The notes under the pieces are model-generated. The model saw only the letters and a list, made by a program, of their open reading frames with translations, had not been told where the DNA came from and did no database searches. This document shows, in pieces, positions 1-64,000 of a stretch of 64,000 nt of DNA. The position numbers and the translations under genes were made by a program. Position 1 is the stretch's first letter. Every line of letters starts with the position of its first letter. This DNA is from Anabaena sp. FACHB-1237 (GTDB lineage: Bacteria > Cyanobacteriota > Cyanobacteriia > Cyanobacteriales > Nostocaceae), in the NCBI RefSeq assembly GCF_014696225.1, contig NZ_JACJPV010000020.1:1-64000 (forward strand), given 5' to 3'.

Positions 1-155
1 GCGCAATACTTTGTGTTTCTCTATATTGCTTTAGTAATTTCTCTACAAAACTTAAACTTACACAAAATCTTTTTGCTAATTGACGTTGTGATATTCCACT
101 TTCCAAGTATGTATCAAATATTTTTTTTGCGAAAATCGAGAGAATATGCTTTCAT
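1..155 (-). pseudogene. IS630-family transposase, 5' end, frameshifted and cut by window edge
   Basis: Reading the minus strand from an ATG at 155 gives MKAYSLDFRKK and then, after a one-base shift at a run of eight A residues (plus-strand T run at 121-128), continues as IFDTYLESGISQRQLAKRF and SFVEKLLKQYRET. This is the N-terminal helix-turn-helix of cyanobacterial IS630 transposases. With eight A's the frame runs into a stop three codons later; with seven it would stay open. Either the copy is dead, or the A-run is a slippage site. The rest of the gene lies outside the window. Confidence 0.75.
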
Positions 156-484
156 TTTTACCCTTTATGTAGATGGACAGCCTTATCTTAATCAGTGTAC
201 CTCATTAGACTGGGAAATGCTATATCTATTGATAATTGACAATGATCCATCACTTATGTATGGTAAAATACAATAACGTTTAAATTCCCCGCTAAAGTCT
301 TAAAGTTTGTCTTCAAGTTTGGTGGAAATTTTCATAATATTGTGCTATGATGAAAATTCTGAGATCCTATAGACGTAATTAGTTAATTATCAATGAACTA
401 GTAGGTATTACTGAAGTATCCAATCAGTCAAACACCAACGTCAAGACTTAACCCGTAGAAGTATATACACTCTTTTTCAGCCTA
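156..484. other. Intergenic, no gene recognised
   Basis: AT-rich stretch upstream of the IS630 fragment. It may contain the element's terminal repeat, but no clear boundary or target duplication was visible. A short reading frame on the plus strand over 13-276 is only the shadow of the transposase fragment. Confidence 0.4.
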
Positions 485-1063
485 ATGCAGTTAGTTCCTA
501 GACAGATAATTGAACCTGATCATCTCTATTATATGGAGACTGATAGTTTGTACATTACTGTCAAACATTTATGTAGTATATGTAATAATAAATTTGTTTA
601 TTGCCTGAATATGATTACCAAAGCAATAAACTATAATTATGTGTATATAAGCATTTCACATTTATCATTAAAAATATTAAAAATTAAGCCATTAAAACTT
701 CAGCCATTAAAATTTAGAAAAAGCTGGAAAAATATCACAAATAAAATCCAAAAACAAGTATTATTAAATCAGCAGTATATTTCTAGGAACTTGAGGAGAT
801 ACTTTGATAAGTATATAGATAATGATATAATTGATGATCATATAAATAGTTATTATCAATCTTGTCAAAATTGTCAAAAAAATCACCGATTAGTGACTTG
901 CCAAAACATAAATTATGGTATTGGTATATTGGTTATCGGAAAAGTTCCCCTTTGTCATCCTCATACTAACTTAGGCAGAAATATCCTTCCAAAATTAGTC
1001 CCGAAAATTTGCCAACGTATCAAGACCATTATTAATGGTACTGTCGGGCTAACACCTGGTTAA
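485..1063 (+). CDS. Hypothetical protein, 192 aa
   Basis: Open frame of 192 codons, rich in Asn, Ile, Lys and Tyr. The middle looks protein-like: a basic helical stretch around residues 75-115 is followed by a pair of CxxC motifs (SCQNCQKN, near residues 127-134) and a C-terminal segment with HPHTNLG. I do not recognise the family. There is no convincing ribosome-binding site before the ATG, and the base composition is very AT-rich, so it could be a decayed gene or a chance frame. It stands alone, with the RRM gene about 210 bases downstream on the same strand. Confidence 0.35.
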   Translation: MQLVPRQIIEPDHLYYMETDSLYITVKHLCSICNNKFVYCLNMITKAINYNYVYISISHLSLKILKIKPLKLQPLKFRKSWKNITNKIQKQVLLNQQYISRNLRRYFDKYIDNDIIDDHINSYYQSCQNCQKNHRLVTCQNINYGIGILVIGKVPLCHPHTNLGRNILPKLVPKICQRIKTIINGTVGLTPG

Positions 1064-1275
1064 CAACAAAAAGTAAGAAATTAATTTTAGAAATAATTTT
1101 AGAAATAAGTTTTAATTTCTTTTTTTGATTTCTGGGAAGCTTTTTGGAATTATAGGTTAATAGTTGGCGTTTACAGGTTGATGATAGTCAAAATTAACCA
1201 CTATTCAACAATCATTCATAAGCAAGAAACTTTCTTGATTTTACCCTGTTCACTCATATACTGGAGATATCATTC

Positions 1276-1791
1276 ATGTCTATTCGCCTTTACATAGGAA
1301 ACTTACCAAAAGAAGAAATTGATCGTCAAGAATTGCAGGCTATTTTCGCAGAAGAAGGTGATGCTGTCACCACTAAACTGATCAAAGATCGTAAAACTGG
1401 CAAATGTCGTGGTTTCGGTTTTTTAACTGTAAATAATGATGACCAAGCGGATAAAATTATTGAGAAATACAATGGTCAACTGTTTAAAGAAAACCCCATC
1501 AAATTAGAGAAGGCTTTACCACGTACTAAAGGTGATGAAGGTGAAGAACAAGCACAACCACAACCACAAGTCGCTAAACCAGTAACTCAAAGCAGTGGTG
1601 GAGGTTCTGTTGCTACTGGTGGTGCTAAAGAAGGTGGACGTAGAGAGAAAAGTAAAAAATCTCGTCGCGGCGGCGGTGGATCACGTGAAACTGCTACTCA
1701 CACCGATAATGAAGCTATTCGCCCCGATCCTCGTTGGGCTGCGGAATTAGAAAAGCTCAGAGAAATGTTAGCAGCGCAAGCTACTAATTAA
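1276..1791 (+). CDS. RRM-type RNA-binding protein with C-terminal tail
   Basis: Single RNA-recognition-motif protein of 171 aa, predicted to bind RNA in the cytoplasm. RNP2 is visible as RLYIGNL (residues 4-10) and RNP1 as KCRGFGFLTV (43-52). The RRM ends near residue 82 and is followed by a Gln/Pro- then Gly/Arg/Lys-rich linker and a conserved-looking end, PDPRWAAELEKLREML. Cyanobacterial Rbp proteins are often cold- or light-regulated and some direct mRNAs to the thylakoid membrane; the long tail resembles the Rbp3/RbpF-like group rather than the short glycine-rich cold-induced type, but the exact subgroup is not certain. GGAGAT precedes the ATG, and a strong terminator follows at 1857. Confidence 0.9.
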   Translation: MSIRLYIGNLPKEEIDRQELQAIFAEEGDAVTTKLIKDRKTGKCRGFGFLTVNNDDQADKIIEKYNGQLFKENPIKLEKALPRTKGDEGEEQAQPQPQVAKPVTQSSGGGSVATGGAKEGGRREKSKKSRRGGGGSRETATHTDNEAIRPDPRWAAELEKLREMLAAQATN

Positions 1792-1856
1792 GGTTAACTA
1801 AAAGTTAATTAGTTAGCAAACTTAACAAATCTTAACACACATTAAATTCTATTAAT

Positions 1857-1892
1857 ATCCTCGATTGCTCATAGAAATCGAGGATTTTTATT
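1857..1892 (+). terminator. Rho-independent terminator after the RRM gene
   Basis: ATCCTCGATT pairs with AATCGAGGAT across a nine-base loop and is followed by TTTTTATT. Confidence 0.85.
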
Positions 1893-1911
1893 ATAGCGCA
1901 TTTTAGGACAA

Positions 1912-2016
1912 TAAGCTGTTGTGCCTTTAACTTGAATAATTAATACAAGCAAGATGCTTGTGCTACTGTAACTTCAGGTTTTTTTAATTATACAGTGAGT
2001 GCTGCACATTAGCTTA
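1912..2016 (+). repeat. 105-bp MITE-like element, family B, copy 1
   Basis: Begins TAAGCTGTTGTGC and ends with the near inverse (GCACATTAGCTTA). It has an internal hairpin ACAAGCA-AGA-TGCTTGT. Three other copies, almost identical, are at 23269-23372, 38995-39098 (opposite strand) and 51630-51733. Every copy is bounded by TA, as expected for IS630/Tc1-type target duplication. No coding capacity. Confidence 0.85.
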
Positions 2017-2670
2017 ATATAGCCAACTGTTAACCGTTTTACATTTCTTCAAAAAAAAGTTTGATTTATTGAGCAAACTGTATCTAAATTAACAAAACTA
2101 TAACCTTGGTAATAATACTATAGTTTACCAGTATGTACTCACTGTAAGGATTATTCATAATCACAATGATTAAAAACACAAAACTAAAGTTTTAACTTAG
2201 TTTTGATAACGTCCTCATGAGTAAAATTAAATCAAAATCAAAAAGGAGTTAAAAAATTAGAAAAACCTAGTAGCGCAGGGCAGAAGTCATGGGTACAAAA
2301 GTCAAAGCGAAGACAGTATAGGCTTTTGAAAGATTTAGAATGGTTTATTTATGCCAAACTGTACTAGTTGATAGCTTTTAAAAGTTATATTTTCAGGTTT
2401 TACCTAGAAATTTGTCGTAGTTTAATTACTACACTACGATCAAGTCTTTTGTTGATTGAATGATAGATAAATAACCTTAAAAATATCTATCTAAAGTATT
2501 AGATATTAATATAACTGGAGAGAAAGATAAATAATAACTTGTGGAATAATTATGAGCAGAGATAAGATGATTATTATAAATTGATCTCACAAAAGTGAGG
2601 TTAGTTAATTGCCATAGTTACAAGTTTACAAATTCATTCTATTTTGTGAAAATCACTAAAACACACATCT
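2017..2670. other. Long intergenic region upstream of the glycosyltransferase
   Basis: No gene seen. It contains one copy of dispersed repeat D at 2269-2356 and is otherwise very AT-rich with many short direct repeats. The promoter of the downstream glycosyltransferase presumably lies here, but I could not fix it. Confidence 0.4.
2269..2356 (+). repeat. Dispersed repeat D, copy 1
   Basis: Shares blocks such as AAGACAGTATAGGCTTTT and GATTTAGAATGGTTTATTT with 49258-49350 (plus strand) and 6246-6330 (minus strand). Diverged copies; non-coding; function unknown. Confidence 0.55.
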
Positions 2671-3939
2671 ATGAAATATAATACCACTAAAAAACAGATT
2701 GCCTTAATTTCAGTTCATGGAGATCCAGCAATTGAAATAGGTCGAGAAGAGGCAGGAGGACAAAACGTATATGTTCGTCAAGTGGGAGAAGCACTAGGGG
2801 AGTTAGGATGGCAGGTAGATATGTTTAGCCGCAGAATTAGTGCTGATCAAGAAATAATAGTACAACATAATTCTCATTGTCGAACAATTAGGTTAACGGC
2901 AGGACCTACGGAATTTGTATCTAGGGATGTTGGTTTTCAATACTTGCCACAATTTGTAGATCAATTAATGGCATTTCAGAAAGAAAATGATCTAAAGTAT
3001 GAGTTAGTTCATACTAATTATTGGTTGTCTAGTTGGGTAGGAATGCAATTAAAGAAAAGACAAGGAACTAAACAGGTTCATACCTATCATTCTTTAGGAG
3101 TAATTAAATATAACACCATAGAAAATATTCCCTTGGTAGCTAGTCAAAGACTATCGGTAGAAAAAGAAGTTTTAGAAACAGCAGAAAGAATTGTGGCCAC
3201 AAGTCCCCAGGAAAAGGAACACATGAGAACATTAGTTTCACAAAAGGGGATGATTGATATTATTCCTTGTGGCACAGATGTGAGACAATTTGGTTCAATT
3301 GGGAAAATAGCAGCGCGAGCAGAATTAGGAATTGATCCTGATACGAAAGTTGTGTTATATGTGGGAAGATTTGATCCCCGTAAAGGAATAGAAACCTTAG
3401 TTCGCGCTGTCAGAGAGTCCAAGTTTTATGAGTCTAAGAAAATTCAGTTAATTATTGGTGGAGGTAGTATTCCAGGAAATAGTGATGGTCGAGAACGCGA
3501 TCGCATTGAAGGTATAGTCAAAGAGTTAGGAATGGTAGAATGTACATCTTTCCCCGGTTGTTTAAGTCGGGATATTTTACCAGCTTATTACGCAGCAGCA
3601 GATATATGTGTTGTACCTAGTCATTATGAGCCTTTTGGATTGGTTGCAATAGAAGCTATGTCTAGTGGTACGCCTGTAATTGCTAGTGATGTGGGTGGGT
3701 TGCAGTTTACAGTAGTTAATGAAGAAACTGGTTTACTAGTGCCTCCAAGAAACGTACCAGCCTTTAGTCATGCCATTGATAGAATTTTGAGTAACCCAGC
3801 ATGGCAGGAAAAATTAGGTCATGAAGCAAAAAGACGGGTAAATAATAAGTTTAGTTGGGATGGAGTAGCGAGTCAGTTAGATCAACTGTACTTACAACTG
3901 TTGGAACAGTCCACCAGAGAACCAGCTTTAGCTGTTTAA
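2671..3939 (+). CDS. GT4 family glycosyltransferase (sucrose-phosphate-synthase-like fold)
   Basis: A 422-aa retaining glycosyltransferase of family 4 with GT-B fold, acting in the cytoplasm on a nucleotide-sugar donor. The N-terminal Rossmann domain contains EEAGGQNVYVRQVGEAL (residues about 26-42), typical of sucrose-phosphate-synthase-related enzymes. The C-terminal donor domain starts near VVLYVGRFDPRKGIETL (about residue 229), and the E-x7-E motif is in EPFGLVAIEAMSSGTPVIAS (about 320). Length is normal for GT4. Sugar and acceptor cannot be told from sequence; sucrose, glycolipid or exopolysaccharide synthesis are all possible, and the gene stands alone. Confidence 0.85.
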   Translation: MKYNTTKKQIALISVHGDPAIEIGREEAGGQNVYVRQVGEALGELGWQVDMFSRRISADQEIIVQHNSHCRTIRLTAGPTEFVSRDVGFQYLPQFVDQLMAFQKENDLKYELVHTNYWLSSWVGMQLKKRQGTKQVHTYHSLGVIKYNTIENIPLVASQRLSVEKEVLETAERIVATSPQEKEHMRTLVSQKGMIDIIPCGTDVRQFGSIGKIAARAELGIDPDTKVVLYVGRFDPRKGIETLVRAVRESKFYESKKIQLIIGGGSIPGNSDGRERDRIEGIVKELGMVECTSFPGCLSRDILPAYYAAADICVVPSHYEPFGLVAIEAMSSGTPVIASDVGGLQFTVVNEETGLLVPPRNVPAFSHAIDRILSNPAWQEKLGHEAKRRVNNKFSWDGVASQLDQLYLQLLEQSTREPALAV

Positions 3940-4149
3940 ATCAATCATTAGAGTGGTAGAAATGCTAATCTATAGATGTTCCATGGAACGTCAGCCAATT
4001 ATAGTCAAGCGTAGCGTAAACCTTATGCACATCCTCATAGCAAAGCACTCTACTAATGAATGTGCCAGTTGCGTAAGTCCTGACACAATAGCCTAATTAT
4101 TGTAGAATCACAAAAGACATTCAATTTATCATCCAGGATCAGATTAATT

Positions 4150-4590
4150 ATGCCTCTAGCAGTTGGTACAGATGCACCTGCATTTACCGCCAAAGACACC
4201 AATGGTAATATAGTTTCATTATCTGACTTTGCAGGTAAAACCGTAGTTCTCTACTTTTACCCCAAAGATGACACCCCCGGTTGCACTAAACAAGCGTGCA
4301 GTTTCCGTGATGCTCAAAGTGAATATATTAGCAAAGATATCGTGGTTTTAGGTGTTAGTGCCGATGATGCAGCAGCACACCAAGCATTTACCACTAAATA
4401 CAACCTCAATTTTCCTCTATTAGTTGACACAGAAAAAACTCTCATTACAGCTTTTGATGTTGATGGTGGTGGTTATGCCAAGCGTGTCACCTATATCATA
4501 GATCCTCATGGTAAAATTGCACTTGTAGATACAGCCGTTAATACTGCTACTCATGCTAGTGATATCTTATCTGCATTAGGTTTGTCATAA
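4150..4590 (+). CDS. prxQ: Peroxiredoxin Q / bacterioferritin comigratory protein
   Basis: 146-aa thiol peroxidase that reduces hydrogen peroxide and alkyl hydroperoxides using thioredoxin. The active site reads DDTPGCTKQACSFRD, giving a peroxidatic Cys at residue 45 and a resolving Cys at 50, the C-x4-C spacing that defines atypical two-Cys PrxQ. The thioredoxin-like fold is complete (VVLYFYPKDDTPG near 32-44; GVSADD near 72). It stands alone and is closed by a terminator at 4647. Which of the several cyanobacterial PrxQ paralogues this is cannot be decided from the sequence. Confidence 0.92.
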   Translation: MPLAVGTDAPAFTAKDTNGNIVSLSDFAGKTVVLYFYPKDDTPGCTKQACSFRDAQSEYISKDIVVLGVSADDAAAHQAFTTKYNLNFPLLVDTEKTLITAFDVDGGGYAKRVTYIIDPHGKIALVDTAVNTATHASDILSALGLS

Positions 4591-4646
4591 TTGAGTGCTT
4601 AATATCAATCTACTAGCTAATACATTGATATTGCATTGACACAAAT

Positions 4647-4670
4647 AAAACCCACCTCGGTGGGTTTTGT
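4647..4670 (+). terminator. Terminator after prxQ
   Basis: Perfect 9-10 bp stem AAACCCACC-TCGG-TGGGTTTT, followed by a short T-rich tail. Confidence 0.85.
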
Positions 4671-4714
4671 TGCTTTAGACGCGGTTATTAACCTTATTTA
4701 AATCATCCTATTGA

Positions 4715-5089
4715 TCATTTATCCTTATTTAATGGCAAAATCTTTGGTGATGGTTGAATTTCTGCCCCAGGAACTTGTATTACTGGTTTTTGCCCTCCAT
4801 TTCCCGTTAATTGATTTTGTTTAGCTCTAAATTTGGATACTTCATCATTTAACTGTTGAGCTTGTTCTTCAGGATTAACTTGAATAATACCAAACTTTGC
4901 CTGATGAATCAAGTTAAACATATTAATTTCAGAAGCAGTATTAGATAAAGAGTTGATACTACCTTCACCTTCTGTAAGTAGATTTTGACTAGGATTGGCA
5001 ATACTCGGTTGTGGCAATAATAAAGATGTTACAACTAAACCTGCCCAAGGTAACATTAGTACTTGTCCAAATGGTAACAATGCTTTCAT
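4715..5089 (-). CDS. Small secreted protein of unknown function
   Basis: The frame opens at 5116, but an in-frame ATG at 5089 gives MKALLPFGQVLMLPWAGLV, a hydrophobic signal sequence ending around ...PSIANP. I chose this start because it places the signal peptide at the N-terminus. The mature part (about 95 aa) is hydrophilic, with a helical stretch NPEEQAQQLNDEVSKFRAKQ and a Pro-rich tail. It follows the ABC-2 permease on the same strand, with the longer frame starting at the permease stop, so the two are probably cotranscribed. No family recognised. Confidence 0.6.
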   Translation of the reverse strand: MKALLPFGQVLMLPWAGLVVTSLLLPQPSIANPSQNLLTEGEGSINSLSNTASEINMFNLIHQAKFGIIQVNPEEQAQQLNDEVSKFRAKQNQLTGNGGQKPVIQVPGAEIQPSPKILPLNKDK

Positions 5090-5115
5090 AAATTTCCTAT
5101 ACTCCTCACATTGCA

Positions 5116-6003
5116 TTAACTAAGAGTGCGACGTAATTGTGGCTGAATACTAATTAAGGCTACTACAGCAAATCCTAATAGAACCAAAAAAGCACCCAGG
5201 AAAGTTACATTACCCCAAAAAGCCTGCATAACCACATCATCAAATTTCCAATTCCCATGAATGTATAAATAACGTATAGGTTCAATGGCATAACTTAAAG
5301 GGTTTAAAGTAGCTACAACCTGTAACCATACTGGCATAAAGGATAATGGTGCTAATGCGGTACTAGCAAATAATAAAGGCAGGTTAGTCACAAAAATTAC
5401 AGCAATTAATTCAATATGGCCAGGTAAAGCAAAAGCTAAACCCAAGGAAATAGCTGTCACACCTAAAGCCAGAAGAAAAACAATTAAAGTAATGACTCCT
5501 AAACCCGTTATATCTGGTAAACCTGCACCTAAAAAAGCAGCTGCACCAACAATAACTGCCGCTTGTAACAAACTTTGACTAATAATGAAAATAGCCGAAG
5601 CAAGAACAATAGAAAAGCGCGAAGCTAAGGGTGCTACCAACAAACGATTTAAAAAACCAAACTCCCTATCAAACATCACCGGTAAACCAGCATTTAAAGC
5701 TCCAGCAAAGGCAGTAAATACTATCACACCTGCTGCTAAAAATTGTCCGTAATTACTGGTACTAGCAAATAAACCTTTAGGTGCATTTTGGAACAATGCT
5801 CCAAATAATACTAACCACATTACTGGCTGAATAATACCAGCTATAAGGCTAGAAGGACGACGTTGCAACTGAATAAATAGACGACGAGTTAAGGCCAAAG
5901 TTTCTTGGATAATTTCGCCAAAGAAGTTGGGAGTAGCATCCACAATTACAGGTGAACTAGTAATTTCCTGCCAACTCATATCTGTCTTTATATCTGTCTT
6001 CAT
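5116..6003 (-). CDS. ABC-2 type transporter permease
   Basis: 295-aa integral membrane protein with about six hydrophobic segments, in the DrrB/ABC-2 family. Visible hallmarks are FIQLQRRPSSLIAGIIQPVM at the start of the membrane domain, PVMFDREFGFLNRLLVAPLA in the cytoplasmic loop, and LNPLSYAIEPIRYLYI near the C-terminus. It would pair with an ATP-binding subunit to export a lipid, polysaccharide or drug-like substrate, but no ATPase gene lies next to it here. It is read together with the small secreted protein downstream. Confidence 0.88.
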   Translation of the reverse strand: MKTDIKTDMSWQEITSSPVIVDATPNFFGEIIQETLALTRRLFIQLQRRPSSLIAGIIQPVMWLVLFGALFQNAPKGLFASTSNYGQFLAAGVIVFTAFAGALNAGLPVMFDREFGFLNRLLVAPLASRFSIVLASAIFIISQSLLQAAVIVGAAAFLGAGLPDITGLGVITLIVFLLALGVTAISLGLAFALPGHIELIAVIFVTNLPLLFASTALAPLSFMPVWLQVVATLNPLSYAIEPIRYLYIHGNWKFDDVVMQAFWGNVTFLGAFLVLLGFAVVALISIQPQLRRTLS

Positions 6004-6496
6004 AGTAGTTTTCTGGTGCGATGATGGATGATTTAGTCCTTACAGATCAATATACAATCTTTAGCCTAAAACCCAACTGACTACAATATTTACACTTTAC
6101 ACTTAGAACATTTCTCATATCATGTATATGATTATAATTAACCCCACCCTACTATCATCATAGCCAAAACTGGGAATTTTGTCAACAGGTTTTAGCAGAA
6201 TTTGCCTATGTTTAATCATAACTAAGATATAGAAATGACCTAATAATATCAAATATAACAGTAGAGAAAAAGCCTATACTGTCTTGGTTTTCAATGCATG
6301 ACTTTCGCGCTGCGGTACTAGTGATAGCTGATAGGAATTGAAACCCACAGCCCCACTGGGAATGATAGCGCGGCGTGGCGCAAGCCATCATTTCCAGGCC
6401 GGTGTGGAAGCCAAATAAATAAGCAATATGTAGCTAAATTTGACAGCAATGAGCCATGCTAAACCCCTCAGGGAGTAATTACCTATCACCTATCAT
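6004..6496. other. Intergenic region with repeat D and an imperfect palindrome
   Basis: No gene. It holds a minus-strand copy of repeat D (6246-6330) and, at about 6358-6400, an imperfect dyad in which GGGAATGAT faces ATCATTTCC around a GCGC-rich centre. The permease promoter should lie near 6010-6100. Confidence 0.45.
6246..6330 (-). repeat. Dispersed repeat D, copy 2
   Basis: On the minus strand it reads GCGCGAAAGTCATGCATTG, then AAGACAGTATAGGCTTTTTC, matching the copies at 2269 and 49258. Confidence 0.55.
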
Positions 6497-9400
6497 TTAT
6501 ACTAAACTAGTGAGGCGATCGCGCAAAATTTCCGCCTGTTTTTCTGCTTCCGCTAAAGCATCTCTCACACCTTGTACCACATCTGCTGGTGCTTTATCCA
6601 CAAACTTACTATTACTTAATCTCGCTGTTAAAGATTGTATTTCGGCTGTGACTTTTTGCAGATTTTTCTCTAATTTGTTGCGTACAACATCAACATCTAT
6701 AACTCCAGTTAAAGGTATTACTACCTGTATTGTACCCACAACTCCCGCAATAGAATTTTCTTTGACTGCTGGTTGTTCTATGACTAAAGTTACTTCTGGT
6801 TGACTTACTTCAGAGGTATTTACTACTTCTATTGATGTTTCATTCTGGGGAAAATATTTAGTCCATAACTTGTCTAATAGTGCTTTTCTTGCTGACACAT
6901 TGAGTAAATAACGCACCACAAACCAACCAGAATAAGCTATACCCACCGTTTCAAACACTGCACCAAAAATGGGAATCCTTAAAGCTGTATTTCCAGCAAA
7001 AACTAGTAATCTCAACCCAATTAATAGCGCAATTATTAACCCAATAGTTTTTAAACCTCTGCGGTAGTTTGTAGGTTCAGTTTCCTTAATTTCAGGTTGG
7101 TTATTTTCAGCTTCACTACTTTCATTAATGGTAATTTGATCATCATTAATACCATTGCTAATAGTTAAATTTTCCACCTTTGCCAAATCTTGAATATAGG
7201 ATTTTCCAGCATTTAAAATCCATCTTTCTTGATCATTTTCAGTTTGCAAATTAGCAGTAATTTTTACCCCAGGTTTAACATCAGCTTCGGCACGTAAATT
7301 GCGAATTGTTCTAATAGTCTCAATTAACAAATTAAATTGAGTTTCTAAATTAGCATTTATTAAAGTTTCATCTACTGCTGCATAACTTTGTAATGCTAAA
7401 AATTGATGATTTTCTGGTGGTTGTTGAGTTAAAGTTTGCCAAATTTCCTCAGTTATATGTGGCATGAAAGGATGTAATAACTTTAAAATTCCTTCCAAGA
7501 TATAGGCGATAATTTGTTGGGCAACTTTACGAGATGTAGGATCTGCATCTTTTTGTAATCTCGACTTAACCAACTCAATATACCAATCACAAAAATCTCC
7601 CCAAATAAACTCATACAGTCCTTTTGCTGCTTCCCCTAAACCATAATTATCAATGTAATTATTAGTTTGTTTTACTACTTGATAATAACGGGAAATAATC
7701 CATTGATCACAAAGTTCTGTAGGTTCTGGTTTACCTAATTGTAATGGTGTTTGTCCATCCAAATTCATCATCACGAACCTAGCAGCATTCCATAATTTAT
7801 TGGCAAAATTACGAGATGCTTCTACTGATGCTGATTCATCTTTTTTGCGATCATATTCTAACCGAATATCTTGGCCAGCACCAGCAACTTCTCTAATTAA
7901 GGTATAGCGTAAAGCATCAGTTCCATATTTATCAATTAGCAATAAAGGATCAATTCCATTATTTGCTGACTTGGACATTTTCTTATTATTTTCATCCCTA
8001 ACTAAACCATGAATATAAACAGTTTTGAAAGGCATTGTTTTGGTAAAATGTCCTGCCATCATCGTCATTCGTGCTACCCAGAAAAAGATAATATCAAAAC
8101 CTGTAACTAGGGTAGTATTGGGATAATAAGTTTGAAAATCTTCTGTATTTTCTGGCCATCCTAAAGTAGAAAATGGCCATAAACCTGAAGAAAACCAAGT
8201 ATCTAAAACATCAGGATCTTGTACTAATTTAACATCATCACCAAATTGAATTTTCGCCTTTTCTAAAGCCTCGTTTTCATTACGCGCTACAAAATAAGGA
8301 GTATGATCGGTAATTTCATTATTAGTTTCACTAATAGCATACCAAGCGGGAATTTGATGACCCCACCAAAGTTGACGAGAAATACACCAATCGCGTAAAT
8401 TAACAATCCAATCTCGATAAACTTTTGTCCAACGTTGCGGAACAAATTCCGGGGAATTTTGCTGATCTAAAAATTCTAAAGTTTGATCTGCTAAAGGTCG
8501 AATCTTGACAAACCATTGTGTTGATAATAATGGTTCAACGGGAACTTTACCGCGATCGCTGTATGGTACTGTATGTTTATAATCTTCTATTTTAACTAAA
8601 ACACCCTCACTTTCTAATTTTGCTACTAGATTTTTTCTCGCAACAAATCTGTCTTGTCCTTGAAATTCGCCGGCATTTTCATTTAAAGTGCCGTTTTTAT
8701 TCATAATATTAATAAATGGCAAATTATGCCGTTTACCCATTTCAAAATCATTGGGATCATGGGCTGGTGTAACTTTAACACAACCTGTGCCAAAAGCCGC
8801 ATCTACTAATTCATCACCAATGATAGGAATTTCTCGATTCATAATAGGTAAAGTTAGAGTTTTACCTATTAAATCTTTATATCTTTCATCATTCGGGTTA
8901 ACTGCAACTGCGGTATCTCCTAACATAGTTTCTGGACGGGTTGTAGCTACTTCCACATAACCAGAACCATCACTTAAAGGATAACGGAAATGCCATAAAT
9001 TACCATTGACTTCTTTAGGTTCAACTTCTAAGTCAGATACAGCAGACTGGGAAGATGGACACCAATTTACCAAATAATTACTGCGGTAAATTAAACCTTC
9101 TTGATATAGCTGAATAAATGCTTCTAAAACAGCTTTTGATAAACCTTCATCTAGGGTAAAACGTTCTCTTGTCCAGTCTACAGATACACCTAAACGACGT
9201 AATTGATTAACAATTGTACCTCCAGATTCTATTTTCCATTGCCAAGCGCGTTCTAGAAATTTTTCCCGACCAATTTCATCGCGGTTTGTCCCTTCGGCCT
9301 TGAGTTGTTTTTCTAAAATGGTTTGTACTGCAATACTAGCGTGATCTGTACCTGGCAACCATAGAGTATTACGCCCCTTCATCCGATGATAACGAATTAA

Positions 9401-9604
9401 TGTATCAATCAAAGCACTTTCAAATGCGTGTCCTATATGCAAACTTCCTGTAACGTTTGGTGGAGGAATAACAATACAGTAAGGTTCGCCTGGATGGGTA
9501 GAATCTGCTTTATAGATTTGTGTTTCTTCCCATAATTTTTGCCATTTAGCTTCTGTGGAGAAAGCTTCGTAAACACTGGGTAGGTTAGGAATAGTTGCGG
9601 TCAT
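6497..9604 (-). CDS. valS: Valyl-tRNA synthetase with CAAD membrane domain
   Basis: 1035-aa class Ia synthetase that charges tRNA-Val. The HIGH motif is in [15 protein letters not shown] (about residues 48-62), and the KMSKS loop in [11 protein letters not shown] (about 543). The editing domain and anticodon-binding domain follow in the usual order. Between the anticodon-binding domain and the C-terminal coiled coil there is an insert (about residues 843-915) with two hydrophobic segments, [19 protein letters not shown] and [20 protein letters not shown]. This matches the CAAD domain described for cyanobacterial aminoacyl-tRNA synthetases, which anchors the enzyme to thylakoid membranes. The gene stands alone on the minus strand. 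The start [20 protein letters not shown] is typical. Confidence 0.97.
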
Positions 9605-9953
9605 GCTGGGAATAGTGGGAATAATTTCAAATAAATAACTGATTTTACAATAATGCTGGTCAGTTGTTCCATAAAGTTTGTTTGTTAAGTGCGAAGCACA
9701 CTTAGTGAGAGGATGTTTATAATTATCTATGTGATTAACAAGGTTTGTTTTATATGGGAAAAAGCAAATATTTGAAAGTTGAGGGAGTTGGGAGTCTTTA
9801 GTAGGTAACAGGGTGCAGCGATAAGGGACAAAATTCTTTATTCTGACTTCTGACTCCTAATAGTTTTGCACAATTATCAAAACTTAGCACTAGTTATGAA
9901 ACCAAATTCTAGGATACCCTTAAACTAGATAGAGATTTGCTAAATAAAGAAGA
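9605..9953. other. Intergenic region between valS and aspC
   Basis: No gene. Both flanking genes are read outward, so two promoters must lie here. A small dyad AAGTGCGAAGCACACTT is at about 9688. Nothing else stands out. Confidence 0.4.
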
Positions 9954-11120
9954 ATGAAACTGGCAGCAAGAGTAAGTCAGGTGACTCCCTCGATCACCTT
10001 AGCGATCGCCGCTAAAGCTAAGTCTATGAAGGCTGAAGGTATAGATGTTTGTAGTTTTAGCGCTGGAGAACCAGATTTTGATACTCCAGCCCACATCAAA
10101 GCAGCCGCCGCAAAGGCTTTGGATGAGGCTAAAACTAAGTATGGACCTGCAGCAGGTGAACCTGGGTTAAGGGAAGCGATCGCCCAAAAACTCCAAAAAG
10201 ATAATGGTCTCAATTATCAATCAGAGAATGTCCTTGTAACTAATGGCGGTAAACATTCTCTCTACAATTTAATTGTGGCACTAGTTGACCCCGGTGATGA
10301 AGTCATTATCCCCGCTCCCTACTGGTTAAGTTATCCCGAAATGGTAACATTAGCTGGTGGGAAGTCTGTGATCGTTCACACAGATGCCTCCACAGGCTAT
10401 AAAATCACTCCAGAACAACTGAAAAAGGCAATTACCCCAAAAACTAAGTTATTTGTCCTTAACTCGCCTTCTAACCCCACTGGTATGGTATATACTCCGG
10501 AGGAAATTAAGGCGTTAGCTCAGGTAATAATTGATGCAGATATTTTAGTGGTTTCCGATGAAATCTACGAGAAAATCCTGTATGATGGTGCAGAACATAT
10601 CAGTATTGGTTCTTTAGGTGCGGAAATTTTCGCCAGAACTTTAATTAGTAATGGTTTTGCTAAAGGTTATTCTATGACTGGTTGGCGACTGGGTTATTTA
10701 GCAGGACCTATAGAAATTATTAAGGCTGCTAGTACCATTCAAGGTCATAGTACATCTAATGTTTGCACTTTTGCTCAATATGGAGCGATCGCCGCTTTAC
10801 AAAGTTCTCAAGAATGTGTAGAGGAAATGCGTCAGGCTTTTGCTAAACGTCGTCAAGTCATGTTTAAACGACTTAATAGTATTCCTGGGTTAAGTTGTCC
10901 TAAACCAGACGGTGCTTTCTACTTATTTCCAGATATCAGTAAAACTGGACTAAAATCCTTAGAGTTTTGTAATCTATTATTAGCAGAACAACAAGTAGCA
11001 GTTATTCCTGGAGTAGCTTTTGGTGCGGATAACAATGTTCGTCTTTCCTATGCCACAGATATGGCTACAATTGAAAAAGGTATGGATAGATTAGAGAAGT
11101 TTGTCCGTTCTCGAATTTAG
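9954..11120 (+). CDS. aspC: Aspartate aminotransferase-type PLP enzyme
   Basis: 388-aa fold-type I aminotransferase, expected to convert aspartate and 2-oxoglutarate to oxaloacetate and glutamate. The family signatures are clear: [15 protein letters not shown] near the N-terminus, [15 protein letters not shown] (about 174-188), and the PLP-binding lysine in [20 protein letters not shown] (about residue 237). Closest to the bacterial Ib-type enzymes, some of which also accept prephenate. HIP1 sites lie inside the gene. A purine-rich AAAGAAGA precedes the ATG. Confidence 0.93.
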
Positions 11121-11306
11121 CACTTAGGAGTCATCGAGTAGGGGTAAAGCGTAATGCTCATTGGTGTCAACTTAATGTAAAACCCTTAATAAATAGGGAG
11201 GACAAAGGGGATGGCGCGGAATGCACTGCTTGCTATAGGCCATAGCTTTACTCCCACCAGAGGCGATGGCTAGTAGATCACGATGTACCTACCTGACCAA
11301 AAATCT

Positions 11307-11347
11307 GGGATACAAGCCCCGTCCTAGAAGGACGGGGCTTGTATCCC
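11307..11347. repeat. Perfect 19-bp-stem palindrome (IS200/IS605-end-like), family E
   Basis: GGGATACAAGCCCCGTCCT pairs with its exact complement across a 3-base loop. A half-copy, ACGGGGCTTGTATCGCAG, occurs at 59283-59301 just after a transposase C-terminus. Downstream at 11361-11400, CACCGCACCTTGAGGTCGG and AGTATGTCAATTC resemble the right end of IS200/IS605-type elements, so this is probably a relic of such an element. It could also act as a terminator for aspC. Confidence 0.6.
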
Positions 11348-11400
11348 ATTATGTTCGGTCAAGAATCACCGCACCTTGAGGTCGGTAAGTATGTCAATTC

Positions 11401-11904
11401 TTACTTTACTTCTGTAATTTTTAACCTATAAGGAAAATATTGATCTTTATCGTAAGAACCAACCCAAATTTTATATGTCCCTTCTAGCCATTCTCCAACA
11501 ATACCGGGGTTTTGACGATCAAAGTCATCATTACACCAAGTTCCCCCAGGTCCTTTAATGATCATTGTAGTATCCGCAGGACTTTCTACTTGTAATTTTA
11601 AATAGTCAAATCTGCTCTGTAGCGTTAAAGTGTGATCAGGATCTTTGTCTACAAATCCCTTGCACGTTCCAATGGGTTGAGTTTCCTTTTGACCAGATAT
11701 TTCAACTGCTGGTACTGAACCACCGCTCATCCCTGTCATTATTAAAGGATCTGGTGTAAATGAATGTTTAATAGTGACATCAGCAAACATCGGTAATTTT
11801 TGTTTGGTTTCACCAATTGCTGGATTATTAGTGATTAGACTAATAGATAGTATGATTAAGGATGATTTGACTAATTTTCCTAATTTATTAGAAGTATTAG
11901 ACAT
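11401..11904 (-). CDS. Secreted protein with PPC-like domain
   Basis: 167-aa protein with a signal peptide (VKSSLIILSISLITNNPAIG, residues about 12-31) and a beta-rich mature region. GTCKGFVDKDPDHTLTLQ, followed by YLKLQVESPADTTMII and the ending GEWLEGTYKIWVGSYDK, resembles the small secreted beta-sandwich (pre-peptidase C-terminal-like) proteins common in cyanobacteria. The two Cys (GTCKG and TWCND) could form a disulfide. It is probably periplasmic or extracellular; function unknown. The gene stands alone. Confidence 0.7.
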   Translation of the reverse strand: MSNTSNKLGKLVKSSLIILSISLITNNPAIGETKQKLPMFADVTIKHSFTPDPLIMTGMSGGSVPAVEISGQKETQPIGTCKGFVDKDPDHTLTLQSRFDYLKLQVESPADTTMIIKGPGGTWCNDDFDRQNPGIVGEWLEGTYKIWVGSYDKDQYFPYRLKITEVK

Positions 11905-12241
11905 TTTATTTGCTTAGTTATTTGCTTAGTTTTCTTAATATTAGTCCACAGTTAGTTATGTTCAAATAAAATATAGAGGACTGTTAACTACAATTAAAAG
12001 TTCCTATTATCAATCCTAAATTATTAGACATCCGGTGGGAAACAATGTAGAGATGTTGCATATATATAATTTTATAGACAAAATTATACACACATAAACA
12101 AACTTTTACAAGATATTTAGGGGTAAAAAAGAGTAAATTTGCTACAAAATTTACAAAATTAGTCATCTCTATAAACACAGCCTAATATTAGCATATTTAC
12201 CGTAAAATACCCGCAAAAATCATTGTATTCGTGCATCCTTT
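11905..12241. other. Intergenic, no gene recognised
   Basis: AT-rich. The only minus-strand frame (11984-12178) is low-complexity and unconvincing. It is bounded on the right by a TnpB remnant. Confidence 0.4.
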
Positions 12242-12487
12242 TCTGATAAAATTAGACAAGGAAAAAATGAGTCTATATTAAGCACTGGAGAGGTTTTTAA
12301 GAATCCTAAAAATTATGGTCAAAATTTAGAAAAATTAAAGAAACTCTCCAGAACTTATGCTAGAAAAAATCAAGGCTCAAATAATAAACACAAAGCTAAA
12401 ATTAAACTAGCTAGACATCATACGACTATATCATCCCCAAATCGCAAGGTGGAAAGGATGAGTTACAGGCTTTCTCATATATTTTGA
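12242..12487 (+). pseudogene. TnpB (IS200/IS605 OrfB) remnant
   Basis: The plus strand in this frame reads STGEVFKNPKNYGQNLEKL, then KKLSRTYARKNQGSNNKHKA and KIKLARHH. This matches the central helical region of TnpB proteins (the PKxYRxxLKKLKKxQRxxSRKxKGSNNRxKAKxKLAR block). It has no start, and after LARHH the similarity ends and a stop follows at 12485. It is a fragment of an RNA-guided nuclease gene from a dead IS605-type element, lying just before rseP. Confidence 0.75.
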
Positions 12488-12499
12488 TTAACTTTCACT

Positions 12500-13600
12500 A
12501 TGTCAGTTTTAGCAGCGATCGCCGTTTTGGCAGTTTTGATTTTAGTACACGAGTTAGGTCACTTCCTAGCAGCACGTTCTCAAGGCATATATGCTAACCG
12601 TTTTTCTTTGGGTTTTGGTCCAGTTTTACTGAAATACCAAGGATCACAGACAGAATATACCATTAGGGCTTTTCCCTTGGGGGGGTTTGTAGGTTTTCCC
12701 GATGATGATCCAGATAGTGAAATCCCGCCTAATGATCCTAATTTATTAAGAAATCGTCCCATTTTTGATCGAGCGATCGTCATTAGTGCTGGTGTAATTG
12801 CTAATTTGATTTTTGCCTATTTAATGTTAGCGTTACAGTTAGGAATTGTAGGAGTACCTGAAAAATTTAATTATCAACCTGGTGTAATTGTTAAACCTGT
12901 CAATGAACAATCTGTAGCCTATCAAGCAGGAATTAGAGAAGGTGATATAATTCTAGCAATTAATGGTCAAGAATTGCCTACAGGTAAAGAAGCAACATCA
13001 TTAATTACGAAAGAAATTCAAAACCATCCCCAACAGGAAATAGAGGTAAAAATTCAACGTCAAAATCAACAAAATGCCCTGAAAATCACACCACAATCTA
13101 ATCCTCAAGGTAAAGGTGTAGTGGGAATTGAATTAGTTGCTAATGGCAAAGCCAGCTATCGTCGTGCTAAAGATGTAGGCGAGATTTTTAATCTAGCATC
13201 TAATCGTTTTCAACAATTAGTGGTGGGAACATTTCAAGGTTTTGGACAATTAGTGACTAATTTTCAAGAAACTGTAGGACAAGTTTCTGGACCTGTAAAA
13301 ATTGTCAAAATTGGTGCAGAATTGGCAGCTAATGATAGTAGTAATTTACTATCTTTTGCCGCAATTATTAGCATTAATTTGGCAATTATTAATATTTTAC
13401 CATTACCGGCATTAGATGGTGGACAATTAGCATTTTTGTTAATTGAAGGTTTATTAGGAAAACCCTTACCTAATAAAATTCAAGAAGGGGTCATGCAAAC
13501 TGGTTTAGTCTTACTATTAGGATTAGGAATTTTCTTAATAGTGAAAGAAACAACACAATTAACCTTTCAATTAGAATGGGTACAAAAGTTGTTACAATAA
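12500..13600 (+). CDS. rseP: RseP-type site-2 metalloprotease (M50)
   Basis: 366-aa intramembrane zinc protease. The HExxH motif is HELGH at residues 17-21 in the first membrane helix, and the third ligand motif is in PLPALDGGQLAFL (about 302-314). A PDZ domain (about 110-200: QSVAYQAGIREGDIILAING) lies between. Family members cut membrane-bound anti-sigma factors or clear signal peptides; the natural substrate here is unknown. The length is that of the cyanobacterial single-PDZ form. A HIP1 site lies within the first codons. Confidence 0.93.
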   Translation: MSVLAAIAVLAVLILVHELGHFLAARSQGIYANRFSLGFGPVLLKYQGSQTEYTIRAFPLGGFVGFPDDDPDSEIPPNDPNLLRNRPIFDRAIVISAGVIANLIFAYLMLALQLGIVGVPEKFNYQPGVIVKPVNEQSVAYQAGIREGDIILAINGQELPTGKEATSLITKEIQNHPQQEIEVKIQRQNQQNALKITPQSNPQGKGVVGIELVANGKASYRRAKDVGEIFNLASNRFQQLVVGTFQGFGQLVTNFQETVGQVSGPVKIVKIGAELAANDSSNLLSFAAIISINLAIINILPLPALDGGQLAFLLIEGLLGKPLPNKIQEGVMQTGLVLLLGLGIFLIVKETTQLTFQLEWVQKLLQ

Positions 13601-13610
13601 GTTAAACCGT

Positions 13611-13636
13611 AGGTGCGTTAATATAACGCACCTTTA
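13611..13636 (+). terminator. Hairpin after rseP
   Basis: AGGTGCGTTA-ATA-TAACGCACCT perfect stem followed by TTAAAAA. It belongs to the GTGCG palindromes seen at 14826 and elsewhere, so it may be a repeat that serves as a terminator. Confidence 0.65.
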
Positions 13637-13675
13637 AAAACCTCATCTAAAAAGTTATTCGTTGCATAAAATCAG

Positions 13676-14719
13676 ATGAAATCAGAAACAATATCAGATT
13701 TAAAAAATAAAATTATTCTTGGGGATAATTTATCTATACTCAAACAAATAGAAAATGATACTTTTGATTTAATCATTACATCACCGCCATATTTTCAGCA
13801 ACGTAATTATGGTAATGGTGATTTAGGTATAGGTAATGAAACAACTGAAGCAGAATATTTAAAAAACATCCTCACAGTTTTTTGGGAATGTGTGCGCGTT
13901 TTAAAGAAAACTGGAATCATAGTTTTTAATTTAGGAGACAAATATATTAACGGTAGTTTATCTCTAATTCCTTATAAATTTGCAATTCAAGCCACAGAAA
14001 ATCAAGAAAATAAAAATATTTTTCTGATTAATCAAATTACATGGTCAAAACTTAATCCTACACCACGTCAAGACAAAAGAAAATTAATTCAAGCTACAGA
14101 ACCTTTTTTCATATTTGCTAAATCAAAAGATTATTACTTGAATGTAGATAATTATTTACAACATTTAGATAGTTTTAACAAAAGCGTTAAAAGTAGGCCA
14201 TCGGATAAATTAGGTAAAAAATATCTGGAATTAATTAAAAATTCTGATTTAAGTGAAGAACAAAAAAATAATGCAATTAAAGCATTAAATCAAGCTATTT
14301 TAGCAGTACACAATGGAGAAATTGAAGGATTTAGGATGAAAATTCATGGTGTACATAAATTAGCTTATGGTGGACAAGATGGAGGAAGAAATAACCAAAT
14401 CAAAAATAATGGTTTTACTATTATTAGAATTTTAGGAAATGCGATGAAAAAAGACATCATTGAAAGTCCAGTAGAAATTACCAAAAATAATCATCATCCA
14501 GCAGTTTATCCTCTATATATTATTCAAGAATTGATTAAATTATTATCTCAAGAAGAAGATTTTGTTCTTGATCCTTTTTGTGGTAGTGGTACAACTTGTA
14601 TCGCAGCTAGAAATTTACAGAGAAATTATTTAGGAATAGAAATAAATCCTGATTATGTAAACTTAGCTAATAACCGTATGCAAGAATCTCATTCTCAACA
14701 ACAGGAGTTATTTATATGA
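13676..14719 (+). CDS. Site-specific DNA methyltransferase, N4-cytosine/N6-adenine (beta class)
   Basis: 347-aa SAM-dependent DNA methyltransferase. The catalytic motif IV is TSPPY (residues 35-39), the form usual in N4-cytosine enzymes. Motif I lies near the C-terminus, DPFCGSGTTCIAARNLQRNY (from about 299), followed by GIEINPDY. This motif order (IV before I) places it in the beta class. There is no restriction endonuclease or specificity gene next to it, so it looks like an orphan methylase. The target cannot be read from the sequence. Very AT-rich with frequent Asn/Lys codons. Confidence 0.9.
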   Translation: MKSETISDLKNKIILGDNLSILKQIENDTFDLIITSPPYFQQRNYGNGDLGIGNETTEAEYLKNILTVFWECVRVLKKTGIIVFNLGDKYINGSLSLIPYKFAIQATENQENKNIFLINQITWSKLNPTPRQDKRKLIQATEPFFIFAKSKDYYLNVDNYLQHLDSFNKSVKSRPSDKLGKKYLELIKNSDLSEEQKNNAIKALNQAILAVHNGEIEGFRMKIHGVHKLAYGGQDGGRNNQIKNNGFTIIRILGNAMKKDIIESPVEITKNNHHPAVYPLYIIQELIKLLSQEEDFVLDPFCGSGTTCIAARNLQRNYLGIEINPDYVNLANNRMQESHSQQQELFI

Positions 14720-14825
14720 AATATTCCTTTGCGCCTAACGCACTGAAAGTGCTTCGCTAATGCGTCTTTGCGCGAAACCAGAATCAAAATGTGGTTCATG
14801 TACCTGAAAATTGCTGTAAACTGTA

Positions 14826-14854
14826 GGGTGCGTTATACTATCGTTAACGCACCT
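14826..14854 (+). repeat. GTGCGTTA palindrome
   Basis: GGTGCGTTA faces TAACGCACC across 9 bases. It is related to 13611, to 16333-16372 and to the GGTGCGTCAGA palindromes at 38893 and 47342. Confidence 0.6.
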
Positions 14855-14884
14855 TAATCATATTCAAAATTCAAAACTATCAGT

Positions 14885-15544
14885 GTGACTAAAAAATCAT
14901 TAACTCAAAAACAAAGAGCGTTAAAAATTCTCTCTCGACTAAAAGAATTGTATCCTGATGCAACCTGTTCTTTAAATTATGAAACTCCAGTACAATTATT
15001 AGTAGCAACTATCCTTTCTGCACAATGTACAGATGAAAGAGTAAATAAAGTGACTCCAGTATTATTTGGGCGTTTTCCTGATGCGGAAAGTTTAGCAAAT
15101 GCGGATATATTAGAATTAGAAGAAATAGTCCGCTCCACAGGGTTTTATCGCAATAAAGCTAAAAATATTAAAGCTGCTTGTAGAATTATTGTTAATGAAT
15201 TTAATTCCATAGTTCCTAATACCATGGAACAATTATTAAAACTTCCAGGAGTAGCGAGAAAAACCGCAAATGTAGTTTTAGCCCATGCCTATGGAATAAA
15301 TGCTGGAGTGACGGTAGATACTCATGTTAAACGATTAACCCAAAGATTAGGATTAACCACAAATACTGAACCAATTACTATTGAAAAAGACTTAATGGCA
15401 TTATTACCCCAGCCAGATTGGGAAAATTGGTCTATTAGATTAATATATCATGGTCGGGCAGTTTGTCAAGCGCGATCGCCTAGTTGTGATATTTGTCAAT
15501 TAGGCGATTTATGTGAGATGAAATTTCCTGATAAAAATAGTTAG
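14885..15544 (+). CDS. nth: Endonuclease III
   Basis: 219-aa base-excision-repair glycosylase/AP lyase acting on oxidised pyrimidines. The helix-hairpin-helix is LLKLPGVARKTANVVLAHAY, with the catalytic Lys at about residue 126, and the catalytic Asp is in VDTHVKR (about 145). The C-terminal [4Fe-4S] ligands are C-x6-C-x2-C-x5-C in CQARSPSCDICQLGDLC. The start is GTG at 14885 (GTG ACT AAA); no earlier in-frame start fits, and the N-terminus aligns with the family. A HIP1-like GCGATCGCC overlaps the cluster region. Confidence 0.95.
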   Translation: MTKKSLTQKQRALKILSRLKELYPDATCSLNYETPVQLLVATILSAQCTDERVNKVTPVLFGRFPDAESLANADILELEEIVRSTGFYRNKAKNIKAACRIIVNEFNSIVPNTMEQLLKLPGVARKTANVVLAHAYGINAGVTVDTHVKRLTQRLGLTTNTEPITIEKDLMALLPQPDWENWSIRLIYHGRAVCQARSPSCDICQLGDLCEMKFPDKNS

Positions 15545-16392
15545 AATTATCAGAAAATAAAGGAGTAGAATATAATTGTAAATAAATATATTATATTAAT
15601 TAAACTCCTTTTTTACAAGATACTCCTCATTTAATTAGTTCTCAGGTTTGGAAAACATTTATTTAGCTCGGTTTGTTTTATATTACCAAATTTATCATTT
15701 AGATGATCCTTATAAATATTCACTATGCAAACTCTATAATGATTTAATTATGGAAATTCAAAATCTTTTTCAAGCAGATATCTAACATCAATAATTCCAC
15801 TTTCATTCAACTTTAATTTATATATCAATATATTTAATAAAATCTTAAATCTATTAAACCCATTATTTACGCAAGAAGTATTATAAGTATATATTTACTC
15901 TCTTTACCACTGAAAGTATAATCTAAAATTATTAATTAAAGGAAATAGTTTTAAAATATCTAACATTAAACAAATTTTCCTTAACATTTTTTTAATAATT
16001 AATTGAGAAATATTCTTATTTATCAACGCTATTGCAATATTTTCAGCGATCTGGTATCATGGTGAACATAGAGTAGAATTAGCCTTGCTTTGTCAAATTG
16101 TACAACTTACAAAACTTAACAATAGTCAATTGCTAAAACCCTTAACTTATAAGACTTACAAAAACTGACACTAGAAAAATATACAAAACTTAATCACTAC
16201 TAAAAAAGTTTTGATCAAAAATTTCAGAAAAAATTTTCTACTCAAAAAATGGGTACTTGACAAAAGTGAAATTTTATGGTATTGAACATCAAAATTAAAC
16301 GTAGATGGACGCTGATAAACGCAAATATTGTAGAGTGCGTCAATGAAATGTAACGCACTATCCTTAATAGTAATTTTTTCCTCCCTAACCAA
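15545..16392. other. Intergenic region with a gene remnant
   Basis: About 850 bp without an intact gene. AAAGGAGT at 15560 can pair with ACTCCTTT at 15605, followed by T's, which may terminate nth. A protein remnant is at 15616-15785. A GTGCGTC/ACGCAC palindrome is at 16333-16372. The rest is AT-rich and unassigned. Confidence 0.45.
15616..15785 (+). pseudogene. Frameshifted remnant of an unidentified protein
   Basis: One frame reads QDTPHLISSQVWKTFI up to a stop at 15664. The next frame continues as LARFVLYYQIYHLDDPYKY and then SLCKLYNDLIMEIQNLFQ before a stop at 15783. The two pieces join smoothly across a one-base shift near 15663 and have the look of a real protein C-terminus. I do not recognise the family. 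Confidence 0.45.
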
Positions 16393-17274
16393 TTAATGAT
16401 GAAAACGAATCCCGATAAAAACATCATAGATAAATTGCAGAAAGTCCTTTTTCTGCCATAAACCCGTAGTTTGTGGACTACCTTTTTCATCCAACAAAGG
16501 CTTCATTAAATAATAGGCAGGTTGATAATTATACCAAGGAATTGAAGGCCATAAATGATGAATTAAATGATAATTTTGCCCCAAGATTAACACATTTAAT
16601 ATCTTACCAGGATATACGCGGGCATTTTTCCAGCGATCGCGTTCTACAAAAGGACGATGGGGTAAATAATCAAAAAAGAAACCCAAAGTAAAACCCACCA
16701 AAAACGCCGGAATAAACCAAAAATTGAGAATGTATCCCAAAAAATGCTGCTGGATAGAAATATAGAAAATACCAATAATAATTAACCTACTAATAAACCA
16801 TTCCAGTAACTCATACTTCCGCCATAATTTACGTTTAAAAAAGAAGATTTCATGGTACAAAAATCTTACAGGAATTAACCATAATGGACCACCTGTAGAA
16901 ACATAATGATCCGGATCATCTTCAGGGTGATTTACATTACCATGATGTTGTAAATGTACCCGTGTAAATACTGGAAAGACAAAGGCCAAAATTAAAGCAC
17001 TACAATGGCCTAAAATGGCATTAATAATAGGATTACGATGGGCTGATTGATGACAAGCATCATGAATAATAGTTCCAGAACAGTGTATAGCCAATGTATT
17101 AATACTAAAGCATATCCAATCTGGCCAGTCCCACATCCAATAACCAAAGTTAGATAAAACTAACATTATTACCACAACTATAAACAATAATAATGTAGGA
17201 TTAAAATCACCAGGAGGTGATAAAAGTTCTTTGGGGGGAATACTCAGTGGCTTTTTTGCCTCCACTGTCAACAT
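16393..17274 (-). CDS. crtR: Beta-carotene hydroxylase, CrtR type
   Basis: 293-aa di-iron membrane hydroxylase of the fatty-acid-desaturase superfamily. It adds 3-hydroxyl groups to beta-carotene (zeaxanthin) or related carotenes in cyanobacterial membranes. The three histidine boxes are visible: HDACHQSAHR (about 72-81), HLQHHGNVNH (about 109-118) and HLIHHLWP (about 238-245). Four or so hydrophobic segments flank them. A desaturase acting on lipids is the alternative, but the N-terminus and the FFFDYLPHRPF segment fit CrtR. It is read divergently from pyruvate kinase with about 180 bp between the likely starts. Confidence 0.9.
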   Translation of the reverse strand: MLTVEAKKPLSIPPKELLSPPGDFNPTLLLFIVVVIMLVLSNFGYWMWDWPDWICFSINTLAIHCSGTIIHDACHQSAHRNPIINAILGHCSALILAFVFPVFTRVHLQHHGNVNHPEDDPDHYVSTGGPLWLIPVRFLYHEIFFFKRKLWRKYELLEWFISRLIIIGIFYISIQQHFLGYILNFWFIPAFLVGFTLGFFFDYLPHRPFVERDRWKNARVYPGKILNVLILGQNYHLIHHLWPSIPWYNYQPAYYLMKPLLDEKGSPQTTGLWQKKDFLQFIYDVFIGIRFHH

Positions 17275-17453
17275 TCTTAACTCCTTGCATGATCAAATAT
17301 TAAGAATTATAAATTAATATTCATCAATAGTAAAGTTATGTAAACTTTCCCCTGACTATTGTTAACTGCTGATCATTGAACGTGGCTGTGAATGAAAAAA
17401 CAGATCCCAGTCATTTTAAGATTATTTCCCAGATAGACCCGAAAACTACCCCT

Positions 17454-19223
17454 ATGCAATTAAGAGATTCTCTGCGTCGTACTAAAATCGTTGCTACTGT
17501 TGGACCTGCTACTAGTAGTCCTGAAATGCTTAAAGCTATTATAGAAGCTGGAGCAACAACTTTACGGTTAAATTTTTCTCATGGTACACATGAAGACCAT
17601 CAACGTAGTATTAGATTAATTCGGCAAACAGCATTTGAACTGAATCGTCCAGTAGCAATTCTGCAAGATTTACAAGGTCCAAAAATACGTTTAGGTAAAT
17701 TTGAACATGGTTCGATAATGGTCTCGAAAGGCGATCGCTTTACCTTAACAAATCGTCCTGTAATTGGCAATGAAGAAATTAGTTGTGTTACTTACGAATA
17801 TTTAGCAGCAGAAGTTCCCGTAGGTGCAAAAATACTACTCGATGATGGCAAAGTAGAAATGGTTGTAGAAGAAATTAACCGGGAAAAAGGGGACTTACAT
17901 TGTCGTGTTACCGTTGCGGGTAAACTTTCTAACAGCAAAGGAGTTAACTTTCCCGGAGTTTACTTATCCATTAAACCCATGACAGACAAAGACAAAGAAG
18001 ACTTAATGTTTGGTCTGGACCAAGGTGTAGACTGGGTAGCATTATCCTTTGTGCGTAATCCTCAAGATATCATAGAAATCAAAGAACTGATTTCCAGCAC
18101 CGGAAAAAGCGTTCCCGTAGTGGCTAAAATCGAAAAACATGAAGCAATTGAACAAATGGAAGCAGTTCTAGCTTTATGTGATGGAGTAATGGTAGCACGA
18201 GGCGACTTAGGAGTAGAACTTCCTGCCGAAGATGTTCCAGTATTACAAAAAAGACTAATTGCTACCGCGAACCGTTTGGGTATTCCCATCATTACCGCCA
18301 CCCAAATGTTAGATAGTATGGTAAATAACCCTCGTCCTACTCGTGCGGAAGTATCAGACGTTGCTAATGCTATCCTCGATGGTACGGATGCGGTAATGTT
18401 ATCTAATGAAACGGCTGTAGGTAGTTATCCTGTGGAAGCTGTAGCCACGATGGCGAAAATTGCTGAACGGATAGAACAGGAAGAAGCAGAAAACACTAAT
18501 TCCCGTCAGTCCAGAGATAAAAGACGTTCTATACCCAATGCTATCAGTCAAGCGGTAGGTCAAATTGCGGAAAATTTAGGGGCATCTGCCATTATGACTT
18601 TAACACAAACTGGGGCAACTGCTCGCAATGTGTCTAAGTTCCGGCCTAAGACTCCTATTTTAGCCATTACACCCCATGTCAACGTAGCCAGACAATTACA
18701 ATTAGTTTGGGGTGTTAAACCCTTATTAGTGTTAGAATTACCTTCCACTGGTCAAACATTCCAAGCGGCTATTAACGTTGCTCAGGAAAAAGGGTTATTA
18801 ATAGAAGGTGACTTAGTAGTAATGACTGCGGGTACGCTTCAAGGTGTTTCTGGTTCTACAGACTTGATTAAAGTGGAAGTAGTTACTGCTGTATTAGGAC
18901 AAGGTATAGGTTTAGGACAAGGTTCTGTCAGTGGCCGCGCACGAGTAGCTCATAATGCTATGGATGTGAGTAATTTTACTCCTGGTGATATTTTAGTGGC
19001 ATCACGTACAGGTGTTGATTTTGTTGATGCTATTCGCAAGGCTAGTGGTATTATTACTGAGGATGAAAGTCTCACAAGTCACGCAGCAGTCATTGGTTTA
19101 CGTTTAGGTGTACCAGTAATTGTAGGTGTAAAAGAAGCAACGCAAGTAATTAAAGATGGCGCAATATTAACTTTAGATATGCAGCGCGGTTTAGTATATT
19201 CTGGTGCTGTAGGTACACCTTAA
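17454..19223 (+). CDS. pyk: Pyruvate kinase with C-terminal phosphohistidine-like domain
   Basis: Converts PEP and ADP to pyruvate and ATP. The frame is open from a TTG at 17376, but I prefer the ATG at 17454, giving MQLRDSLRRTKIVATVGPAT, the usual start (589 aa). The catalytic barrel contains LRLNFSHG, the Lys/Glu signature VVAKIEKHEAIE, VARGDLGVELP and ATQMLDSMV. After the allosteric C-domain an extra domain of about 90 aa appears (GDILVASRTGVDFVDAI and TSHAAVIGLRLGVPVIVG), homologous to the phosphohistidine domain of PEP synthase/PPDK. Such C-terminal extensions are known in Bacillus-type pyruvate kinases and in many cyanobacterial ones. Confidence 0.95.
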   Translation: MQLRDSLRRTKIVATVGPATSSPEMLKAIIEAGATTLRLNFSHGTHEDHQRSIRLIRQTAFELNRPVAILQDLQGPKIRLGKFEHGSIMVSKGDRFTLTNRPVIGNEEISCVTYEYLAAEVPVGAKILLDDGKVEMVVEEINREKGDLHCRVTVAGKLSNSKGVNFPGVYLSIKPMTDKDKEDLMFGLDQGVDWVALSFVRNPQDIIEIKELISSTGKSVPVVAKIEKHEAIEQMEAVLALCDGVMVARGDLGVELPAEDVPVLQKRLIATANRLGIPIITATQMLDSMVNNPRPTRAEVSDVANAILDGTDAVMLSNETAVGSYPVEAVATMAKIAERIEQEEAENTNSRQSRDKRRSIPNAISQAVGQIAENLGASAIMTLTQTGATARNVSKFRPKTPILAITPHVNVARQLQLVWGVKPLLVLELPSTGQTFQAAINVAQEKGLLIEGDLVVMTAGTLQGVSGSTDLIKVEVVTAVLGQGIGLGQGSVSGRARVAHNAMDVSNFTPGDILVASRTGVDFVDAIRKASGIITEDESLTSHAAVIGLRLGVPVIVGVKEATQVIKDGAILTLDMQRGLVYSGAVGTP

Positions 19224-19409
19224 AAACTGGGAGTCGGGAATTAGTAAAATTAGTCGCTTTTAACCAACTTCAGCTTTTAGACAGGGAATTTATCCCGTAG
19301 CTAGTGTTAGGAGTGGGGAATTACTAAAAACCATAGCCCGACTGGGGATTCCTCTGTCTAATAATTTTTCGCCGACTCCCGACTCCCCACTACACTAATA
19401 CATAATAAT

Positions 19410-20348
19410 ATGCAAAATATAGTTATTCTTGGCGCAGGTGCTTGGGGACAAGCCTTAGCACATTTGGCTACAATTAATGGACATCAAGTACATTTATGGT
19501 CACGACAAAATACAACACCTTTACAGGATCTATTACAAAATGCTCAAATTATATTATCTGCTATTTCCATGAAGGGAGTACGAGAAGTAGCTTCTTTAGT
19601 TCATTCGTTACAGATACCTGAAAATACAATTTTTGTCACAGCTACTAAAGGTTTAGAACCACATACTACCTATACACCTTCGCAAATTTGGCAAAATACA
19701 TTTCCTAATCATTTTGTGGTAGTATTATCCGGTCCTAATCTATCAAAAGAAATTGAAAATAAATTACCAGCCGCTACAGTGGTAGCCAGTAAAAACAGTG
19801 TAGCAGCACAACAAGTACAATTAGTTTTTTCTTCTCAACAATTTCGGGTTTATACTAATCCTGATCCCATCGGTGTAGAATTGGGAGGAACGTTAAAAAA
19901 TGTCATGGCGATCGCTGCTGGTGTCTCTGATGGTTTACAGTTAGGAACTAATGCTAAAGCCGCTTTAGTCACTCGTGGTTTAACCGAAATGGTGCGAATA
20001 GGAAATCATTTAAACGCCAAAACGGAAACATTTTATGGTTTATCCGGTCTAGGAGACTTATTAGCAACCTGTAACAGTCCACTAAGTCGTAATTATCAAG
20101 TTGGTTATCAATTAGCACAGGGAAAAACTCTCACAGAAATTTTAACTCATCTGTCTGGTACGGCGGAAGGTATCAATACTTGTCAAGTGCTAATGGAAAT
20201 TGCTAAACAACAAAATATTAATATACCTATTACAGAACAGGTATACCGTTTGTTAGCAGGTGAAATTACACCTACAGAGGGCTTGTTGGAACTAATGTTA
20301 AGAGATATTAAGTCGGAGTTTGATTATTTGCAAGAACAAATATGGTAA
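19410..20348 (+). CDS. gpsA: Glycerol-3-phosphate dehydrogenase [NAD(P)+]
   Basis: 312-aa cytosolic enzyme reducing dihydroxyacetone phosphate to sn-glycerol 3-phosphate, the backbone of membrane lipids. The Rossmann motif is VILGAGAWGQALA at the N-terminus. The substrate-domain signatures are VLSGPNLSKEI (about 110) and GGTLKNVMAIAAGVSDGLQL (about 155-174), followed by TRGLTEM and LSGLGDLLATC. The N-terminal sheet is slightly shorter than in E. coli GpsA, as usual in cyanobacteria. It stands alone; short repeats precede it at 19224-19390. Confidence 0.95.
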   Translation: MQNIVILGAGAWGQALAHLATINGHQVHLWSRQNTTPLQDLLQNAQIILSAISMKGVREVASLVHSLQIPENTIFVTATKGLEPHTTYTPSQIWQNTFPNHFVVVLSGPNLSKEIENKLPAATVVASKNSVAAQQVQLVFSSQQFRVYTNPDPIGVELGGTLKNVMAIAAGVSDGLQLGTNAKAALVTRGLTEMVRIGNHLNAKTETFYGLSGLGDLLATCNSPLSRNYQVGYQLAQGKTLTEILTHLSGTAEGINTCQVLMEIAKQQNINIPITEQVYRLLAGEITPTEGLLELMLRDIKSEFDYLQEQIW

Positions 20349-20795
20349 TTTACAATTCTTTTTTCCTATCACCTCTCACCTTTAACCTGTAAAGTTACTG
20401 GGAAATTTTTTGCCAAATTTTGTCGAATTTTCAGGAAACTACTATTTTCCTTCTGTATATATAACTGTGCAGTTTATAAACACGGTCATTATTAGTAGTA
20501 TCTTTATACTTAGTGATAAAGATAACTACTATGGTTTTGGTAATTGGTGATATTAACCAAGATAACAAATTAGAAGTAGTCTCGTCAAGAGGTTGATTCA
20601 CGGTCAGTTGAACTATAGAATTCAGGAGCAAGATTAATTAAAATTGTATTTTCTTAAACTAGTACAAAGTTTTCTTTCATAATTGTAGTAAAAAACTAAG
20701 TCCCGATATTTTTATCGGAAATTACGGAATATTAGATTAACTGATCGTAAATTAAGCTAACCGCAATCTGTTATTACCTGGAGCAATGAATATTT
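20349..20795. other. Upstream region of sigC
   Basis: No gene. TCCCGAT-ATTTT-TATCGGA at about 20701-20718 forms a small hairpin about 75 bases before the sigC start and could be a leader-RNA feature. The minus-strand frame at 20431-20631 looks like chance. Confidence 0.4.
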
Positions 20796-22064
20796 ATGCA
20801 AGCAGCATCTTTTTATACAAATCCTATCTATGATGGTGAAAATTCTCACCAATCTTTAGATACTGACATCAGTATTATTGATGATACGGATATAATTGAT
20901 GTATCAGATATATCTTTGGAAAATTTGCAGGAATTGGATATCACTGCGGTTGAACCAAACGTAGAAGCTCAAGTAAGTAAACGCAGTACAGACTTAGTGC
21001 GTTTGTATTTACAGGAAATCGGTAAAGTTAGGTTGTTAGGAAGGGATGAAGAAGTTTCAGAAGCTCAAAAAGTACAGAGGTACTTAAAGCTGCGGTCTGT
21101 ATTAGCTAATGCAGCTAAACAAGGAGATGAGGTACTTATTCCTTATCTAAGATTAATTGAGGTGCAGGAACGTCTAGCTTCTGCTTTAGGACATCGGCCA
21201 TCTTTGGAAAGATGGGCAAAAGAGGCTGATGTAAAATTAGTTGATCTTAAACCAACTTTATCAGAAGGTAAACGAAGATGGGCGGAAATTGCTAAGTTAA
21301 AATTGGAAGAATTGGAACAAATTCAATCTGAAGGTTTACACGCAAAATCTCAAATGATTAAGGCGAATTTACGCCTAGTAGTATCTGTTGCGAAAAAATA
21401 TCAAAATCGTGGTTTAGAACTGCTTGATTTAGTACAAGAAGGTACTTTAGGATTAGAGCGAGCAGTGGAGAAATTTGATCCAACTAAGGGGTATAGATTT
21501 AGCACCTATGCTTACTGGTGGATTCGTCAGGGTATTACGAGGGCGATCGCTACATCCAGTAGAACTATACGTTTACCTGTACATATTACAGAAAAACTGA
21601 ATAAAATCAAGAAAGCACAGAGAAAAATTGCCCAGGAAAAGGGTCGCACTCCTACGTTAGAAGACTTAGCTATTGAGTTAGAAATGACACCCATTCAAGT
21701 GCGAGAAGTTTTATTAAGAGTACCGCGTTCGGTATCATTAGAAACTAAAGTTGGCAAAGATAAAGATACGGAATTAGGGGAATTATTAGAAACTGATACC
21801 GTAACCCCGGAAGAAATGCTCATGAGAGAATCTTTACAAAAAGATTTACTCAACCTATTAGCAGACTTAACCAGTAGGGAAAGGGATGTAATAGCAATGA
21901 GGTTTGGGTTAGCAGACGGTCATCCTTATTCATTAGCGGAAATTGGTCGAGCGTTGGATCTATCCAGAGAGAGAGTCAGACAAATTGAGTCTAAGGCATT
22001 ACAAAAATTGCGTCAACCCAAACGACGTAATTTAGTACGGGATTATTTAGAATCTTTAAGTTAG
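20796..22064 (+). CDS. sigC: Group 2 RNA polymerase sigma factor, SigC type
   Basis: 422-aa sigma-70-family factor that directs RNA polymerase. Region 1.2 is STDLVRLYLQEIGKVRLLGRD-like (about 64-85). Region 2 contains KANLRLVVSVAKKYQNRGLE and FSTYAYWWIRQGITRAI. Region 3 is PVHITEKLNKIKKAQRKI, and region 4 ends with SLAEIGRALDLSRERVRQIE. The variable acidic N-terminus (about 60 aa) and overall match fit SigC; in Anabaena sp. PCC 7120 sigC lies next to furA, as here. Group 2 factors are non-essential and act under nitrogen, carbon or light stress. A GGGTTTAGC-ATGA-GCTAAACCC hairpin follows at about 22085. Confidence 0.92.
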   Translation: MQAASFYTNPIYDGENSHQSLDTDISIIDDTDIIDVSDISLENLQELDITAVEPNVEAQVSKRSTDLVRLYLQEIGKVRLLGRDEEVSEAQKVQRYLKLRSVLANAAKQGDEVLIPYLRLIEVQERLASALGHRPSLERWAKEADVKLVDLKPTLSEGKRRWAEIAKLKLEELEQIQSEGLHAKSQMIKANLRLVVSVAKKYQNRGLELLDLVQEGTLGLERAVEKFDPTKGYRFSTYAYWWIRQGITRAIATSSRTIRLPVHITEKLNKIKKAQRKIAQEKGRTPTLEDLAIELEMTPIQVREVLLRVPRSVSLETKVGKDKDTELGELLETDTVTPEEMLMRESLQKDLLNLLADLTSRERDVIAMRFGLADGHPYSLAEIGRALDLSRERVRQIESKALQKLRQPKRRNLVRDYLESLS

Positions 22065-22082
22065 GAGTTCAAGGAGTCAGTA

Positions 22083-22106
22083 GGGGTTTAGCATGAGCTA
22101 AACCCA
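22083..22106 (+). terminator. Hairpin between sigC and furA
   Basis: GGGTTTAGC-ATGA-GCTAAACCC is a perfect 9-bp stem, but followed by A's rather than T's, so its role as a terminator on the plus strand is uncertain. Similar GGTTTAGC/GCTAAACC hairpins are at 26655 and 47163. Confidence 0.45.
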
Positions 22107-22190
22107 AAACTTCACACTCTCCACCTCAGACACTAGTAAATATTCTCAATAAGAAATGACTATTGCAAATAAAGTGCAAAATTTGTTATA

Positions 22191-22217
22191 TTCTCAATTA
22201 ATAGGCTTTGTTGAGAA
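22191..22217 (+). promoter_or_regulatory. Interrupted palindrome upstream of furA
   Basis: TTCTCAA at 22191-22197 faces TTGAGAA at 22211-22217, ending 8 bases before the furA ATG. FurA is known to bind its own promoter in Anabaena, so this AT-rich dyad is a candidate operator, but it does not match a classical Fur box well. Confidence 0.35.
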
Positions 22218-22225
22218 AATTTAGT

Positions 22226-22681
22226 ATGACTGTCTACACAACTACTTCACTTAAGGCAGAACTAAACGACCGAGGTTGGCGTTTAACTCCTCAGCGCGAA
22301 ACTATTCTACATATTTTTCAAGACCTACCACAAGGTGAACATCTCAGCGCAGAGGATCTTCATCATCGCTTAGAACAAGATGGAGAAGGTATTAGTTTAT
22401 CCACTATTTACCGTACTCTCAAGCTAATGGCTAGAATGGGAATTTTGCGAGAATTGGAGTTGGGTGAAGGTCATAAACACTATGAAATTAATCAACCTTA
22501 TCCCCATCATCACCACCATTTAATTTGTGTACGTTGTAATTCGACTATTGAATTTAAAAATGACTCAATTCTGAAAATTGGGGCGAAAACAGCACAAAAA
22601 GAAGGTTTCCACTTGCTAGACTGTCAAATGACGATTCATGCTATTTGTCCTCAGTGTCAAAGATCCTTAGTTCCTGTATAA
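22226..22681 (+). CDS. furA: Ferric uptake regulator, FurA
   Basis: Iron- (and heme/redox-) responsive repressor of the Fur family. The frame opens at 22208, but the ATG at 22226 gives MTVYTTTSLKAELNDRGWRL, the expected N-terminus (151 aa). The winged helix contains TPQRETILHIF and ISLSTIYRTLKLMARMGILR. The metal site region has the His run PYPHHHHHLICVRC, and two CxxC motifs (CVRC, CPQC) occur as in cyanobacterial FurA. Genetic context with sigC supports FurA rather than Zur or PerR. In Anabaena 7120 an antisense RNA from the downstream gene covers furA; no such gene is visible here. Confidence 0.92.
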   Translation: MTVYTTTSLKAELNDRGWRLTPQRETILHIFQDLPQGEHLSAEDLHHRLEQDGEGISLSTIYRTLKLMARMGILRELELGEGHKHYEINQPYPHHHHHLICVRCNSTIEFKNDSILKIGAKTAQKEGFHLLDCQMTIHAICPQCQRSLVPV

Positions 22682-23148
22682 TCGTGCTGTTGGATATGGT
22701 CATATTCTATTTAAGCTGTTGATCTTATTTACTTACAACATAATCTAACATACTCTAACTATCAATGTTTGGTTGTATTAGTGTGGGAATCTGCTTATAT
22801 TCGAGGAGGAGTTTTATAATATGGTTTATTTTACTAAATCCTATTATAATTTTCCACCTTTAATATCTCTGAATGCGTCTTAATGGTTTTTTGGTATCAT
22901 CTGCCATAGTATCGTTGATACGACTTTTCTAAAAAGTCTATTTTTGCACTATTTGTTGTAGTTATAGCATAGTAAAATCACTGTCTGGTGATGTTTTGAA
23001 TAAGTTGTATAATTTATCACAAATAATGATATTTGCTTGATTAGTAATTTCTAGCTTGTGTTGTTTTTTTGAAAGCAAGTCACAGAGTGAACTTGAAAAC
23101 AAAAACAACACGCTGTAATTAACTGTTCTTATAAAACGTGCACTGATG
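22682..23148. other. Intergenic region downstream of furA
   Basis: No intact gene. GTATCATCTG and GTTGATAC around 22890-22920 make a weak dyad. Two MITE-like repeats follow directly at 23149 and 23269. Confidence 0.4.
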
Positions 23149-23264
23149 TGCTGCGAATTGGGGTATGATATTTATTTCGCGTATCAGCGAAGCGAAGGAC
23201 TTGCATTAGACGCAAAGTTTCAAATTTTGAAGTTCTCAATTTCATACTTGAGTTCAGCAACGCC
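23149..23264 (+). repeat. MITE-like element, family C, copy 1
   Basis: Runs from TGCTGCGAATTGGGGTATGA to TCATACTTGAGTTCAGCAACG; the ends are imperfect inverse copies. The second copy is at 63175-63290 and shares GGGGTATGATATTTATTTCG and CAGCGAAGCGAA. Confidence 0.75.
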
Positions 23265-23268
23265 AGAG

Positions 23269-23372
23269 TAAGCTGTTGTGCTTTTAACTTGAATAATTAA
23301 TACAAGCAAGATGCTTGTGCTACTGTAACTTTAGGTTTTTTAATTATACAGTGAGTGCTGCACATTAGCTTA
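23269..23372 (+). repeat. MITE-like element, family B, copy 2
   Basis: 104 bp, TAAGCTGTTGTGC to CACATTAGCTTA. It lies 4 bases after family C copy 1, forming a compound repeat. Confidence 0.85.
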
Positions 23373-23420
23373 TGATTATTTTCTGATGACTAAAGTGGGT
23401 TTATAGCTGAAAGCCGATAA

Positions 23421-26400
23421 TTATTTACTCTCAATAGCTGCTTCCGCTTGATGCACAAGGTTTCGCAGATTTTCCAGTGTTTGCTGATCCACATTTTCCC
23501 ACAAATTGCGCTGATTTGCTTCTAATAATCTTTCTGCAATATCTCGCAAAGCCCAAGGGTTATGATCATGGATAAATTCGCAAACTACAGGATCTTCCAG
23601 ATATGCTTCAACTATACCCTGATATATATGATCCTCGACACATTGGGCGGTAGCATCATACCCGAATAAAAAGTCCACCGTTGCGGCCATTTCAAACGCC
23701 CCTTTGTAACCATGACGCATAACTCCTGCTATCCACTTGGGGTTGATGACACGAGAGCGATAAACCCTGTTAATTTCTTCTTGTAATTGGCGAATTTTCG
23801 GACTAGAAGTGTTGGAATTATCGCCAAAGTAGGTTTTGGGGTTTTTTCCCTGTAAAGAGCGTACAGCAGCCGTTAAACCCCCTTGGAATTGATAATAGTC
23901 ATCAGAATCAAGTATGTCATGTTCGCGGTTATCCTGATTATGGAGAACAATTTGCATTTGTGCTAAACGTTGTTTAAATACTTCAATATTCTCTGTTCCC
24001 TGTTCCGGGTTCCCTGTTCCCTGAGAATAGGCGTAACTACTCCAATTAATGTATGCTTGTGCTAAATCTTCATCACTTTGCCAATTTTGAGAATTGATTA
24101 AACCTTGAATACCTGTACCATAGGTTCCTGGTTGAGAACCAAAAACACGATATTGCGATCGCTCAACCGCATCATCTAAACTTAAACCTTGTTCTATCCA
24201 TAAATCAGTGTCTTGTGTAACCGCTAACGCAATAGGATTTTCTTCTGTAGGTTCATCTAAATTTGCAACTGCTGTTACTGCTTGGGAAAATAAATCAATT
24301 AAATTGGGGAAAGCATCACGGAAAAACCCAGAAATTCTTAAAGTCACATCTACGCGAGGGCGGCCAAGAATAGATAATGGTAAAATTTCAAAATCTACTA
24401 CTCTGCGTGCTGCTCCATCCCATACAGGTCTAACTCCAATTAAAGCTAATGCTTGAGCAATATCATCTCCGCCAGTTCGCATGGTAGCAGTACCCCACAC
24501 TGACAAGCCGATGGTTTGAGGGTATTCGCCATGTTCTTGGGTATAGGTTTCTATAAGAGCATCTGCGGCTTTTCTACCGATATCCCAGGCCGTTTCTGTG
24601 GGTAAAGCACGAATATCTACAGAATAGAAGTTTTTACCAGTGGGTAGAACTTCAGGACGACCGCGTGTAGGTGCGCCTGACGCTGCACTAGGAATATATT
24701 TACCTTCTAAACCGCGTAATAAATTATTAATTTCCTCCGGTGTATTTTGTAATGCAGGTAAAAGTTTTAATTCTATCCATTGTAAACATTCTCTTAAAGG
24801 TTTGTAGTTGAGCGTTAGCTCCTCTTTTTCTATAATTTTTCCTACCAAAAAAGCAGCTTCTTCTTCTAATAATTGAATTACATCTCCGACGATATGACAA
24901 GATTTTATTTTCACGCAGAGACGGGGAGACACAGAGAGGGTTTTGGGAGGAATAAATGGGGTTTTGAGATTAGTTGTTAAAGGATCAAATTCGAGGTTCC
25001 AATCTTGAGCAATTGCTCTTGTAATTCCGATAGAATGACGGTTAGGAATACGAGATATAGCTACTATTAAATCTCTTAGTTGTCTATCTTTTGGGGTTTG
25101 TCCAAAAATATGTAAACCATCGCGTATTTGTGTTTCTTTGAGTTCGCACAAATAACCATCTAGGGAGTTTAAAAGTAAATCTTCTCTATTTTCAATTCCT
25201 AAATCTTTGTAGAGATTTTCTTGAATCACTATTTCTTCAATGCGTTTTTTGATCATGGACATTCTACCAGGATCTAAACTTTCTGCTTCATAATATTCAT
25301 CAATTAAATTTTCTACCTGTTGTAAAGCTCCATAAAGTTCTGCTCTAGTCATAGGGGGAGTTAAGTGATCAATAATCACAGCTTGAGAGCGTCTTTTTGC
25401 TTGTGAACCCTCCCCAGGATCATTAACAATAAAAGGATATAAATGTGGAGTCGGTCCAATGGCTATTTCTGGATAACAAGTATTAGATAAAGCCACACTT
25501 TTACCAGGAAGCCACTCTAAATTACCGTGTTTTCCTACATGAATAATTGCATCTGCTGAAAAACATTTTCTTATCCAATGATAAAAAGCTAAATAATGAT
25601 GTGTTGGTTCTAAGTCTGGAGCGTGGTAATTTAAACTGGGATCTAAATCATAGCCCCTTGATGGTTGAATACCTACAAAAATATTACCAAATTCAATACC
25701 AGAAATAGGAATTGATGATTGATGAAATTCTGATTTATTCACTATTCCCCATCTTTCAATAATTGCATCTTGAATTGTTTGGGGTAAAGTGGCAAAATAT
25801 TCTTGATATTCTGTAATTTCTAAACTTTGATTGACTATTTTCCAATCTTTACTTTCAGGATCATTTGTGACACCAACTGTTAAACTGCGAATTAGTGCAT
25901 CACTATCTAATGGAATATCATCTAATTTATAACCTGCTAATTTTAATGCTTTGAGAATTTCCACACAACTAGCTGGCGTATCTAAACCCACACCATTAGC
26001 TAAACGTCCATTAGTATTGGGATAGTTGGCTAAAATTAACGCTATACGACGGTTCTCTGGTGGTTTTTGGCGAAGTTTTACCCAATTAGCTGCTAGTTTA
26101 GCAATAAAGTTGATGCGATCGCTCACTGGTTCATAAACTACTACATCCGTCTCTAACTGATCATTGCGACTTTGCAAACTCTTAAAAGACACAGCACGGG
26201 TAATAATTCGACCATCAACCTCTGGTAAAACCACATTCATAGCCATATCACGGGGAGTTAAACCTTGTAAACTATTTTCCCACTGTTCTTGAAAACCACC
26301 ACTACAAATTACTTGAAATACAGGTACATTCAACTTTTCCCATAATTCAATCTCAGGAATTTCTGTCTCTAAACGTGCTAAGGAAAAACTAGTAGTATTT

Positions 26401-27254
26401 AATAAGACGCTGATATGTTCATCATTTTCTGGCTGAAATATATCATATAAACTTTGAGAAACTCCATTTTCACGTAAGGAAGATACATATACTGGTACAG
26501 GTTGTAATCCTTGTGCTGCAATAGCATGACATAAAGCGTCCATTACTTTAGTATTACCTGCTAAATAGTGAGCACGGTAAAAAAGAATACCGACACGAGG
26601 TAAGGATTGAGAATGTTCGTTATTTGGGTTTATTGTTGTTAAATCAGGGTGTAGCATTGCTAAACCCCTACTAAATACTGAGTGCTGACTGCTGACTGCT
26701 GATAGCTGATAGCTATATAAACCAACACGAGGAATTATTTGAGGAGGTAAAGGATTAAATTTAGTGGAAAAACAATTATCACAAATAAACAGCAAACCAT
26801 TGATAAAATTTTCTACTCCTCCCTCTTGAAAGTACCGCCAAATCTGGTACACAATGTTTTCAGCTAGAGTAGATTTAGACATTAAACCGGCATCTAAGCC
26901 ATCATCACCAGGTATTACAATAAGAGACGTACCATATCGGCTGACTATTTCCTGTGCCACTTCCAAACCATAACTCCAGTAACCACTACCTCCTAACAAT
27001 CTTAATACAATTACTTGAGCAGATTCTAATACTTGTTCTGCATAAGCATCTATCGTTATTTGCTGTTGCAATTGTAACAAGTTAGCTACTCTTAGTTGCG
27101 GAAATTCTGGCGGTAGTTGAGGAACTACACAAGTTAAAGTTTGAATATCCGTATCCGCAGCCGTTATAAATATTAAAGGTGCGCTAGTTTGTTCTAAAAA
27201 AAACAAACCATTTGATTGATTCCATCCACCTCCGGTTGCGTTTATACGGTGCAT
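23421..27254 (-). CDS. cobN: Cobaltochelatase subunit CobN
   Basis: 1277-aa large subunit that inserts cobalt into the corrin ring in the aerobic-type cobalamin pathway. It is related to Mg-chelatase ChlH, but motifs such as HVGKHGNLEWLPGK, NDPGEGSQAKRRSQAVIIDH, GLSVWGTATMRTGGDDIAQ and the end VMRHGYKGAFEMAATVDF fit CobN. Three places hold short segments that look like translated genomic repeats: YSYQLSAVSSQHSVFSR (about residues 179-195; DNA about 26670-26720), PKTLSVSPRLCVK (DNA about 24915-24955) and SQGTGNPEQGTENIE (DNA about 23985-24027). The frame stays open throughout. The gene stands alone; no cobalamin riboswitch was recognised upstream. Confidence 0.93.
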   Translation of the reverse strand: MHRINATGGGWNQSNGLFFLEQTSAPLIFITAADTDIQTLTCVVPQLPPEFPQLRVANLLQLQQQITIDAYAEQVLESAQVIVLRLLGGSGYWSYGLEVAQEIVSRYGTSLIVIPGDDGLDAGLMSKSTLAENIVYQIWRYFQEGGVENFINGLLFICDNCFSTKFNPLPPQIIPRVGLYSYQLSAVSSQHSVFSRGLAMLHPDLTTINPNNEHSQSLPRVGILFYRAHYLAGNTKVMDALCHAIAAQGLQPVPVYVSSLRENGVSQSLYDIFQPENDEHISVLLNTTSFSLARLETEIPEIELWEKLNVPVFQVICSGGFQEQWENSLQGLTPRDMAMNVVLPEVDGRIITRAVSFKSLQSRNDQLETDVVVYEPVSDRINFIAKLAANWVKLRQKPPENRRIALILANYPNTNGRLANGVGLDTPASCVEILKALKLAGYKLDDIPLDSDALIRSLTVGVTNDPESKDWKIVNQSLEITEYQEYFATLPQTIQDAIIERWGIVNKSEFHQSSIPISGIEFGNIFVGIQPSRGYDLDPSLNYHAPDLEPTHHYLAFYHWIRKCFSADAIIHVGKHGNLEWLPGKSVALSNTCYPEIAIGPTPHLYPFIVNDPGEGSQAKRRSQAVIIDHLTPPMTRAELYGALQQVENLIDEYYEAESLDPGRMSMIKKRIEEIVIQENLYKDLGIENREDLLLNSLDGYLCELKETQIRDGLHIFGQTPKDRQLRDLIVAISRIPNRHSIGITRAIAQDWNLEFDPLTTNLKTPFIPPKTLSVSPRLCVKIKSCHIVGDVIQLLEEEAAFLVGKIIEKEELTLNYKPLRECLQWIELKLLPALQNTPEEINNLLRGLEGKYIPSAASGAPTRGRPEVLPTGKNFYSVDIRALPTETAWDIGRKAADALIETYTQEHGEYPQTIGLSVWGTATMRTGGDDIAQALALIGVRPVWDGAARRVVDFEILPLSILGRPRVDVTLRISGFFRDAFPNLIDLFSQAVTAVANLDEPTEENPIALAVTQDTDLWIEQGLSLDDAVERSQYRVFGSQPGTYGTGIQGLINSQNWQSDEDLAQAYINWSSYAYSQGTGNPEQGTENIEVFKQRLAQMQIVLHNQDNREHDILDSDDYYQFQGGLTAAVRSLQGKNPKTYFGDNSNTSSPKIRQLQEEINRVYRSRVINPKWIAGVMRHGYKGAFEMAATVDFLFGYDATAQCVEDHIYQGIVEAYLEDPVVCEFIHDHNPWALRDIAERLLEANQRNLWENVDQQTLENLRNLVHQAEAAIESK

Positions 27255-27596
27255 ATTTTTATGTTATCGCCTTTTTTAGTCTTCTGCAATCTACATTTTA
27301 TCAGAAATCACCATATTCATGTACAGAGTGGAGAGCATCAATTACTGAAAAATTTTAGATATGAGATCATATAATCAATCTACAATCATAAAGATTGGGC
27401 TATTAGTAACGAGTAATCAGCTTTCATCTATGGGTAGATAGATTTTCTATCAAATCATAGTTTTGCCAAATTCTATCATGATTGATGGACAACAGATTAA
27501 ACTCAAACTGGAGACAAATTTACAGGCTGATATTTTTGTTTTTAGCCTTTTGCTGAATGCTTACCTACAATCTAAAATTCAAAATCCAAAATCCAA
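27255..27596. other. Intergenic region between cobN and the histidine kinase
   Basis: Both genes are read outward. No gene and no recognisable riboswitch. The short direct repeat AAAATTCAAAATCCAAAATCC at about 27575 lies immediately before the kinase start. Confidence 0.4.
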
Positions 27597-29504
27597 ATGT
27601 TTATTTCTCCCGATTTGGGATTTTCTCATACCGTACCTGTAAGTATATTCGATCAACTGGGCGAATTGCTACAACAGATGGCTACATTAGTTATTACGGA
27701 TGCTGTAGTATTAACAGATGCTTTACTCGCTCCCGTTTTTTCCCCTAGAGATTGGCAAGATAAAAGATTTATCTTGGTAATATCTCACGGATTTACAGCT
27801 TTATTACTAGGAAAAATACCACCCAGTCAACAAGATAATCTATATGTGAATTTGGATGTAAATTTTACCTTTAATCTACAAGCGATAAATTCCTTTATAT
27901 CAGAATTAGCGGAATTATTTACAACTAACTCTCTGACTTGTCAAAAACTTCATCAATATTCTGAAGTTATTGGTAATCATGATGCTAATTTACAAAGTGA
28001 ATTTACATTATTATTGTTAGAATATTTACTCAAACAACCAGAGATAACAATTAGTCAGAAAACTCATACAGTAGATAATACAAATACTAATTTTACCTGT
28101 CAAATTGTGGAAGATATTCTCAAAAAACAAATAGCCCAGGAACAACTTTTAAATCATGTGACATCCCAAATCAGAAAAAGTTTAGATTTATCAGTAATTA
28201 TCAATACTGCAATTAGTCAAGTGCGGGAATTTTTAAAATTAGATAGATTAGTAATTTATAAATTTGTACCAGCAAAAATTATTGTTGAAAGTGTGGAAAT
28301 TTCTGATAATTCATTTGATGACAAAGATAATAGTTATGTTATTTATGAATCTCTTGGTTCAGAAATACCTTCTGTTTTGAATATTCAACAAGAATCTTGT
28401 TTTTTCCCTCTCCCATATTGTTACGATAAATATTTGCAAAATTTCACATTAGTAGTAGATGATATCGAAAAAACTTACATTTTGGAAACTTGTCTTTTAG
28501 AATTTTTAAGAAATATTCAAGTGCGGGCTAAATGTGCTATACCAATAATATTTGAAAACAAACTTTGGGGGTTATTAATTGCCCATCAATGTTATATACC
28601 ACGACAATGGCATCAAGGAGATATAAAGTTACTAACTTCTATAGCTGAACAATTAGCTATAGCTATTTATCAAACTGAATTAATGACATCTTTAAAAGTA
28701 GCTACGGAAATATTAAAACAGGAAAAAGAAACCTTAGAACAAAGGGTAATTGAACGTACAATGGCGTTAAGAGAAGCCCTATTAGCAGCAGAAGCAGCAA
28801 GTCGTGTTAGAAGCGAATTTTTAGCCACAATTAGCCATGAATTATTAACTCCTTTAACCTATGTTATTGGTATGTCTTCCACATTATTAAAATGGCCATT
28901 AGGAGAATTAAGTCAACGACAGAGAAATTATTTACAAACTATTCATGATAGTGGAGAACATTTATTAGAGATGATTAATGATATTCTTGATTTATCACAA
29001 ATTCAAGCAGGAAAAACAGTTTTAAATATTGAACGATTTTCATTAATTAAAGTTGCCCAAAATTCATTAAGCTGTGTTAAAGATAAAGCTAAGGAGAAAA
29101 ATATTACTTTAGAACTTGATTTACAAATTAATCCTACACAAGATGAATTTACAGGAGATGCTACTAGAATGGAACAAATTATTTGGAATTTATTAACTAA
29201 TGCTATTAAATTTACTCCAGAAAATGGTACTGTAATTTTACGTTTGTGGATAGAAGATAATACCGCAATTTGGCAAGTAGAAGATACCGGAATTGGTATT
29301 CCTGAAGATAAATTAACCTTATTATTTGAGAAGTTTCAACAGTTAGATACTCCCTATCGTCGCAATTATCAAGGTACTGGTTTAGGTTTAGCTTTAACTA
29401 AGCAATTGGTAGAGTTACATCGTGGCCGCATTGAGGTAGAATCTACTGTAGGTATTGGTTCAGTTTTTACTGTGTGGATACCAAATCAAGTTAAGAATGG
29501 GTGA
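27597..29504 (+). CDS. GAF-domain sensor histidine kinase
   Basis: 635-aa soluble hybrid-type sensor kinase. An N-terminal domain of about 170 aa, common to several cyanobacterial kinases (LVITDAVVLTDALLAPVFSP), is followed by a GAF domain (about 195-370: SLDLSVIINTAISQVREFL to LLTSIAEQLAIAIYQTEL), a coiled coil, the H-box TISHELLTPLT (phosphorylated His at about residue 413) and an HATPase domain with N-box EQIIWNLLTNAIKF, G1 VEDTGIGIP and G2 GTGLGLAL. The Arg usual in HELRTP is Leu here. The GAF domain has no obvious DxCF Cys for a bilin. No response regulator is adjacent. Confidence 0.9.
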   Translation: MFISPDLGFSHTVPVSIFDQLGELLQQMATLVITDAVVLTDALLAPVFSPRDWQDKRFILVISHGFTALLLGKIPPSQQDNLYVNLDVNFTFNLQAINSFISELAELFTTNSLTCQKLHQYSEVIGNHDANLQSEFTLLLLEYLLKQPEITISQKTHTVDNTNTNFTCQIVEDILKKQIAQEQLLNHVTSQIRKSLDLSVIINTAISQVREFLKLDRLVIYKFVPAKIIVESVEISDNSFDDKDNSYVIYESLGSEIPSVLNIQQESCFFPLPYCYDKYLQNFTLVVDDIEKTYILETCLLEFLRNIQVRAKCAIPIIFENKLWGLLIAHQCYIPRQWHQGDIKLLTSIAEQLAIAIYQTELMTSLKVATEILKQEKETLEQRVIERTMALREALLAAEAASRVRSEFLATISHELLTPLTYVIGMSSTLLKWPLGELSQRQRNYLQTIHDSGEHLLEMINDILDLSQIQAGKTVLNIERFSLIKVAQNSLSCVKDKAKEKNITLELDLQINPTQDEFTGDATRMEQIIWNLLTNAIKFTPENGTVILRLWIEDNTAIWQVEDTGIGIPEDKLTLLFEKFQQLDTPYRRNYQGTGLGLALTKQLVELHRGRIEVESTVGIGSVFTVWIPNQVKNG

Positions 29505-29555
29505 TTGGTGATTGTATAATTCTGTTAAGTTCTCTGATGTTCTATTCCTATCAAT

Positions 29556-30224
29556 ATGATTAATTTACCTAAAGGTTTAATAGTATCCTGTCAAGCACCA
29601 GTAAATTCACCATTACATGATCCTTACATTATCTCAGCGATCGCACAAGCAGCAGTCAATAATGGGGCTGTTGCTGTAAGAATTGATACACCTAATCACA
29701 TTAACGCTGTGCGGGAAAAAGTACAAGTACCGATTATTGGTTTGTGGAAACAGGTAATAGCTGGTTCTGATGTTTATATAACTCCTTCATATTATCATGC
29801 TGCTGCTGTTTCTGAAGCAGGAGCGGATATTATTGCTATAGATGCTACTAATAGAACCCGTCCCTATGATGAAAAGTTAATAGATATTATTGCCCGTATT
29901 CACGAGACTTTAGGAAAACCAGTTATGGCGGATGTAGATACTTTTGAAGCTGCAAAATTTGCCGTTGAAGCTGGTGCTGATATTGTCGGTACTACCCTTT
30001 ACGGTTACACAGCAGCTACTAAAAATTGTCCTCCTCCGGGTTGGGAATTATTAACAAAAATAGTGGAAAAACTAGATACTTTTGTGATTTGTGAAGGTGG
30101 TATTTCTTCACCGCAAATGGCTAAAAAAGCCTTAGATTTAGGGGCTGATGCAGTGGTAGTAGGTACGGCTATTACTGGGATTGATTTATTAGTTAGATCC
30201 TATCATCAGTTAATTGATAATTGA
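29556..30224 (+). CDS. nanE: N-acetylmannosamine-6-phosphate 2-epimerase
   Basis: 222-aa TIM-barrel epimerase interconverting ManNAc-6-P and GlcNAc-6-P. Family signatures: GLIVSCQAPVNSPLHDP near the N-terminus, VRIDTPNHI, PIIGLWKQ, IIAIDATNRTRP, MADVDTFEAAKFA and GADIVGTTLYGYTA, then ICEGGISSPQMAKKALDLGA. The rest of the sialic acid pathway is not visible nearby, so it may serve amino-sugar recycling. It follows the kinase by about 50 bases on the same strand. Confidence 0.92.
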   Translation: MINLPKGLIVSCQAPVNSPLHDPYIISAIAQAAVNNGAVAVRIDTPNHINAVREKVQVPIIGLWKQVIAGSDVYITPSYYHAAAVSEAGADIIAIDATNRTRPYDEKLIDIIARIHETLGKPVMADVDTFEAAKFAVEAGADIVGTTLYGYTAATKNCPPPGWELLTKIVEKLDTFVICEGGISSPQMAKKALDLGADAVVVGTAITGIDLLVRSYHQLIDN

Positions 30225-30237
30225 CCTGTAATATACA

Positions 30238-30437
30238 TAGGACTTACGCACTGTACAAATTCACCATGATGTGAATGAACGAAAATCCGTCGTTTCAGGC
30301 TTTTGGCGATTAACTTCTGATCAGTAGCAATGCTCACGGCAAGGGAAGCTATCACTCAAAAATCATCAAAAAATCACGTTAAAATGCCCGAAACCCATAG
30401 TCCATATTTAGTTGATTATGTCAATGCGTAAGTCCTA
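30238..30437 (+). repeat. 200-bp element with TAGGACTTACGCA termini
   Basis: Begins TAGGACTTACGCA and ends with the exact inverse TGCGTAAGTCCTA. The termini are those of family A (38872 and 51587), but the interior is different and longer, so it is a separate non-autonomous element sharing ends. No coding capacity. Confidence 0.75.
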
Positions 30438-30606
30438 ATACAGTAGATGCCATTTGTGTAAGGTACATCGTTAACATACAGAATCTCTGTAATAAAAAGT
30501 ATTATTGTTAACTTATATACTTTTTAATTATGTAAATTACTGTACGTAGGTATGTTTATATTAAGGTGAATGTGTGATTGATAAATACAACGCAGCAATA
30601 ATTTAT

Positions 30607-30835
30607 CAGTAGTTTTGGGCATTCAGTATTCGGTTTAAAATGTAAATTAATCTTTAAGAAATGTATCATAAAGATGATCACCATTTGACAATTACTTGGA
30701 AGTACAAATATAATTAGCAATTATATATCAATGGTTAGAGGTTAGAGAAAACCCCACTAAACTTTGACAACAGCATAATTTCGTTCACCAGTGGTTATTC
30801 CTTACACATTAAGGATTTTAGATGGAAAATGAATC
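30607..30835 (+). repeat. Diverged copy of the CRISPR leader-like sequence, without an array
   Basis: Shares long blocks with 36390-36545 and 37800-37970: GGCATTCAG, TTAAGAAATGTATCA, TTGACAA, TAGCAATTATATATCAA, ACAGCATAATTTCGTT and TGGTTATTCCTTACACATTAAGG. It stops about 25 bases before the first gene of the radical-SAM operon, in the place where an array would start. Confidence 0.7.
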
Positions 30836-30861
30836 ATTTATTGTAATATTTTGTGACATTC

Positions 30862-31587
30862 ATGAATGCTTATTTACTAAGAACTTTAGTCATAGCCTGT
30901 TTGACACTCACTATGGTAGGACAACCTGTTCTTGCCCAAAATTCCCCCAATTCTCAATCAACCTCTAAACCTACTCAAACTTCAGACTGTGTTCCTTTTC
31001 CTCCAGGAATAAATTCGCTCGCTTTACTAAGACTACCCCAAGTACAAACAGAACTTCAGATCACGAAATTACAAGTTGCCGAATTAACTAAGCTAGAATC
31101 AATATTGAAACAAAAATTTACTGGCTTATATACCTCTTTACAATCTCGTCCATGGACTGACGAGAGAAAAAAGAAGTTTTTTGAAGAAGTTCAACAAGTA
31201 TCTCAAGAAAACAGTGGTCAACTTAACGAAATTTTACAACCTCGTCAGTTTACCCGCTTGAAGGAAATTATGCTTCAGGTATATGGATGGCAAAGTCTTA
31301 ACCAAGAAGAAACTGTGAGCTTGCTAAATCTAAGTGAAGATCAACAAAATCAACTGAGAAAGATTAGTCAAGAAACCAATCAAAAGGCTTTTAAAATGTT
31401 TGAATTTCCTGCCACGAATAGTCCTCAAAGCTGTAATAAGGTGATGACAAGCAATAAAAAACGCCTGGATCAACTCAGGCAAAAAAGCCAAAAACAAGCT
31501 GATGCTATTCTCTCTCAAAAACAGCAACAATTGTTAAAGATTTTAAAAGGAAAACCTTTTACTATCGATCTCACCTTAATTAATTAA
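30862..31587 (+). CDS. Secreted helical protein, Spy/CpxP-like
   Basis: The frame opens at a GTG at 30853, but the ATG at 30862 gives MNAYLLRTLVIACLTLTMVG then QPVLAQ, a clear signal peptide with an AxA-type cleavage site. The mature protein (about 215 aa) is nearly all helical, Gln/Lys/Leu-rich, with two repeats of an 'xLxLSExQ.xxLxxIxxE' type (LQITKLQVAELTKLESILK; LNLSEDQQNQLRKISQE) that resemble LTxxQ periplasmic proteins. Role unknown; envelope stress or binding of an exported compound is possible. First gene of a five-gene operon; the leader-like repeat lies directly upstream. Confidence 0.7.
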   Translation: MNAYLLRTLVIACLTLTMVGQPVLAQNSPNSQSTSKPTQTSDCVPFPPGINSLALLRLPQVQTELQITKLQVAELTKLESILKQKFTGLYTSLQSRPWTDERKKKFFEEVQQVSQENSGQLNEILQPRQFTRLKEIMLQVYGWQSLNQEETVSLLNLSEDQQNQLRKISQETNQKAFKMFEFPATNSPQSCNKVMTSNKKRLDQLRQKSQKQADAILSQKQQQLLKILKGKPFTIDLTLIN

Positions 31588-31658
31588 ATGGTACTAAATT
31601 AAATGGTACTAATGGCGAACTAAATCAATAACACTATAAAGAGGAGAAAAAGTTATTT

Positions 31659-32672
31659 ATGACTACCATTCAAAAAGATGCCTTAGAAATTAAAAATCTC
31701 ACCAATTCTGAATTATTGGAACTTTTAACTGCCGAGGGAGAATTACAACAATGGTTATGGCAAAAAGCACGAGAAACTCGCCAAACCCATTTAGAGAACC
31801 AAGCAGTTGTTAGAGGAGTGATTGAAATTTCCAACTATTGCCAGAAAAACTGTGATTACTGTGCAATCAGAGCAGTTAACACTCAGATAGAACGATACCG
31901 ATTCACTGCAGAAGAAATTTTAGCAATTGCCCAACAAATTGCCGAAGCACATATTCCTATAGTCTTTTTACAAGCGGGACAAGATCCCCAATGTGATCCC
32001 ATTTTAGAAGAGGTGATTCCCGAAATTAAACGTCGTTTTAATGTCAACATCCTACTTTGTTTAGGAGAACGTCCCAAAGCCGTTTATGAAAGATTTGCCG
32101 AACTGGGAGCGAACTCTTATATTTTAAAATTTGAGTCTTCTAACCCTGAGTTATACAAACAAATTGCCCATACTTCCTTAGAAAAGCGACTGCAATGCGC
32201 CCGATGGATTCAGGAAGCTGGCTTAAAGTTAGGAACAGGTAATATTGTGGGATTACCGCATCAAACCCTCGATATGCTCGTAGATGACATTCGTTTAGCC
32301 TTAGAGATTAACCCAGATTTTGTTAGTTCTTCCCCATTTATACCCAATCAGAATACCCCCTTAGAATCCTTGCCCTATGGGAATCTGAACTATACATTAA
32401 ATACGATGGCCATTTATCGAATAGCCTTGAAAACACCCTTAATCCCTACAGTGAGTGCTCTGGAGAAAATTCAGCCAGGGGGTCAACTTATGGGATTTAA
32501 TGCCGGAGCTAACGTGATTACTATAAACTTTACTCCACAAGATTTTCAAGAAAAATACCTTATTTATTCCCAAAAACGTTTTGTAGTCAGATTAAACCAT
32601 GCTTTGGAAACCCTACATCAAGCGGGTTTAAAAGTAGAAAAATTAATCACTCAAAATTATCAAGCCAACTAA
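31659..32672 (+). CDS. BioB/HydE/PylB-like radical SAM enzyme
   Basis: 337-aa radical SAM protein. The cluster-binding motif is C-x3-C-x2-C in NYCQKNCDYCAIR (about residues 59-71), followed by the biotin-synthase-type barrel: RYRFTAEEILAIA, IVFLQAGQDP, NILLCLGER and LKFESSNPELYKQI, with TGNIVGLPHQT later. The Cys of the BioB auxiliary cluster are not apparent, and the overall pattern is nearer HydE/PylB (methylornithine synthase-like) than biotin synthase. Substrate unknown. AGAGGAG precedes the ATG. The stop is one base before the next gene's ATG, implying coupled translation. Confidence 0.85.
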   Translation: MTTIQKDALEIKNLTNSELLELLTAEGELQQWLWQKARETRQTHLENQAVVRGVIEISNYCQKNCDYCAIRAVNTQIERYRFTAEEILAIAQQIAEAHIPIVFLQAGQDPQCDPILEEVIPEIKRRFNVNILLCLGERPKAVYERFAELGANSYILKFESSNPELYKQIAHTSLEKRLQCARWIQEAGLKLGTGNIVGLPHQTLDMLVDDIRLALEINPDFVSSSPFIPNQNTPLESLPYGNLNYTLNTMAIYRIALKTPLIPTVSALEKIQPGGQLMGFNAGANVITINFTPQDFQEKYLIYSQKRFVVRLNHALETLHQAGLKVEKLITQNYQAN

Positions 32673-32673
32673 C

Positions 32674-33774
32674 ATGATTAAACGATTAAAGATCAGTCGA
32701 GAATTCTTATTAACTATCTTGTCATTAACTTTTTTGCTAGTGTCACTTCTCTCTCCCATCATTATTCATGCTCAGGAACCAAAATCACGGACAATTAAAG
32801 AAATTAAGATCAACTCCAAAACCTCTTTAGTTCACTTGGGTAGTATAGATTCTTTTGATATTACTGAAGGGGGAGTTGAAGCAGGAAAATTCTTGTTCAA
32901 TGCCTTGGAAACTGGCAATAATGATTCTGCCCAAGCTGCTAGTAAAATTTATGATCGGATCATTCCTTTAGAAAATTATGGAGGAGAATATACAGCCCTT
33001 CAATGGTTTGCCAAATATCTGTTAGCTTCTAATAGTGAAAAAGAGAAAATCCTCGCGGACAAATATCATCGAGAATTTTTTAACTTCTGGGCTGAAAATA
33101 ATTTTGCCAACCTCAAAGAGTATATTCAACGTAAGTATAAACTCAAAGAATTTGAGGATGGAAAGACTTTTAAAGGTCAGTCGAGAATATCGTTCCTAGA
33201 AGACTTTATTCTCTTCAATAATCCTCGCCGAGAAGAATGGGAAAAGACCAGCAAGATTATGCAGGTTTTAAATCTCAAGCCAGGAATGCGAATTGCAGAT
33301 ATTGGCAGTGGTCCGGGATACTACACCTTTAAATTTTCTGAAGCTGTTGGACCAAATGGGAAAGTATTCGGTATAGACACTGTCAAAGACCACGTTAATT
33401 TTGTCAGTAAGGTAGCCAGTAAATACAAGCTCAATAACATTGATTTTGTCTATTTGCCAAAAGCAGATAACATTGGCGTGGCCGAAAATCAGGTAGATTT
33501 GGCTTATATGTGTTCTCTATATCACATTATCTATACCGTCACCCTGCAAGAAGTGCAAGAACGCTACTTGAATAGCCTGAAAAAAGCCCTCAAGCCAGAT
33601 GGTCGCTTTGTAGTTGTGGATAACGCCTTGGTAGAAAAAGGAACGCTGCCCTATCATGGTCCTTACATAGCCAAGGAATTGGTAATTTCTCAATTAGAAC
33701 AGTATGGTTTTCGCCTGGAAAAAGAATATCAATTCATTCCCCAAAGATATATTTTAATCTTCAAAAAAGCCTAG
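32674..33774 (+). CDS. Class I SAM methyltransferase with an N-terminal signal/anchor
   Basis: 366 aa. Residues about 8-33 form a hydrophobic segment (LLTILSLTFLLVSLLSPIII then HAQEP) that looks like a signal peptide or membrane anchor. The methyltransferase domain begins near residue 190: motif I is IADIGSGPGYYTFKF, with VFGIDTVKDHVNFV following, then PDGRFVVVDNAL as motif III. An extra N-terminal domain of about 150 aa (EGGVEAGKFLFNALETGNND) has no recognised function. An enzyme using cytosolic SAM with an export signal is odd; it may be anchored with the domain inside the cell. It begins one base after the radical SAM gene. Confidence 0.8.
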   Translation: MIKRLKISREFLLTILSLTFLLVSLLSPIIIHAQEPKSRTIKEIKINSKTSLVHLGSIDSFDITEGGVEAGKFLFNALETGNNDSAQAASKIYDRIIPLENYGGEYTALQWFAKYLLASNSEKEKILADKYHREFFNFWAENNFANLKEYIQRKYKLKEFEDGKTFKGQSRISFLEDFILFNNPRREEWEKTSKIMQVLNLKPGMRIADIGSGPGYYTFKFSEAVGPNGKVFGIDTVKDHVNFVSKVASKYKLNNIDFVYLPKADNIGVAENQVDLAYMCSLYHIIYTVTLQEVQERYLNSLKKALKPDGRFVVVDNALVEKGTLPYHGPYIAKELVISQLEQYGFRLEKEYQFIPQRYILIFKKA

Positions 33775-33785
33775 GACCGAAAGCA

Positions 33786-34670
33786 ATGGATTTTAGAGTC
33801 ATTGGTATCTCTGCTGCACTGGGTTCATCCGCATCATGGGCGGTTGGTTCAATCCTCTTTAAGCGATTGGGGGAAAAGTTATCACCCCTAGGGATGACTC
33901 TGGCCAAAGGAGGGGTCAGCGTGGTTTTCCTAGCTTTAGCTCTACTGGTTACTGGCTATAATCAGGTTGACCATCAATCCTTGTTTTTACTAATTTTAAG
34001 CGGCTTGTTAGGAATTTCTATCGGGGATACGTTATTTTTTGAGGCTTTGCAAGATATAGGAGCGCATTCACTGATTTTATTAACGACCTTTGGTGAGGTC
34101 TTAACTATTATCCTTGCGGTGATTTTCCTGAAAGAACAACCCACCCCTCAACAGTGGGTAGGAATTGTCTCAGTTTTATTGGGAATTGCCCTGGTACTCC
34201 ATAGCAAAATTACCAATGACTCTCAAAAATCCCAGTTCAAATGGAGAGGAATTATCATCGGTTTGCTCTCAGTGATTTGTATGTCTGTGTCCCTGATTAT
34301 TGCTAAACAGGGTTTGGCTTCTCTGTCAGCTATTCAAGCAACTTTTATTCGGATGCTATCAGGAACAGTGGGGATGTTCGGTTTTGGCTTGGTTACTCAA
34401 CGATTAGGAAAATGGATGAATCCTTTTGAGGATCGCGCTTTAATCGCCAGGTTCTTAATCGCAGTAGCAGTTGTCACCTTTGGCGGCTTCTGGTTGTCCT
34501 TGGTGTCTCTCAAATATATTGATGTTGCCATTGCCAATATACTCAGTTCTACTGAACCCCTTTTTGTACTACCCCTGGCTGCCATTTTTCTCAAGGAGAA
34601 AATCACCACTCAAGCATTAATTGGCAATTTTGTGGCAGTGTTCGGCATTATTTTAATTTGTACTCCCTGA
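33786..34670 (+). CDS. DMT/EamA-family transporter
   Basis: 294-aa inner-membrane protein with about ten helices in two EamA repeats. Repeat 1 ends at FLKEQPTPQQWVGIVSVLLG and repeat 2 ends at FLKEKITTQALIGNFVAVFG, the internal duplication typical of the family. Such proteins export amino acids, nucleosides or small metabolites. In this operon it is the natural candidate for exporting (or importing) the compound made by the two radical SAM enzymes and the methyltransferase. GGACCGAAAGC precedes the ATG; spacing to the previous gene is 11 bases. Confidence 0.88.
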   Translation: MDFRVIGISAALGSSASWAVGSILFKRLGEKLSPLGMTLAKGGVSVVFLALALLVTGYNQVDHQSLFLLILSGLLGISIGDTLFFEALQDIGAHSLILLTTFGEVLTIILAVIFLKEQPTPQQWVGIVSVLLGIALVLHSKITNDSQKSQFKWRGIIIGLLSVICMSVSLIIAKQGLASLSAIQATFIRMLSGTVGMFGFGLVTQRLGKWMNPFEDRALIARFLIAVAVVTFGGFWLSLVSLKYIDVAIANILSSTEPLFVLPLAAIFLKEKITTQALIGNFVAVFGIILICTP

Positions 34671-34730
34671 GCTACTCATTAAAAATTCTCAAAATCCTTA
34701 ATTTTATCTTGTGAAAAGGAGATTAAATCA

Positions 34731-36197
34731 ATGGTTAATGTTCTTCATAGTCATTCCTTACCAACAGTTCGTCGTAGAGATATCCTGGAAAAAGCCCAAG
34801 CAAGATTAGAAGATTTCCAACGATTAAAAGCCGCAGGGTTGCTATGTGAATCTGGAGACTTTTTCCCCTCGGTTCACTATCCTCCCATTACTATGTATCC
34901 TGAAATGACAGAGGAAGAAATCTTTAAAGATTATACTCTGCCAGAAGATGGGATGTTTGATATTTATGTTCATATTCCCTTCTGTCGTCGTCATTGCACT
35001 TTTTGTCATTATCCCGTTGTTACAGGAGCATCCAATGACGAGAAATCTTACTATCTCCAAGCCTTGGAAAAAGAAATGGACATTTATATGAAACGCTTGG
35101 GGATTGACAAAATTAAGGCTAGATCAATTTTGATTGGGGGAGGAACACCTACCTATCTGACTCTGGAACAACAAAAGTATTTTTTTGATTTCTTTGTGGA
35201 ACGCGTGGATCTTTCAGAGTGTAGCCAGTTTAACTATGATGTAGATCCTGTAACATTAATTGGCTCGGAAGGCATTCAGCGATTAGAGATGATGAAGTCC
35301 TACGGAGTAGATCGTCTCACCATTGGGGTTCAATCTCTCAATGATCGCGTGTTGAAATTAATGAACCGCCATCATGGTTCTAAGGAAGCTCTGGAAGCTA
35401 TTGCCCTGTGCCATGCTATGGGATATCAACTGGATATTGAGTTTATTTTTGGCTATCCTGGACAAAATTTAGACAATTGGATCGAAGTAATGGAACAAGC
35501 TGTTACTTTAGATGTGGAGGAGATCCAGCTTTATCGTCTCAAAATTGAGGCTTACGGAGATTTCCAAGGTGTGATCAAAAAAGTTACCGAAGTTCGTCCT
35601 GAAGATATTCCCACTAATGAAGATGCAATTATGATGAAACAAATTGCCATCGAAATCCTCAATGAAAATGGGTATCATGAAAATCTGCGACGGGTATTCA
35701 CCAAAAAACGAGAACACTACTCCTGCTATGCTGATAACCAATGCTGTGGCTTACTCGATCAGGTGGGCTTTGGGCAAACGGCTTTTAGCAGTCTCCGTAA
35801 TCGCTTTGTACTCAATACCCAAGATTTTGATGAGTACTATACCAAAGTTGCTGCTGGGCAACTACCTTTAAATCGGGGTTATGTGAGAACTCCTGAAGAT
35901 CAAGCGCGTTGGGCAGTTATTCTTCCTTTGAAAAATCGCTGTGTTTGGAAAGGCTATTTTACTCAAGTCACTGGTGGGGCTTCTCTTAATGAGGTATTTG
36001 GGGAAAAAATTGAGGCATTAAAGTCTTTTGGATTGTTGGAAGAAGATTCAGATAAAATTCAGTTAACACGCCTGGGTGCTTTCTTTGCTGATGAAGTTGC
36101 CCAGCAGTTCCATCATCCTAATTATATGCCCTTCCCCTCGGAGGCTTATACCCAAGGAATGCTTCATCCTTGTAAGCATCAACCTAGATTTCCATAA
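34731..36197 (+). CDS. HemN/HemW-like radical SAM enzyme
   Basis: 488-aa radical SAM protein of the coproporphyrinogen III oxidase-like family. The [4Fe-4S] motif is C-x3-C-x2-C in YVHIPFCRRHCTFCHYP (about residues 79-95). Further family marks are SILIGGGTPTYLT, VDRLTIGVQSLNDRVLKLMN and DIEFIFGYPGQ, and a C-terminal HemN domain ending in a winged region with TRLGAFFADEVAQQF. The N-terminal extension (about 75 aa) is longer than in HemW, and an extra Cys pair NQCCGLL is present. HemN-like class C enzymes can be methyltransferases or cyclopropanases as well as heme enzymes, so function is open. Strong AAAGGAG precedes the ATG by 9 bases. Confidence 0.85.
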   Translation: MVNVLHSHSLPTVRRRDILEKAQARLEDFQRLKAAGLLCESGDFFPSVHYPPITMYPEMTEEEIFKDYTLPEDGMFDIYVHIPFCRRHCTFCHYPVVTGASNDEKSYYLQALEKEMDIYMKRLGIDKIKARSILIGGGTPTYLTLEQQKYFFDFFVERVDLSECSQFNYDVDPVTLIGSEGIQRLEMMKSYGVDRLTIGVQSLNDRVLKLMNRHHGSKEALEAIALCHAMGYQLDIEFIFGYPGQNLDNWIEVMEQAVTLDVEEIQLYRLKIEAYGDFQGVIKKVTEVRPEDIPTNEDAIMMKQIAIEILNENGYHENLRRVFTKKREHYSCYADNQCCGLLDQVGFGQTAFSSLRNRFVLNTQDFDEYYTKVAAGQLPLNRGYVRTPEDQARWAVILPLKNRCVWKGYFTQVTGGASLNEVFGEKIEALKSFGLLEEDSDKIQLTRLGAFFADEVAQQFHHPNYMPFPSEAYTQGMLHPCKHQPRFP

Positions 36198-36229
36198 AAC
36201 AGACAAGGAGGAGAAATAAGCTATTATTT

Positions 36230-36308
36230 AAGCGGCTTGACTGAGGCAGAAATTTAATCTTGGTAACTGATTCCTCCACCTAAATCACCTCGTTTAGCCG
36301 CTTTTAAT
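36230..36308 (+). terminator. Possible operon terminator with long loop
   Basis: AAGCGGCT at 36230 pairs with AGCCGCTT at 36296, followed by TTAATTTT. The loop of about 60 bases is unusually long. An AAGGAGGAG ribosome-binding-site-like sequence lies just before it at 36205 with no gene behind it. Confidence 0.4.
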
Positions 36309-36664
36309 TTTCAGTCAATGATTAACTGCATTATAGCTGATCATATCACATCCAGTAGCATTCAGCAGTCAGCTTGACATGGAAACTAATTGTTAATAAA
36401 TGTATCAAAATCATAATCACTAGTTGACAACTGCCCGGAAAACAGATACTTCTAGCAATTATGTATCAACAATTCGACACCACTCCCCTGAACCTTGAAA
36501 ACCGCATAATCTCGTTGACTGGTGGCGATTCCTTACACAGTAAGGGTTTCAGCCTCAAAAATCTCAGAATTGTTGAGATTTTTCGCCCTTTATTGAGAAT
36601 AAAAAAAGTGGTGTCGAAATGGGGGTCTGAAAGTATTGCTACGCAAGGTTTCCAGAAGGTAGCC
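36307..36664 (+). promoter_or_regulatory. CRISPR leader, copy 1
   Basis: About 360 bp that runs directly into the first CRISPR repeat and is nearly identical to 37732-38087. It contains a hairpin AAAATCTCA-GAATTG-TTGAGATTTTT at about 36556-36582. A 12-base inverse pair, TTCGACACCACT at about 36474 and AGTGGTGTCGAA at about 36607, could fold the central part together. A-rich and promoter-like; direction agrees with arrays read on the plus strand. Confidence 0.75.
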
Positions 36665-36843
36665 CTTTCCTAACCTATTTCCCCGCAAGGGGATGGAAAC
36701 TTTCTATCCCCAATCTCTACGATAAAATTATCCCCACTTTCCTAACCTATTTCCCCGCAAGGGGATGGAAACAGTAAAAGAATTCCCTCGGAAATATATC
36801 GTTTGTGCTTTCCTAACCTATTTCCCCGCAAGGGGATGGAAAC
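36665..36843 (+). CRISPR. Short CRISPR array 1: three repeats, two spacers
   Basis: Three identical 36-base repeats at 36665-36700, 36737-36772 and 36808-36843, starting CTTTCCTAACCTATTT and ending GCAAGGGGATGGAAAC, with the CCCC-GCAA-GGGG hairpin. The spacers are 36 and 35 bases. The end ATGGAAAC fits the 8-base crRNA handle of type I-D/III systems, so transcription is from the leader on the plus strand. No cas genes are in the window. Confidence 0.92.
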
Positions 36844-36941
36844 ATCGTATGCTCAAACTGTTTGATAAGATTAAAAATTGGAAAAATATTTCTCAAATAT
36901 GTCATAATGGAAAGACTTTATTATCCAATAAATCACCTCTT

Positions 36942-37151
36942 ATGAAAAAAATAGAAATAGAACTAGATTAAGAAACTTATGACAAAATACAACAACTAAC
37001 TCAGACTAATCATTGTCAAATATCAGACTTGATTAAAGCAATGATTGAACAACTGACTAAACCGGAAATTCTCAATGATTCATTTATTGGGAAATGGTCA
37101 GATGATGCGGAATTACAACTAATTGAAGATATGTTAAAACATAGAAGCTAA
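36942..37151 (+). pseudogene. VapB/CopG-like antitoxin, interrupted by a stop codon
   Basis: From the ATG at 36942: MKKIEIELD, stop TAA at 36969, then in the same frame ETYDKIQQLTQTNHCQISDL and IKAMIEQLTKPEIL up to the stop at 37149. The stop replaces the Glu expected in 'LDEETYDKI', one base change away (GAA to TAA). A ribbon-helix-helix-type antitoxin of 69 aa when read through. Confidence 0.65.
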
Positions 37152-37168
37152 AGAAGACTAAATTAACG

Positions 37169-37240
37169 GTGAAAAACAAAACTTTAATTGATACAGATAT
37201 TTTTGTACATCATGAGATTATGAAACGCTATGAACTTTAG
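37169..37240 (+). pseudogene. VapC (PIN-domain) toxin, N-terminal stub
   Basis: GTG start 17 bases after the antitoxin frame gives VKNKTLIDTDIFVHHEIMKR, then YEL and a stop. LIDTDIF with the following EIMK is the N-terminal PIN motif of VapC toxins. Only 23 of about 130 residues remain, so the toxin is dead. Confidence 0.6.
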
Positions 37241-37250
37241 AAATATCTTC

Positions 37251-37490
37251 TTAAAGAGTCTCATAAATAGACAAAAATTCTTGACGAGAAATACCAGATT
37301 GATTACAAATACTTCTCAAAGTTGAACCTTTAATTTTTTTATGATTTGGTAAAGTTAAAGGTGTACTTGTACCATCATCATTTTGCCTAATCATAGCAAT
37401 ATGTTCTCTTTCTCTGACTATTGTAAATCCTAATTGCTCTAAAGTTTTAATTACTTTAACTTGAGGAGCATCCACAGGAAATTTAGGCAT
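37251..37490 (-). CDS. hicA: HicA-like toxin (YcfA family)
   Basis: 79-aa small mRNA-interferase-type toxin. The double-stranded-RNA-binding-like fold is seen in VKVIKTLEQLGFTIVRERE then HIAMIRQNDDG, with the catalytic His in REHIAM, and the ending NHKKIKGSTLRSICNQSGIS matches the family's 'vP.H....kGTLR.Ilkqagi' block. It overlaps the stop of the upstream antitoxin by one base, a standard type II pair. Both are read toward the broken vapBC. Confidence 0.88.
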   Translation of the reverse strand: MPKFPVDAPQVKVIKTLEQLGFTIVREREHIAMIRQNDDGTSTPLTLPNHKKIKGSTLRSICNQSGISRQEFLSIYETL

Positions 37491-37708
37491 TATATTACAG
37501 CCTCCACTATGGAAACTTCAAGAATAGGAGAATCAGACTCTAAAACTTCTAAACCAAAAGTTTCAATATGAAATTTTAAAGCAGATTTTACATCAGCTAA
37601 GGCTTCTTCGTAACTATCACCTTCACCAACTACTACCCCTTGCACTCCTATGGGATAAGCAATATAACCATCAGAATGTCTTTCCACTATGATTTTAATA
37701 TCTTTCAT
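37490..37708 (-). CDS. hicB: HicB-like antitoxin
   Basis: 72-aa partner of the HicA toxin. The partial RNase H-like fold is recognisable: IIVERHSDGYIAYPIGVQGV and VVGEGDSYEEALADVKSALK. The C-terminal DNA-binding helix-turn-helix found in longer HicB proteins is missing, as in many cyanobacterial short HicB forms. It is transcribed before hicA, so the antitoxin is made first. Confidence 0.85.
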   Translation of the reverse strand: MKDIKIIVERHSDGYIAYPIGVQGVVVGEGDSYEEALADVKSALKFHIETFGLEVLESDSPILEVSIVEAVI

Positions 37709-37731
37709 AATAGTTTGATTTCGGTAATCTT

Positions 37732-38087
37732 TTTCAGTAAATGATCAACTGCATTATGCCTGATCATATCACATCCATCAGCATTCAGCAGTCAGCTTGA
37801 TATGGAAACTAATTTTTAAGAAATGTATCAAAATCATGATCACTAGTTGACAACTGCCCGGAAAACAGATACTTTTAGCAATTATGTATCAACAATTCGA
37901 CACCACTCCCCTGAACCTTGAAAACCGCATAATCTCGTTGACTGGTGGCGATTCCTTACACAGTAAGGGTTTCAGCCTCAAAAATCTCAAAATTGTTGAG
38001 ATTTTTCGCACTTTATTGAGAATCAAAAAAGTGGTGTAGAAATGGGAGGCTGAAAGTATTGCTACGCAAGGTTTCCAGAAAGTAGCC
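37732..38087 (+). promoter_or_regulatory. CRISPR leader, copy 2
   Basis: Second near-identical copy of the 36307-36664 leader, directly upstream of array 2. The ATCTCA/TGAGAT hairpin is kept (AAATCTCA-AAATTG-TTGAGATTT). The outer inverse pair has one mismatch here (GTGGTGTAGAA). Confidence 0.75.
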
Positions 38088-38201
38088 CTTTCCTGACCTA
38101 TTTCCCCGTAAGGGGATGGAAACTTTGTTTCTTGTGCAAGCCGGTAAGATCCGACTTTCCCTCTGCTTTCCTAACCTATTTCCCCGCAAGGGGATGAAAA
38201 C
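38088..38201 (+). CRISPR. Short CRISPR array 2: two repeats, one spacer
   Basis: The first repeat, 38088-38123, differs from the consensus at two bases (CTGACC, CCCGTAAGG). The second, 38166-38201, ends GGGGATGAAAAC, a degenerate trailer-end repeat. The 42-base spacer is longer than those of array 1. Same repeat and leader as array 1. Confidence 0.85.
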
Positions 38202-38335
38202 AGCTATAAATTATCAATATCAATTTATTAATATCAATAAAAATCCTGAAAATCCTTAAATCCTGGACATCTTGATTCAGACAATTACAATATAATAATT
38301 TATATATTCCTATTAATAATTGGCAATTAAAACTT

Positions 38336-38611
38336 ATGCTTAATATCACCAACACCAAGTTTAAATTAACCAATAAACCAATACACAATAAACCCAATGA
38401 AGCAATTAGAGAAATAGCTTATAGTATGGATTTGTTAATTCCTGGATTATACTTATGGCTACCAGGAATACATATTCGGTTTGGTGGCGCTGTTCCTGAT
38501 GATCAACCTTACAAATATCCAGGTACAATACATAGCAAAGCAGGTATAGCTTTAGTATTACCAGGATACAAAATATTTACAACTTATCAGGGTAGTTATG
38601 ACCCTCAATAA
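38336..38611 (+). CDS. Small hypothetical protein, 91 aa
   Basis: Unrecognised. The N-terminal third is Lys/Asn-rich; then comes a hydrophobic Gly/Pro/Leu stretch, LLIPGLYLWLPGIHIRFGG, and a region rich in Gly, Tyr and Pro (YKYPGTIHSKAGIALVLPG). The last 14 bases overlap the start of the next small gene, so the pair is likely cotranslated. It lies just after CRISPR array 2. Confidence 0.5.
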   Translation: MLNITNTKFKLTNKPIHNKPNEAIREIAYSMDLLIPGLYLWLPGIHIRFGGAVPDDQPYKYPGTIHSKAGIALVLPGYKIFTTYQGSYDPQ

Positions 38612-38825
38612 GCATCAAATACAGGGACTACCAAAGTTTAAATCTACGATTTTAGATACAAATCAATTTGAAAAATTAATTATTGATGCTGGTTATTCTA
38701 TATCAGGAACAGCCCCAGCACAAGGTAACAGAGTTAAGGTTTGGTGGATTCATGAACAATATCCAAGAGTAGAATCTATTTATACTCGTGATCAGAAAAA
38801 AGTCATTAGCGCTTATCATGTTTAA
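38598..38825 (+). CDS. Small hypothetical protein, 75 aa
   Basis: Overlaps the preceding small gene by 14 bases. Reads KSTILDTNQFEKLIIDAGYS and VKVWWIHEQYPRVESIYT; compact mixed alpha/beta composition. Family not recognised. The overlapping pair resembles toxin-antitoxin or phage-type modules in layout only. Confidence 0.5.
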   Translation: MTLNKHQIQGLPKFKSTILDTNQFEKLIIDAGYSISGTAPAQGNRVKVWWIHEQYPRVESIYTRDQKKVISAYHV

Positions 38826-38871
38826 GTTTGGCAAAAACTTAATCAAGCGAAAACAAACTGCGAGTATAAAC

Positions 38872-38994
38872 AGGACTTACGCAACTGGCACATTTGTAGG
38901 GTGCGTCAGATATCAAAAATCTGTTTATTTGCAAGATTGATACTGTCTGACGCACCCTACAACAAATTTTTTAGTGTGACACTTGCGTAAGTCC
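38872..38994 (+). repeat. MITE-like element, family A, copy 1
   Basis: AGGACTTACGCAACTGGCAC at the left end and GTGACACTTGCGTAAGTCCT at the right end are inverse. An inner inverse pair GTAGGGTGCGTCAGA / TCTGACGCACCCTAC is nested inside. It abuts family B copy 3 at 38995. Confidence 0.85.
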
Positions 38995-39098
38995 TAAGCT
39001 AATGTGCAGCACTCACTGTATAATTAAAAAAGGTGAAGTTACAGTAGCACAAGCATCTTGCTTGTATTAATTATTCAAGTTAAAGGCACAACAGCTTA
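38995..39098 (-). repeat. MITE-like element, family B, copy 3
   Basis: Minus-strand orientation of the 104-bp family B element, inserted exactly at the right end of family A copy 1 (…GTCC-TAAGCT…). Confidence 0.85.
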
Positions 39099-39190
39099 AT
39101 AAAGTATGATTTTTTTTGATAGATCACAATCTAAAATGTTAAATTATAGATTAACTTAATAATTTTATCCTAATATCAAATTGCAAGTGA

Positions 39191-40132
39191 ATGACTCGTT
39201 TTATCCATGACCAATTTGCTAAACAATATCTTACAGAACTATTAACACCCTATGGTGAAGTAGATATGAGTAAAGATATTACCTCAGAAGTTAGGCAAAT
39301 TGATGTATTATTTACACCAGTGTCCGCATCTCCAAACAATATAGAAACACTAGGACTTTTAGGCAGAATGGCCATTTATTCCAATTCTGCTATATTTGAA
39401 CCATTTCGTAATCCGGTTAGTAAAAGTGAAATTCGTAGTTGTATAGGTAAATTGTTTGACATCCATGCAGACCTAGAACGACAATCAAAGCGCAATAATA
39501 CAAAAATAAATGAAATAGAATTGCCCCATTTATGGATTTTTTCACCAACGTTATCACTAGACATCATTGATAGTTTTAAAGGTGCTTTAGACGAAGAAAA
39601 TTGGGGTTCAGGAGTTTATTTTTTAGGAACAGGGTTTAAAACTGTAATTATTGCTATTCATCAACTACCGAGTACACCAGAAACATTGTTTCTCAGGATA
39701 TTAGGTAGAGGAAAAATACAAAGACAAGCAGTGGAAGAATTAAAAGTGCTATCTGAAAATAGTTCTTCCCTTAGTAATATCATACAATTAGTACATAACC
39801 TAATTGCTGTGTTATCCGCACGTCAACGTCAAGAACAAGATATTGATCGAGATGATCAGGAGTTAATTATGAAACTATCAGAAATGTACCAACAACAATT
39901 AGAAGAACTCAAAAAACAAGGAGTAGAAGAAGGACGACAAGAAGGACGACAAGAAGGTATAGCAAGAGAACGCCGTGCTATGATTGAAAGTATTCTACAA
40001 GTACGTTTTGGAGAAGTTGATTCAGAATTAACAGCAATTATTGATCAAGTAATTGCCATGACTAGAGAAGAATTTACTCCTTTACTTTTGCAATTATCTC
40101 GTCAAGATTTATTGGCAAGATTTAGAAAGTAG
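39191..40132 (+). CDS. Rpn-like/PD-(D/E)XK family protein, cyanobacterial type
   Basis: 313 aa, of the abundant cyanobacterial group related to Rpn/PDDEXK transposase-like nucleases and often mislabelled 'flagellar assembly protein H'. The N-terminus MTRFIHDQFAKQYLTELL leads into an Asp-containing nuclease-like core, EVRQIDVLFTPVS. The C-terminus has the characteristic Gln/Glu repeat VEEGRQEGRQEGIARERRAM and a helical tail ending LLLQLSRQDLLARF. Likely an accessory nuclease; role unknown. Family A and B repeats lie upstream. Confidence 0.75.
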   Translation: MTRFIHDQFAKQYLTELLTPYGEVDMSKDITSEVRQIDVLFTPVSASPNNIETLGLLGRMAIYSNSAIFEPFRNPVSKSEIRSCIGKLFDIHADLERQSKRNNTKINEIELPHLWIFSPTLSLDIIDSFKGALDEENWGSGVYFLGTGFKTVIIAIHQLPSTPETLFLRILGRGKIQRQAVEELKVLSENSSSLSNIIQLVHNLIAVLSARQRQEQDIDRDDQELIMKLSEMYQQQLEELKKQGVEEGRQEGRQEGIARERRAMIESILQVRFGEVDSELTAIIDQVIAMTREEFTPLLLQLSRQDLLARFRK

Positions 40133-40198
40133 ATATTCACAAATAAGTGATATTTTGCGATGGTTACAGTAAATGTAGTCATCGCAATGCAATTAATT

Positions 40199-40242
40199 AA
40201 AATAAATCAAAATAAATCAAAATAAATCAAAATAAATCAAAT
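40199..40242 (+). repeat. 10-bp tandem repeat
   Basis: AAAATAAATC repeated about four times between two convergent genes. Confidence 0.85.
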
Positions 40243-40266
40243 ATTTCACAATATACCCATTTTATG

Positions 40267-41127
40267 CTACCTTTTAAAAATGATCATTTCCTTGCCCACT
40301 GCTGGACTACGTGCAATTAAATTACCTTGTAAATCAACTATTTGTAAATGAGTAAAACCCAATTCTTGAGAACGTTGTAATATTTTATTTGCTAATTTAT
40401 TTTGTTCCACTGCTGTTAAATTACTCCAAACTTCTTTAAGTTTGACAGTTAAATCACTCCTTGCTAAATCAACTTCAATAGATACAATTAATGGAGTTTC
40501 TATATTTATATTTTGTTTTTCTGCATTTCTAGTAGTAATAGTAATCTCTGAAAACTGACTTTCAATAGATTTAATTAAACTTTGTTCTGGTGTTAATTCT
40601 ATAATTATTTCCGGTATTGGTGTTGCTTCCGGTGTTATTGTAGGTTCAGGACTTGGTGTTATTTCCGGTGTTATTGTAGGTTCAGGACTTGGTGTTATTT
40701 CCGGTGTTATTGTAGGTTCAGGACTTGGTGTTATTGTCGGTTCTGGAGTAGTAGTTTCCGATGGAGTCACAGCAACCACAGGAGAAGGTTTAGATATCAA
40801 AGTAAATGCACTAATACTAATAATAATGATAGCGATAAAAGCAAAAATTCCTGTTAATAAAGAATCAGAAACATTATTAGATATATTAGAAGGTAAAAAT
40901 AACCGAAAAGTTCTTAAAAACCTATCCCATGATGAAAATAAACTTTGTAAAAAACCAGGTTTTTGATTAACATTAACCTCCTCATTTTCTAACTTAACAA
41001 CAGTATTTTCTAAAACTCCAATAGTTCCTCGTAAAACTTGAATAATGGCGATTTTCCACACAGGTGGTTTTTTTGGTGGTGGAGTTTCTGAGTTATTTCT
41101 TGGTTTTCTGCGTCTTGGTTGTGTCAT
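40267..41127 (-). CDS. Membrane protein with Pro/Thr repeat and C-terminal extracytoplasmic domain
   Basis: 286 aa. A basic, Pro-rich N-terminus (RRRKPRNNSETPPPKKPP) is followed by a cytoplasmic helix, a single membrane span at about residues 89-109 (GIFAFIAIIIISISAFTLIS) and a linker of 12-residue repeats (PSPEPTITPEIT, three copies, 36-bp DNA period at about 40630-40740). The C-terminal domain (about 175-286: KSIESQFSEITITTRNAEKQ to LQIVDLQGNLIARSPAVG) is of a type common in cyanobacterial hypothetical proteins. Function unknown. Confidence 0.65.
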   Translation of the reverse strand: MTQPRRRKPRNNSETPPPKKPPVWKIAIIQVLRGTIGVLENTVVKLENEEVNVNQKPGFLQSLFSSWDRFLRTFRLFLPSNISNNVSDSLLTGIFAFIAIIIISISAFTLISKPSPVVAVTPSETTTPEPTITPSPEPTITPEITPSPEPTITPEITPSPEPTITPEATPIPEIIIELTPEQSLIKSIESQFSEITITTRNAEKQNINIETPLIVSIEVDLARSDLTVKLKEVWSNLTAVEQNKLANKILQRSQELGFTHLQIVDLQGNLIARSPAVGKEMIIFKR

Positions 41128-41192
41128 TCTGAGTTTTTTATTCTAAAATAACTGTGTATGTAATTATTTATTATCTCAAGATTGGGGAATTT

Positions 41193-42059
41193 ATGAAAAT
41201 TAACCGTCGTCAATTTTTATTATTAGGTGGTTTTACTACCATTACTACAGGTTTATTTGGCTGGCAATTATCCAGCGCTAATGCTAATTCTAGCAAAAAA
41301 GGTCTACTTTTACGTTTTGTGTCTGTAGCTGATACGGGAACAGGTACAAAAGGACAATATGATGTGGCTAAAGCTATGGATGTTTATCATCAAAAAAATC
41401 CTTATAATTTGGTAGTTTTAGCTGGTGATAATATTTATAATAATGGGGAAATGTCGAAAATTGTGGAAGTTTTTGAACGTCCTTATCAACCATTATTAAA
41501 AAAAGGTGTGAAATTTTATGCTTGTTTAGGCAATCATGATATTAGAACAGAAAACGGTGATCCTCAAGTTAAATATCCTAGTTTTAATATGACAGGACGT
41601 TATTATACTTTTACTAGAAATCAAGTACAATTTTTCGCTTTAGATACTAATAATAATGCAGATTGGAAAAATCAATTAAGTTGGTTAAATAAGGAATTAA
41701 GTTTAAGTAAAGCACGTTGGAAAGTGGTTTTTGGTCATCATCCTATTTATTCATCAGGACAATATGGAACTAATAATAATTTTGTGAAAATGTTTACTCC
41801 TTTGTTTAAAAAATATAAAGTTCAATTATACATTAATGGTCATGAACATAATTATGAAAGAACTAATAATATTAATGGTACAACTTATGTAATTTGTGGT
41901 GCTGGGGCGGGAAATCGTCCTGTGGGGCGTTCAGAATGGACAGGATATTCTACTAGTAATTTGAGTTTTGCAGCTTATGATGTTTATGCTGATAGAATAG
42001 AAATTAGTGGTATTGGTATTGATCATCAAGTTTTTGATCAGGGTGTAATTAAGTTTTAA
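41193..42059 (+). CDS. Tat-exported metallophosphoesterase (purple acid phosphatase-like)
   Basis: The frame begins at 41154, but the ATG at 41193 places MKINRRQFLLLGGFTTITTG at the start: a twin-arginine signal peptide, with GGGGA just upstream. The mature enzyme has the calcineurin-type metal motifs: SVADTGTG, VLAGDNIYNNG, LGNHDIR, FGHHPIYSSG and NGHEHNYER. The ending is typical of purple acid phosphatase-like proteins. It probably hydrolyses phosphate esters outside the cytoplasm. A bidirectional terminator follows. Confidence 0.92.
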   Translation: MKINRRQFLLLGGFTTITTGLFGWQLSSANANSSKKGLLLRFVSVADTGTGTKGQYDVAKAMDVYHQKNPYNLVVLAGDNIYNNGEMSKIVEVFERPYQPLLKKGVKFYACLGNHDIRTENGDPQVKYPSFNMTGRYYTFTRNQVQFFALDTNNNADWKNQLSWLNKELSLSKARWKVVFGHHPIYSSGQYGTNNNFVKMFTPLFKKYKVQLYINGHEHNYERTNNINGTTYVICGAGAGNRPVGRSEWTGYSTSNLSFAAYDVYADRIEISGIGIDHQVFDQGVIKF

Positions 42060-42075
42060 TTAATTAATTAAATTA

Positions 42076-42107
42076 AGATCCCGGACTTCTTAAAGAAGTC
42101 CGGGATC
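42076..42107. terminator. Bidirectional hairpin terminator, GATCCCGGACTT type
   Basis: AGATCCCGGACTTC / GAAGTCCGGGATCT perfect stem between convergent genes. Related hairpins are at 47287-47319 and 52794-52826. Confidence 0.8.
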
Positions 42108-42115
42108 TGAAGCTA

Positions 42116-42907
42116 CTAGATCAGTTTTTCTACTACTTCTGCTGTTACTTTTTCTACATTATCAAATACTATTTTTCCACCTGCTTTGATCATTATTTCT
42201 ATATAACTTTCTTGCCTTTCTCTTGTTTCTTGAACATGGGGGGGTAATACTCCCACTGCTATCCAATTTCGAGAATGATCTATTTTTTTGGCTTTTTCTA
42301 TGGTGTGCATATCTCCCACCGTATCACCAACATAAATAATATTAGATATGGTATTATTTCCATTTTCTAATAGTCTAATTGTGGCAAAAAGTCCCGTAGG
42401 ATCTGGTTTTCCTGGTGCGTCTTCCATCGCTATTAAAGTGGGCGATTTTAACCCTAATCTTCTTTCTAATATATAATTAGCTGATCCGCGAGTTGCACCA
42501 CTAAAAAAGCCCCAAGCGATGTTAGCTTGTGTCAGTTCTTGAAAATAATTAGCTGTTACTAATAATGGTTCATCACAAATATATCCATTCCAATTTTCTT
42601 GATCTGTTCCTCGATAACGACTTTGAAAATAATGTACTATTTCTTCATAGCTTATTTCTATTTCTGTGCGGTTTTTTCCCTGGGTACTAAAATAACGATA
42701 AATTAATTCTTGGGATGCTTCCCAGTCGTTATTCCAAATACCTTCGGCTTTTAGATGATCTATATCTATGGATGTGGGACGATAATTTTCCTTTGTAAAG
42801 TATTCTACTGTATCTGCTATGGCGCGACGATAGGATTTACTAACATCACGAATAACTCCATCTATATCGAAAATAATTGCTGTTTTTGTAGTCATATAAT
42901 TTGTCAT
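42116..42907 (-). CDS. HAD-superfamily hydrolase (IA subfamily, cyanobacterial TIGR01548-like)
   Basis: 263 aa haloacid-dehalogenase-type phosphatase. Motif I is AIIFDIDGVIRDV (Asp nucleophile at about residue 13-15), motif II FFSGATRGS, motif III with GKPDPTG, and motif IV VGDTVGDM. The cap (about 20-130) is alpha-helical, subfamily I. A second ATG 12 bases inside gives MTTKTAIIFDIDG and may be the true start. The related family is often found near histidine or tRNA genes, but here it heads a minus-strand run with a PPC protein and ComF. Substrate unknown. Confidence 0.88.
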   Translation of the reverse strand: MTNYMTTKTAIIFDIDGVIRDVSKSYRRAIADTVEYFTKENYRPTSIDIDHLKAEGIWNNDWEASQELIYRYFSTQGKNRTEIEISYEEIVHYFQSRYRGTDQENWNGYICDEPLLVTANYFQELTQANIAWGFFSGATRGSANYILERRLGLKSPTLIAMEDAPGKPDPTGLFATIRLLENGNNTISNIIYVGDTVGDMHTIEKAKKIDHSRNWIAVGVLPPHVQETRERQESYIEIMIKAGGKIVFDNVEKVTAEVVEKLI

Positions 42908-42934
42908 GTTTTGATTGATAATTTATTTGATAAT

Positions 42935-43462
42935 TTACTTTACTGGAGACAATTTTGTTACCTTTAATTTAAAAGTTCCTACTCCTGTTTCTCCAAAAGA
43001 TCGCACTCGTACAATGTAAGTTCCTGTTTCTATAATGCGTGTAAATAGCAGAGAGTTACTACTGCCATCTGGTCCGTCATCATTTTCGGCTAGTGTTGAA
43101 CCATCAGGAGATAAAACTGTGATGATGCTATCAAAATTTTCTGATGATAAATCAATGGCTATATTATCACCTTTTTGTAATTGTATTGTATAATCACGGG
43201 CAAATCCTCCTTGTCCTGTGGGTATATCTTTAGTGGTTAATTTATCAGTAATCTCTGAAATTTGCGGTAAGGGAATAGGATTATATATAGGATTATATAA
43301 TTTATCTTTTGTATTCCTTGGTTGTGCTGATACTATGTTCATACTCATATAAATTATCATTAATGTAGTAGGAACAATACTAGGAATAATCACAAATTTT
43401 CTGAAAAATACTATTAATTCTCTGTGCATAATTTTCATCAATTTCTCACTATATTTACTCAA
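42935..43462 (-). CDS. Secreted PPC-domain protein
   Basis: 175 aa. A basic N-terminus and hydrophobic stretch IIPSIVPTTLMIIYMSMNIV, ending SAQP, form a signal sequence. The mature part holds one bacterial pre-peptidase C-terminal beta-sandwich: YTIQLQKGDNIAIDLSSENF, SIITVLSPDGSTLAENDDGP and TGTYIVRVRSFGETGVGTFK. No protease domain is attached. It is probably a periplasmic or surface protein; function unknown. Confidence 0.85.
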   Translation of the reverse strand: MSKYSEKLMKIMHRELIVFFRKFVIIPSIVPTTLMIIYMSMNIVSAQPRNTKDKLYNPIYNPIPLPQISEITDKLTTKDIPTGQGGFARDYTIQLQKGDNIAIDLSSENFDSIITVLSPDGSTLAENDDGPDGSSNSLLFTRIIETGTYIVRVRSFGETGVGTFKLKVTKLSPVK

Positions 43463-43471
43463 TTAAATCAT

Positions 43472-44143
43472 TTACTTTTGTTTAATAGGAGCTGCCACTG
43501 CTGCTAAACCAATGACTTTTATATGATTTTCTTCGAGTATTTTTACAGCAGCTTTCGCAGTTGCCCCGGTTGTATAAATATCATCTATTAATAATACTGG
43601 TTTATTACAAGAACGCTGATATTTTGGATTAACTGTAAAGGCATCTGCCAGGTTTTTTTGTCTTTCAGAAAAGGATAAACTAAATTGTGCTTGGGTTTCT
43701 TTGCTTCTTTCTAAAATTTGGGAGTTTAATTTTAAACCTGTGATATTACAAAAACTTTTGGCAATTAATTCTGCTTGGTTAAAACCTCGTTCTTTTTGTT
43801 TTTTGCTGTGCATGGGAATAGGAATAACAATTAATTTTTCTTTTAATGTTTCTTGGGGTTGATTTAATAACCACGTTTGTCCTAACCAGTTGCCAAAGAT
43901 ATTAGCTATTTGGGGTTGATTTTCATATTTCATGGCAGCGATCGCTCTTTTTACAGAACCATTATAATTTCCCCAGACAAATATCGGTAATGTTTGTTTC
44001 CATAAATATCCCGGATTTTCTAAATGGCAACTTTGCAGTTGTTTAGTACAATATGGGCACAGTTCTTGAGGGGTAGAACGTTGGCACAAGGCACAATTAG
44101 ATTTCAGAAACAAATTTACTAGATTTTGAAATATCTTGATCAT
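43472..44143 (-). CDS. comF: ComF family phosphoribosyltransferase-like protein
   Basis: 223 aa. The N-terminal zinc-binding motif CALCQRSTPQELCPYC (residues about 17-32) and the C-terminal PRPP-binding loop LLIDDIYTTGATAKAA (about 182-197) are the two marks of ComF proteins, needed for DNA uptake in competent bacteria and shown to matter for natural transformation in cyanobacteria. The middle motif SKKQKERGFNQAELIAKS is also conserved. It ends 9 bases before the PPC gene starts. Confidence 0.92.
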   Translation of the reverse strand: MIKIFQNLVNLFLKSNCALCQRSTPQELCPYCTKQLQSCHLENPGYLWKQTLPIFVWGNYNGSVKRAIAAMKYENQPQIANIFGNWLGQTWLLNQPQETLKEKLIVIPIPMHSKKQKERGFNQAELIAKSFCNITGLKLNSQILERSKETQAQFSLSFSERQKNLADAFTVNPKYQRSCNKPVLLIDDIYTTGATAKAAVKILEENHIKVIGLAAVAAPIKQK

Positions 44144-44203
44144 TTTAGCACCTCACATACTCTGCAAATAACACCACAAAATAAGGACAATCATTTGGCT
44201 TTC

Positions 44204-45658
44204 CTATTCTTTTTTATCTCTATATTCCCGTAGCTGTTTTAATAATTTTTCCTGGGCAGGACTAGGATAATTGGTTATAGTTGGGTTTGGTAATATTTCC
44301 GTTGTCTCTACATTTTTATTTAATGATTTAGTTGATGTATCTATTACTAAATCCTGTTTTTCGGTACTAGGATTCATGGATTTACTAATTACTACTTTTT
44401 TGGTTACTTGTTTAGTTGTTTCTGGCTGATTCATAGAAGTTTTAAGTGAGTCTAAAGTTACTGCTACTTTAGTTTGTTGCTCTATATCTTGGGTAGAAGA
44501 TACTAATTTACTTAAACCATTAACTAATCTTAATAAATTTTGTCTAAATTGAGGATCTCCTGTTAATTCATCTAAATCTGATGTGATTTTTTGGGTATTT
44601 TCAAAGGTCACTCTAGCGGCATCTAAAGTTTGTTGTAATAATACAATATTTTTAGGATCATTCAAAGTTTTGGAAGCATCTTTTAAATTTGCTGATGCTT
44701 CTGCTGCATTGGCAGAAAGTAATTCTAAATTATTTAATATTTCTCCTTGGGTTAAACGATTTACTGCTGGTGATAAACTATTAACTGTGACTCGCAATTG
44801 GTTACTTACTTCTGTCATATTATTTAAGGAAGTTACCAAAGATGTACGATTAGCTGTTAACAGATTATCTAAATTATTTAATAATTGACTTGCTTGTTTG
44901 GCAGTTCCACTAAAATCTTTAGCTGTGGTTGCTAATTGTGCGGCGGTTTTTTGACTAGTTGCTGTTAATTGATTTGTAGATTTTTGTATTGTTAATGCTG
45001 TACTAGAAAATACTCCTACCTGTCCTTGGGCAGTTTTAGTTAAACTTTGCAGATCCTTAGTTAAATTGGCGATATTGGTAGCAGCTAAAGCAGAACTTTC
45101 TAAGGCTTTATTGACATTTTTATAGAATTGATCATTACTATATTGAGCAGCAAAACTGGCTGATTGACGCACTAATTCATCTACACTAATACCAATTACA
45201 CCTCTTAATCTTGAGCCATTACAAATAATTAATTTAGCATTACAATCTTGATCTAATGGTCCGGGAATATCTTGAGCAAGAGTAACATTTCCTTGAGGAG
45301 TAATATCAATAATATTTTGACTGACTAAACCACTTTGATTTGCTTCAATTGTTGAATTAGTAGGAATTAATAAATTAGGATTACTAATTTCAATTTCTAC
45401 ATCAACAGAGTTAGAACCTGTGTTAATTTTTCTAATTGTACCCACTGTCACACCACGATAACGCACTATTGAACCTTTTTGCATTCCTCCAGCATTGGCA
45501 AATTCTACCGTAGCATAATAGGATTTTTTCCCCACACTAATTCTGTTTAACCATAGGAAAATCCCCACAAATGATCCTAGTCCTACTATTAATAATAATC
45601 CTACTGCACCTTCGCGCAATGTCCGCGCTGATGTAAACCGATTAATAAAGTCTCGCAT
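44204..45658 (-). CDS. MCE/MlaD-family substrate-binding protein
   Basis: 484 aa. One N-terminal membrane anchor (GLLLIVGLGSFVGIFLWLNR, about 19-38) is followed by the MCE domain (about 45-115: YYATVEFANAGGMQKGSIVR YRGV-type core, split here for length). A long helical Gln/Asn/Thr-rich region follows (about 150-390), and a disordered tail. In cyanobacteria and chloroplasts (TGD2) such proteins form the shuttle of an ABC lipid importer. The ATPase gene lies directly upstream on the same strand; the MlaE-type permease is not in the window. Confidence 0.9.
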   Translation of the reverse strand: MRDFINRFTSARTLREGAVGLLLIVGLGSFVGIFLWLNRISVGKKSYYATVEFANAGGMQKGSIVRYRGVTVGTIRKINTGSNSVDVEIEISNPNLLIPTNSTIEANQSGLVSQNIIDITPQGNVTLAQDIPGPLDQDCNAKLIICNGSRLRGVIGISVDELVRQSASFAAQYSNDQFYKNVNKALESSALAATNIANLTKDLQSLTKTAQGQVGVFSSTALTIQKSTNQLTATSQKTAAQLATTAKDFSGTAKQASQLLNNLDNLLTANRTSLVTSLNNMTEVSNQLRVTVNSLSPAVNRLTQGEILNNLELLSANAAEASANLKDASKTLNDPKNIVLLQQTLDAARVTFENTQKITSDLDELTGDPQFRQNLLRLVNGLSKLVSSTQDIEQQTKVAVTLDSLKTSMNQPETTKQVTKKVVISKSMNPSTEKQDLVIDTSTKSLNKNVETTEILPNPTITNYPSPAQEKLLKQLREYRDKKE

Positions 45659-45769
45659 TTTCCCCCCTCAGTTGAATCATCATTTACAACAAAATAACAA
45701 AATAAGAACTTTGTAGTCAAATTATAGCAAAATCTTCTATCTCTCAATTATCAATTATTAATTCATTGT

Positions 45770-46552
45770 TTAACCTAAAACTTGAATTGGACCTTTGACA
45801 CTACCACTCATAAATTGTCTAATTAATTGGTTTTGTGTGCCGTCTATTTCACTAATTTTACCTTGCCATTGTACTTGGCCATGATAAAGAAATACTAATT
45901 GATCGGCAGTGCGGCGAATGGTGCTATCTTGGTGAGTAACTATGGCATAAGTGCTACAAACTCCTTGGGTATGTTGTAAATTACGAATTAAGTCTTCTAT
46001 GACTGTGGAGGCAATGGGATCTAATCCAGCCGTAGGTTCATCATATAATAAAACCTGTGGATTATCTGTAATATTTTGAGGATTAGACATAATAGCACGG
46101 GCAAAACTGACTCTTTTTCTCATGCCTCCAGACAATTCCGATGGATAAAGATGGCCTATACCTTTTAATCCTACCATTTCTAATTTTTCATTAACTAATT
46201 CTCGAATATGCGATCGCTTTAATCTCGATTTCTGATAAAGTAAAAATCCCACATTTTCCTCTACATTTAAGGAATCAAATAATGCTGCTTGTTGAAATAC
46301 CATTCCTATGCCTATAGGATCACCACCATCTTCTATTAAACCATTACGTTTTTTTCCTTGGATATAAATTTCTCCCGCATCAGGTTTTAATAACCCTGCT
46401 ATGATTCTTAAAATTGTTGATTTTCCTGTACCTGATGGTCCAATAATTCCTAATGCTTGTCCTTGATAGATGTTTAAATCTATATTATCTAAAACTTTAT
46501 TTTTTCCGAAAGATTTAGATATTCCCCTTAATTCAATCAATGGTTCTGTCAT
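45770..46552 (-). CDS. MlaF/TGD3-type ABC transporter ATPase
   Basis: About 260 aa from an ATG at 46552 (MTEPLIELRGISKSFGK); an upstream in-frame ATG at 46600 would add 16 residues without family support. Walker A GIIGPSGTGKSTILR, signature LSGGMRKRVSFARA and Walker B VLLYDEPTAGLDP are intact, and FQQAALFDSLNVEENVGF is typical of Mla ATPases. It powers the MCE lipid-transport system with the next gene, 111 bases downstream. Confidence 0.93.
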   Translation of the reverse strand: MTEPLIELRGISKSFGKNKVLDNIDLNIYQGQALGIIGPSGTGKSTILRIIAGLLKPDAGEIYIQGKKRNGLIEDGGDPIGIGMVFQQAALFDSLNVEENVGFLLYQKSRLKRSHIRELVNEKLEMVGLKGIGHLYPSELSGGMRKRVSFARAIMSNPQNITDNPQVLLYDEPTAGLDPIASTVIEDLIRNLQHTQGVCSTYAIVTHQDSTIRRTADQLVFLYHGQVQWQGKISEIDGTQNQLIRQFMSGSVKGPIQVLG

Positions 46553-46742
46553 TTTTGATAACTCATTTACTGGATATTTTTTAAGTGGATATATCCCCAA
46601 TTTTTCACATTAACTGATAATTGATAGATCAGATCTACCAGAAATCGGGGATTTTCTTCTTTGACTCGTTTAAGGTTGGTATCTTATACTATATAATATA
46701 TTTGTCAACTTTTGACGATCAAAATTTTCATTTTCCTGAAAT

Positions 46743-47138
46743 TTGTTTATGTCTCCTTATCCTAGTTTAGTTACAGTTTCCGCTTTACTCTTGTATTTTA
46801 TCGTTACTATTAACGTTGGTAGAGCAAGATATAAATATCAAATTCCTGTACCACAAACCACAGGAAATGTAGATTTTGAAAGAGTGCTAAGAGTACAACA
46901 AAATACTTTAGAACAATTGGCTTTATTCTTACCTGCTTTGTGGTTATTTTCTATTTACGTTAGTCCAGTTTGGGGTAGTGTTTTAGGTACTACTTGGATT
47001 ATAGGACGTATTGCCTACGCTTGAGGGTATTATCAAGCGGCAGAAAAAAGAGGTCTAGGTTTTGCCATTAGTTCTTTAAGTAGTATAGGATTAATCTTGG
47101 GTTCTTTGGTGGGAATTGTGTTAACTTTAGTAAAATAA
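46743..47138 (+). pseudogene. MAPEG-family membrane protein interrupted by an in-frame TGA
   Basis: The frame runs 93 codons (MSPYPSLVTVSALLLYFIV onward, including RVLRVQQNTLEQLALFLPAL, the MAPEG signature) to TGA at 47022, then continues in the same frame: GYYQAAEKRGLGFAISSLSS and GLILGSLVGIVLTLVK to a TAA at 47136. The family has Trp-Gly-Tyr-Tyr or similar at this point, so TGG to TGA is the simplest change. Read through, the protein would be 131 residues, normal for microsomal glutathione S-transferase-like MAPEG proteins. Confidence 0.85.
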
Positions 47139-47286
47139 GGTTAATTTCTTGTAAATTTGCAGAGGTTTAGCAATGCTAAACCCCTGCATTGTCAATCAAT
47201 TTTGATAATTTATTGATATATTGTATATCTGGTAAAAATTAAATACGCATGAACAGTCTCTACATTGTTTTATTAATTCAAGATTG

Positions 47287-47319
47287 AGATCCCCGACTTT
47301 TGTAAGAAGTCGGGGATCT
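47287..47319. terminator. Hairpin GATCCCCGACTT type
   Basis: AGATCCCCGACTT-TTGTAAG-AAGTCGGGGATCT followed by TATTTTT. Second member of the family at 42076. A diverged family A core (GGTGTGTCAGATA ... CTCTGACGCATCCTA) follows at 47342-47403. Confidence 0.75.
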
Positions 47320-47414
47320 TATTTTTCACTATTAGTATTATAAGGTGTGTCAGATATTATAAATCTGTTTATTGATAAAATTTATGCCCTCTGACGCATC
47401 CTACGTATCTTTAG

Positions 47415-48221
47415 CTAACTATTGGCTAATTTCTTTTTTGCTTCTTGCCATAATGCTTCTAGTTCCATTCCTGTATATTCTTCAAAAGGTCTATCTATGA
47501 AATCTTCCATTTTAGCTAATCTTTGAATAAATCTCTGATTTGTACCTTTTAATGCAGCATTAGGATCAAGATTATACCATCTAGCAATTTGAATAATGGC
47601 AAATAATAAATCTCCTAATTCTGATTCTTGTCTTTCTGGTGTTTCTTGGGCTAATGCTTGTTTAAATTCCCCTAATTCTTCCTCAAATTTTTGCCAAACA
47701 TCCTCAATACAATCCCATTCAAATCCTACTTTAGCAGCTTTTTGAGAAATTTTTACTGCTCCCATTAATGGTGGTAAACTCCGACGATAACGATGAAGTT
47801 TAGTAGTTAATTTTTTAGTGGTTTCTGGTGTTTCCCCTTTTTCTTGGGCTTTAATTTTTTCCCAATTTTCATGTATTTCTTCTATGTTTTCTACTCTCAA
47901 ATCACTAAATACATGGGGATGACGACGAATCAATTTGTGAGAAATTCCCTGGGCAATTTCTTTAATGGAAAAATTTCCTGACTCTTTTGCTATTTGCCCT
48001 TGTAAAATTACTTGTAATAGTAAATCTCCTAATTCTTCAGCGATCGCTTTTTGATCTCCACTGTGAATGGCATCTATTACTTCATAGGCTTCTTCTATAA
48101 TGTATGGTATCAAACTTTCTTGAGTCTGCGCTAAATCCCAAGGGCATCCACCATCAGGCGATCGCAATTTTTCCACTACATCTATTAGTTCTTGTAATGC
48201 TATTAATGTTTCATTTTCCAT
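47415..48221 (-). CDS. mazG: Nucleoside triphosphate pyrophosphohydrolase MazG
   Basis: 268-aa house-cleaning enzyme that hydrolyses NTPs to NMP and PPi. Two MazG repeats are visible, each with the ExxE-x12-28-ExxD metal site: first LIPYIIEEAYEVIDAI ... AEELGDLLLQVILQGQIA, second FEEELGEFKQALAQ ... ESELGDLLFAIIQIARW. The N-terminus LRSPDGGCPWDLAQTQESL is the family hallmark. It follows the DUF2227 gene by about 20 bases on the same strand. Confidence 0.96.
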   Translation of the reverse strand: MENETLIALQELIDVVEKLRSPDGGCPWDLAQTQESLIPYIIEEAYEVIDAIHSGDQKAIAEELGDLLLQVILQGQIAKESGNFSIKEIAQGISHKLIRRHPHVFSDLRVENIEEIHENWEKIKAQEKGETPETTKKLTTKLHRYRRSLPPLMGAVKISQKAAKVGFEWDCIEDVWQKFEEELGEFKQALAQETPERQESELGDLLFAIIQIARWYNLDPNAALKGTNQRFIQRLAKMEDFIDRPFEEYTGMELEALWQEAKKKLANS

Positions 48222-48241
48222 CGGATTTTTTACTCCCTTAA

Positions 48242-48850
48242 TTATCGAGATTTGCGATTTTTCGTAATTTTTGGTTTAGGTTTATTACTGCGATTAGTAA
48301 CTTTAGGCTTTTTCATTTTACCCTGATTTAATAATCCTTGAAAACCCTGTTTTTGCCATTTTTTGTAACTAGAACCAATCCAATCACTTAATGAATGACT
48401 CATTGCTCCTATTTCACAACCAATTACAAAAGATATAAATTCTATTCCATTAGCATTAATATTTTTTTTTGTATTTAACCATACATGATCCCAGTTTAAA
48501 GAAAAATTGCCTATTTTTGTCCAAATTAATAATAATAATATTGTTGTCAATGCCACAATAGTCATTAAATACGCAACTCGTAAAGTTGTGCCGATAATCG
48601 GACCATGAGATAAAAAAGACCTATGACGTAAACTTTTTTGATAAGGTAGCCAAATATAACGCAAAAAACCCCAGCGTTGAAACTGACGGGAATAAATATC
48701 TAAGTCAGGTCCAAACATCAACCCCCCGAACATGAACCCCCCAGCCACTAACAAGGTTATATTACTACTACGAGTAGTAATTAAGGTAATACTTGCTACT
48801 ACAGGAACAGACCAAATAGTAATGCGATCGTGCGTTTGACCAGAAGGCAT
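48242..48850 (-). CDS. DUF2227 putative metal-binding membrane protein
   Basis: The frame opens at 48874, but the ATG at 48850 gives MPSGQTHDRITIWSVPVVAS, the usual N-terminus of this family (202 aa). Metal-binding-type residues appear in GQTHDRIT, FGPDLDIYSRQFQRWGFLRY, and RHRSFLSHGPIIGTTLR, with three to four membrane segments between. The C-terminus is very basic (KKPKVTNRSNKPKPKITKN). It resembles membrane-bound YdjM/DUF457-like hydrolases; function unknown. Read together with mazG. Confidence 0.85.
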   Translation of the reverse strand: MPSGQTHDRITIWSVPVVASITLITTRSSNITLLVAGGFMFGGLMFGPDLDIYSRQFQRWGFLRYIWLPYQKSLRHRSFLSHGPIIGTTLRVAYLMTIVALTTILLLLIWTKIGNFSLNWDHVWLNTKKNINANGIEFISFVIGCEIGAMSHSLSDWIGSSYKKWQKQGFQGLLNQGKMKKPKVTNRSNKPKPKITKNRKSR

Positions 48851-49028
48851 GGGACAACTCAAGGATAAACTCAAAAATACACAAGTCAGGAATTATCAGC
48901 ATTTCCTCGTATAAATCTTACTCTGAACTCAGCACCAAATGAGCCGGAAAATATTCTTCAAAAAAATTTTGTTTAGGGGGTTGCAAAATTTTAGAAGGTT
49001 GTGCTATATTAATTGAAGTGAAGGAAAC

Positions 49029-49101
<73 letters not shown>

Positions 49102-49121
49102 CTTACCCGAAATTCACTGAA

Positions 49122-49169
49122 AAACCTTGTTCTGTTCACTTTCATAAGTGCCAAGAGCAGGGTTTTTTT
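49122..49169 (+). terminator. Terminator after tRNA-Val
   Basis: AAACCTTGTTCT pairs with AGAGCAGGGTTT (two G-U pairs) followed by TTTT. Confidence 0.75.
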
Positions 49170-49257
49170 GTCAGCAATTCACAATTTATCTATAGAAAAA
49201 CCATATCCGCTTTGACTACTAATACCATCAATGATAGCTAAGTAAATATAGATTAGT

Positions 49258-49350
49258 AACGCAAAGCGGAAGTCGTCACAAGTCATGCATTCAAAACTAA
49301 GACATTATCGGCTTTTTAAGGATTTAGAATAGTTCGTTTATTTCCGCCAA
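49258..49350 (+). repeat. Dispersed repeat D, copy 3
   Basis: Contains AAGTCATGCATTC, AAGACATTATCGGCTTTTT and GATTTAGAATAGTTCGTTT, matching the copies at 2269 and 6246. Confidence 0.55.
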
Positions 49351-49387
49351 TTGACGTTATTTATTTGACTATCTAAATAGCTTGAAG

Positions 49388-50134
49388 TTATTTTTTCTTG
49401 GAATTTGGGGAATTACGCTGATTTTTCTGCCCGTTAGCATTCTTTTGTGTATAACTATGAGAATTATTCTTATATGTTGAATCTCCTTTAAGTTGCTTAC
49501 GACCATTATTAATAATTTTTAGCATTTCTTGAAGGTCTTGCTCTAGGTTACTTAAGATAGTGTCAGCATATTTATCAGCACCATCTTCTATATCTTGAGC
49601 TTGAGAAATCGCATTTTGACGAATTTCTGCTAGTTCCTCTTCACAAGCATGACGTTTACGCTCAATTTCGGCAATGGTGTCTTGCATCATGGCTTCACAC
49701 TCTTGCTGTACTTGTCTCCGAATTTGATCAGCGTCTCGTTGTGCCTGTCTAATAATATCACTTTCTGATAAGATTTGCGCTCTTTTGGCTTGGGCTACGT
49801 CTACTAATTGTTGTCCATATTCTTCCGCTTGCAAGAGTATTTCTTCCTTTTGCTCCAGGATTTCCTGTGCTTGCTGGAATACTAATGGTAAAGAATCACG
49901 AATAAACTCCAGTTGTTCTAGTAACTTATCTTCATCTACGAGAGTACGGCCAGTGAGAGGAATGTGTAAACTAGACAAAACCATTTCCTCGAGGTTATTT
50001 AATTCTTGTTGAATATCTACCTCTGGTTTGAATGGAGGACTTTCCTGGGGGAAATGCCCATTAACATGATCTAATGGATGTAAATGATGTCCATTATGGT
50101 TAGATTCTAAATTAGAGACTTGAGGTTGTAACAT
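49388..50134 (-). CDS. DivIVA-like coiled-coil protein
   Basis: 248 aa, mainly a long charged coiled coil (about 40-205) with [20 protein letters not shown] at its start, then [20 protein letters not shown] and the Ala/Arg/Gln-rich [20 protein letters not shown]. The tail is Asn/Lys/Gln-rich and disordered. The layout fits cyanobacterial DivIVA/Cdv3-type septum or envelope proteins, but the match is by architecture only. The first 28 bases overlap the end of coaD, so the two genes are translationally coupled. No obvious membrane segment. Confidence 0.7.
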
Positions 50135-50595
50135 TGGTATATATCTAGGGCAATGTGTGGAGGAACGAGATGATCAACAGAACCACCGAATCTGGCAATT
50201 TCTTTTACCACACTACTACTTAAAAAACTATATTCATTAGATGTTGCCAGAAAAACTGTTTCTATTTCAGTAGATAAGGTATTATTAGTATGCGCCATTT
50301 GTAACTCAATTTCAAAATCGGAAACTGCTCTTAACCCCCGTAGTAAAACTTGCGCTTGTTGTATTTGGGCATATTTTACGGTTAAACCATCAAAACTGTC
50401 TACCCTCACATTAGGTAAATGTTGTGTAGATAGACTAATTTGTTCCAATCTTTTCTCTACTGTAAATAATGGTGTTTTGTTGGGGTTTCTCAGTACCGCT
50501 ACTATTACCTGCTTAAATAGACGGCTACCGCGCTCAATTATGTCTAGGTGTCCCAAGGTGATGGGATCAAAGCTACCGGGATAAATGGCAATCAC
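50107..50595 (-). CDS. coaD: Phosphopantetheine adenylyltransferase
   Basis: 162-aa enzyme of coenzyme A synthesis, transferring AMP from ATP to 4'-phosphopantetheine. The nucleotidyltransferase motif is [17 protein letters not shown] (residues 4-20), with [21 protein letters not shown]-type core (split) and [17 protein letters not shown] toward the C-terminus. Normal length. It is upstream of and overlaps the DivIVA-like gene. Confidence 0.97.
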
Positions 50596-50701
50596 AATGT
50601 TATCTTAGGTGATGATATTCTGATGATTTTAAGGTGAAAATGGTAATTGGGTAAAATATCATACTCCTGACTCCTAACTCCTTTTTCTTTGGTAATTTTT
50701 C

Positions 50702-51583
50702 ATGATATTAGATTTTTCTGCTTTACCCTTAGCTTTCCAGTTTACTTCTCCAGGTCCAATTCTGGTAGAAGTAGGACCGATTGTTATTCGTTGGTATGGT
50801 TTGCTAATTGCTTCTGCTGTTTTACTCGGTGTGGCTATTTCTCAAAATCTGGCTAAACGTCGTCATGTTAATCCAGAATTGTTAGGTGATTTGTCTATTT
50901 GGCTGGTCATTGGCGCTATTCCTATGGCTAGATTATATTATGTTTTATTTCAATGGCCAGAATATGCAGGACATCCTGAAAAGATTATTGCTATTTGGCA
51001 GGGTGGTATAGCTATTCATGGGGCTATTATTGGGGGAGCGATCGCTGCTATGATCTTTGCTAAGGTTCATAAAGTCTCTTTTTGGCAATTGGCTGATTTA
51101 GTCGCTCCTTCTCTGATTCTTGGCCAAGCTATTGGCCGCTGGGGTAATTTCTTTAATTCTGAGGCTTTTGGCCGTCCTACTAATTTACCTTGGAAATTAT
51201 ATATTCCCCTGGAACATCGTCCACCAAATTTAGCTAATTTTGAATATTTCCATCCTACCTTTCTTTATGAGTCTCTATGGAATTTAATGGTATTTGCTCT
51301 ACTTATTACTTTATTTTTTCGTGCCATATCTAAAAAACTACGCTTGAAACTAGGTACTTTATTTTTAGTCTATTTAGTTACCTATAGTTTTGGCCGTATT
51401 TGGATTGAAGGTTTACGCATAGATAGTTTAATGTTGGGTACTGTGCGTATCGCTCAGTTAGTCAGTTTTAGTGGCATATTTTTAGGATTATTGGGTTTAG
51501 CTTGGCTTTATGTACTTAATCATCCTTTACCTGATGTAATTGCGCCAAATTCTGTAAACAAAGATAGTCAACCGCAAAGATAA
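50702..51583 (+). CDS. lgt: Prolipoprotein diacylglyceryl transferase
   Basis: 293-aa inner-membrane enzyme that transfers diacylglycerol from phosphatidylglycerol to the lipobox Cys of prolipoproteins. About seven membrane spans. Conserved parts include [36 protein letters not shown] (catalytic His), the signature [14 protein letters not shown] and the late Arg in [12 protein letters not shown]. The N-terminus and length are normal. It is divergent from coaD. Confidence 0.96.
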
Positions 51584-51586
51584 TAC

Positions 51587-51814
51587 AGGACTTAGGCAAC
51601 TGGCACATTGGTAGGGTGTGGTTCGACAGTAAGCTGTTGTGCCTTTAACTTGAATAATTAATACAAGCAAGATGCTTGTGCTACTGTAACTTCAGGTTTT
51701 TTAATTATACAGTGAGTGCTGCACATTAGCTTATAAATCATGTAAATAACCAAATTGTTGATATCTGACGCACCCGACAACAGATTTTTTAGTCTGACAC
51801 TTGCGTAAGTCCTA
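51587..51814 (+). repeat. Family A element interrupted by a family B element
   Basis: Left part AGGACTTAGGCAACTGGCAC with GGTAGGGTGTGG, then family B (51630-51733), then right part ATATCTGACGCACCCGACAA ... CTTGCGTAAGTCCT. Removing the insert leaves a family A element of about the same length as that at 38872. Confidence 0.85.
51630..51733 (+). repeat. MITE-like element, family B, copy 4 (nested)
   Basis: 104 bp, TAAGCTGTTGTGCC to GCACATTAGCTTA, inside family A copy 2 and flanked by TA on each side. Confidence 0.9.
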
Positions 51815-51985
51815 TAATCAAAAAAAATGCCCCAGAGTAATCTCTAGGGCTTAACCAGGGTGCATCTACCATCTAAGTTTACTACTTTTGGGAACTTGAT
51901 CCGGAAAGACTTTTAATTGTTCTCTATGGACTATTTTCTGATTGTTTCCTATTCTTTGTTTTATCAGTGTTCTATTAGGAAAAAT

Positions 51986-52828
51986 ATGAGTGAAAATATT
52001 AATACTGTTGGTAATATTTACTATCAAGATTCGTTAAAACCAGGGGTTTATATAGTTGGTGCAGGACCTGGAGATCCTGATTTATTAACTGTTAAAGCCC
52101 AAAAGATGTTAAAATGTGCCGATGTGATTTTTTTTGCCGACTCTTTAATTCCTGAAGAGATTTTAGCCATTTGTCGTGCAGATGCGGAAATTTTTAAGAC
52201 AGCAGATAAGACTTTGGAAGAGATTATACCTTTAATGATTGAATGTGTGCGATCGCATAAATCGTTGGTAAGATTACATTCAGGAGATCCTAGTCTTTAT
52301 AGTGCTATTCATGAACAAATGCAATTATTAGCAGATGCAAATATTCCTTTTGAAGTTATTCCTGGTATTAGTGCTTTTCAGGCTGCTGCTGCTAAATTAA
52401 AAGTAGAGTTGACTGTACCTAATTTAGTACAAACTATTATTCTGACACGAATTAGTGGACGTACTCATGTTCCTAATACAGAGGAATTGACAAGTCTAGC
52501 AGCACATCAAGCGAGTTTATGTTTATACTTGAGTGCGCGTCATATTCAAGAAGCACAGAATAAACTATTAAAACATTATCCTGAAAATACACCTGTTGCT
52601 ATTTGTTATCGTATCGGTTGGCCAGATGAAAAAATATCTATTGTTCCCTTAACAGAAATGGCCATTACTACTCATCAACAACAGCTAATTAGAACCACAT
52701 TATATATTATTAGTCCGGCATTATTGCCTGTTAACAACCGTTCATGTTTATATAATCCTGAACATCAACATTTATTTCGCGCAGATGAGATAAAGATCCC
52801 CGACTTTTTCCAAAAGTCAGGGATCTGA
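51986..52828 (+). CDS. cobM: Precorrin-4 C11-methyltransferase
   Basis: The frame opens at 51917, but ATG 51986 preceded by AGGA gives MSENINTVGNIYYQDSLKPG and the normal N-terminus (about 280 aa). It methylates precorrin-4 at C-11 (CobM/CbiF) in corrin synthesis. Signature GVYIVGAGPGDPDLLTVKAQ, then RLHSGDPSLYSAIHEQM and EVIPGISAFQAAAAKL. The last 11 codons, ending IPDFFQKSGI, are encoded by a hairpin of the GATCCCCGACTT family, so the natural end of the protein has been replaced or extended by a repeat. Confidence 0.92.
   Translation: MSENINTVGNIYYQDSLKPGVYIVGAGPGDPDLLTVKAQKMLKCADVIFFADSLIPEEILAICRADAEIFKTADKTLEEIIPLMIECVRSHKSLVRLHSGDPSLYSAIHEQMQLLADANIPFEVIPGISAFQAAAAKLKVELTVPNLVQTIILTRISGRTHVPNTEELTSLAAHQASLCLYLSARHIQEAQNKLLKHYPENTPVAICYRIGWPDEKISIVPLTEMAITTHQQQLIRTTLYIISPALLPVNNRSCLYNPEHQHLFRADEIKIPDFFQKSGI
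52794..52826. repeat. GATCCCCGACTT-type hairpin over the end of cobM
   Basis: AGATCCCCGACTTTT-TCC-AAAAGTCAGGGATCT, one mismatch. It probably also serves as terminator, but unlike the copies at 42076 and 47287 it codes for the C-terminus. Confidence 0.75.
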
Positions 52829-52987
52829 GGATAAAATAGTTATACAGCAGTTTCCGTTACTATGAGATACAGATGTTAATGATAAAACCCTTGTAACACA
52901 GGCATCTTGCTGTGTTCATAGTGTACCTCATGTAGATAGAATGTGCTGTAATTATCTTGACATTTTGAAAATCCAAATTTTGAGTAT

Positions 52988-53341
52988 ATGCCTTTAATTA
53001 AAGTTCAAACTTCTGTATCAGCACCAGAAAAGACTGAAATTGAATCTATGTTGAAAAGTCTTTCTGCGAAATTAGCACAACATACAGGTAAACCTGAGTC
53101 TTATGTAATGACTGCATTTGAATCTGAAGTTGCGATGACATTTGCAGGTAATACAGAACCAGTTTGTTATGTAGAAATTAAAAGTGTGGGTACTATGAAA
53201 CCAGAACAAACTAAAGCGATGAGTGCTGACTTTTGTGAAACTATTAGTCAGTTATTATCTGTACCAAAGAATCGTATTTATATAGAATTTGCTGATGCTA
53301 AAGGTTCAATGTGGGGTTGGAATAGTACAACTTTTGGTTAA
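52988..53341 (+). CDS. MIF/tautomerase-like protein
   Basis: 117 aa, of the macrophage migration inhibitory factor family. The catalytic N-terminal Pro is at position 2 (MPLIKVQTS). Further matches to the family are LSAKLAQHTGKPESYVMTAF, VCYVEIKSVG and PKNRIYIEFADAKGSMWGWN, the last being the conserved C-terminal block. It probably has phenylpyruvate-tautomerase activity; its physiological role in cyanobacteria is unknown. Confidence 0.92.
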   Translation: MPLIKVQTSVSAPEKTEIESMLKSLSAKLAQHTGKPESYVMTAFESEVAMTFAGNTEPVCYVEIKSVGTMKPEQTKAMSADFCETISQLLSVPKNRIYIEFADAKGSMWGWNSTTFG

Positions 53342-53549
53342 TAGGTTAATAGTTATCAGTAGTCAGCTTTCACCTTTCAGATATGAGTTAATACATTTAT
53401 GTGTTAAGGTTGATAGCATTTAATTTTGTTGATTGTTGTAACTTGATAATTTTTGCAGGCAAGATGCCTGCAACACTATATTTGATATAGTAATGATTAT
53501 GATGATTCAATTTATGAAGATAACCGTTTAATATACCCATTTTAAACCA

Positions 53550-56500
53550 ATGAATCAAAATAATTTAAACTTCTTAAAAAATAATATAAGTGCAATTTCT
53601 ATTCCTGGTTATCAAGCTACTGAAATTATTTATGTCAGTAGTAAAACCACCGTTTATCGTGGTTATCATCAACAAACAAAAACTCCCGTAATTATCAAAA
53701 TTTTAAATGATCAATATCCCAGGTTACGCAATTTAATTGCCGTTAAAAATCAATTTGCAATTATGCAAAAAATCCAACATCCTGGGATTATTAAATGTTA
53801 TGACTTAGTGGAATATAGTAATAGTTATGCTTTGATTTTAGAAGATTGTCACAGTATATCATTAAGTGAATATGTGAAAACTTATCCATTAGATATCAAC
53901 TTATTTTTTAAAATAGGGATTGATATTGTGAGAATTTTAGAAGTTTTACATCAAAATAAGATAATTCACAAAGATATTAAACCTAAAAATATTATCATTA
54001 ATCCAGAGAATCAGCAAATCAAAATCATAGATTTTAGTATTTCCTCATTATTACCTAAAGAAAATACAAATGTGAAAATCATTAACGGTTTAGAAGGAAC
54101 ATTAAGTTATATGTCTCCAGAACAAACAGGAAGAATGAATAAAAGTATAGACTATCGTACAGATTTTTATTCCTTGGGAGTAACTTTTTATGAATTACTC
54201 ACAGGACAATTACCTTTTAATAGTAAAAATAGTTTAGAACTGGTATATTGTCATTTAGCAAAAGCAGCAATTAACCCTAAAGAACTTAATCCACAAATAC
54301 CTAAATGTTTAGCAGATATTATTATCAAATTAATGGAGAAAAATCCTGAAGACAGATATCAAACAGCAGCAGGAATTGGCTATGATTTAGAAAAATGTCA
54401 ACAAATGTTATTAGAAAAAGGGGAGATTACTAAATTTACATTAGCAGAAAAAGACATCAGCGATCGCTTTATCATTCCTGATAAAATTTATGGTAGACAA
54501 GAGGAAATTCATACCTTATTAAATGTTTTTGAATATATTCGAGATGGCCATAAACAACTCATATTAATTACAGGATTTTCTGGTATAGGCAAAACTACCA
54601 TAGTCAATCAAATTCATCAACCTATTATTAGGGAACAAGGTTATTTTATCTCAGGTAAATATGATCAATTTCAAAAAGATATTCCTTTTTCAGCATTATT
54701 GCAAGCCTTTCGCAGTTTAATGAGACAATTACTCACAGAAAGTAAAACACAACTAGAACAATGGAAAAACCAAATATTATCAGCATTAAGAGAACAAGCA
54801 CAAGTCATAATTGATGTTATTCCCGAACTAGAAAATATCATTGGTAAACAACCTCCCATACCAGAATTGACAGGAAATGCTTCCCAAAATCGTTTTAACT
54901 TACTATTTAGTAAATTCATTCAAGTATTAGCTAAAGCAGAACATCCTTTAGTAATATTCCTAGATGACTTACAATGGGTTGATCCTGCATCCTTAAAACT
55001 AATCAAATTATTAATCACAGACAATGAACCTAAATATCTACTATTAATAGGAGCATATCGAGATAACGAAGTCAACCCTACCCATCCCTTAACTATTGCG
55101 TTAGAAGATATTAAACAAACTGAAATTACTATTAATCAAATTACCCTAGAACCCTTAAAAGAATCTGACATTAAACAATTAATTAAAGATACCCTATTTT
55201 GTCCAGAAGCGGATATTCAACCATTAAGTGAACTTATAGTTAATACCACAAAAGGAAATCCATTTTTTATCAATCAATTATTGAAATCATTGCATGAAGA
55301 TGGGTTAATTACCTTTGATTTAAAACTAGGTTATTGGCGATGTGATATTAATGCAGCTAAAATATTATATCATCATGATGATATTATTAAATTTATCACC
55401 AGTCAATTAACAAAATTACCCCACAGCACACAAGAAATATTAAAAATAGCTGCTTGTATTGGCAACAGATTTGATTTAACTACCCTATCTATTGTTTGTC
55501 AAAAATCTCCATCAGAAATATCAGAGGAATTATGGACAGCTTTACAAGAACAATTTATTCTCCCAGAGAATGAAACTTATAAATTCTTCACAGATAACAG
55601 AGATAATATAGATCAATATTCACAACAAATACAAACAATATTAGTAGAATACAAATTTTTACATGACAGAGTACAACAAACAGCTTATTCTTTAATTCCA
55701 GAAAACGAGAAATTAGCAACACACTTAAAAATAGGTCAACTTTTATTAAAAAACAGTCAATATCAAGCACAACAGGAAAATATATTGGCCATAGTTAATC
55801 AATTAAATATTGGTAGAAATTTAATTAATAGTCAAGCAGAAAAATATGAATTAGCAAAATTAAATTTAATTGCAGGTTCTAAAGCTAAATCTTCCACAGC
55901 TTATGATGCTGCTATCAAATATTTACAAGTAGGTTTAGAACTACTACCTCCAGATAGCTGGAACAATGAATATGAACTAACACTAAATCTCTATATTCAA
56001 GCTACAGAAACAGAATATTTAAACATCAACTTTACCCAGGCAGAAAATTATATTAAAATAGTCAAAGAAAATACTAAACAACTGATTGATACTATCGAAG
56101 TTGAAGAAATTAAAATTGCCATCTATATAGCACAAATGCAAATAAAATTAGGAATTGATACAGGATTAAACTTAATTAGATTACTAGGATTTAACTTAGA
56201 AAAAGCACCTCCTCCTCACTTAAATGTAGATGAATTAATCAATTTACCAGACATGAATGGGGCTGACAAAATTGCCACAATGCGAATATTAACCAACTTA
56301 ACTGCTGCTAGTTATTTTGTAGATGCTTCCTTATTTCCTCAGATTATATTTACCATGATTCACCTATCCAATCAATATGGTAATTGTTCATTTTCCGCCC
56401 ATGGATATATTAATTATGGCGTGATCCTTTGCGGTTTTTTATCAGATATTGATACTGGATATCGTTTGGGAGAAATAGCATTAAGTTTATTAGAAAAATT

Positions 56501-58970
56501 CGATGCTAAAACTATTAAATGTCGAGTTTTATTAATGTGGAATGCTAATATTGCATTTTGGAAAAAACCATTAAGAGAGAACATACCCAGTTTACGAGCA
56601 GGTTTACAATCAGGAATAGAAACTGGAGATTTAGAATATTTTTCCTATTCTTCAGCTATTTATATTATTAGTTTAATTCTCAGTGGTGAAAATTTAGAAT
56701 ATGTATCCTCTCAAGCAGATATTTATGTGAAAACTGTAGATAAATTTCAACAAGGAGGTACAATTATCCTGTTGAATATATGGCAACAATTAGTATGGAA
56801 TTTTTCCCAAATTGACGAAGATAATCTTAATAAACACGAATTTTCTGGGAAATTTTTCCAGGAAGCGCAAACATTACCAATTCTATTAACTAGTAAAAGT
56901 TCCACTGTATTATTTTCTTTGTTTTTAGCCAAAACCATCTTTTACTATTTCTTTGGATATCCTGAATTAGCAATAAATAGTTCTGTTGCTGGTAGTGAAT
57001 ATTTAAAATTTGTTGTGGGACAAGTTACCATTAGTCATTATAATTTTTATTATTCTTTATCTTTATTAGCAGCATATCCCCATCAAAGTAATACCCTACA
57101 ACAAGAATATTTAGAAATAGTCAGTAATAATCAAAAACAACTGTTAAATTGGGCTAAATATGCACCTAGTAATTATCAACATAAATATAATTTAGTTGCA
57201 GCAGAACAAGCTAGAGTATTAGGCAATTATTGGCAAGCAATGGAACTTTATGATCAAGCCATTATAGGAGCTAAAAAACATAAATATCTCCAAGAGGAAG
57301 CACTAGCAAATGAATTAGCAGCTAAATTTTATTTAAGTCATCATAAAGAAAAAATTGCTAAAACTTATTTAATAGATGCTTATTATTGCTATGGTAATTG
57401 GAATGCAAAAGCCAGAATTTATCAATTAGAAAATACCTATCCTGAGTTATTAGCAAATTTCATATCTCCAGCAAAAACTGATGTTAATAAAAATCAAATT
57501 AGTATATTAGTCAGTGATTCTAGAATGACAAGCGCATCAGCATTATTAGATTTAGAAACAGTGACTAAAGCATCCTTAGCTATTTCTTCAGAAATTAAAA
57601 TAGATAAATTATTAGCTACTCTGATGCAGGTAATTTTAGAAAATGTAGCAGCAAATAAATCAGCATTAATTTTGCGAAGAGATGATAATTTCTTAGTTGT
57701 AGCTTTAGTTGTAGCTAATTGTAATACTGCACTGGAATGTTATCTAGAACCTCAAGTTATAGATAATAATGATATTGTACCATTAACTATAATTAATTAT
57801 GTCAACCATACCGAAGAATATTTATTAATTCATGATGCAACTATAGATAAAGAATTTTCCCATGATACCTATATTATCAAATATAAACCTAAATCTATAT
57901 TATGTACACCAATTTTAAATAAAGGTGAATTAATTGGTATTATTTATTTAGAGAATAACTTGACTATTGGTGCATTTACACAAGAAAGATTAAAAATCTT
58001 AAACTTAATTGCTTCTCAAGCAGCTATTTCCTTAGAAAATGCCCAACTATATAGTCAATTAGAAGAGAAAGTTAAAATTAGAACTCAAGAATTAAATGAA
58101 AAAAATCTGGAATTAGAACAAACATTAACACAGTTGAAAAATACACAATCTCAATTAATTCAAACGGAAAAAATGTCTAGTTTAGGACAAATGGTAGCAG
58201 GAGTTGCCCATGAAATCAATAATCCTATAAACTTCATTTATGCTAATGTAGAACACGCGAGAGACTATATTGAATGTTTAATAGAATTCTTAGAAATATA
58301 CAACCAAGAATATCCTCAACCCACAGCCAGAATTGCAACCTATCAAGAAGAAAATCATATCAACTTTTTGTTAGAAGATTTACCAAAAATTCTTGACTCC
58401 ATGATGGTAGGTTCAGAAAGAATTCGCAATATTGTTTTAGGGTTACGTAATTTTTCCCGCTTGGATGAATCAGCAATAAAACCTGTGGATGTTCATGAAG
58501 GAATTGATAATACAATCATGTTATTAAGTCCTAGATTTCAGGAAAAATTAGGATATTCTCAAAATATAGTGATTAAAAATTATGGTAAAATTCCTTTAGT
58601 TAAATGTTATGCTTCTCAATTAAATCAGGTATTTATGAATATTATTAGTAATGGAATTGACGCTTTAAAAGAGCGTCAAAATTTGCTATCTAATAAAGAT
58701 AGTAATTTTCATATTATTATTACTACTCAAGTTGTTAATAATTATGTACAAATTTCTATTAAAGATAATGGTATAGGTATTAAACCAGAAATAAAAAATC
58801 GTATTTTTGATCCTTTTTTCACTACTAAACCAGTGGGGGAAGGTACAGGTTTAGGTTTATCTATTAGTTATCAAATTATCGTAGATAAACATAATGGTAG
58901 GTTAGATTGTATTTCCGAAGTTAATAAGGGAACAGAGTTTATTATTGCAATTCCTCTTGATATTAAATAA
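53550..58970 (+). CDS. HstK-type hybrid: Ser/Thr kinase, AAA ATPase, GAF, histidine kinase
   Basis: 1806 aa. Order: Ser/Thr kinase domain (about 15-285; VIIKIL Lys near 50, HKDIKPKNIIINPE near 140, IKIIDFSISS where DFG is DFS, GTLSYMSPEQTGRMN), AAA_16-type ATPase (Walker A LITGFSGIGKTTIVNQ near 343, Walker B VIFLDDLQWVDPAS near 468), a large helical TPR-like region (about 700-1320), GAF domain (about 1340-1510), coiled coil, H-box SLGQMVAGVAHEINNPINFI (His near 1553) and HATPase (QVFMNIISNGIDALK; GEGTGLGLSI near the end). This is the HstK family of Anabaena. The protein is cytoplasmic; the stimulus and targets are unknown. It stands alone. Confidence 0.95.
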   Translation: MNQNNLNFLKNNISAISIPGYQATEIIYVSSKTTVYRGYHQQTKTPVIIKILNDQYPRLRNLIAVKNQFAIMQKIQHPGIIKCYDLVEYSNSYALILEDCHSISLSEYVKTYPLDINLFFKIGIDIVRILEVLHQNKIIHKDIKPKNIIINPENQQIKIIDFSISSLLPKENTNVKIINGLEGTLSYMSPEQTGRMNKSIDYRTDFYSLGVTFYELLTGQLPFNSKNSLELVYCHLAKAAINPKELNPQIPKCLADIIIKLMEKNPEDRYQTAAGIGYDLEKCQQMLLEKGEITKFTLAEKDISDRFIIPDKIYGRQEEIHTLLNVFEYIRDGHKQLILITGFSGIGKTTIVNQIHQPIIREQGYFISGKYDQFQKDIPFSALLQAFRSLMRQLLTESKTQLEQWKNQILSALREQAQVIIDVIPELENIIGKQPPIPELTGNASQNRFNLLFSKFIQVLAKAEHPLVIFLDDLQWVDPASLKLIKLLITDNEPKYLLLIGAYRDNEVNPTHPLTIALEDIKQTEITINQITLEPLKESDIKQLIKDTLFCPEADIQPLSELIVNTTKGNPFFINQLLKSLHEDGLITFDLKLGYWRCDINAAKILYHHDDIIKFITSQLTKLPHSTQEILKIAACIGNRFDLTTLSIVCQKSPSEISEELWTALQEQFILPENETYKFFTDNRDNIDQYSQQIQTILVEYKFLHDRVQQTAYSLIPENEKLATHLKIGQLLLKNSQYQAQQENILAIVNQLNIGRNLINSQAEKYELAKLNLIAGSKAKSSTAYDAAIKYLQVGLELLPPDSWNNEYELTLNLYIQATETEYLNINFTQAENYIKIVKENTKQLIDTIEVEEIKIAIYIAQMQIKLGIDTGLNLIRLLGFNLEKAPPPHLNVDELINLPDMNGADKIATMRILTNLTAASYFVDASLFPQIIFTMIHLSNQYGNCSFSAHGYINYGVILCGFLSDIDTGYRLGEIALSLLEKFDAKTIKCRVLLMWNANIAFWKKPLRENIPSLRAGLQSGIETGDLEYFSYSSAIYIISLILSGENLEYVSSQADIYVKTVDKFQQGGTIILLNIWQQLVWNFSQIDEDNLNKHEFSGKFFQEAQTLPILLTSKSSTVLFSLFLAKTIFYYFFGYPELAINSSVAGSEYLKFVVGQVTISHYNFYYSLSLLAAYPHQSNTLQQEYLEIVSNNQKQLLNWAKYAPSNYQHKYNLVAAEQARVLGNYWQAMELYDQAIIGAKKHKYLQEEALANELAAKFYLSHHKEKIAKTYLIDAYYCYGNWNAKARIYQLENTYPELLANFISPAKTDVNKNQISILVSDSRMTSASALLDLETVTKASLAISSEIKIDKLLATLMQVILENVAANKSALILRRDDNFLVVALVVANCNTALECYLEPQVIDNNDIVPLTIINYVNHTEEYLLIHDATIDKEFSHDTYIIKYKPKSILCTPILNKGELIGIIYLENNLTIGAFTQERLKILNLIASQAAISLENAQLYSQLEEKVKIRTQELNEKNLELEQTLTQLKNTQSQLIQTEKMSSLGQMVAGVAHEINNPINFIYANVEHARDYIECLIEFLEIYNQEYPQPTARIATYQEENHINFLLEDLPKILDSMMVGSERIRNIVLGLRNFSRLDESAIKPVDVHEGIDNTIMLLSPRFQEKLGYSQNIVIKNYGKIPLVKCYASQLNQVFMNIISNGIDALKERQNLLSNKDSNFHIIITTQVVNNYVQISIKDNGIGIKPEIKNRIFDPFFTTKPVGEGTGLGLSISYQIIVDKHNGRLDCISEVNKGTEFIIAIPLDIK

Positions 58971-58979
58971 TTGTGATGA

Positions 58980-59204
58980 TTAAGTACAATTTAACAACCC
59001 TTCTTTAAATTCTGCTGCTGTTTTAAAATGAATTTCTGGCTTTTCAATTAATCCTAAATCTATCACCTTTGCTAACCTTATCAGTATATTACCATCCCGT
59101 TGTAAAATGGGTACAGGATCATTTTGCAAAACATCCAACCAAGGATCATAGGATTTACAGGATGTTATTAGATAATTTTTTGTAGGATTTGATGATTCTG
59201 ACAA
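58980..59204 (-). CDS. Small hypothetical protein, 74 aa
   Basis: Unrecognised. Contains SYDPWLDVLQNDPVPILQRD and IRLAKVIDLGLIEKPEIHF; Asp-rich with mixed helix. It is convergent with the hybrid kinase and ends next to a transposase remnant, so it may be a fragment of a longer gene. Confidence 0.4.
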   Translation of the reverse strand: MSESSNPTKNYLITSCKSYDPWLDVLQNDPVPILQRDGNILIRLAKVIDLGLIEKPEIHFKTAAEFKEGLLNCT

Positions 59205-59208
59205 TATT

Positions 59209-59312
59209 AACGGTGCATTTCTGTAGGTGGTGCGCCATTAGAAATATTAAAGGAGTATCTTAAAAATCAAGAAAAGCCTTCAAGGACGGGGCTTGTATCG
59301 CAGATTTTTGGT
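59209..59312 (+). pseudogene. IS200/IS605 transposase C-terminus and element end
   Basis: In the frame from 59211, SVGGAPLEILKEYLKNQEKP is the typical C-terminus of Y1 (IS200/IS605-like) transposases. Immediately after it CAAGGACGGGGCTTGTATCG matches half of the 11307-11347 palindrome, and CAGATTTTTGGTTAC matches the sequence flanking that palindrome. A dead element end. Confidence 0.65.
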
Positions 59313-59489
59313 TACACTGCATAAAGTAAATAAACAAACCCCTGATATCTGACGCATCCTATTAATGTGCCTGTTGCGTAAGTTATATTTATGGTTGTGT
59401 AGAGGCGATCGCTTGCTTGAGTAAGGTTAACTAAAGTTGATAAATATTAAAGTATATAGGATGCGATCGCTGTATTAATCAATGTCAAT

Positions 59490-60257
59490 TTACAAACTAT
59501 CAGGTTCAATACCTAATTCTCTCAGCTTTTGAGCTAGAATAGCTGCTTTGTTCTCTGCTTTATCAGCACGCTGACGTTCAGTTTCAGCTTTTTGATGTTC
59601 AATTTCAGCTTTTTGACGTTCAATTTCAGCTTTTTGACGTTCAATTTCAGCTTTTCTAATTTCTTCTAAATTAGCTTCTTCTGGTGTAGGTATCAATTTC
59701 CCTTCTAGGCTAAAATATCTTAACCTACCTTGAGACACTCCTAAATATAACCCTAATTCCTGACTCCAATACCAACCATTTTCAGAAGGAGCAATACTTT
59801 CATATTCATGACCAACTAATCGCCATCCTACCAATTCTAGGGTATTTGGAGAAAACCAAAAATACTCAGGTGTGCGGAGGTGATTTTGATACAATTCTTT
59901 CTTGAATCCCTTATCTACTTTAGCGGTAGAATCAGAAAGTAGCTCAATGATCATATTGGGATATTTACCGTCTTCTTCCCATGTTACCCAAGAAGCGCGA
60001 GGACGTTTTTGAGTGTCTGTGACGAGAAAAAAGTCTGGTCCTCTAAAATCCCGGTTTTTTAGCTGTTTTCGGCTATAGTAAATGGTAAGATTTGCACCAA
60101 TAAAGAAATCTTCTCTATCTCGCCATAACCATTCTAAACAGGTTACTAGCATTAATAATTGTGTATAATGTAAGGAGCTTTCCATCTCTGGTTCGTCGCT
60201 TAGTAGTTCTGTACAATCTGGCATTAATGCTTCTATTTCTTGTGCTGTTAAGGCCAT
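59490..60257 (-). CDS. Uma2 family endonuclease-like protein
   Basis: 255 aa, of the Uma2/DUF820 family with a PD-(D/E)XK nuclease fold, greatly expanded in cyanobacteria. Core motifs: GPDFFLVTDTQKRPRASWVT then WEEDGKYPNMIIELLSDST with the catalytic-type E/D, and LYQNHLRTPEYFWFSPNTL. The C-terminus is a coiled coil of seven-residue repeats (AEIERQK repeated about five times; 21-bp tandem DNA at about 59570-59655) ending RELGIEPDSL. Biological role unknown. Confidence 0.92.
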   Translation of the reverse strand: MALTAQEIEALMPDCTELLSDEPEMESSLHYTQLLMLVTCLEWLWRDREDFFIGANLTIYYSRKQLKNRDFRGPDFFLVTDTQKRPRASWVTWEEDGKYPNMIIELLSDSTAKVDKGFKKELYQNHLRTPEYFWFSPNTLELVGWRLVGHEYESIAPSENGWYWSQELGLYLGVSQGRLRYFSLEGKLIPTPEEANLEEIRKAEIERQKAEIERQKAEIEHQKAETERQRADKAENKAAILAQKLRELGIEPDSL

Positions 60258-60288
60258 AGATTTTATTTGGATAAGTTACTGTGTTTTA

Positions 60289-60459
60289 TTATAAACTATC
60301 GGAATCTACACTAAGCGATAGCCAAGTGATCTGAAGGAATGGCAAATATTGAGCTAACTTATTAGCCCGTTGGTATTCACTTTCAACCTGGTGGCATTCA
60401 ATTTCAGCTTTTTGTGCAAAAGTTAGCAGGCAACTATCAGCATTATAGTAGGGAATACG
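60289..60459 (-). pseudogene. C-terminal remnant of a second Uma2 protein
   Basis: Minus strand reads RIPYYNADSCLLTFAQKAEI, then ECHQVESEYQRANKLAQYL and ends DSDSL, matching the coiled coil and 'xPDSL' end of Uma2 proteins such as the intact neighbour. The 5' side is cut at a GGTGCGTC-type palindrome at 60460-60560. Confidence 0.6.
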
Positions 60460-60560
60460 CAAAATGTGTTTATAAATGTGTTTATTTACATAATTTATGC
60501 TATCTGACGCGCCCTACAAGAGATTTTTTGCTGTGATACTTCCGTAGGTTATATCTGAAA
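60460..60560 (+). repeat. Diverged family A element end
   Basis: Contains ATCTGACGCGCCCTACAAGA and GTGATACTTCCGTAGGTTATA, corresponding to the right half of family A (TCTGACGCACCCTAC ... ACTTGCGTAAGTCCT). A similar right-half remnant is at about 59345-59390. Confidence 0.6.
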
Positions 60561-60632
60561 TCAAAGATATGAATAAATAAAAGTGCCAGATTCCGGTAAA
60601 CTATGTTTTGGATGATTGGAATGTAAAGAAAT

Positions 60633-60821
60633 ATGCAAGTTGGACAAAACGTTAAATTAGTTCGTCTGCGCGATCGCGTATCCTCTGGTATAGCTGGAAA
60701 ATTAGGAAAAATCGGCGTGATCACTGGCTATAAAGTCCTTGATGGTGGTGTTGGTGTGATTGTCAAATTTGACGATAACACTTCTACCTGGTTTTTTGAA
60801 GACGAAGTTAAGGCTGTATAG
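60633..60821 (+). CDS. petP: Small SH3-like protein, DUF2862 / PetP-like
   Basis: 62 aa. MQVGQNVKLVRLRDRVSSGI then GKLGKIGVITGYKV and the end FDDNTSTWFFEDEVKAV match the small cyanobacterial DUF2862 family. To my knowledge this family includes PetP, the small regulatory subunit bound to the cytochrome b6f complex; the assignment is by sequence resemblance only. A HIP1 site lies in the coding region. Short gap to the next gene (about 70 bases), same strand. Confidence 0.75.
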   Translation: MQVGQNVKLVRLRDRVSSGIAGKLGKIGVITGYKVLDGGVGVIVKFDDNTSTWFFEDEVKAV

Positions 60822-60889
60822 GTAAGTTAGTAGTTTGAGTTAAATGCTAAGTTGGTATTGACAATAGATGGTAATGGGAAATTCAAACG

Positions 60890-61984
60890 ATGGCCTTGAT
60901 ACTGACATTTTTAGGTAAAAACGGCATTGCTCGCAGTAAAATAGCGATCGCTGCTGCTAAGTTATTGGCAACCCAAGGCAAGAAGGTACTTTTAGCAGGT
61001 CTTTGTGAACCTACTTTGCCCATTTTACTACAAACTACTCTCTGTGCTGATCCCCAGGAAATCTCTCCTAATTTACAAGCAGTACAGTTTCAAGTCTCTG
61101 TACTTCTAGAACGCCACTGGGAAGAGGTTAAAAAGTTAGAAGCGCAGTATCTCCGTACTCCAATAATTAGAGAAGTTTACGGACAGGAGTTGGTTGTGTT
61201 AACAGGGATGGATAACGCCCTTGCTCTCAATGCTATCCGTGAATATGATGCCAGTGATAAATACGATGTAATTATCTACGATGGTACGGGAGATACTGCC
61301 GCTTTAAGAATGTTAGGAATGCCTGAGTCGTTAACCTGGTATATTCGCAGATTTAGACAATTACTAGTTAATTCTGATTTAGGCAAAAATATCAGCGAAT
61401 CGCCTTTTATCCAACCACTAATTAGCAGTCTTTTCAATGTTAATTTGACAGCAGATAATTTTTCTTTACCTACTAACCAAGCTAATGACTTTCTGGAAAA
61501 AGGTACAGATGCTTTAGCTAATCCTAGTCGAGTGGCAGGGTTTTTAGTAACTACTTCAGAAACTATTGATATTGCTAACTCCCGCTATTTATGGGGAGCG
61601 TCTCAACAAGTCGGATTAACTATTGGTGGGGTAATTGTAGTTAATGGAGAAAATACTGAGATAGCTTCAGAATTTACACCTTTACCCATGAGTATTGTAC
61701 CTGATGTAAATACGGAATGGCAAGCTCTGATGGATGCCTTACCTAATTTTGCCCAACAAGCAATAGCCGCACCTAAACCCATAGAGATAGATGTGCATAA
61801 TCGCCAGGTAAGACTGTTTTTGCCAGGTTTTGACAAAAAACAGGTAAAACTCACCCAAGTCGGTCCAGAAGTCACTGTAGAGGCTGGAGATATGAGACGT
61901 AATATCTTTCTACCGCCGGCTTTAAGTGGTAAACCTGTGACTGGGGCAAAATTTCAAAACAGTTATTTGATAATTTCTTTTTAG
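60890..61984 (+). CDS. ArsA/Get3-like ATPase with degenerate P-loop
   Basis: 364 aa, resembling cyanobacterial ArsA/TRC40-type proteins. The N-terminal ALILTFLGKNGIARSKIAIA occupies the position of the deviant Walker A motif (KGGVGKTT), but the Lys/Gly pattern is not kept. Next come VVLTGMDNALALNAIREYD and DVIIYDGTGDTAALRML (switch-like). The C-terminal about 60 residues (PIEIDVHNRQVRLFLPGFDK and KQVKLTQVGPEVTVEAGDMR) form an Hsp20-like beta domain known from plant/cyanobacterial Get3 relatives. It may be an ATPase with lost or altered nucleotide binding. Confidence 0.8.
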   Translation: MALILTFLGKNGIARSKIAIAAAKLLATQGKKVLLAGLCEPTLPILLQTTLCADPQEISPNLQAVQFQVSVLLERHWEEVKKLEAQYLRTPIIREVYGQELVVLTGMDNALALNAIREYDASDKYDVIIYDGTGDTAALRMLGMPESLTWYIRRFRQLLVNSDLGKNISESPFIQPLISSLFNVNLTADNFSLPTNQANDFLEKGTDALANPSRVAGFLVTTSETIDIANSRYLWGASQQVGLTIGGVIVVNGENTEIASEFTPLPMSIVPDVNTEWQALMDALPNFAQQAIAAPKPIEIDVHNRQVRLFLPGFDKKQVKLTQVGPEVTVEAGDMRRNIFLPPALSGKPVTGAKFQNSYLIISF

Positions 61985-62075
61985 CAAGACTTACGGAAAA
62001 GGGAACGAAAGTAGGGGTAATTGATGAATTACCCCTACACAAGAATCAGGGTTTCAACTACATCTGGCGTAAGTG
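61985..62075 (+). repeat. Palindromic element with ACTTACG/CGTAAGT ends
   Basis: AGACTTACGG at the left and GGCGTAAGTGTT at the right, around a perfect hairpin GTAGGGGTAA-TTGATGAA-TTACCCCTAC. It is probably a diverged member of the TAGGACTTACGCA group and may terminate the ATPase gene. Confidence 0.6.
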
Positions 62076-62166
62076 TTATTGAGAAAATAGGGAATAGGGA
62101 ATAGGGGATAAGGTGAAAATTTTATCAATTGTCAATTGTCAATTATCAATTACCAACCAATAAATT

Positions 62167-63171
62167 ATGAGTGATACTACACCCAATTTACCTGATATTA
62201 AAGCAGTAACAGATCAAGAAGATACTACTGCAAAAACTCGCCAATTGTTAGGAATGAAAGGGGCGAGTTATGGCGAAACTTCTATCTGGAAAATTCGCTT
62301 ACAATTAATGAAACCTATTACTTGGATACCTTTAATTTGGGGTGTGGTTTGTGGTGCCGCTTCTTCTGGCCATTATGTTTGGAGTTTAGAAAACTTTCTC
62401 AAAGCATTACTTTGTATGTTGCTTTCTGGTCCATTATTAACTGGTTATACCCAAACTTTAAATGATTATTATGACAGAGAAATAGACGCTATTAATGAAC
62501 CTTATCGCCCTATTCCTTCTGGTGCTATTTCTGAAAAACAAGTAATTAGTCAAATCATTGTTTTACTATTATTAGGATATGGTGTAGCTTATACTTTAGA
62601 TGCATGGGCAGGTCATAGTTTTCCTAATGTGTTAATGTTGTCTGTTCTTGGGACATTTATTGCCTACATATATTCTGCACCACCATTAAAATTAAAACAA
62701 AATGGTTGGTTAGGAAATTATGCTTTAGGTGCTAGTTATATTGCTTTACCTTGGTGGGCTGGCCATGCTTTATTTGGAGAGTTAAATTGGAAAATTGTGG
62801 TGTTAACTCTGTTTTATAGTTTGGCTGGTTTGGGTATTGCTATTGTTAATGATTTCAAAAGTGTGGAAGGCGATCGCCAACTTGGTTTACAATCATTACC
62901 TGTGATGTTTGGTGTACAAAAAGCGGCTTTAATTTGTGTGGTGATGATTGATGTATTTCAAGGTTTAGTAGCAGGTTATTTGGTGAGTATTCATCAAAAT
63001 TTATATGCTGCTATTTTAGTATTATTAATTATTCCCCAAATCACTTTTCAAGATATGTATTTCTTGCGAGATCCTATCGCTAATGATGTGAAATATCAAG
63101 CGAGCGCTCAACCTTTTCTAGTGTTAGGAATGTTGGTTACTGGCTTGGCTTTGGGACATAGTTTGATTTAA
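62167..63171 (+). CDS. chlG: Chlorophyll synthase ChlG
   Basis: 334-aa membrane prenyltransferase of the UbiA family that esterifies chlorophyllide with phytyl or geranylgeranyl diphosphate, the last step of chlorophyll a synthesis. The prenyl-diphosphate site is NDYYDREIDAINEPYRPIPS (about 99-118), and the second Asp-rich loop is NDFKSVEGDRQLGLQSLPV (about 226-244). About nine membrane segments. The N-terminus (MSDTTPNLPDI...ARQLLGMKGAS-like) agrees with other cyanobacteria. A HIP1 site is in the gene. Short repeats (TCAATTGTCAATTATCAAT) precede the start. Confidence 0.97.
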   Translation: MSDTTPNLPDIKAVTDQEDTTAKTRQLLGMKGASYGETSIWKIRLQLMKPITWIPLIWGVVCGAASSGHYVWSLENFLKALLCMLLSGPLLTGYTQTLNDYYDREIDAINEPYRPIPSGAISEKQVISQIIVLLLLGYGVAYTLDAWAGHSFPNVLMLSVLGTFIAYIYSAPPLKLKQNGWLGNYALGASYIALPWWAGHALFGELNWKIVVLTLFYSLAGLGIAIVNDFKSVEGDRQLGLQSLPVMFGVQKAALICVVMIDVFQGLVAGYLVSIHQNLYAAILVLLIIPQITFQDMYFLRDPIANDVKYQASAQPFLVLGMLVTGLALGHSLI

Positions 63172-63174
63172 TGC

Positions 63175-63290
63175 CGTTGCTGAATTGGGGTATGATATTT
63201 ATTTCGCGCATCAGCGAAGCGAAACACTTGCGTTAAACACAAAGTTTCAAATTTTGAATTTCTCAATTTCATACCTGAGTTCAGCAACGC
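63175..63290 (+). repeat. MITE-like element, family C, copy 2
   Basis: CGTTGCTGAATTGGGGTATGA to TCATACCTGAGTTCAGCAACG; ends are inverse. It starts 4 bases after the chlG stop. First copy at 23149-23264. Confidence 0.8.
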
Positions 63291-63385
63291 CGATTTAATT
63301 ATTGGAGGTTGGTTTTTCATAAACCAACCTGTTTAACACTATAATGAGAACGCAACATTTTACAACATTTTAAAATAACACCATC

Positions 63386-63751
63386 ATGGAAATTATCCAA
63401 AGTCTTCACACTGCTATCCTCATTACTGATTTAGAACAGTCTGAATATTTTTATAGTCATATATTAGAACTAAAAAAAACAGAACGGCCATTAAAATATC
63501 CCGGTATCTGGTATCAAATTGGTAATTATCAACTTCACCTGATAGTTGCGCCTACAGTACCCACAGATAACCAACAGGAAAAATGGGGACAAAATCCTCA
63601 TATCGCTTTTGCTGTAATGGATTTAGAAGCTATTAAGAAAGAATTAACCGCTAAAAATTATCCATTTCAAGCCAGTGCTTCTGGGAGGCCAGCAATTTTT
63701 ATTAAAGATCCCGATGGCAATATTATCGAACTTAATCAATTTATAGAATAA
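63386..63751 (+). CDS. VOC family (glyoxalase-like) protein
   Basis: 121 aa with two beta-alpha-beta-beta-beta modules of the vicinal-oxygen-chelate superfamily. HTAILITDLEQSEYFYSHIL starts module 1; IWYQIGNYQLHLIV carries a metal-ligand-type His; HIAFAVMDLEAIKKEL starts module 2; IFIKDPDGNIIELNQF ends it with the conserved Glu. It could be a dioxygenase, lyase or resistance protein; substrate not predictable. The gene is separate from chlG by a family C repeat. Confidence 0.9.
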   Translation: MEIIQSLHTAILITDLEQSEYFYSHILELKKTERPLKYPGIWYQIGNYQLHLIVAPTVPTDNQQEKWGQNPHIAFAVMDLEAIKKELTAKNYPFQASASGRPAIFIKDPDGNIIELNQFIE

Positions 63752-63810
63752 TGATTTTATTCTCCATGACAACAGTTAAAATAGAGAGATTGTCAAATAA
63801 TAAAAGATAA

Positions 63811-64000
63811 ATGTTTTGGGCTGATAAAATTGCTGCTGATGCAGTAGGTGAACAAGTAGTTAATGATTCTAAGACTCCTTCTGGACGAGTTCATGTGGGA
63901 TCTTTGCGCGGTGTGGTTATCCATGACGTTATTTACCGTGCTTTGAAACACGCAGGAAAACCTGTAAAATTTCTGTATGGTGTGGATGATTATGATGCGT
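63811..64000 (+). CDS. lysS: Class I lysyl-tRNA synthetase, 5' part (cut by window end)
   Basis: 63 codons are visible from the ATG at 63811 (MFWADKIAADAVGEQ). TPSGRVHVGSLRGVVIHDVI contains the HIGH-like HVGS motif of class I LysRS (LysK), followed by ALKHAGKPVKFLYGVDDYDA. Charges tRNA-Lys. The class I form, common in archaea, occurs in only some bacteria. The rest of the gene lies beyond the window. Confidence 0.85.
   Translation, partial: MFWADKIAADAVGEQVVNDSKTPSGRVHVGSLRGVVIHDVIYRALKHAGKPVKFLYGVDDYDA

Follow-up and report, generated by a model that had tools for sequence, protein, structure and literature searches.

A recurring radical SAM, methyltransferase and transporter cassette in a CRISPR locus of Anabaena sp. 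FACHB-1237

Organization and origin of the operon

The window analyzed in this work, a stretch of 64,000 nucleotides of Anabaena sp. FACHB-1237, carries five adjacent open reading frames on its plus strand, termed here A to E (positions 30853-36197). They encode a probable exported helical protein of the LTXXQ (Spy/CpxP-like) type (A, 30853..31587), a HydE-like radical SAM enzyme with a CX3CX2C cluster motif and an altered substrate pocket (B, 31659..32672), a class I SAM-dependent methyltransferase with an N-terminal signal peptide or anchor (C, 32674..33774), an EamA/DMT transporter (D, 33786..34670), and a HemN-like radical SAM enzyme that is the most conserved member of the set (E, 34731..36197). 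The five same-strand, tightly spaced genes described in an initial annotation were thus recovered, with intergenic gaps of 71 (A/B), 1 (B/C), 11 (C/D) and 60 bases (D/E). Assignment against Pfam and NCBIfam also reproduced its families for B-E, namely a Radical_SAM protein nearest to HydE, a class I methyltransferase, a DMT protein matching EamA (PF00892) twice, and a Radical_SAM protein with a HemN_C domain; none of the four scores high enough for assignment to a named NCBIfam equivalog. The stronger ribosome-binding sites proposed for the operon are found only for B (AGGAG) and E (AAGGAG), and not for A or C.

The description of A as a secreted Spy-like helical protein is supported by its orthologues rather than by the window protein itself, which has no significant match in Pfam or NCBIfam. 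Two orthologues tested match the LTXXQ family PF07813 (48.6 and 54.1 bits versus a gathering score of 24.3), and the AlphaFold model, built from 11 sequences, is predicted to be all-helical (pLDDT 75.8). A Foldseek search with this model gave no significant match. Invariant residues in the alignment of A copies are few and mostly L, Q and G, and the gene has an alternative in-frame start, an ATG at 30862.

The operon is flanked by copies of a CRISPR leader. The first, on the plus strand at 30619-30821, is a diverged copy that shares 71% identity with the leader at 36308-36607. It lacks repeats, and its end is ~30 bases 5' of the operon. Two others, at 36308-36607 and 37731-38030, are followed by three and two repeats, respectively. 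The three full-size leader copies of the whole genome all lie within this window. The intact leader and its three repeats just 3' of the operon (36308..36843, plus strand) are regarded as genomic context outside the pathway. The diverged copy contains a TTGACA-18-TATAAT element on the plus strand (30685-30714), which matches the -35/-10 consensus at 12 of 12 positions and sits ~140 bases before A. This element is the likely operon promoter, so that transcription may start from what was once a leader promoter, as judged by the consensus match. Together with their leaders, the mini-arrays span 36308-36843 and 37731-38201 and consist of 3 and 2 repeats of CTTTCCTAACCTATTTCCCCGCAAGGGGATGGAAAC, and a small HicA/HicB-like gene pair, recognized by eye, is located between them on the minus strand (37251-37708).

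The composition of the operon is clearly unlike that of the rest of the window, as had been proposed. Over the five genes, third-position GC content (GC3) amounts to 0.342, versus 0.210 (sd 0.044) for the 36 other genes of the window, and four of the five operon genes exceed every one of these 36. By codon-usage likelihood, each of the 36 background genes ranks above C and D; E is the third lowest, and A and B lie in the lower tail. C is present in 5 of 193 Nostocaceae genomes. In the tree of C and E, the window copy clusters with those of Cyanothece and Crocosphaera (Chroococcales) (96/94) and not with the remaining Nostocaceae copies; its long end branch makes the exact placement uncertain. 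A lipobox in A is absent from the window and Chroococcales copies and present in the other cyanobacterial copies. The composition, the patchy distribution and the tree support the earlier suggestion that the operon was transferred horizontally into this genome. The HIP1 octamer is indeed absent from the operon, but its absence is a weak hint: at 27 copies per 64 kb, an operon of 5.3 kb should contain ~2.3 (P ~0.10), and related cassettes contain 0-2 copies. We have therefore rejected it as strong evidence of transfer, although the HIP1-free stretch around the operon (14.3 kb) is mildly unusual (P ~0.03).

Conservation of the cassette in cyanobacteria and Bradyrhizobium

Six loci were obtained when B served as the single query against GTDB contigs, a scan that under-samples the distribution outside cyanobacteria. 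Five of them are closely related and have the order A-B-C-D with E adjoining: Cyanothece BG0011, Desmonostoc vinosum, a Crocosphaera MAG, an uncultured cyanobacterium and a Nostocaceae MAG (L031-L034 and L036). The complete five-gene set is present in these loci and in L076, where the order A-B-C-D is constant and E is either last or divergent beside A; in the Cyanothece and Crocosphaera loci it is divergent and immediately upstream of A. The gene order in one Nostocaceae genome (G009) is that of the window. In a second family (f29), represented by four genomes from a single genus, A, B, C and E are present with no D at the locus, and in one of its genomes (G264) E is found ~135 kb from A-B-C together with an FHA-ABC gene.

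Among 390 class-level cyanobacterial genomes, full-length C and full-length E occur in the identical six. The pairwise identities of the five proteins between cyanobacterial copies are correlated (r = 0.82-0.97), and A evolves much faster than the others, with 22-32% identity between copies versus 45-69% for B-E.

A search of plasmids led to Bradyrhizobium sp. ISRA443, along with three sister strains. A single 13.5 kb stretch of the ISRA443 plasmid encodes A (24% identical to the cyanobacterial proteins), C (47%), D (50%), B (29%) and E (59%), and it also includes an ABC ATPase, an FtsX permease, an HlyD adaptor and a divergent amino-acid ABC importer between the cassette genes. Even the Bradyrhizobium E proteins are 58-59% identical to their cyanobacterial counterparts. 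The Bradyrhizobium B protein is placed on a long branch outside the cyanobacterial group in the tree, and because of this position and its 29% identity it may catalyze a different step. The gene set of the plasmid thus argues for a joint function of C, D and E in which an exporter and an enzyme of HydE-like type also take part. The importer within the cassette may hint at an amino-acid precursor. The cassette lies at 14717-28207 of a conjugative plasmid contig (L116), amid glycosyltransferase and polysaccharide genes.

Co-conservation of the five genes, which had been proposed as a check, is therefore strong, both across three lineages of cyanobacteria and in Bradyrhizobium, and the genes are far from being confined to this window. 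The five proteins are all members of large superfamilies, and orphan relatives of HydE and HemN could in principle have come to lie beside unrelated genes by chance. The chance of this is negligible given that the set repeats in two phyla with a shared order in cyanobacteria, correlated divergence and matching presence and absence, and this explanation was rejected. The five genes are a real cassette, which a few distantly related cyanobacteria and a Bradyrhizobium plasmid share in nearly complete form.

Relationships of the radical SAM enzymes B and E

The B protein aligns with Thermotoga HydE (3ciw) over residues 9-309, and it has the CX3CX2C motif and retains the equivalents of E161 and R180. 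Its cluster cysteines C61, C65 and C68 are invariant in all 11 cyanobacterial cassette copies. In contrast, B differs from HydE by T134L, S136C, R159K, M224F, T268V, T269S and M291T, whereas these seven HydE residues are identical in all 25 HydE-type sequences compared. At five of the positions (134, 159, 268, 269 and 291), L, K, V, S and T are present in 11 of 11 cyanobacterial cassette copies. The changed positions presumably line the substrate pocket of HydE. The score of B against the HydE family TIGR03956 (241.7 bits) is below the curated cut-off of 254.6, as is that of the Bradyrhizobium protein (165.7 bits), and the tree separates the cyanobacterial cassette B proteins as their own clade from the group of 25 HydE-type sequences (100/100). 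No HydG match over the cut-off was found in 11 cassette genomes; the control genome G186, which has HydE-type proteins, gave one match above it. A role of B as HydE in H-cluster maturation was rejected due to the absence of HydG, the altered pocket, the score and the separate clade.

Two further types of B-related proteins were observed. In two genomes of one genus (G150, L072 1595-2521; G138, L073 9257-10174), B-like proteins retain few or none of the radical SAM cluster cysteines. Other catalytic positions have been lost as well, yet the reading frames are largely open, with an in-frame stop in one genome match. They fall within the B clade and, on their sequences, are putative pseudo-enzymes or decaying genes. 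In two other genomes (G397, L074 8824-15234; G007, L075 512-6812), another HydE-like enzyme with an intact cluster adjoins genes for an AMP-ligase/carrier/reductase protein, an O-methyltransferase and a TerB-like protein. This is a different gene cluster, possibly a biosynthetic one.

The E protein resembles the HemN group (HemN, HemW, STM4012, ChuW/HutW and NocN) in its layout, with a CX3CX2C motif and a weak HemN_C domain. It scores below all of the subfamily cut-offs, with bit scores of 161 for STM4012 (cut-off 380), 154 for HemW (205), 154 for HemN (325) and 129 for HutW (400), and unlike these enzymes it has its own invariant motifs such as HYPPIT, MNRHH, EAYGD and NQCC. A distant sequence match over residues 71-271 relates it to NocN, a radical SAM methyltransferase. 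Class C radical SAM methylases of this NosN/NocN type are characterized by a second bound SAM and by C-methylation activity.

Modification of peptides is common among radical SAM enzymes, and the enzymes of the cassette might modify an exported protein, perhaps A, instead of a small molecule. This would agree with the position of A next to the enzymes in nearly all copies and with its rapid evolution, as might be expected of a substrate or partner. We consider it improbable: A is an LTXXQ-type protein with no evident core peptide and with the few invariant residues described above, and matches to peptide-modifying SPASM families are marginal for B and absent for E among the families shown. The gaps within the window operon (71, 1, 11 and 60 bases) offer little space in which a precursor could be encoded, and a RiPP pathway with an intergenic precursor was rejected for this reason.

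Methylation, export and proposed function

The methyltransferase C combines an intact methyltransferase motif (ADIGSGPGYY) with a conserved helical domain at about residues 65-180, which contains an invariant ENxGGEY motif in the alignment and is predicted in the model (pLDDT 81.7). The fold search returned generic class I methyltransferases, the nearest being 3dh0, and the score against ArsM (51.4 bits) is below the curated cut-off of 263. All 12 copies of C start with a positively charged N-terminus followed by one hydrophobic segment, with no further transmembrane segment, as judged by hydropathy and charge rather than by a trained predictor; two of them are under a simple transmembrane threshold. 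This agrees with the methyltransferase with signal peptide of the initial annotation. Since a signal peptide or anchor is present on every copy, C is probably extracytoplasmic and its methylation would take place outside the cytoplasm. SAM is made in the cytosol, and therefore C would need it supplied.

The location of C also bears on a comparison with CC-1065 biosynthesis, in which a HemN-like radical SAM enzyme, C10P, and a methyltransferase, C10Q, act together (PMC6050322). By analogy, E and C could build a cyclopropane or C-methyl group on a precursor made by B, and the match of E to NocN would fit such chemistry. This is very doubtful, as E is under the cut-off of every HemN-type subfamily, and C is predicted to be outside the membrane while E is not, which makes a joint enzyme unlikely. 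The C10P/C10Q system is moreover described as two-component, with neither a HydE-like enzyme nor an exported methyltransferase included in that description (PMC6050322).

The D gene directly follows C in every copy that has D, including Bradyrhizobium. The best NCBIfam match of D, which falls short of the cut-off, is to a carboxylate/amino acid/amine transporter. The f29 genomes have no orthologue of D, their paralogues being at most ~30% identical, and because D is absent at this locus it is not indispensable.

Dedicated exporters are linked to the cassette in several lineages. An FHA-ABC2 transporter (~810 residues) adjoins it in four Nostocaceae genomes and adjoins E in all four f29 genomes, where its gene and the 3' end of E share ~23 bases and the two stay together even when E is separated from A-B-C. 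The cassette-linked FHA-ABC2 proteins form one clade (100/98), apart from the unlinked copies of the same genomes and of the genome studied here. In the Cyanothece and Crocosphaera loci, genes for HlyD, a permease and an ATPase are found beside E. The HlyD/FtsX permeases are ~370-418 aa in Chroococcales versus 790 aa in Bradyrhizobium, and due to this difference in build the two systems look like independent recruitments. No such ABC exporter gene accompanies the window copy, whose genome contains only FHA-ABC of the unlinked type.

These linked exporters in Bradyrhizobium and Chroococcales would leave D free for another task, namely that of a SAM/SAH carrier supplying C in the periplasm while the product exits by a separate route. 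The export signal on all copies of C, the cytosolic origin of SAM and the placement of D immediately 3' of C in both phyla are consistent with such a carrier, and an EamA protein of Rickettsia has been characterized as a SAM antiporter (PMC5615194), a parallel of function within a common superfamily. We regard this role of D as possible, if somewhat unlikely: C is present without a D orthologue in the f29 genomes, and EamA substrates are many, with the sub-threshold match noted above pointing to other compounds. That the periplasmic methyltransferase of a mobile radical SAM pathway has its own SAM carrier, giving rise to a methyl-donor pool outside the cytoplasm, is a rather speculative extension that we do not favor.

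Our preferred reading, to which we give about an even chance, is that the cassette is a horizontally moving unit that makes and exports a small molecule and methylates it outside the cytoplasm. B (HydE/PylB-type) and E (HemN-type) would act in the cytosol, performing radical chemistry on a precursor, possibly an amino acid or a derivative. The product would cross the membrane by a partner exporter, D in the window copy and the FHA-ABC2 or HlyD/FtsX system elsewhere, and C would then methylate it on the outer face of the membrane. A would serve as a periplasmic helper of the Spy type, and D would either export the product or carry SAM to C. Points that weigh against this reading are the f29 genomes without D, the divergent B of Bradyrhizobium, the window copy with no ABC exporter beside it, and the two copies of C under the transmembrane threshold. 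The synthesis and secretion of a modified small molecule, as suggested in the initial annotation, is still something that we infer, and it is strengthened because dedicated exporters are linked to the cassette. The probable extracytoplasmic location of C, the frequent ABC exporter, the dispensability of D in one lineage and the position of the operon in a CRISPR locus are additions to that annotation.

The earlier statement that no described pathway has this gene set agrees with a limited search of open-access full texts (for HydE-like with HemN-like enzymes, STM4012, HydE homologues and cyanobacteria), which revealed no relevant pathway. The cassette is compact, cross-phylum and apparently undescribed; it predicts a new exported metabolite and provides context for radical SAM enzymes of HydE-like and HemN-like type that are orphans in oxygenic or aerobic bacteria.

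The cassette also raises a testable general question, namely how SAM is supplied outside the cytoplasm to methyltransferases with signal peptides, which are found in many cyanobacteria. These class I enzymes resemble C in having a hydrophobic N-terminus and ~30% identity to its C-terminal half, and differ from it in being mostly ~250-280 residues long and lacking the helical domain. Matches to C at E <= 1e-15 are present in 58 of 390 genomes, the six cassette genomes included. A second methyltransferase with a signal-like N-terminus, ~30% identical to C, is encoded in the genome studied here on another contig (C34, L120 4727-5527).
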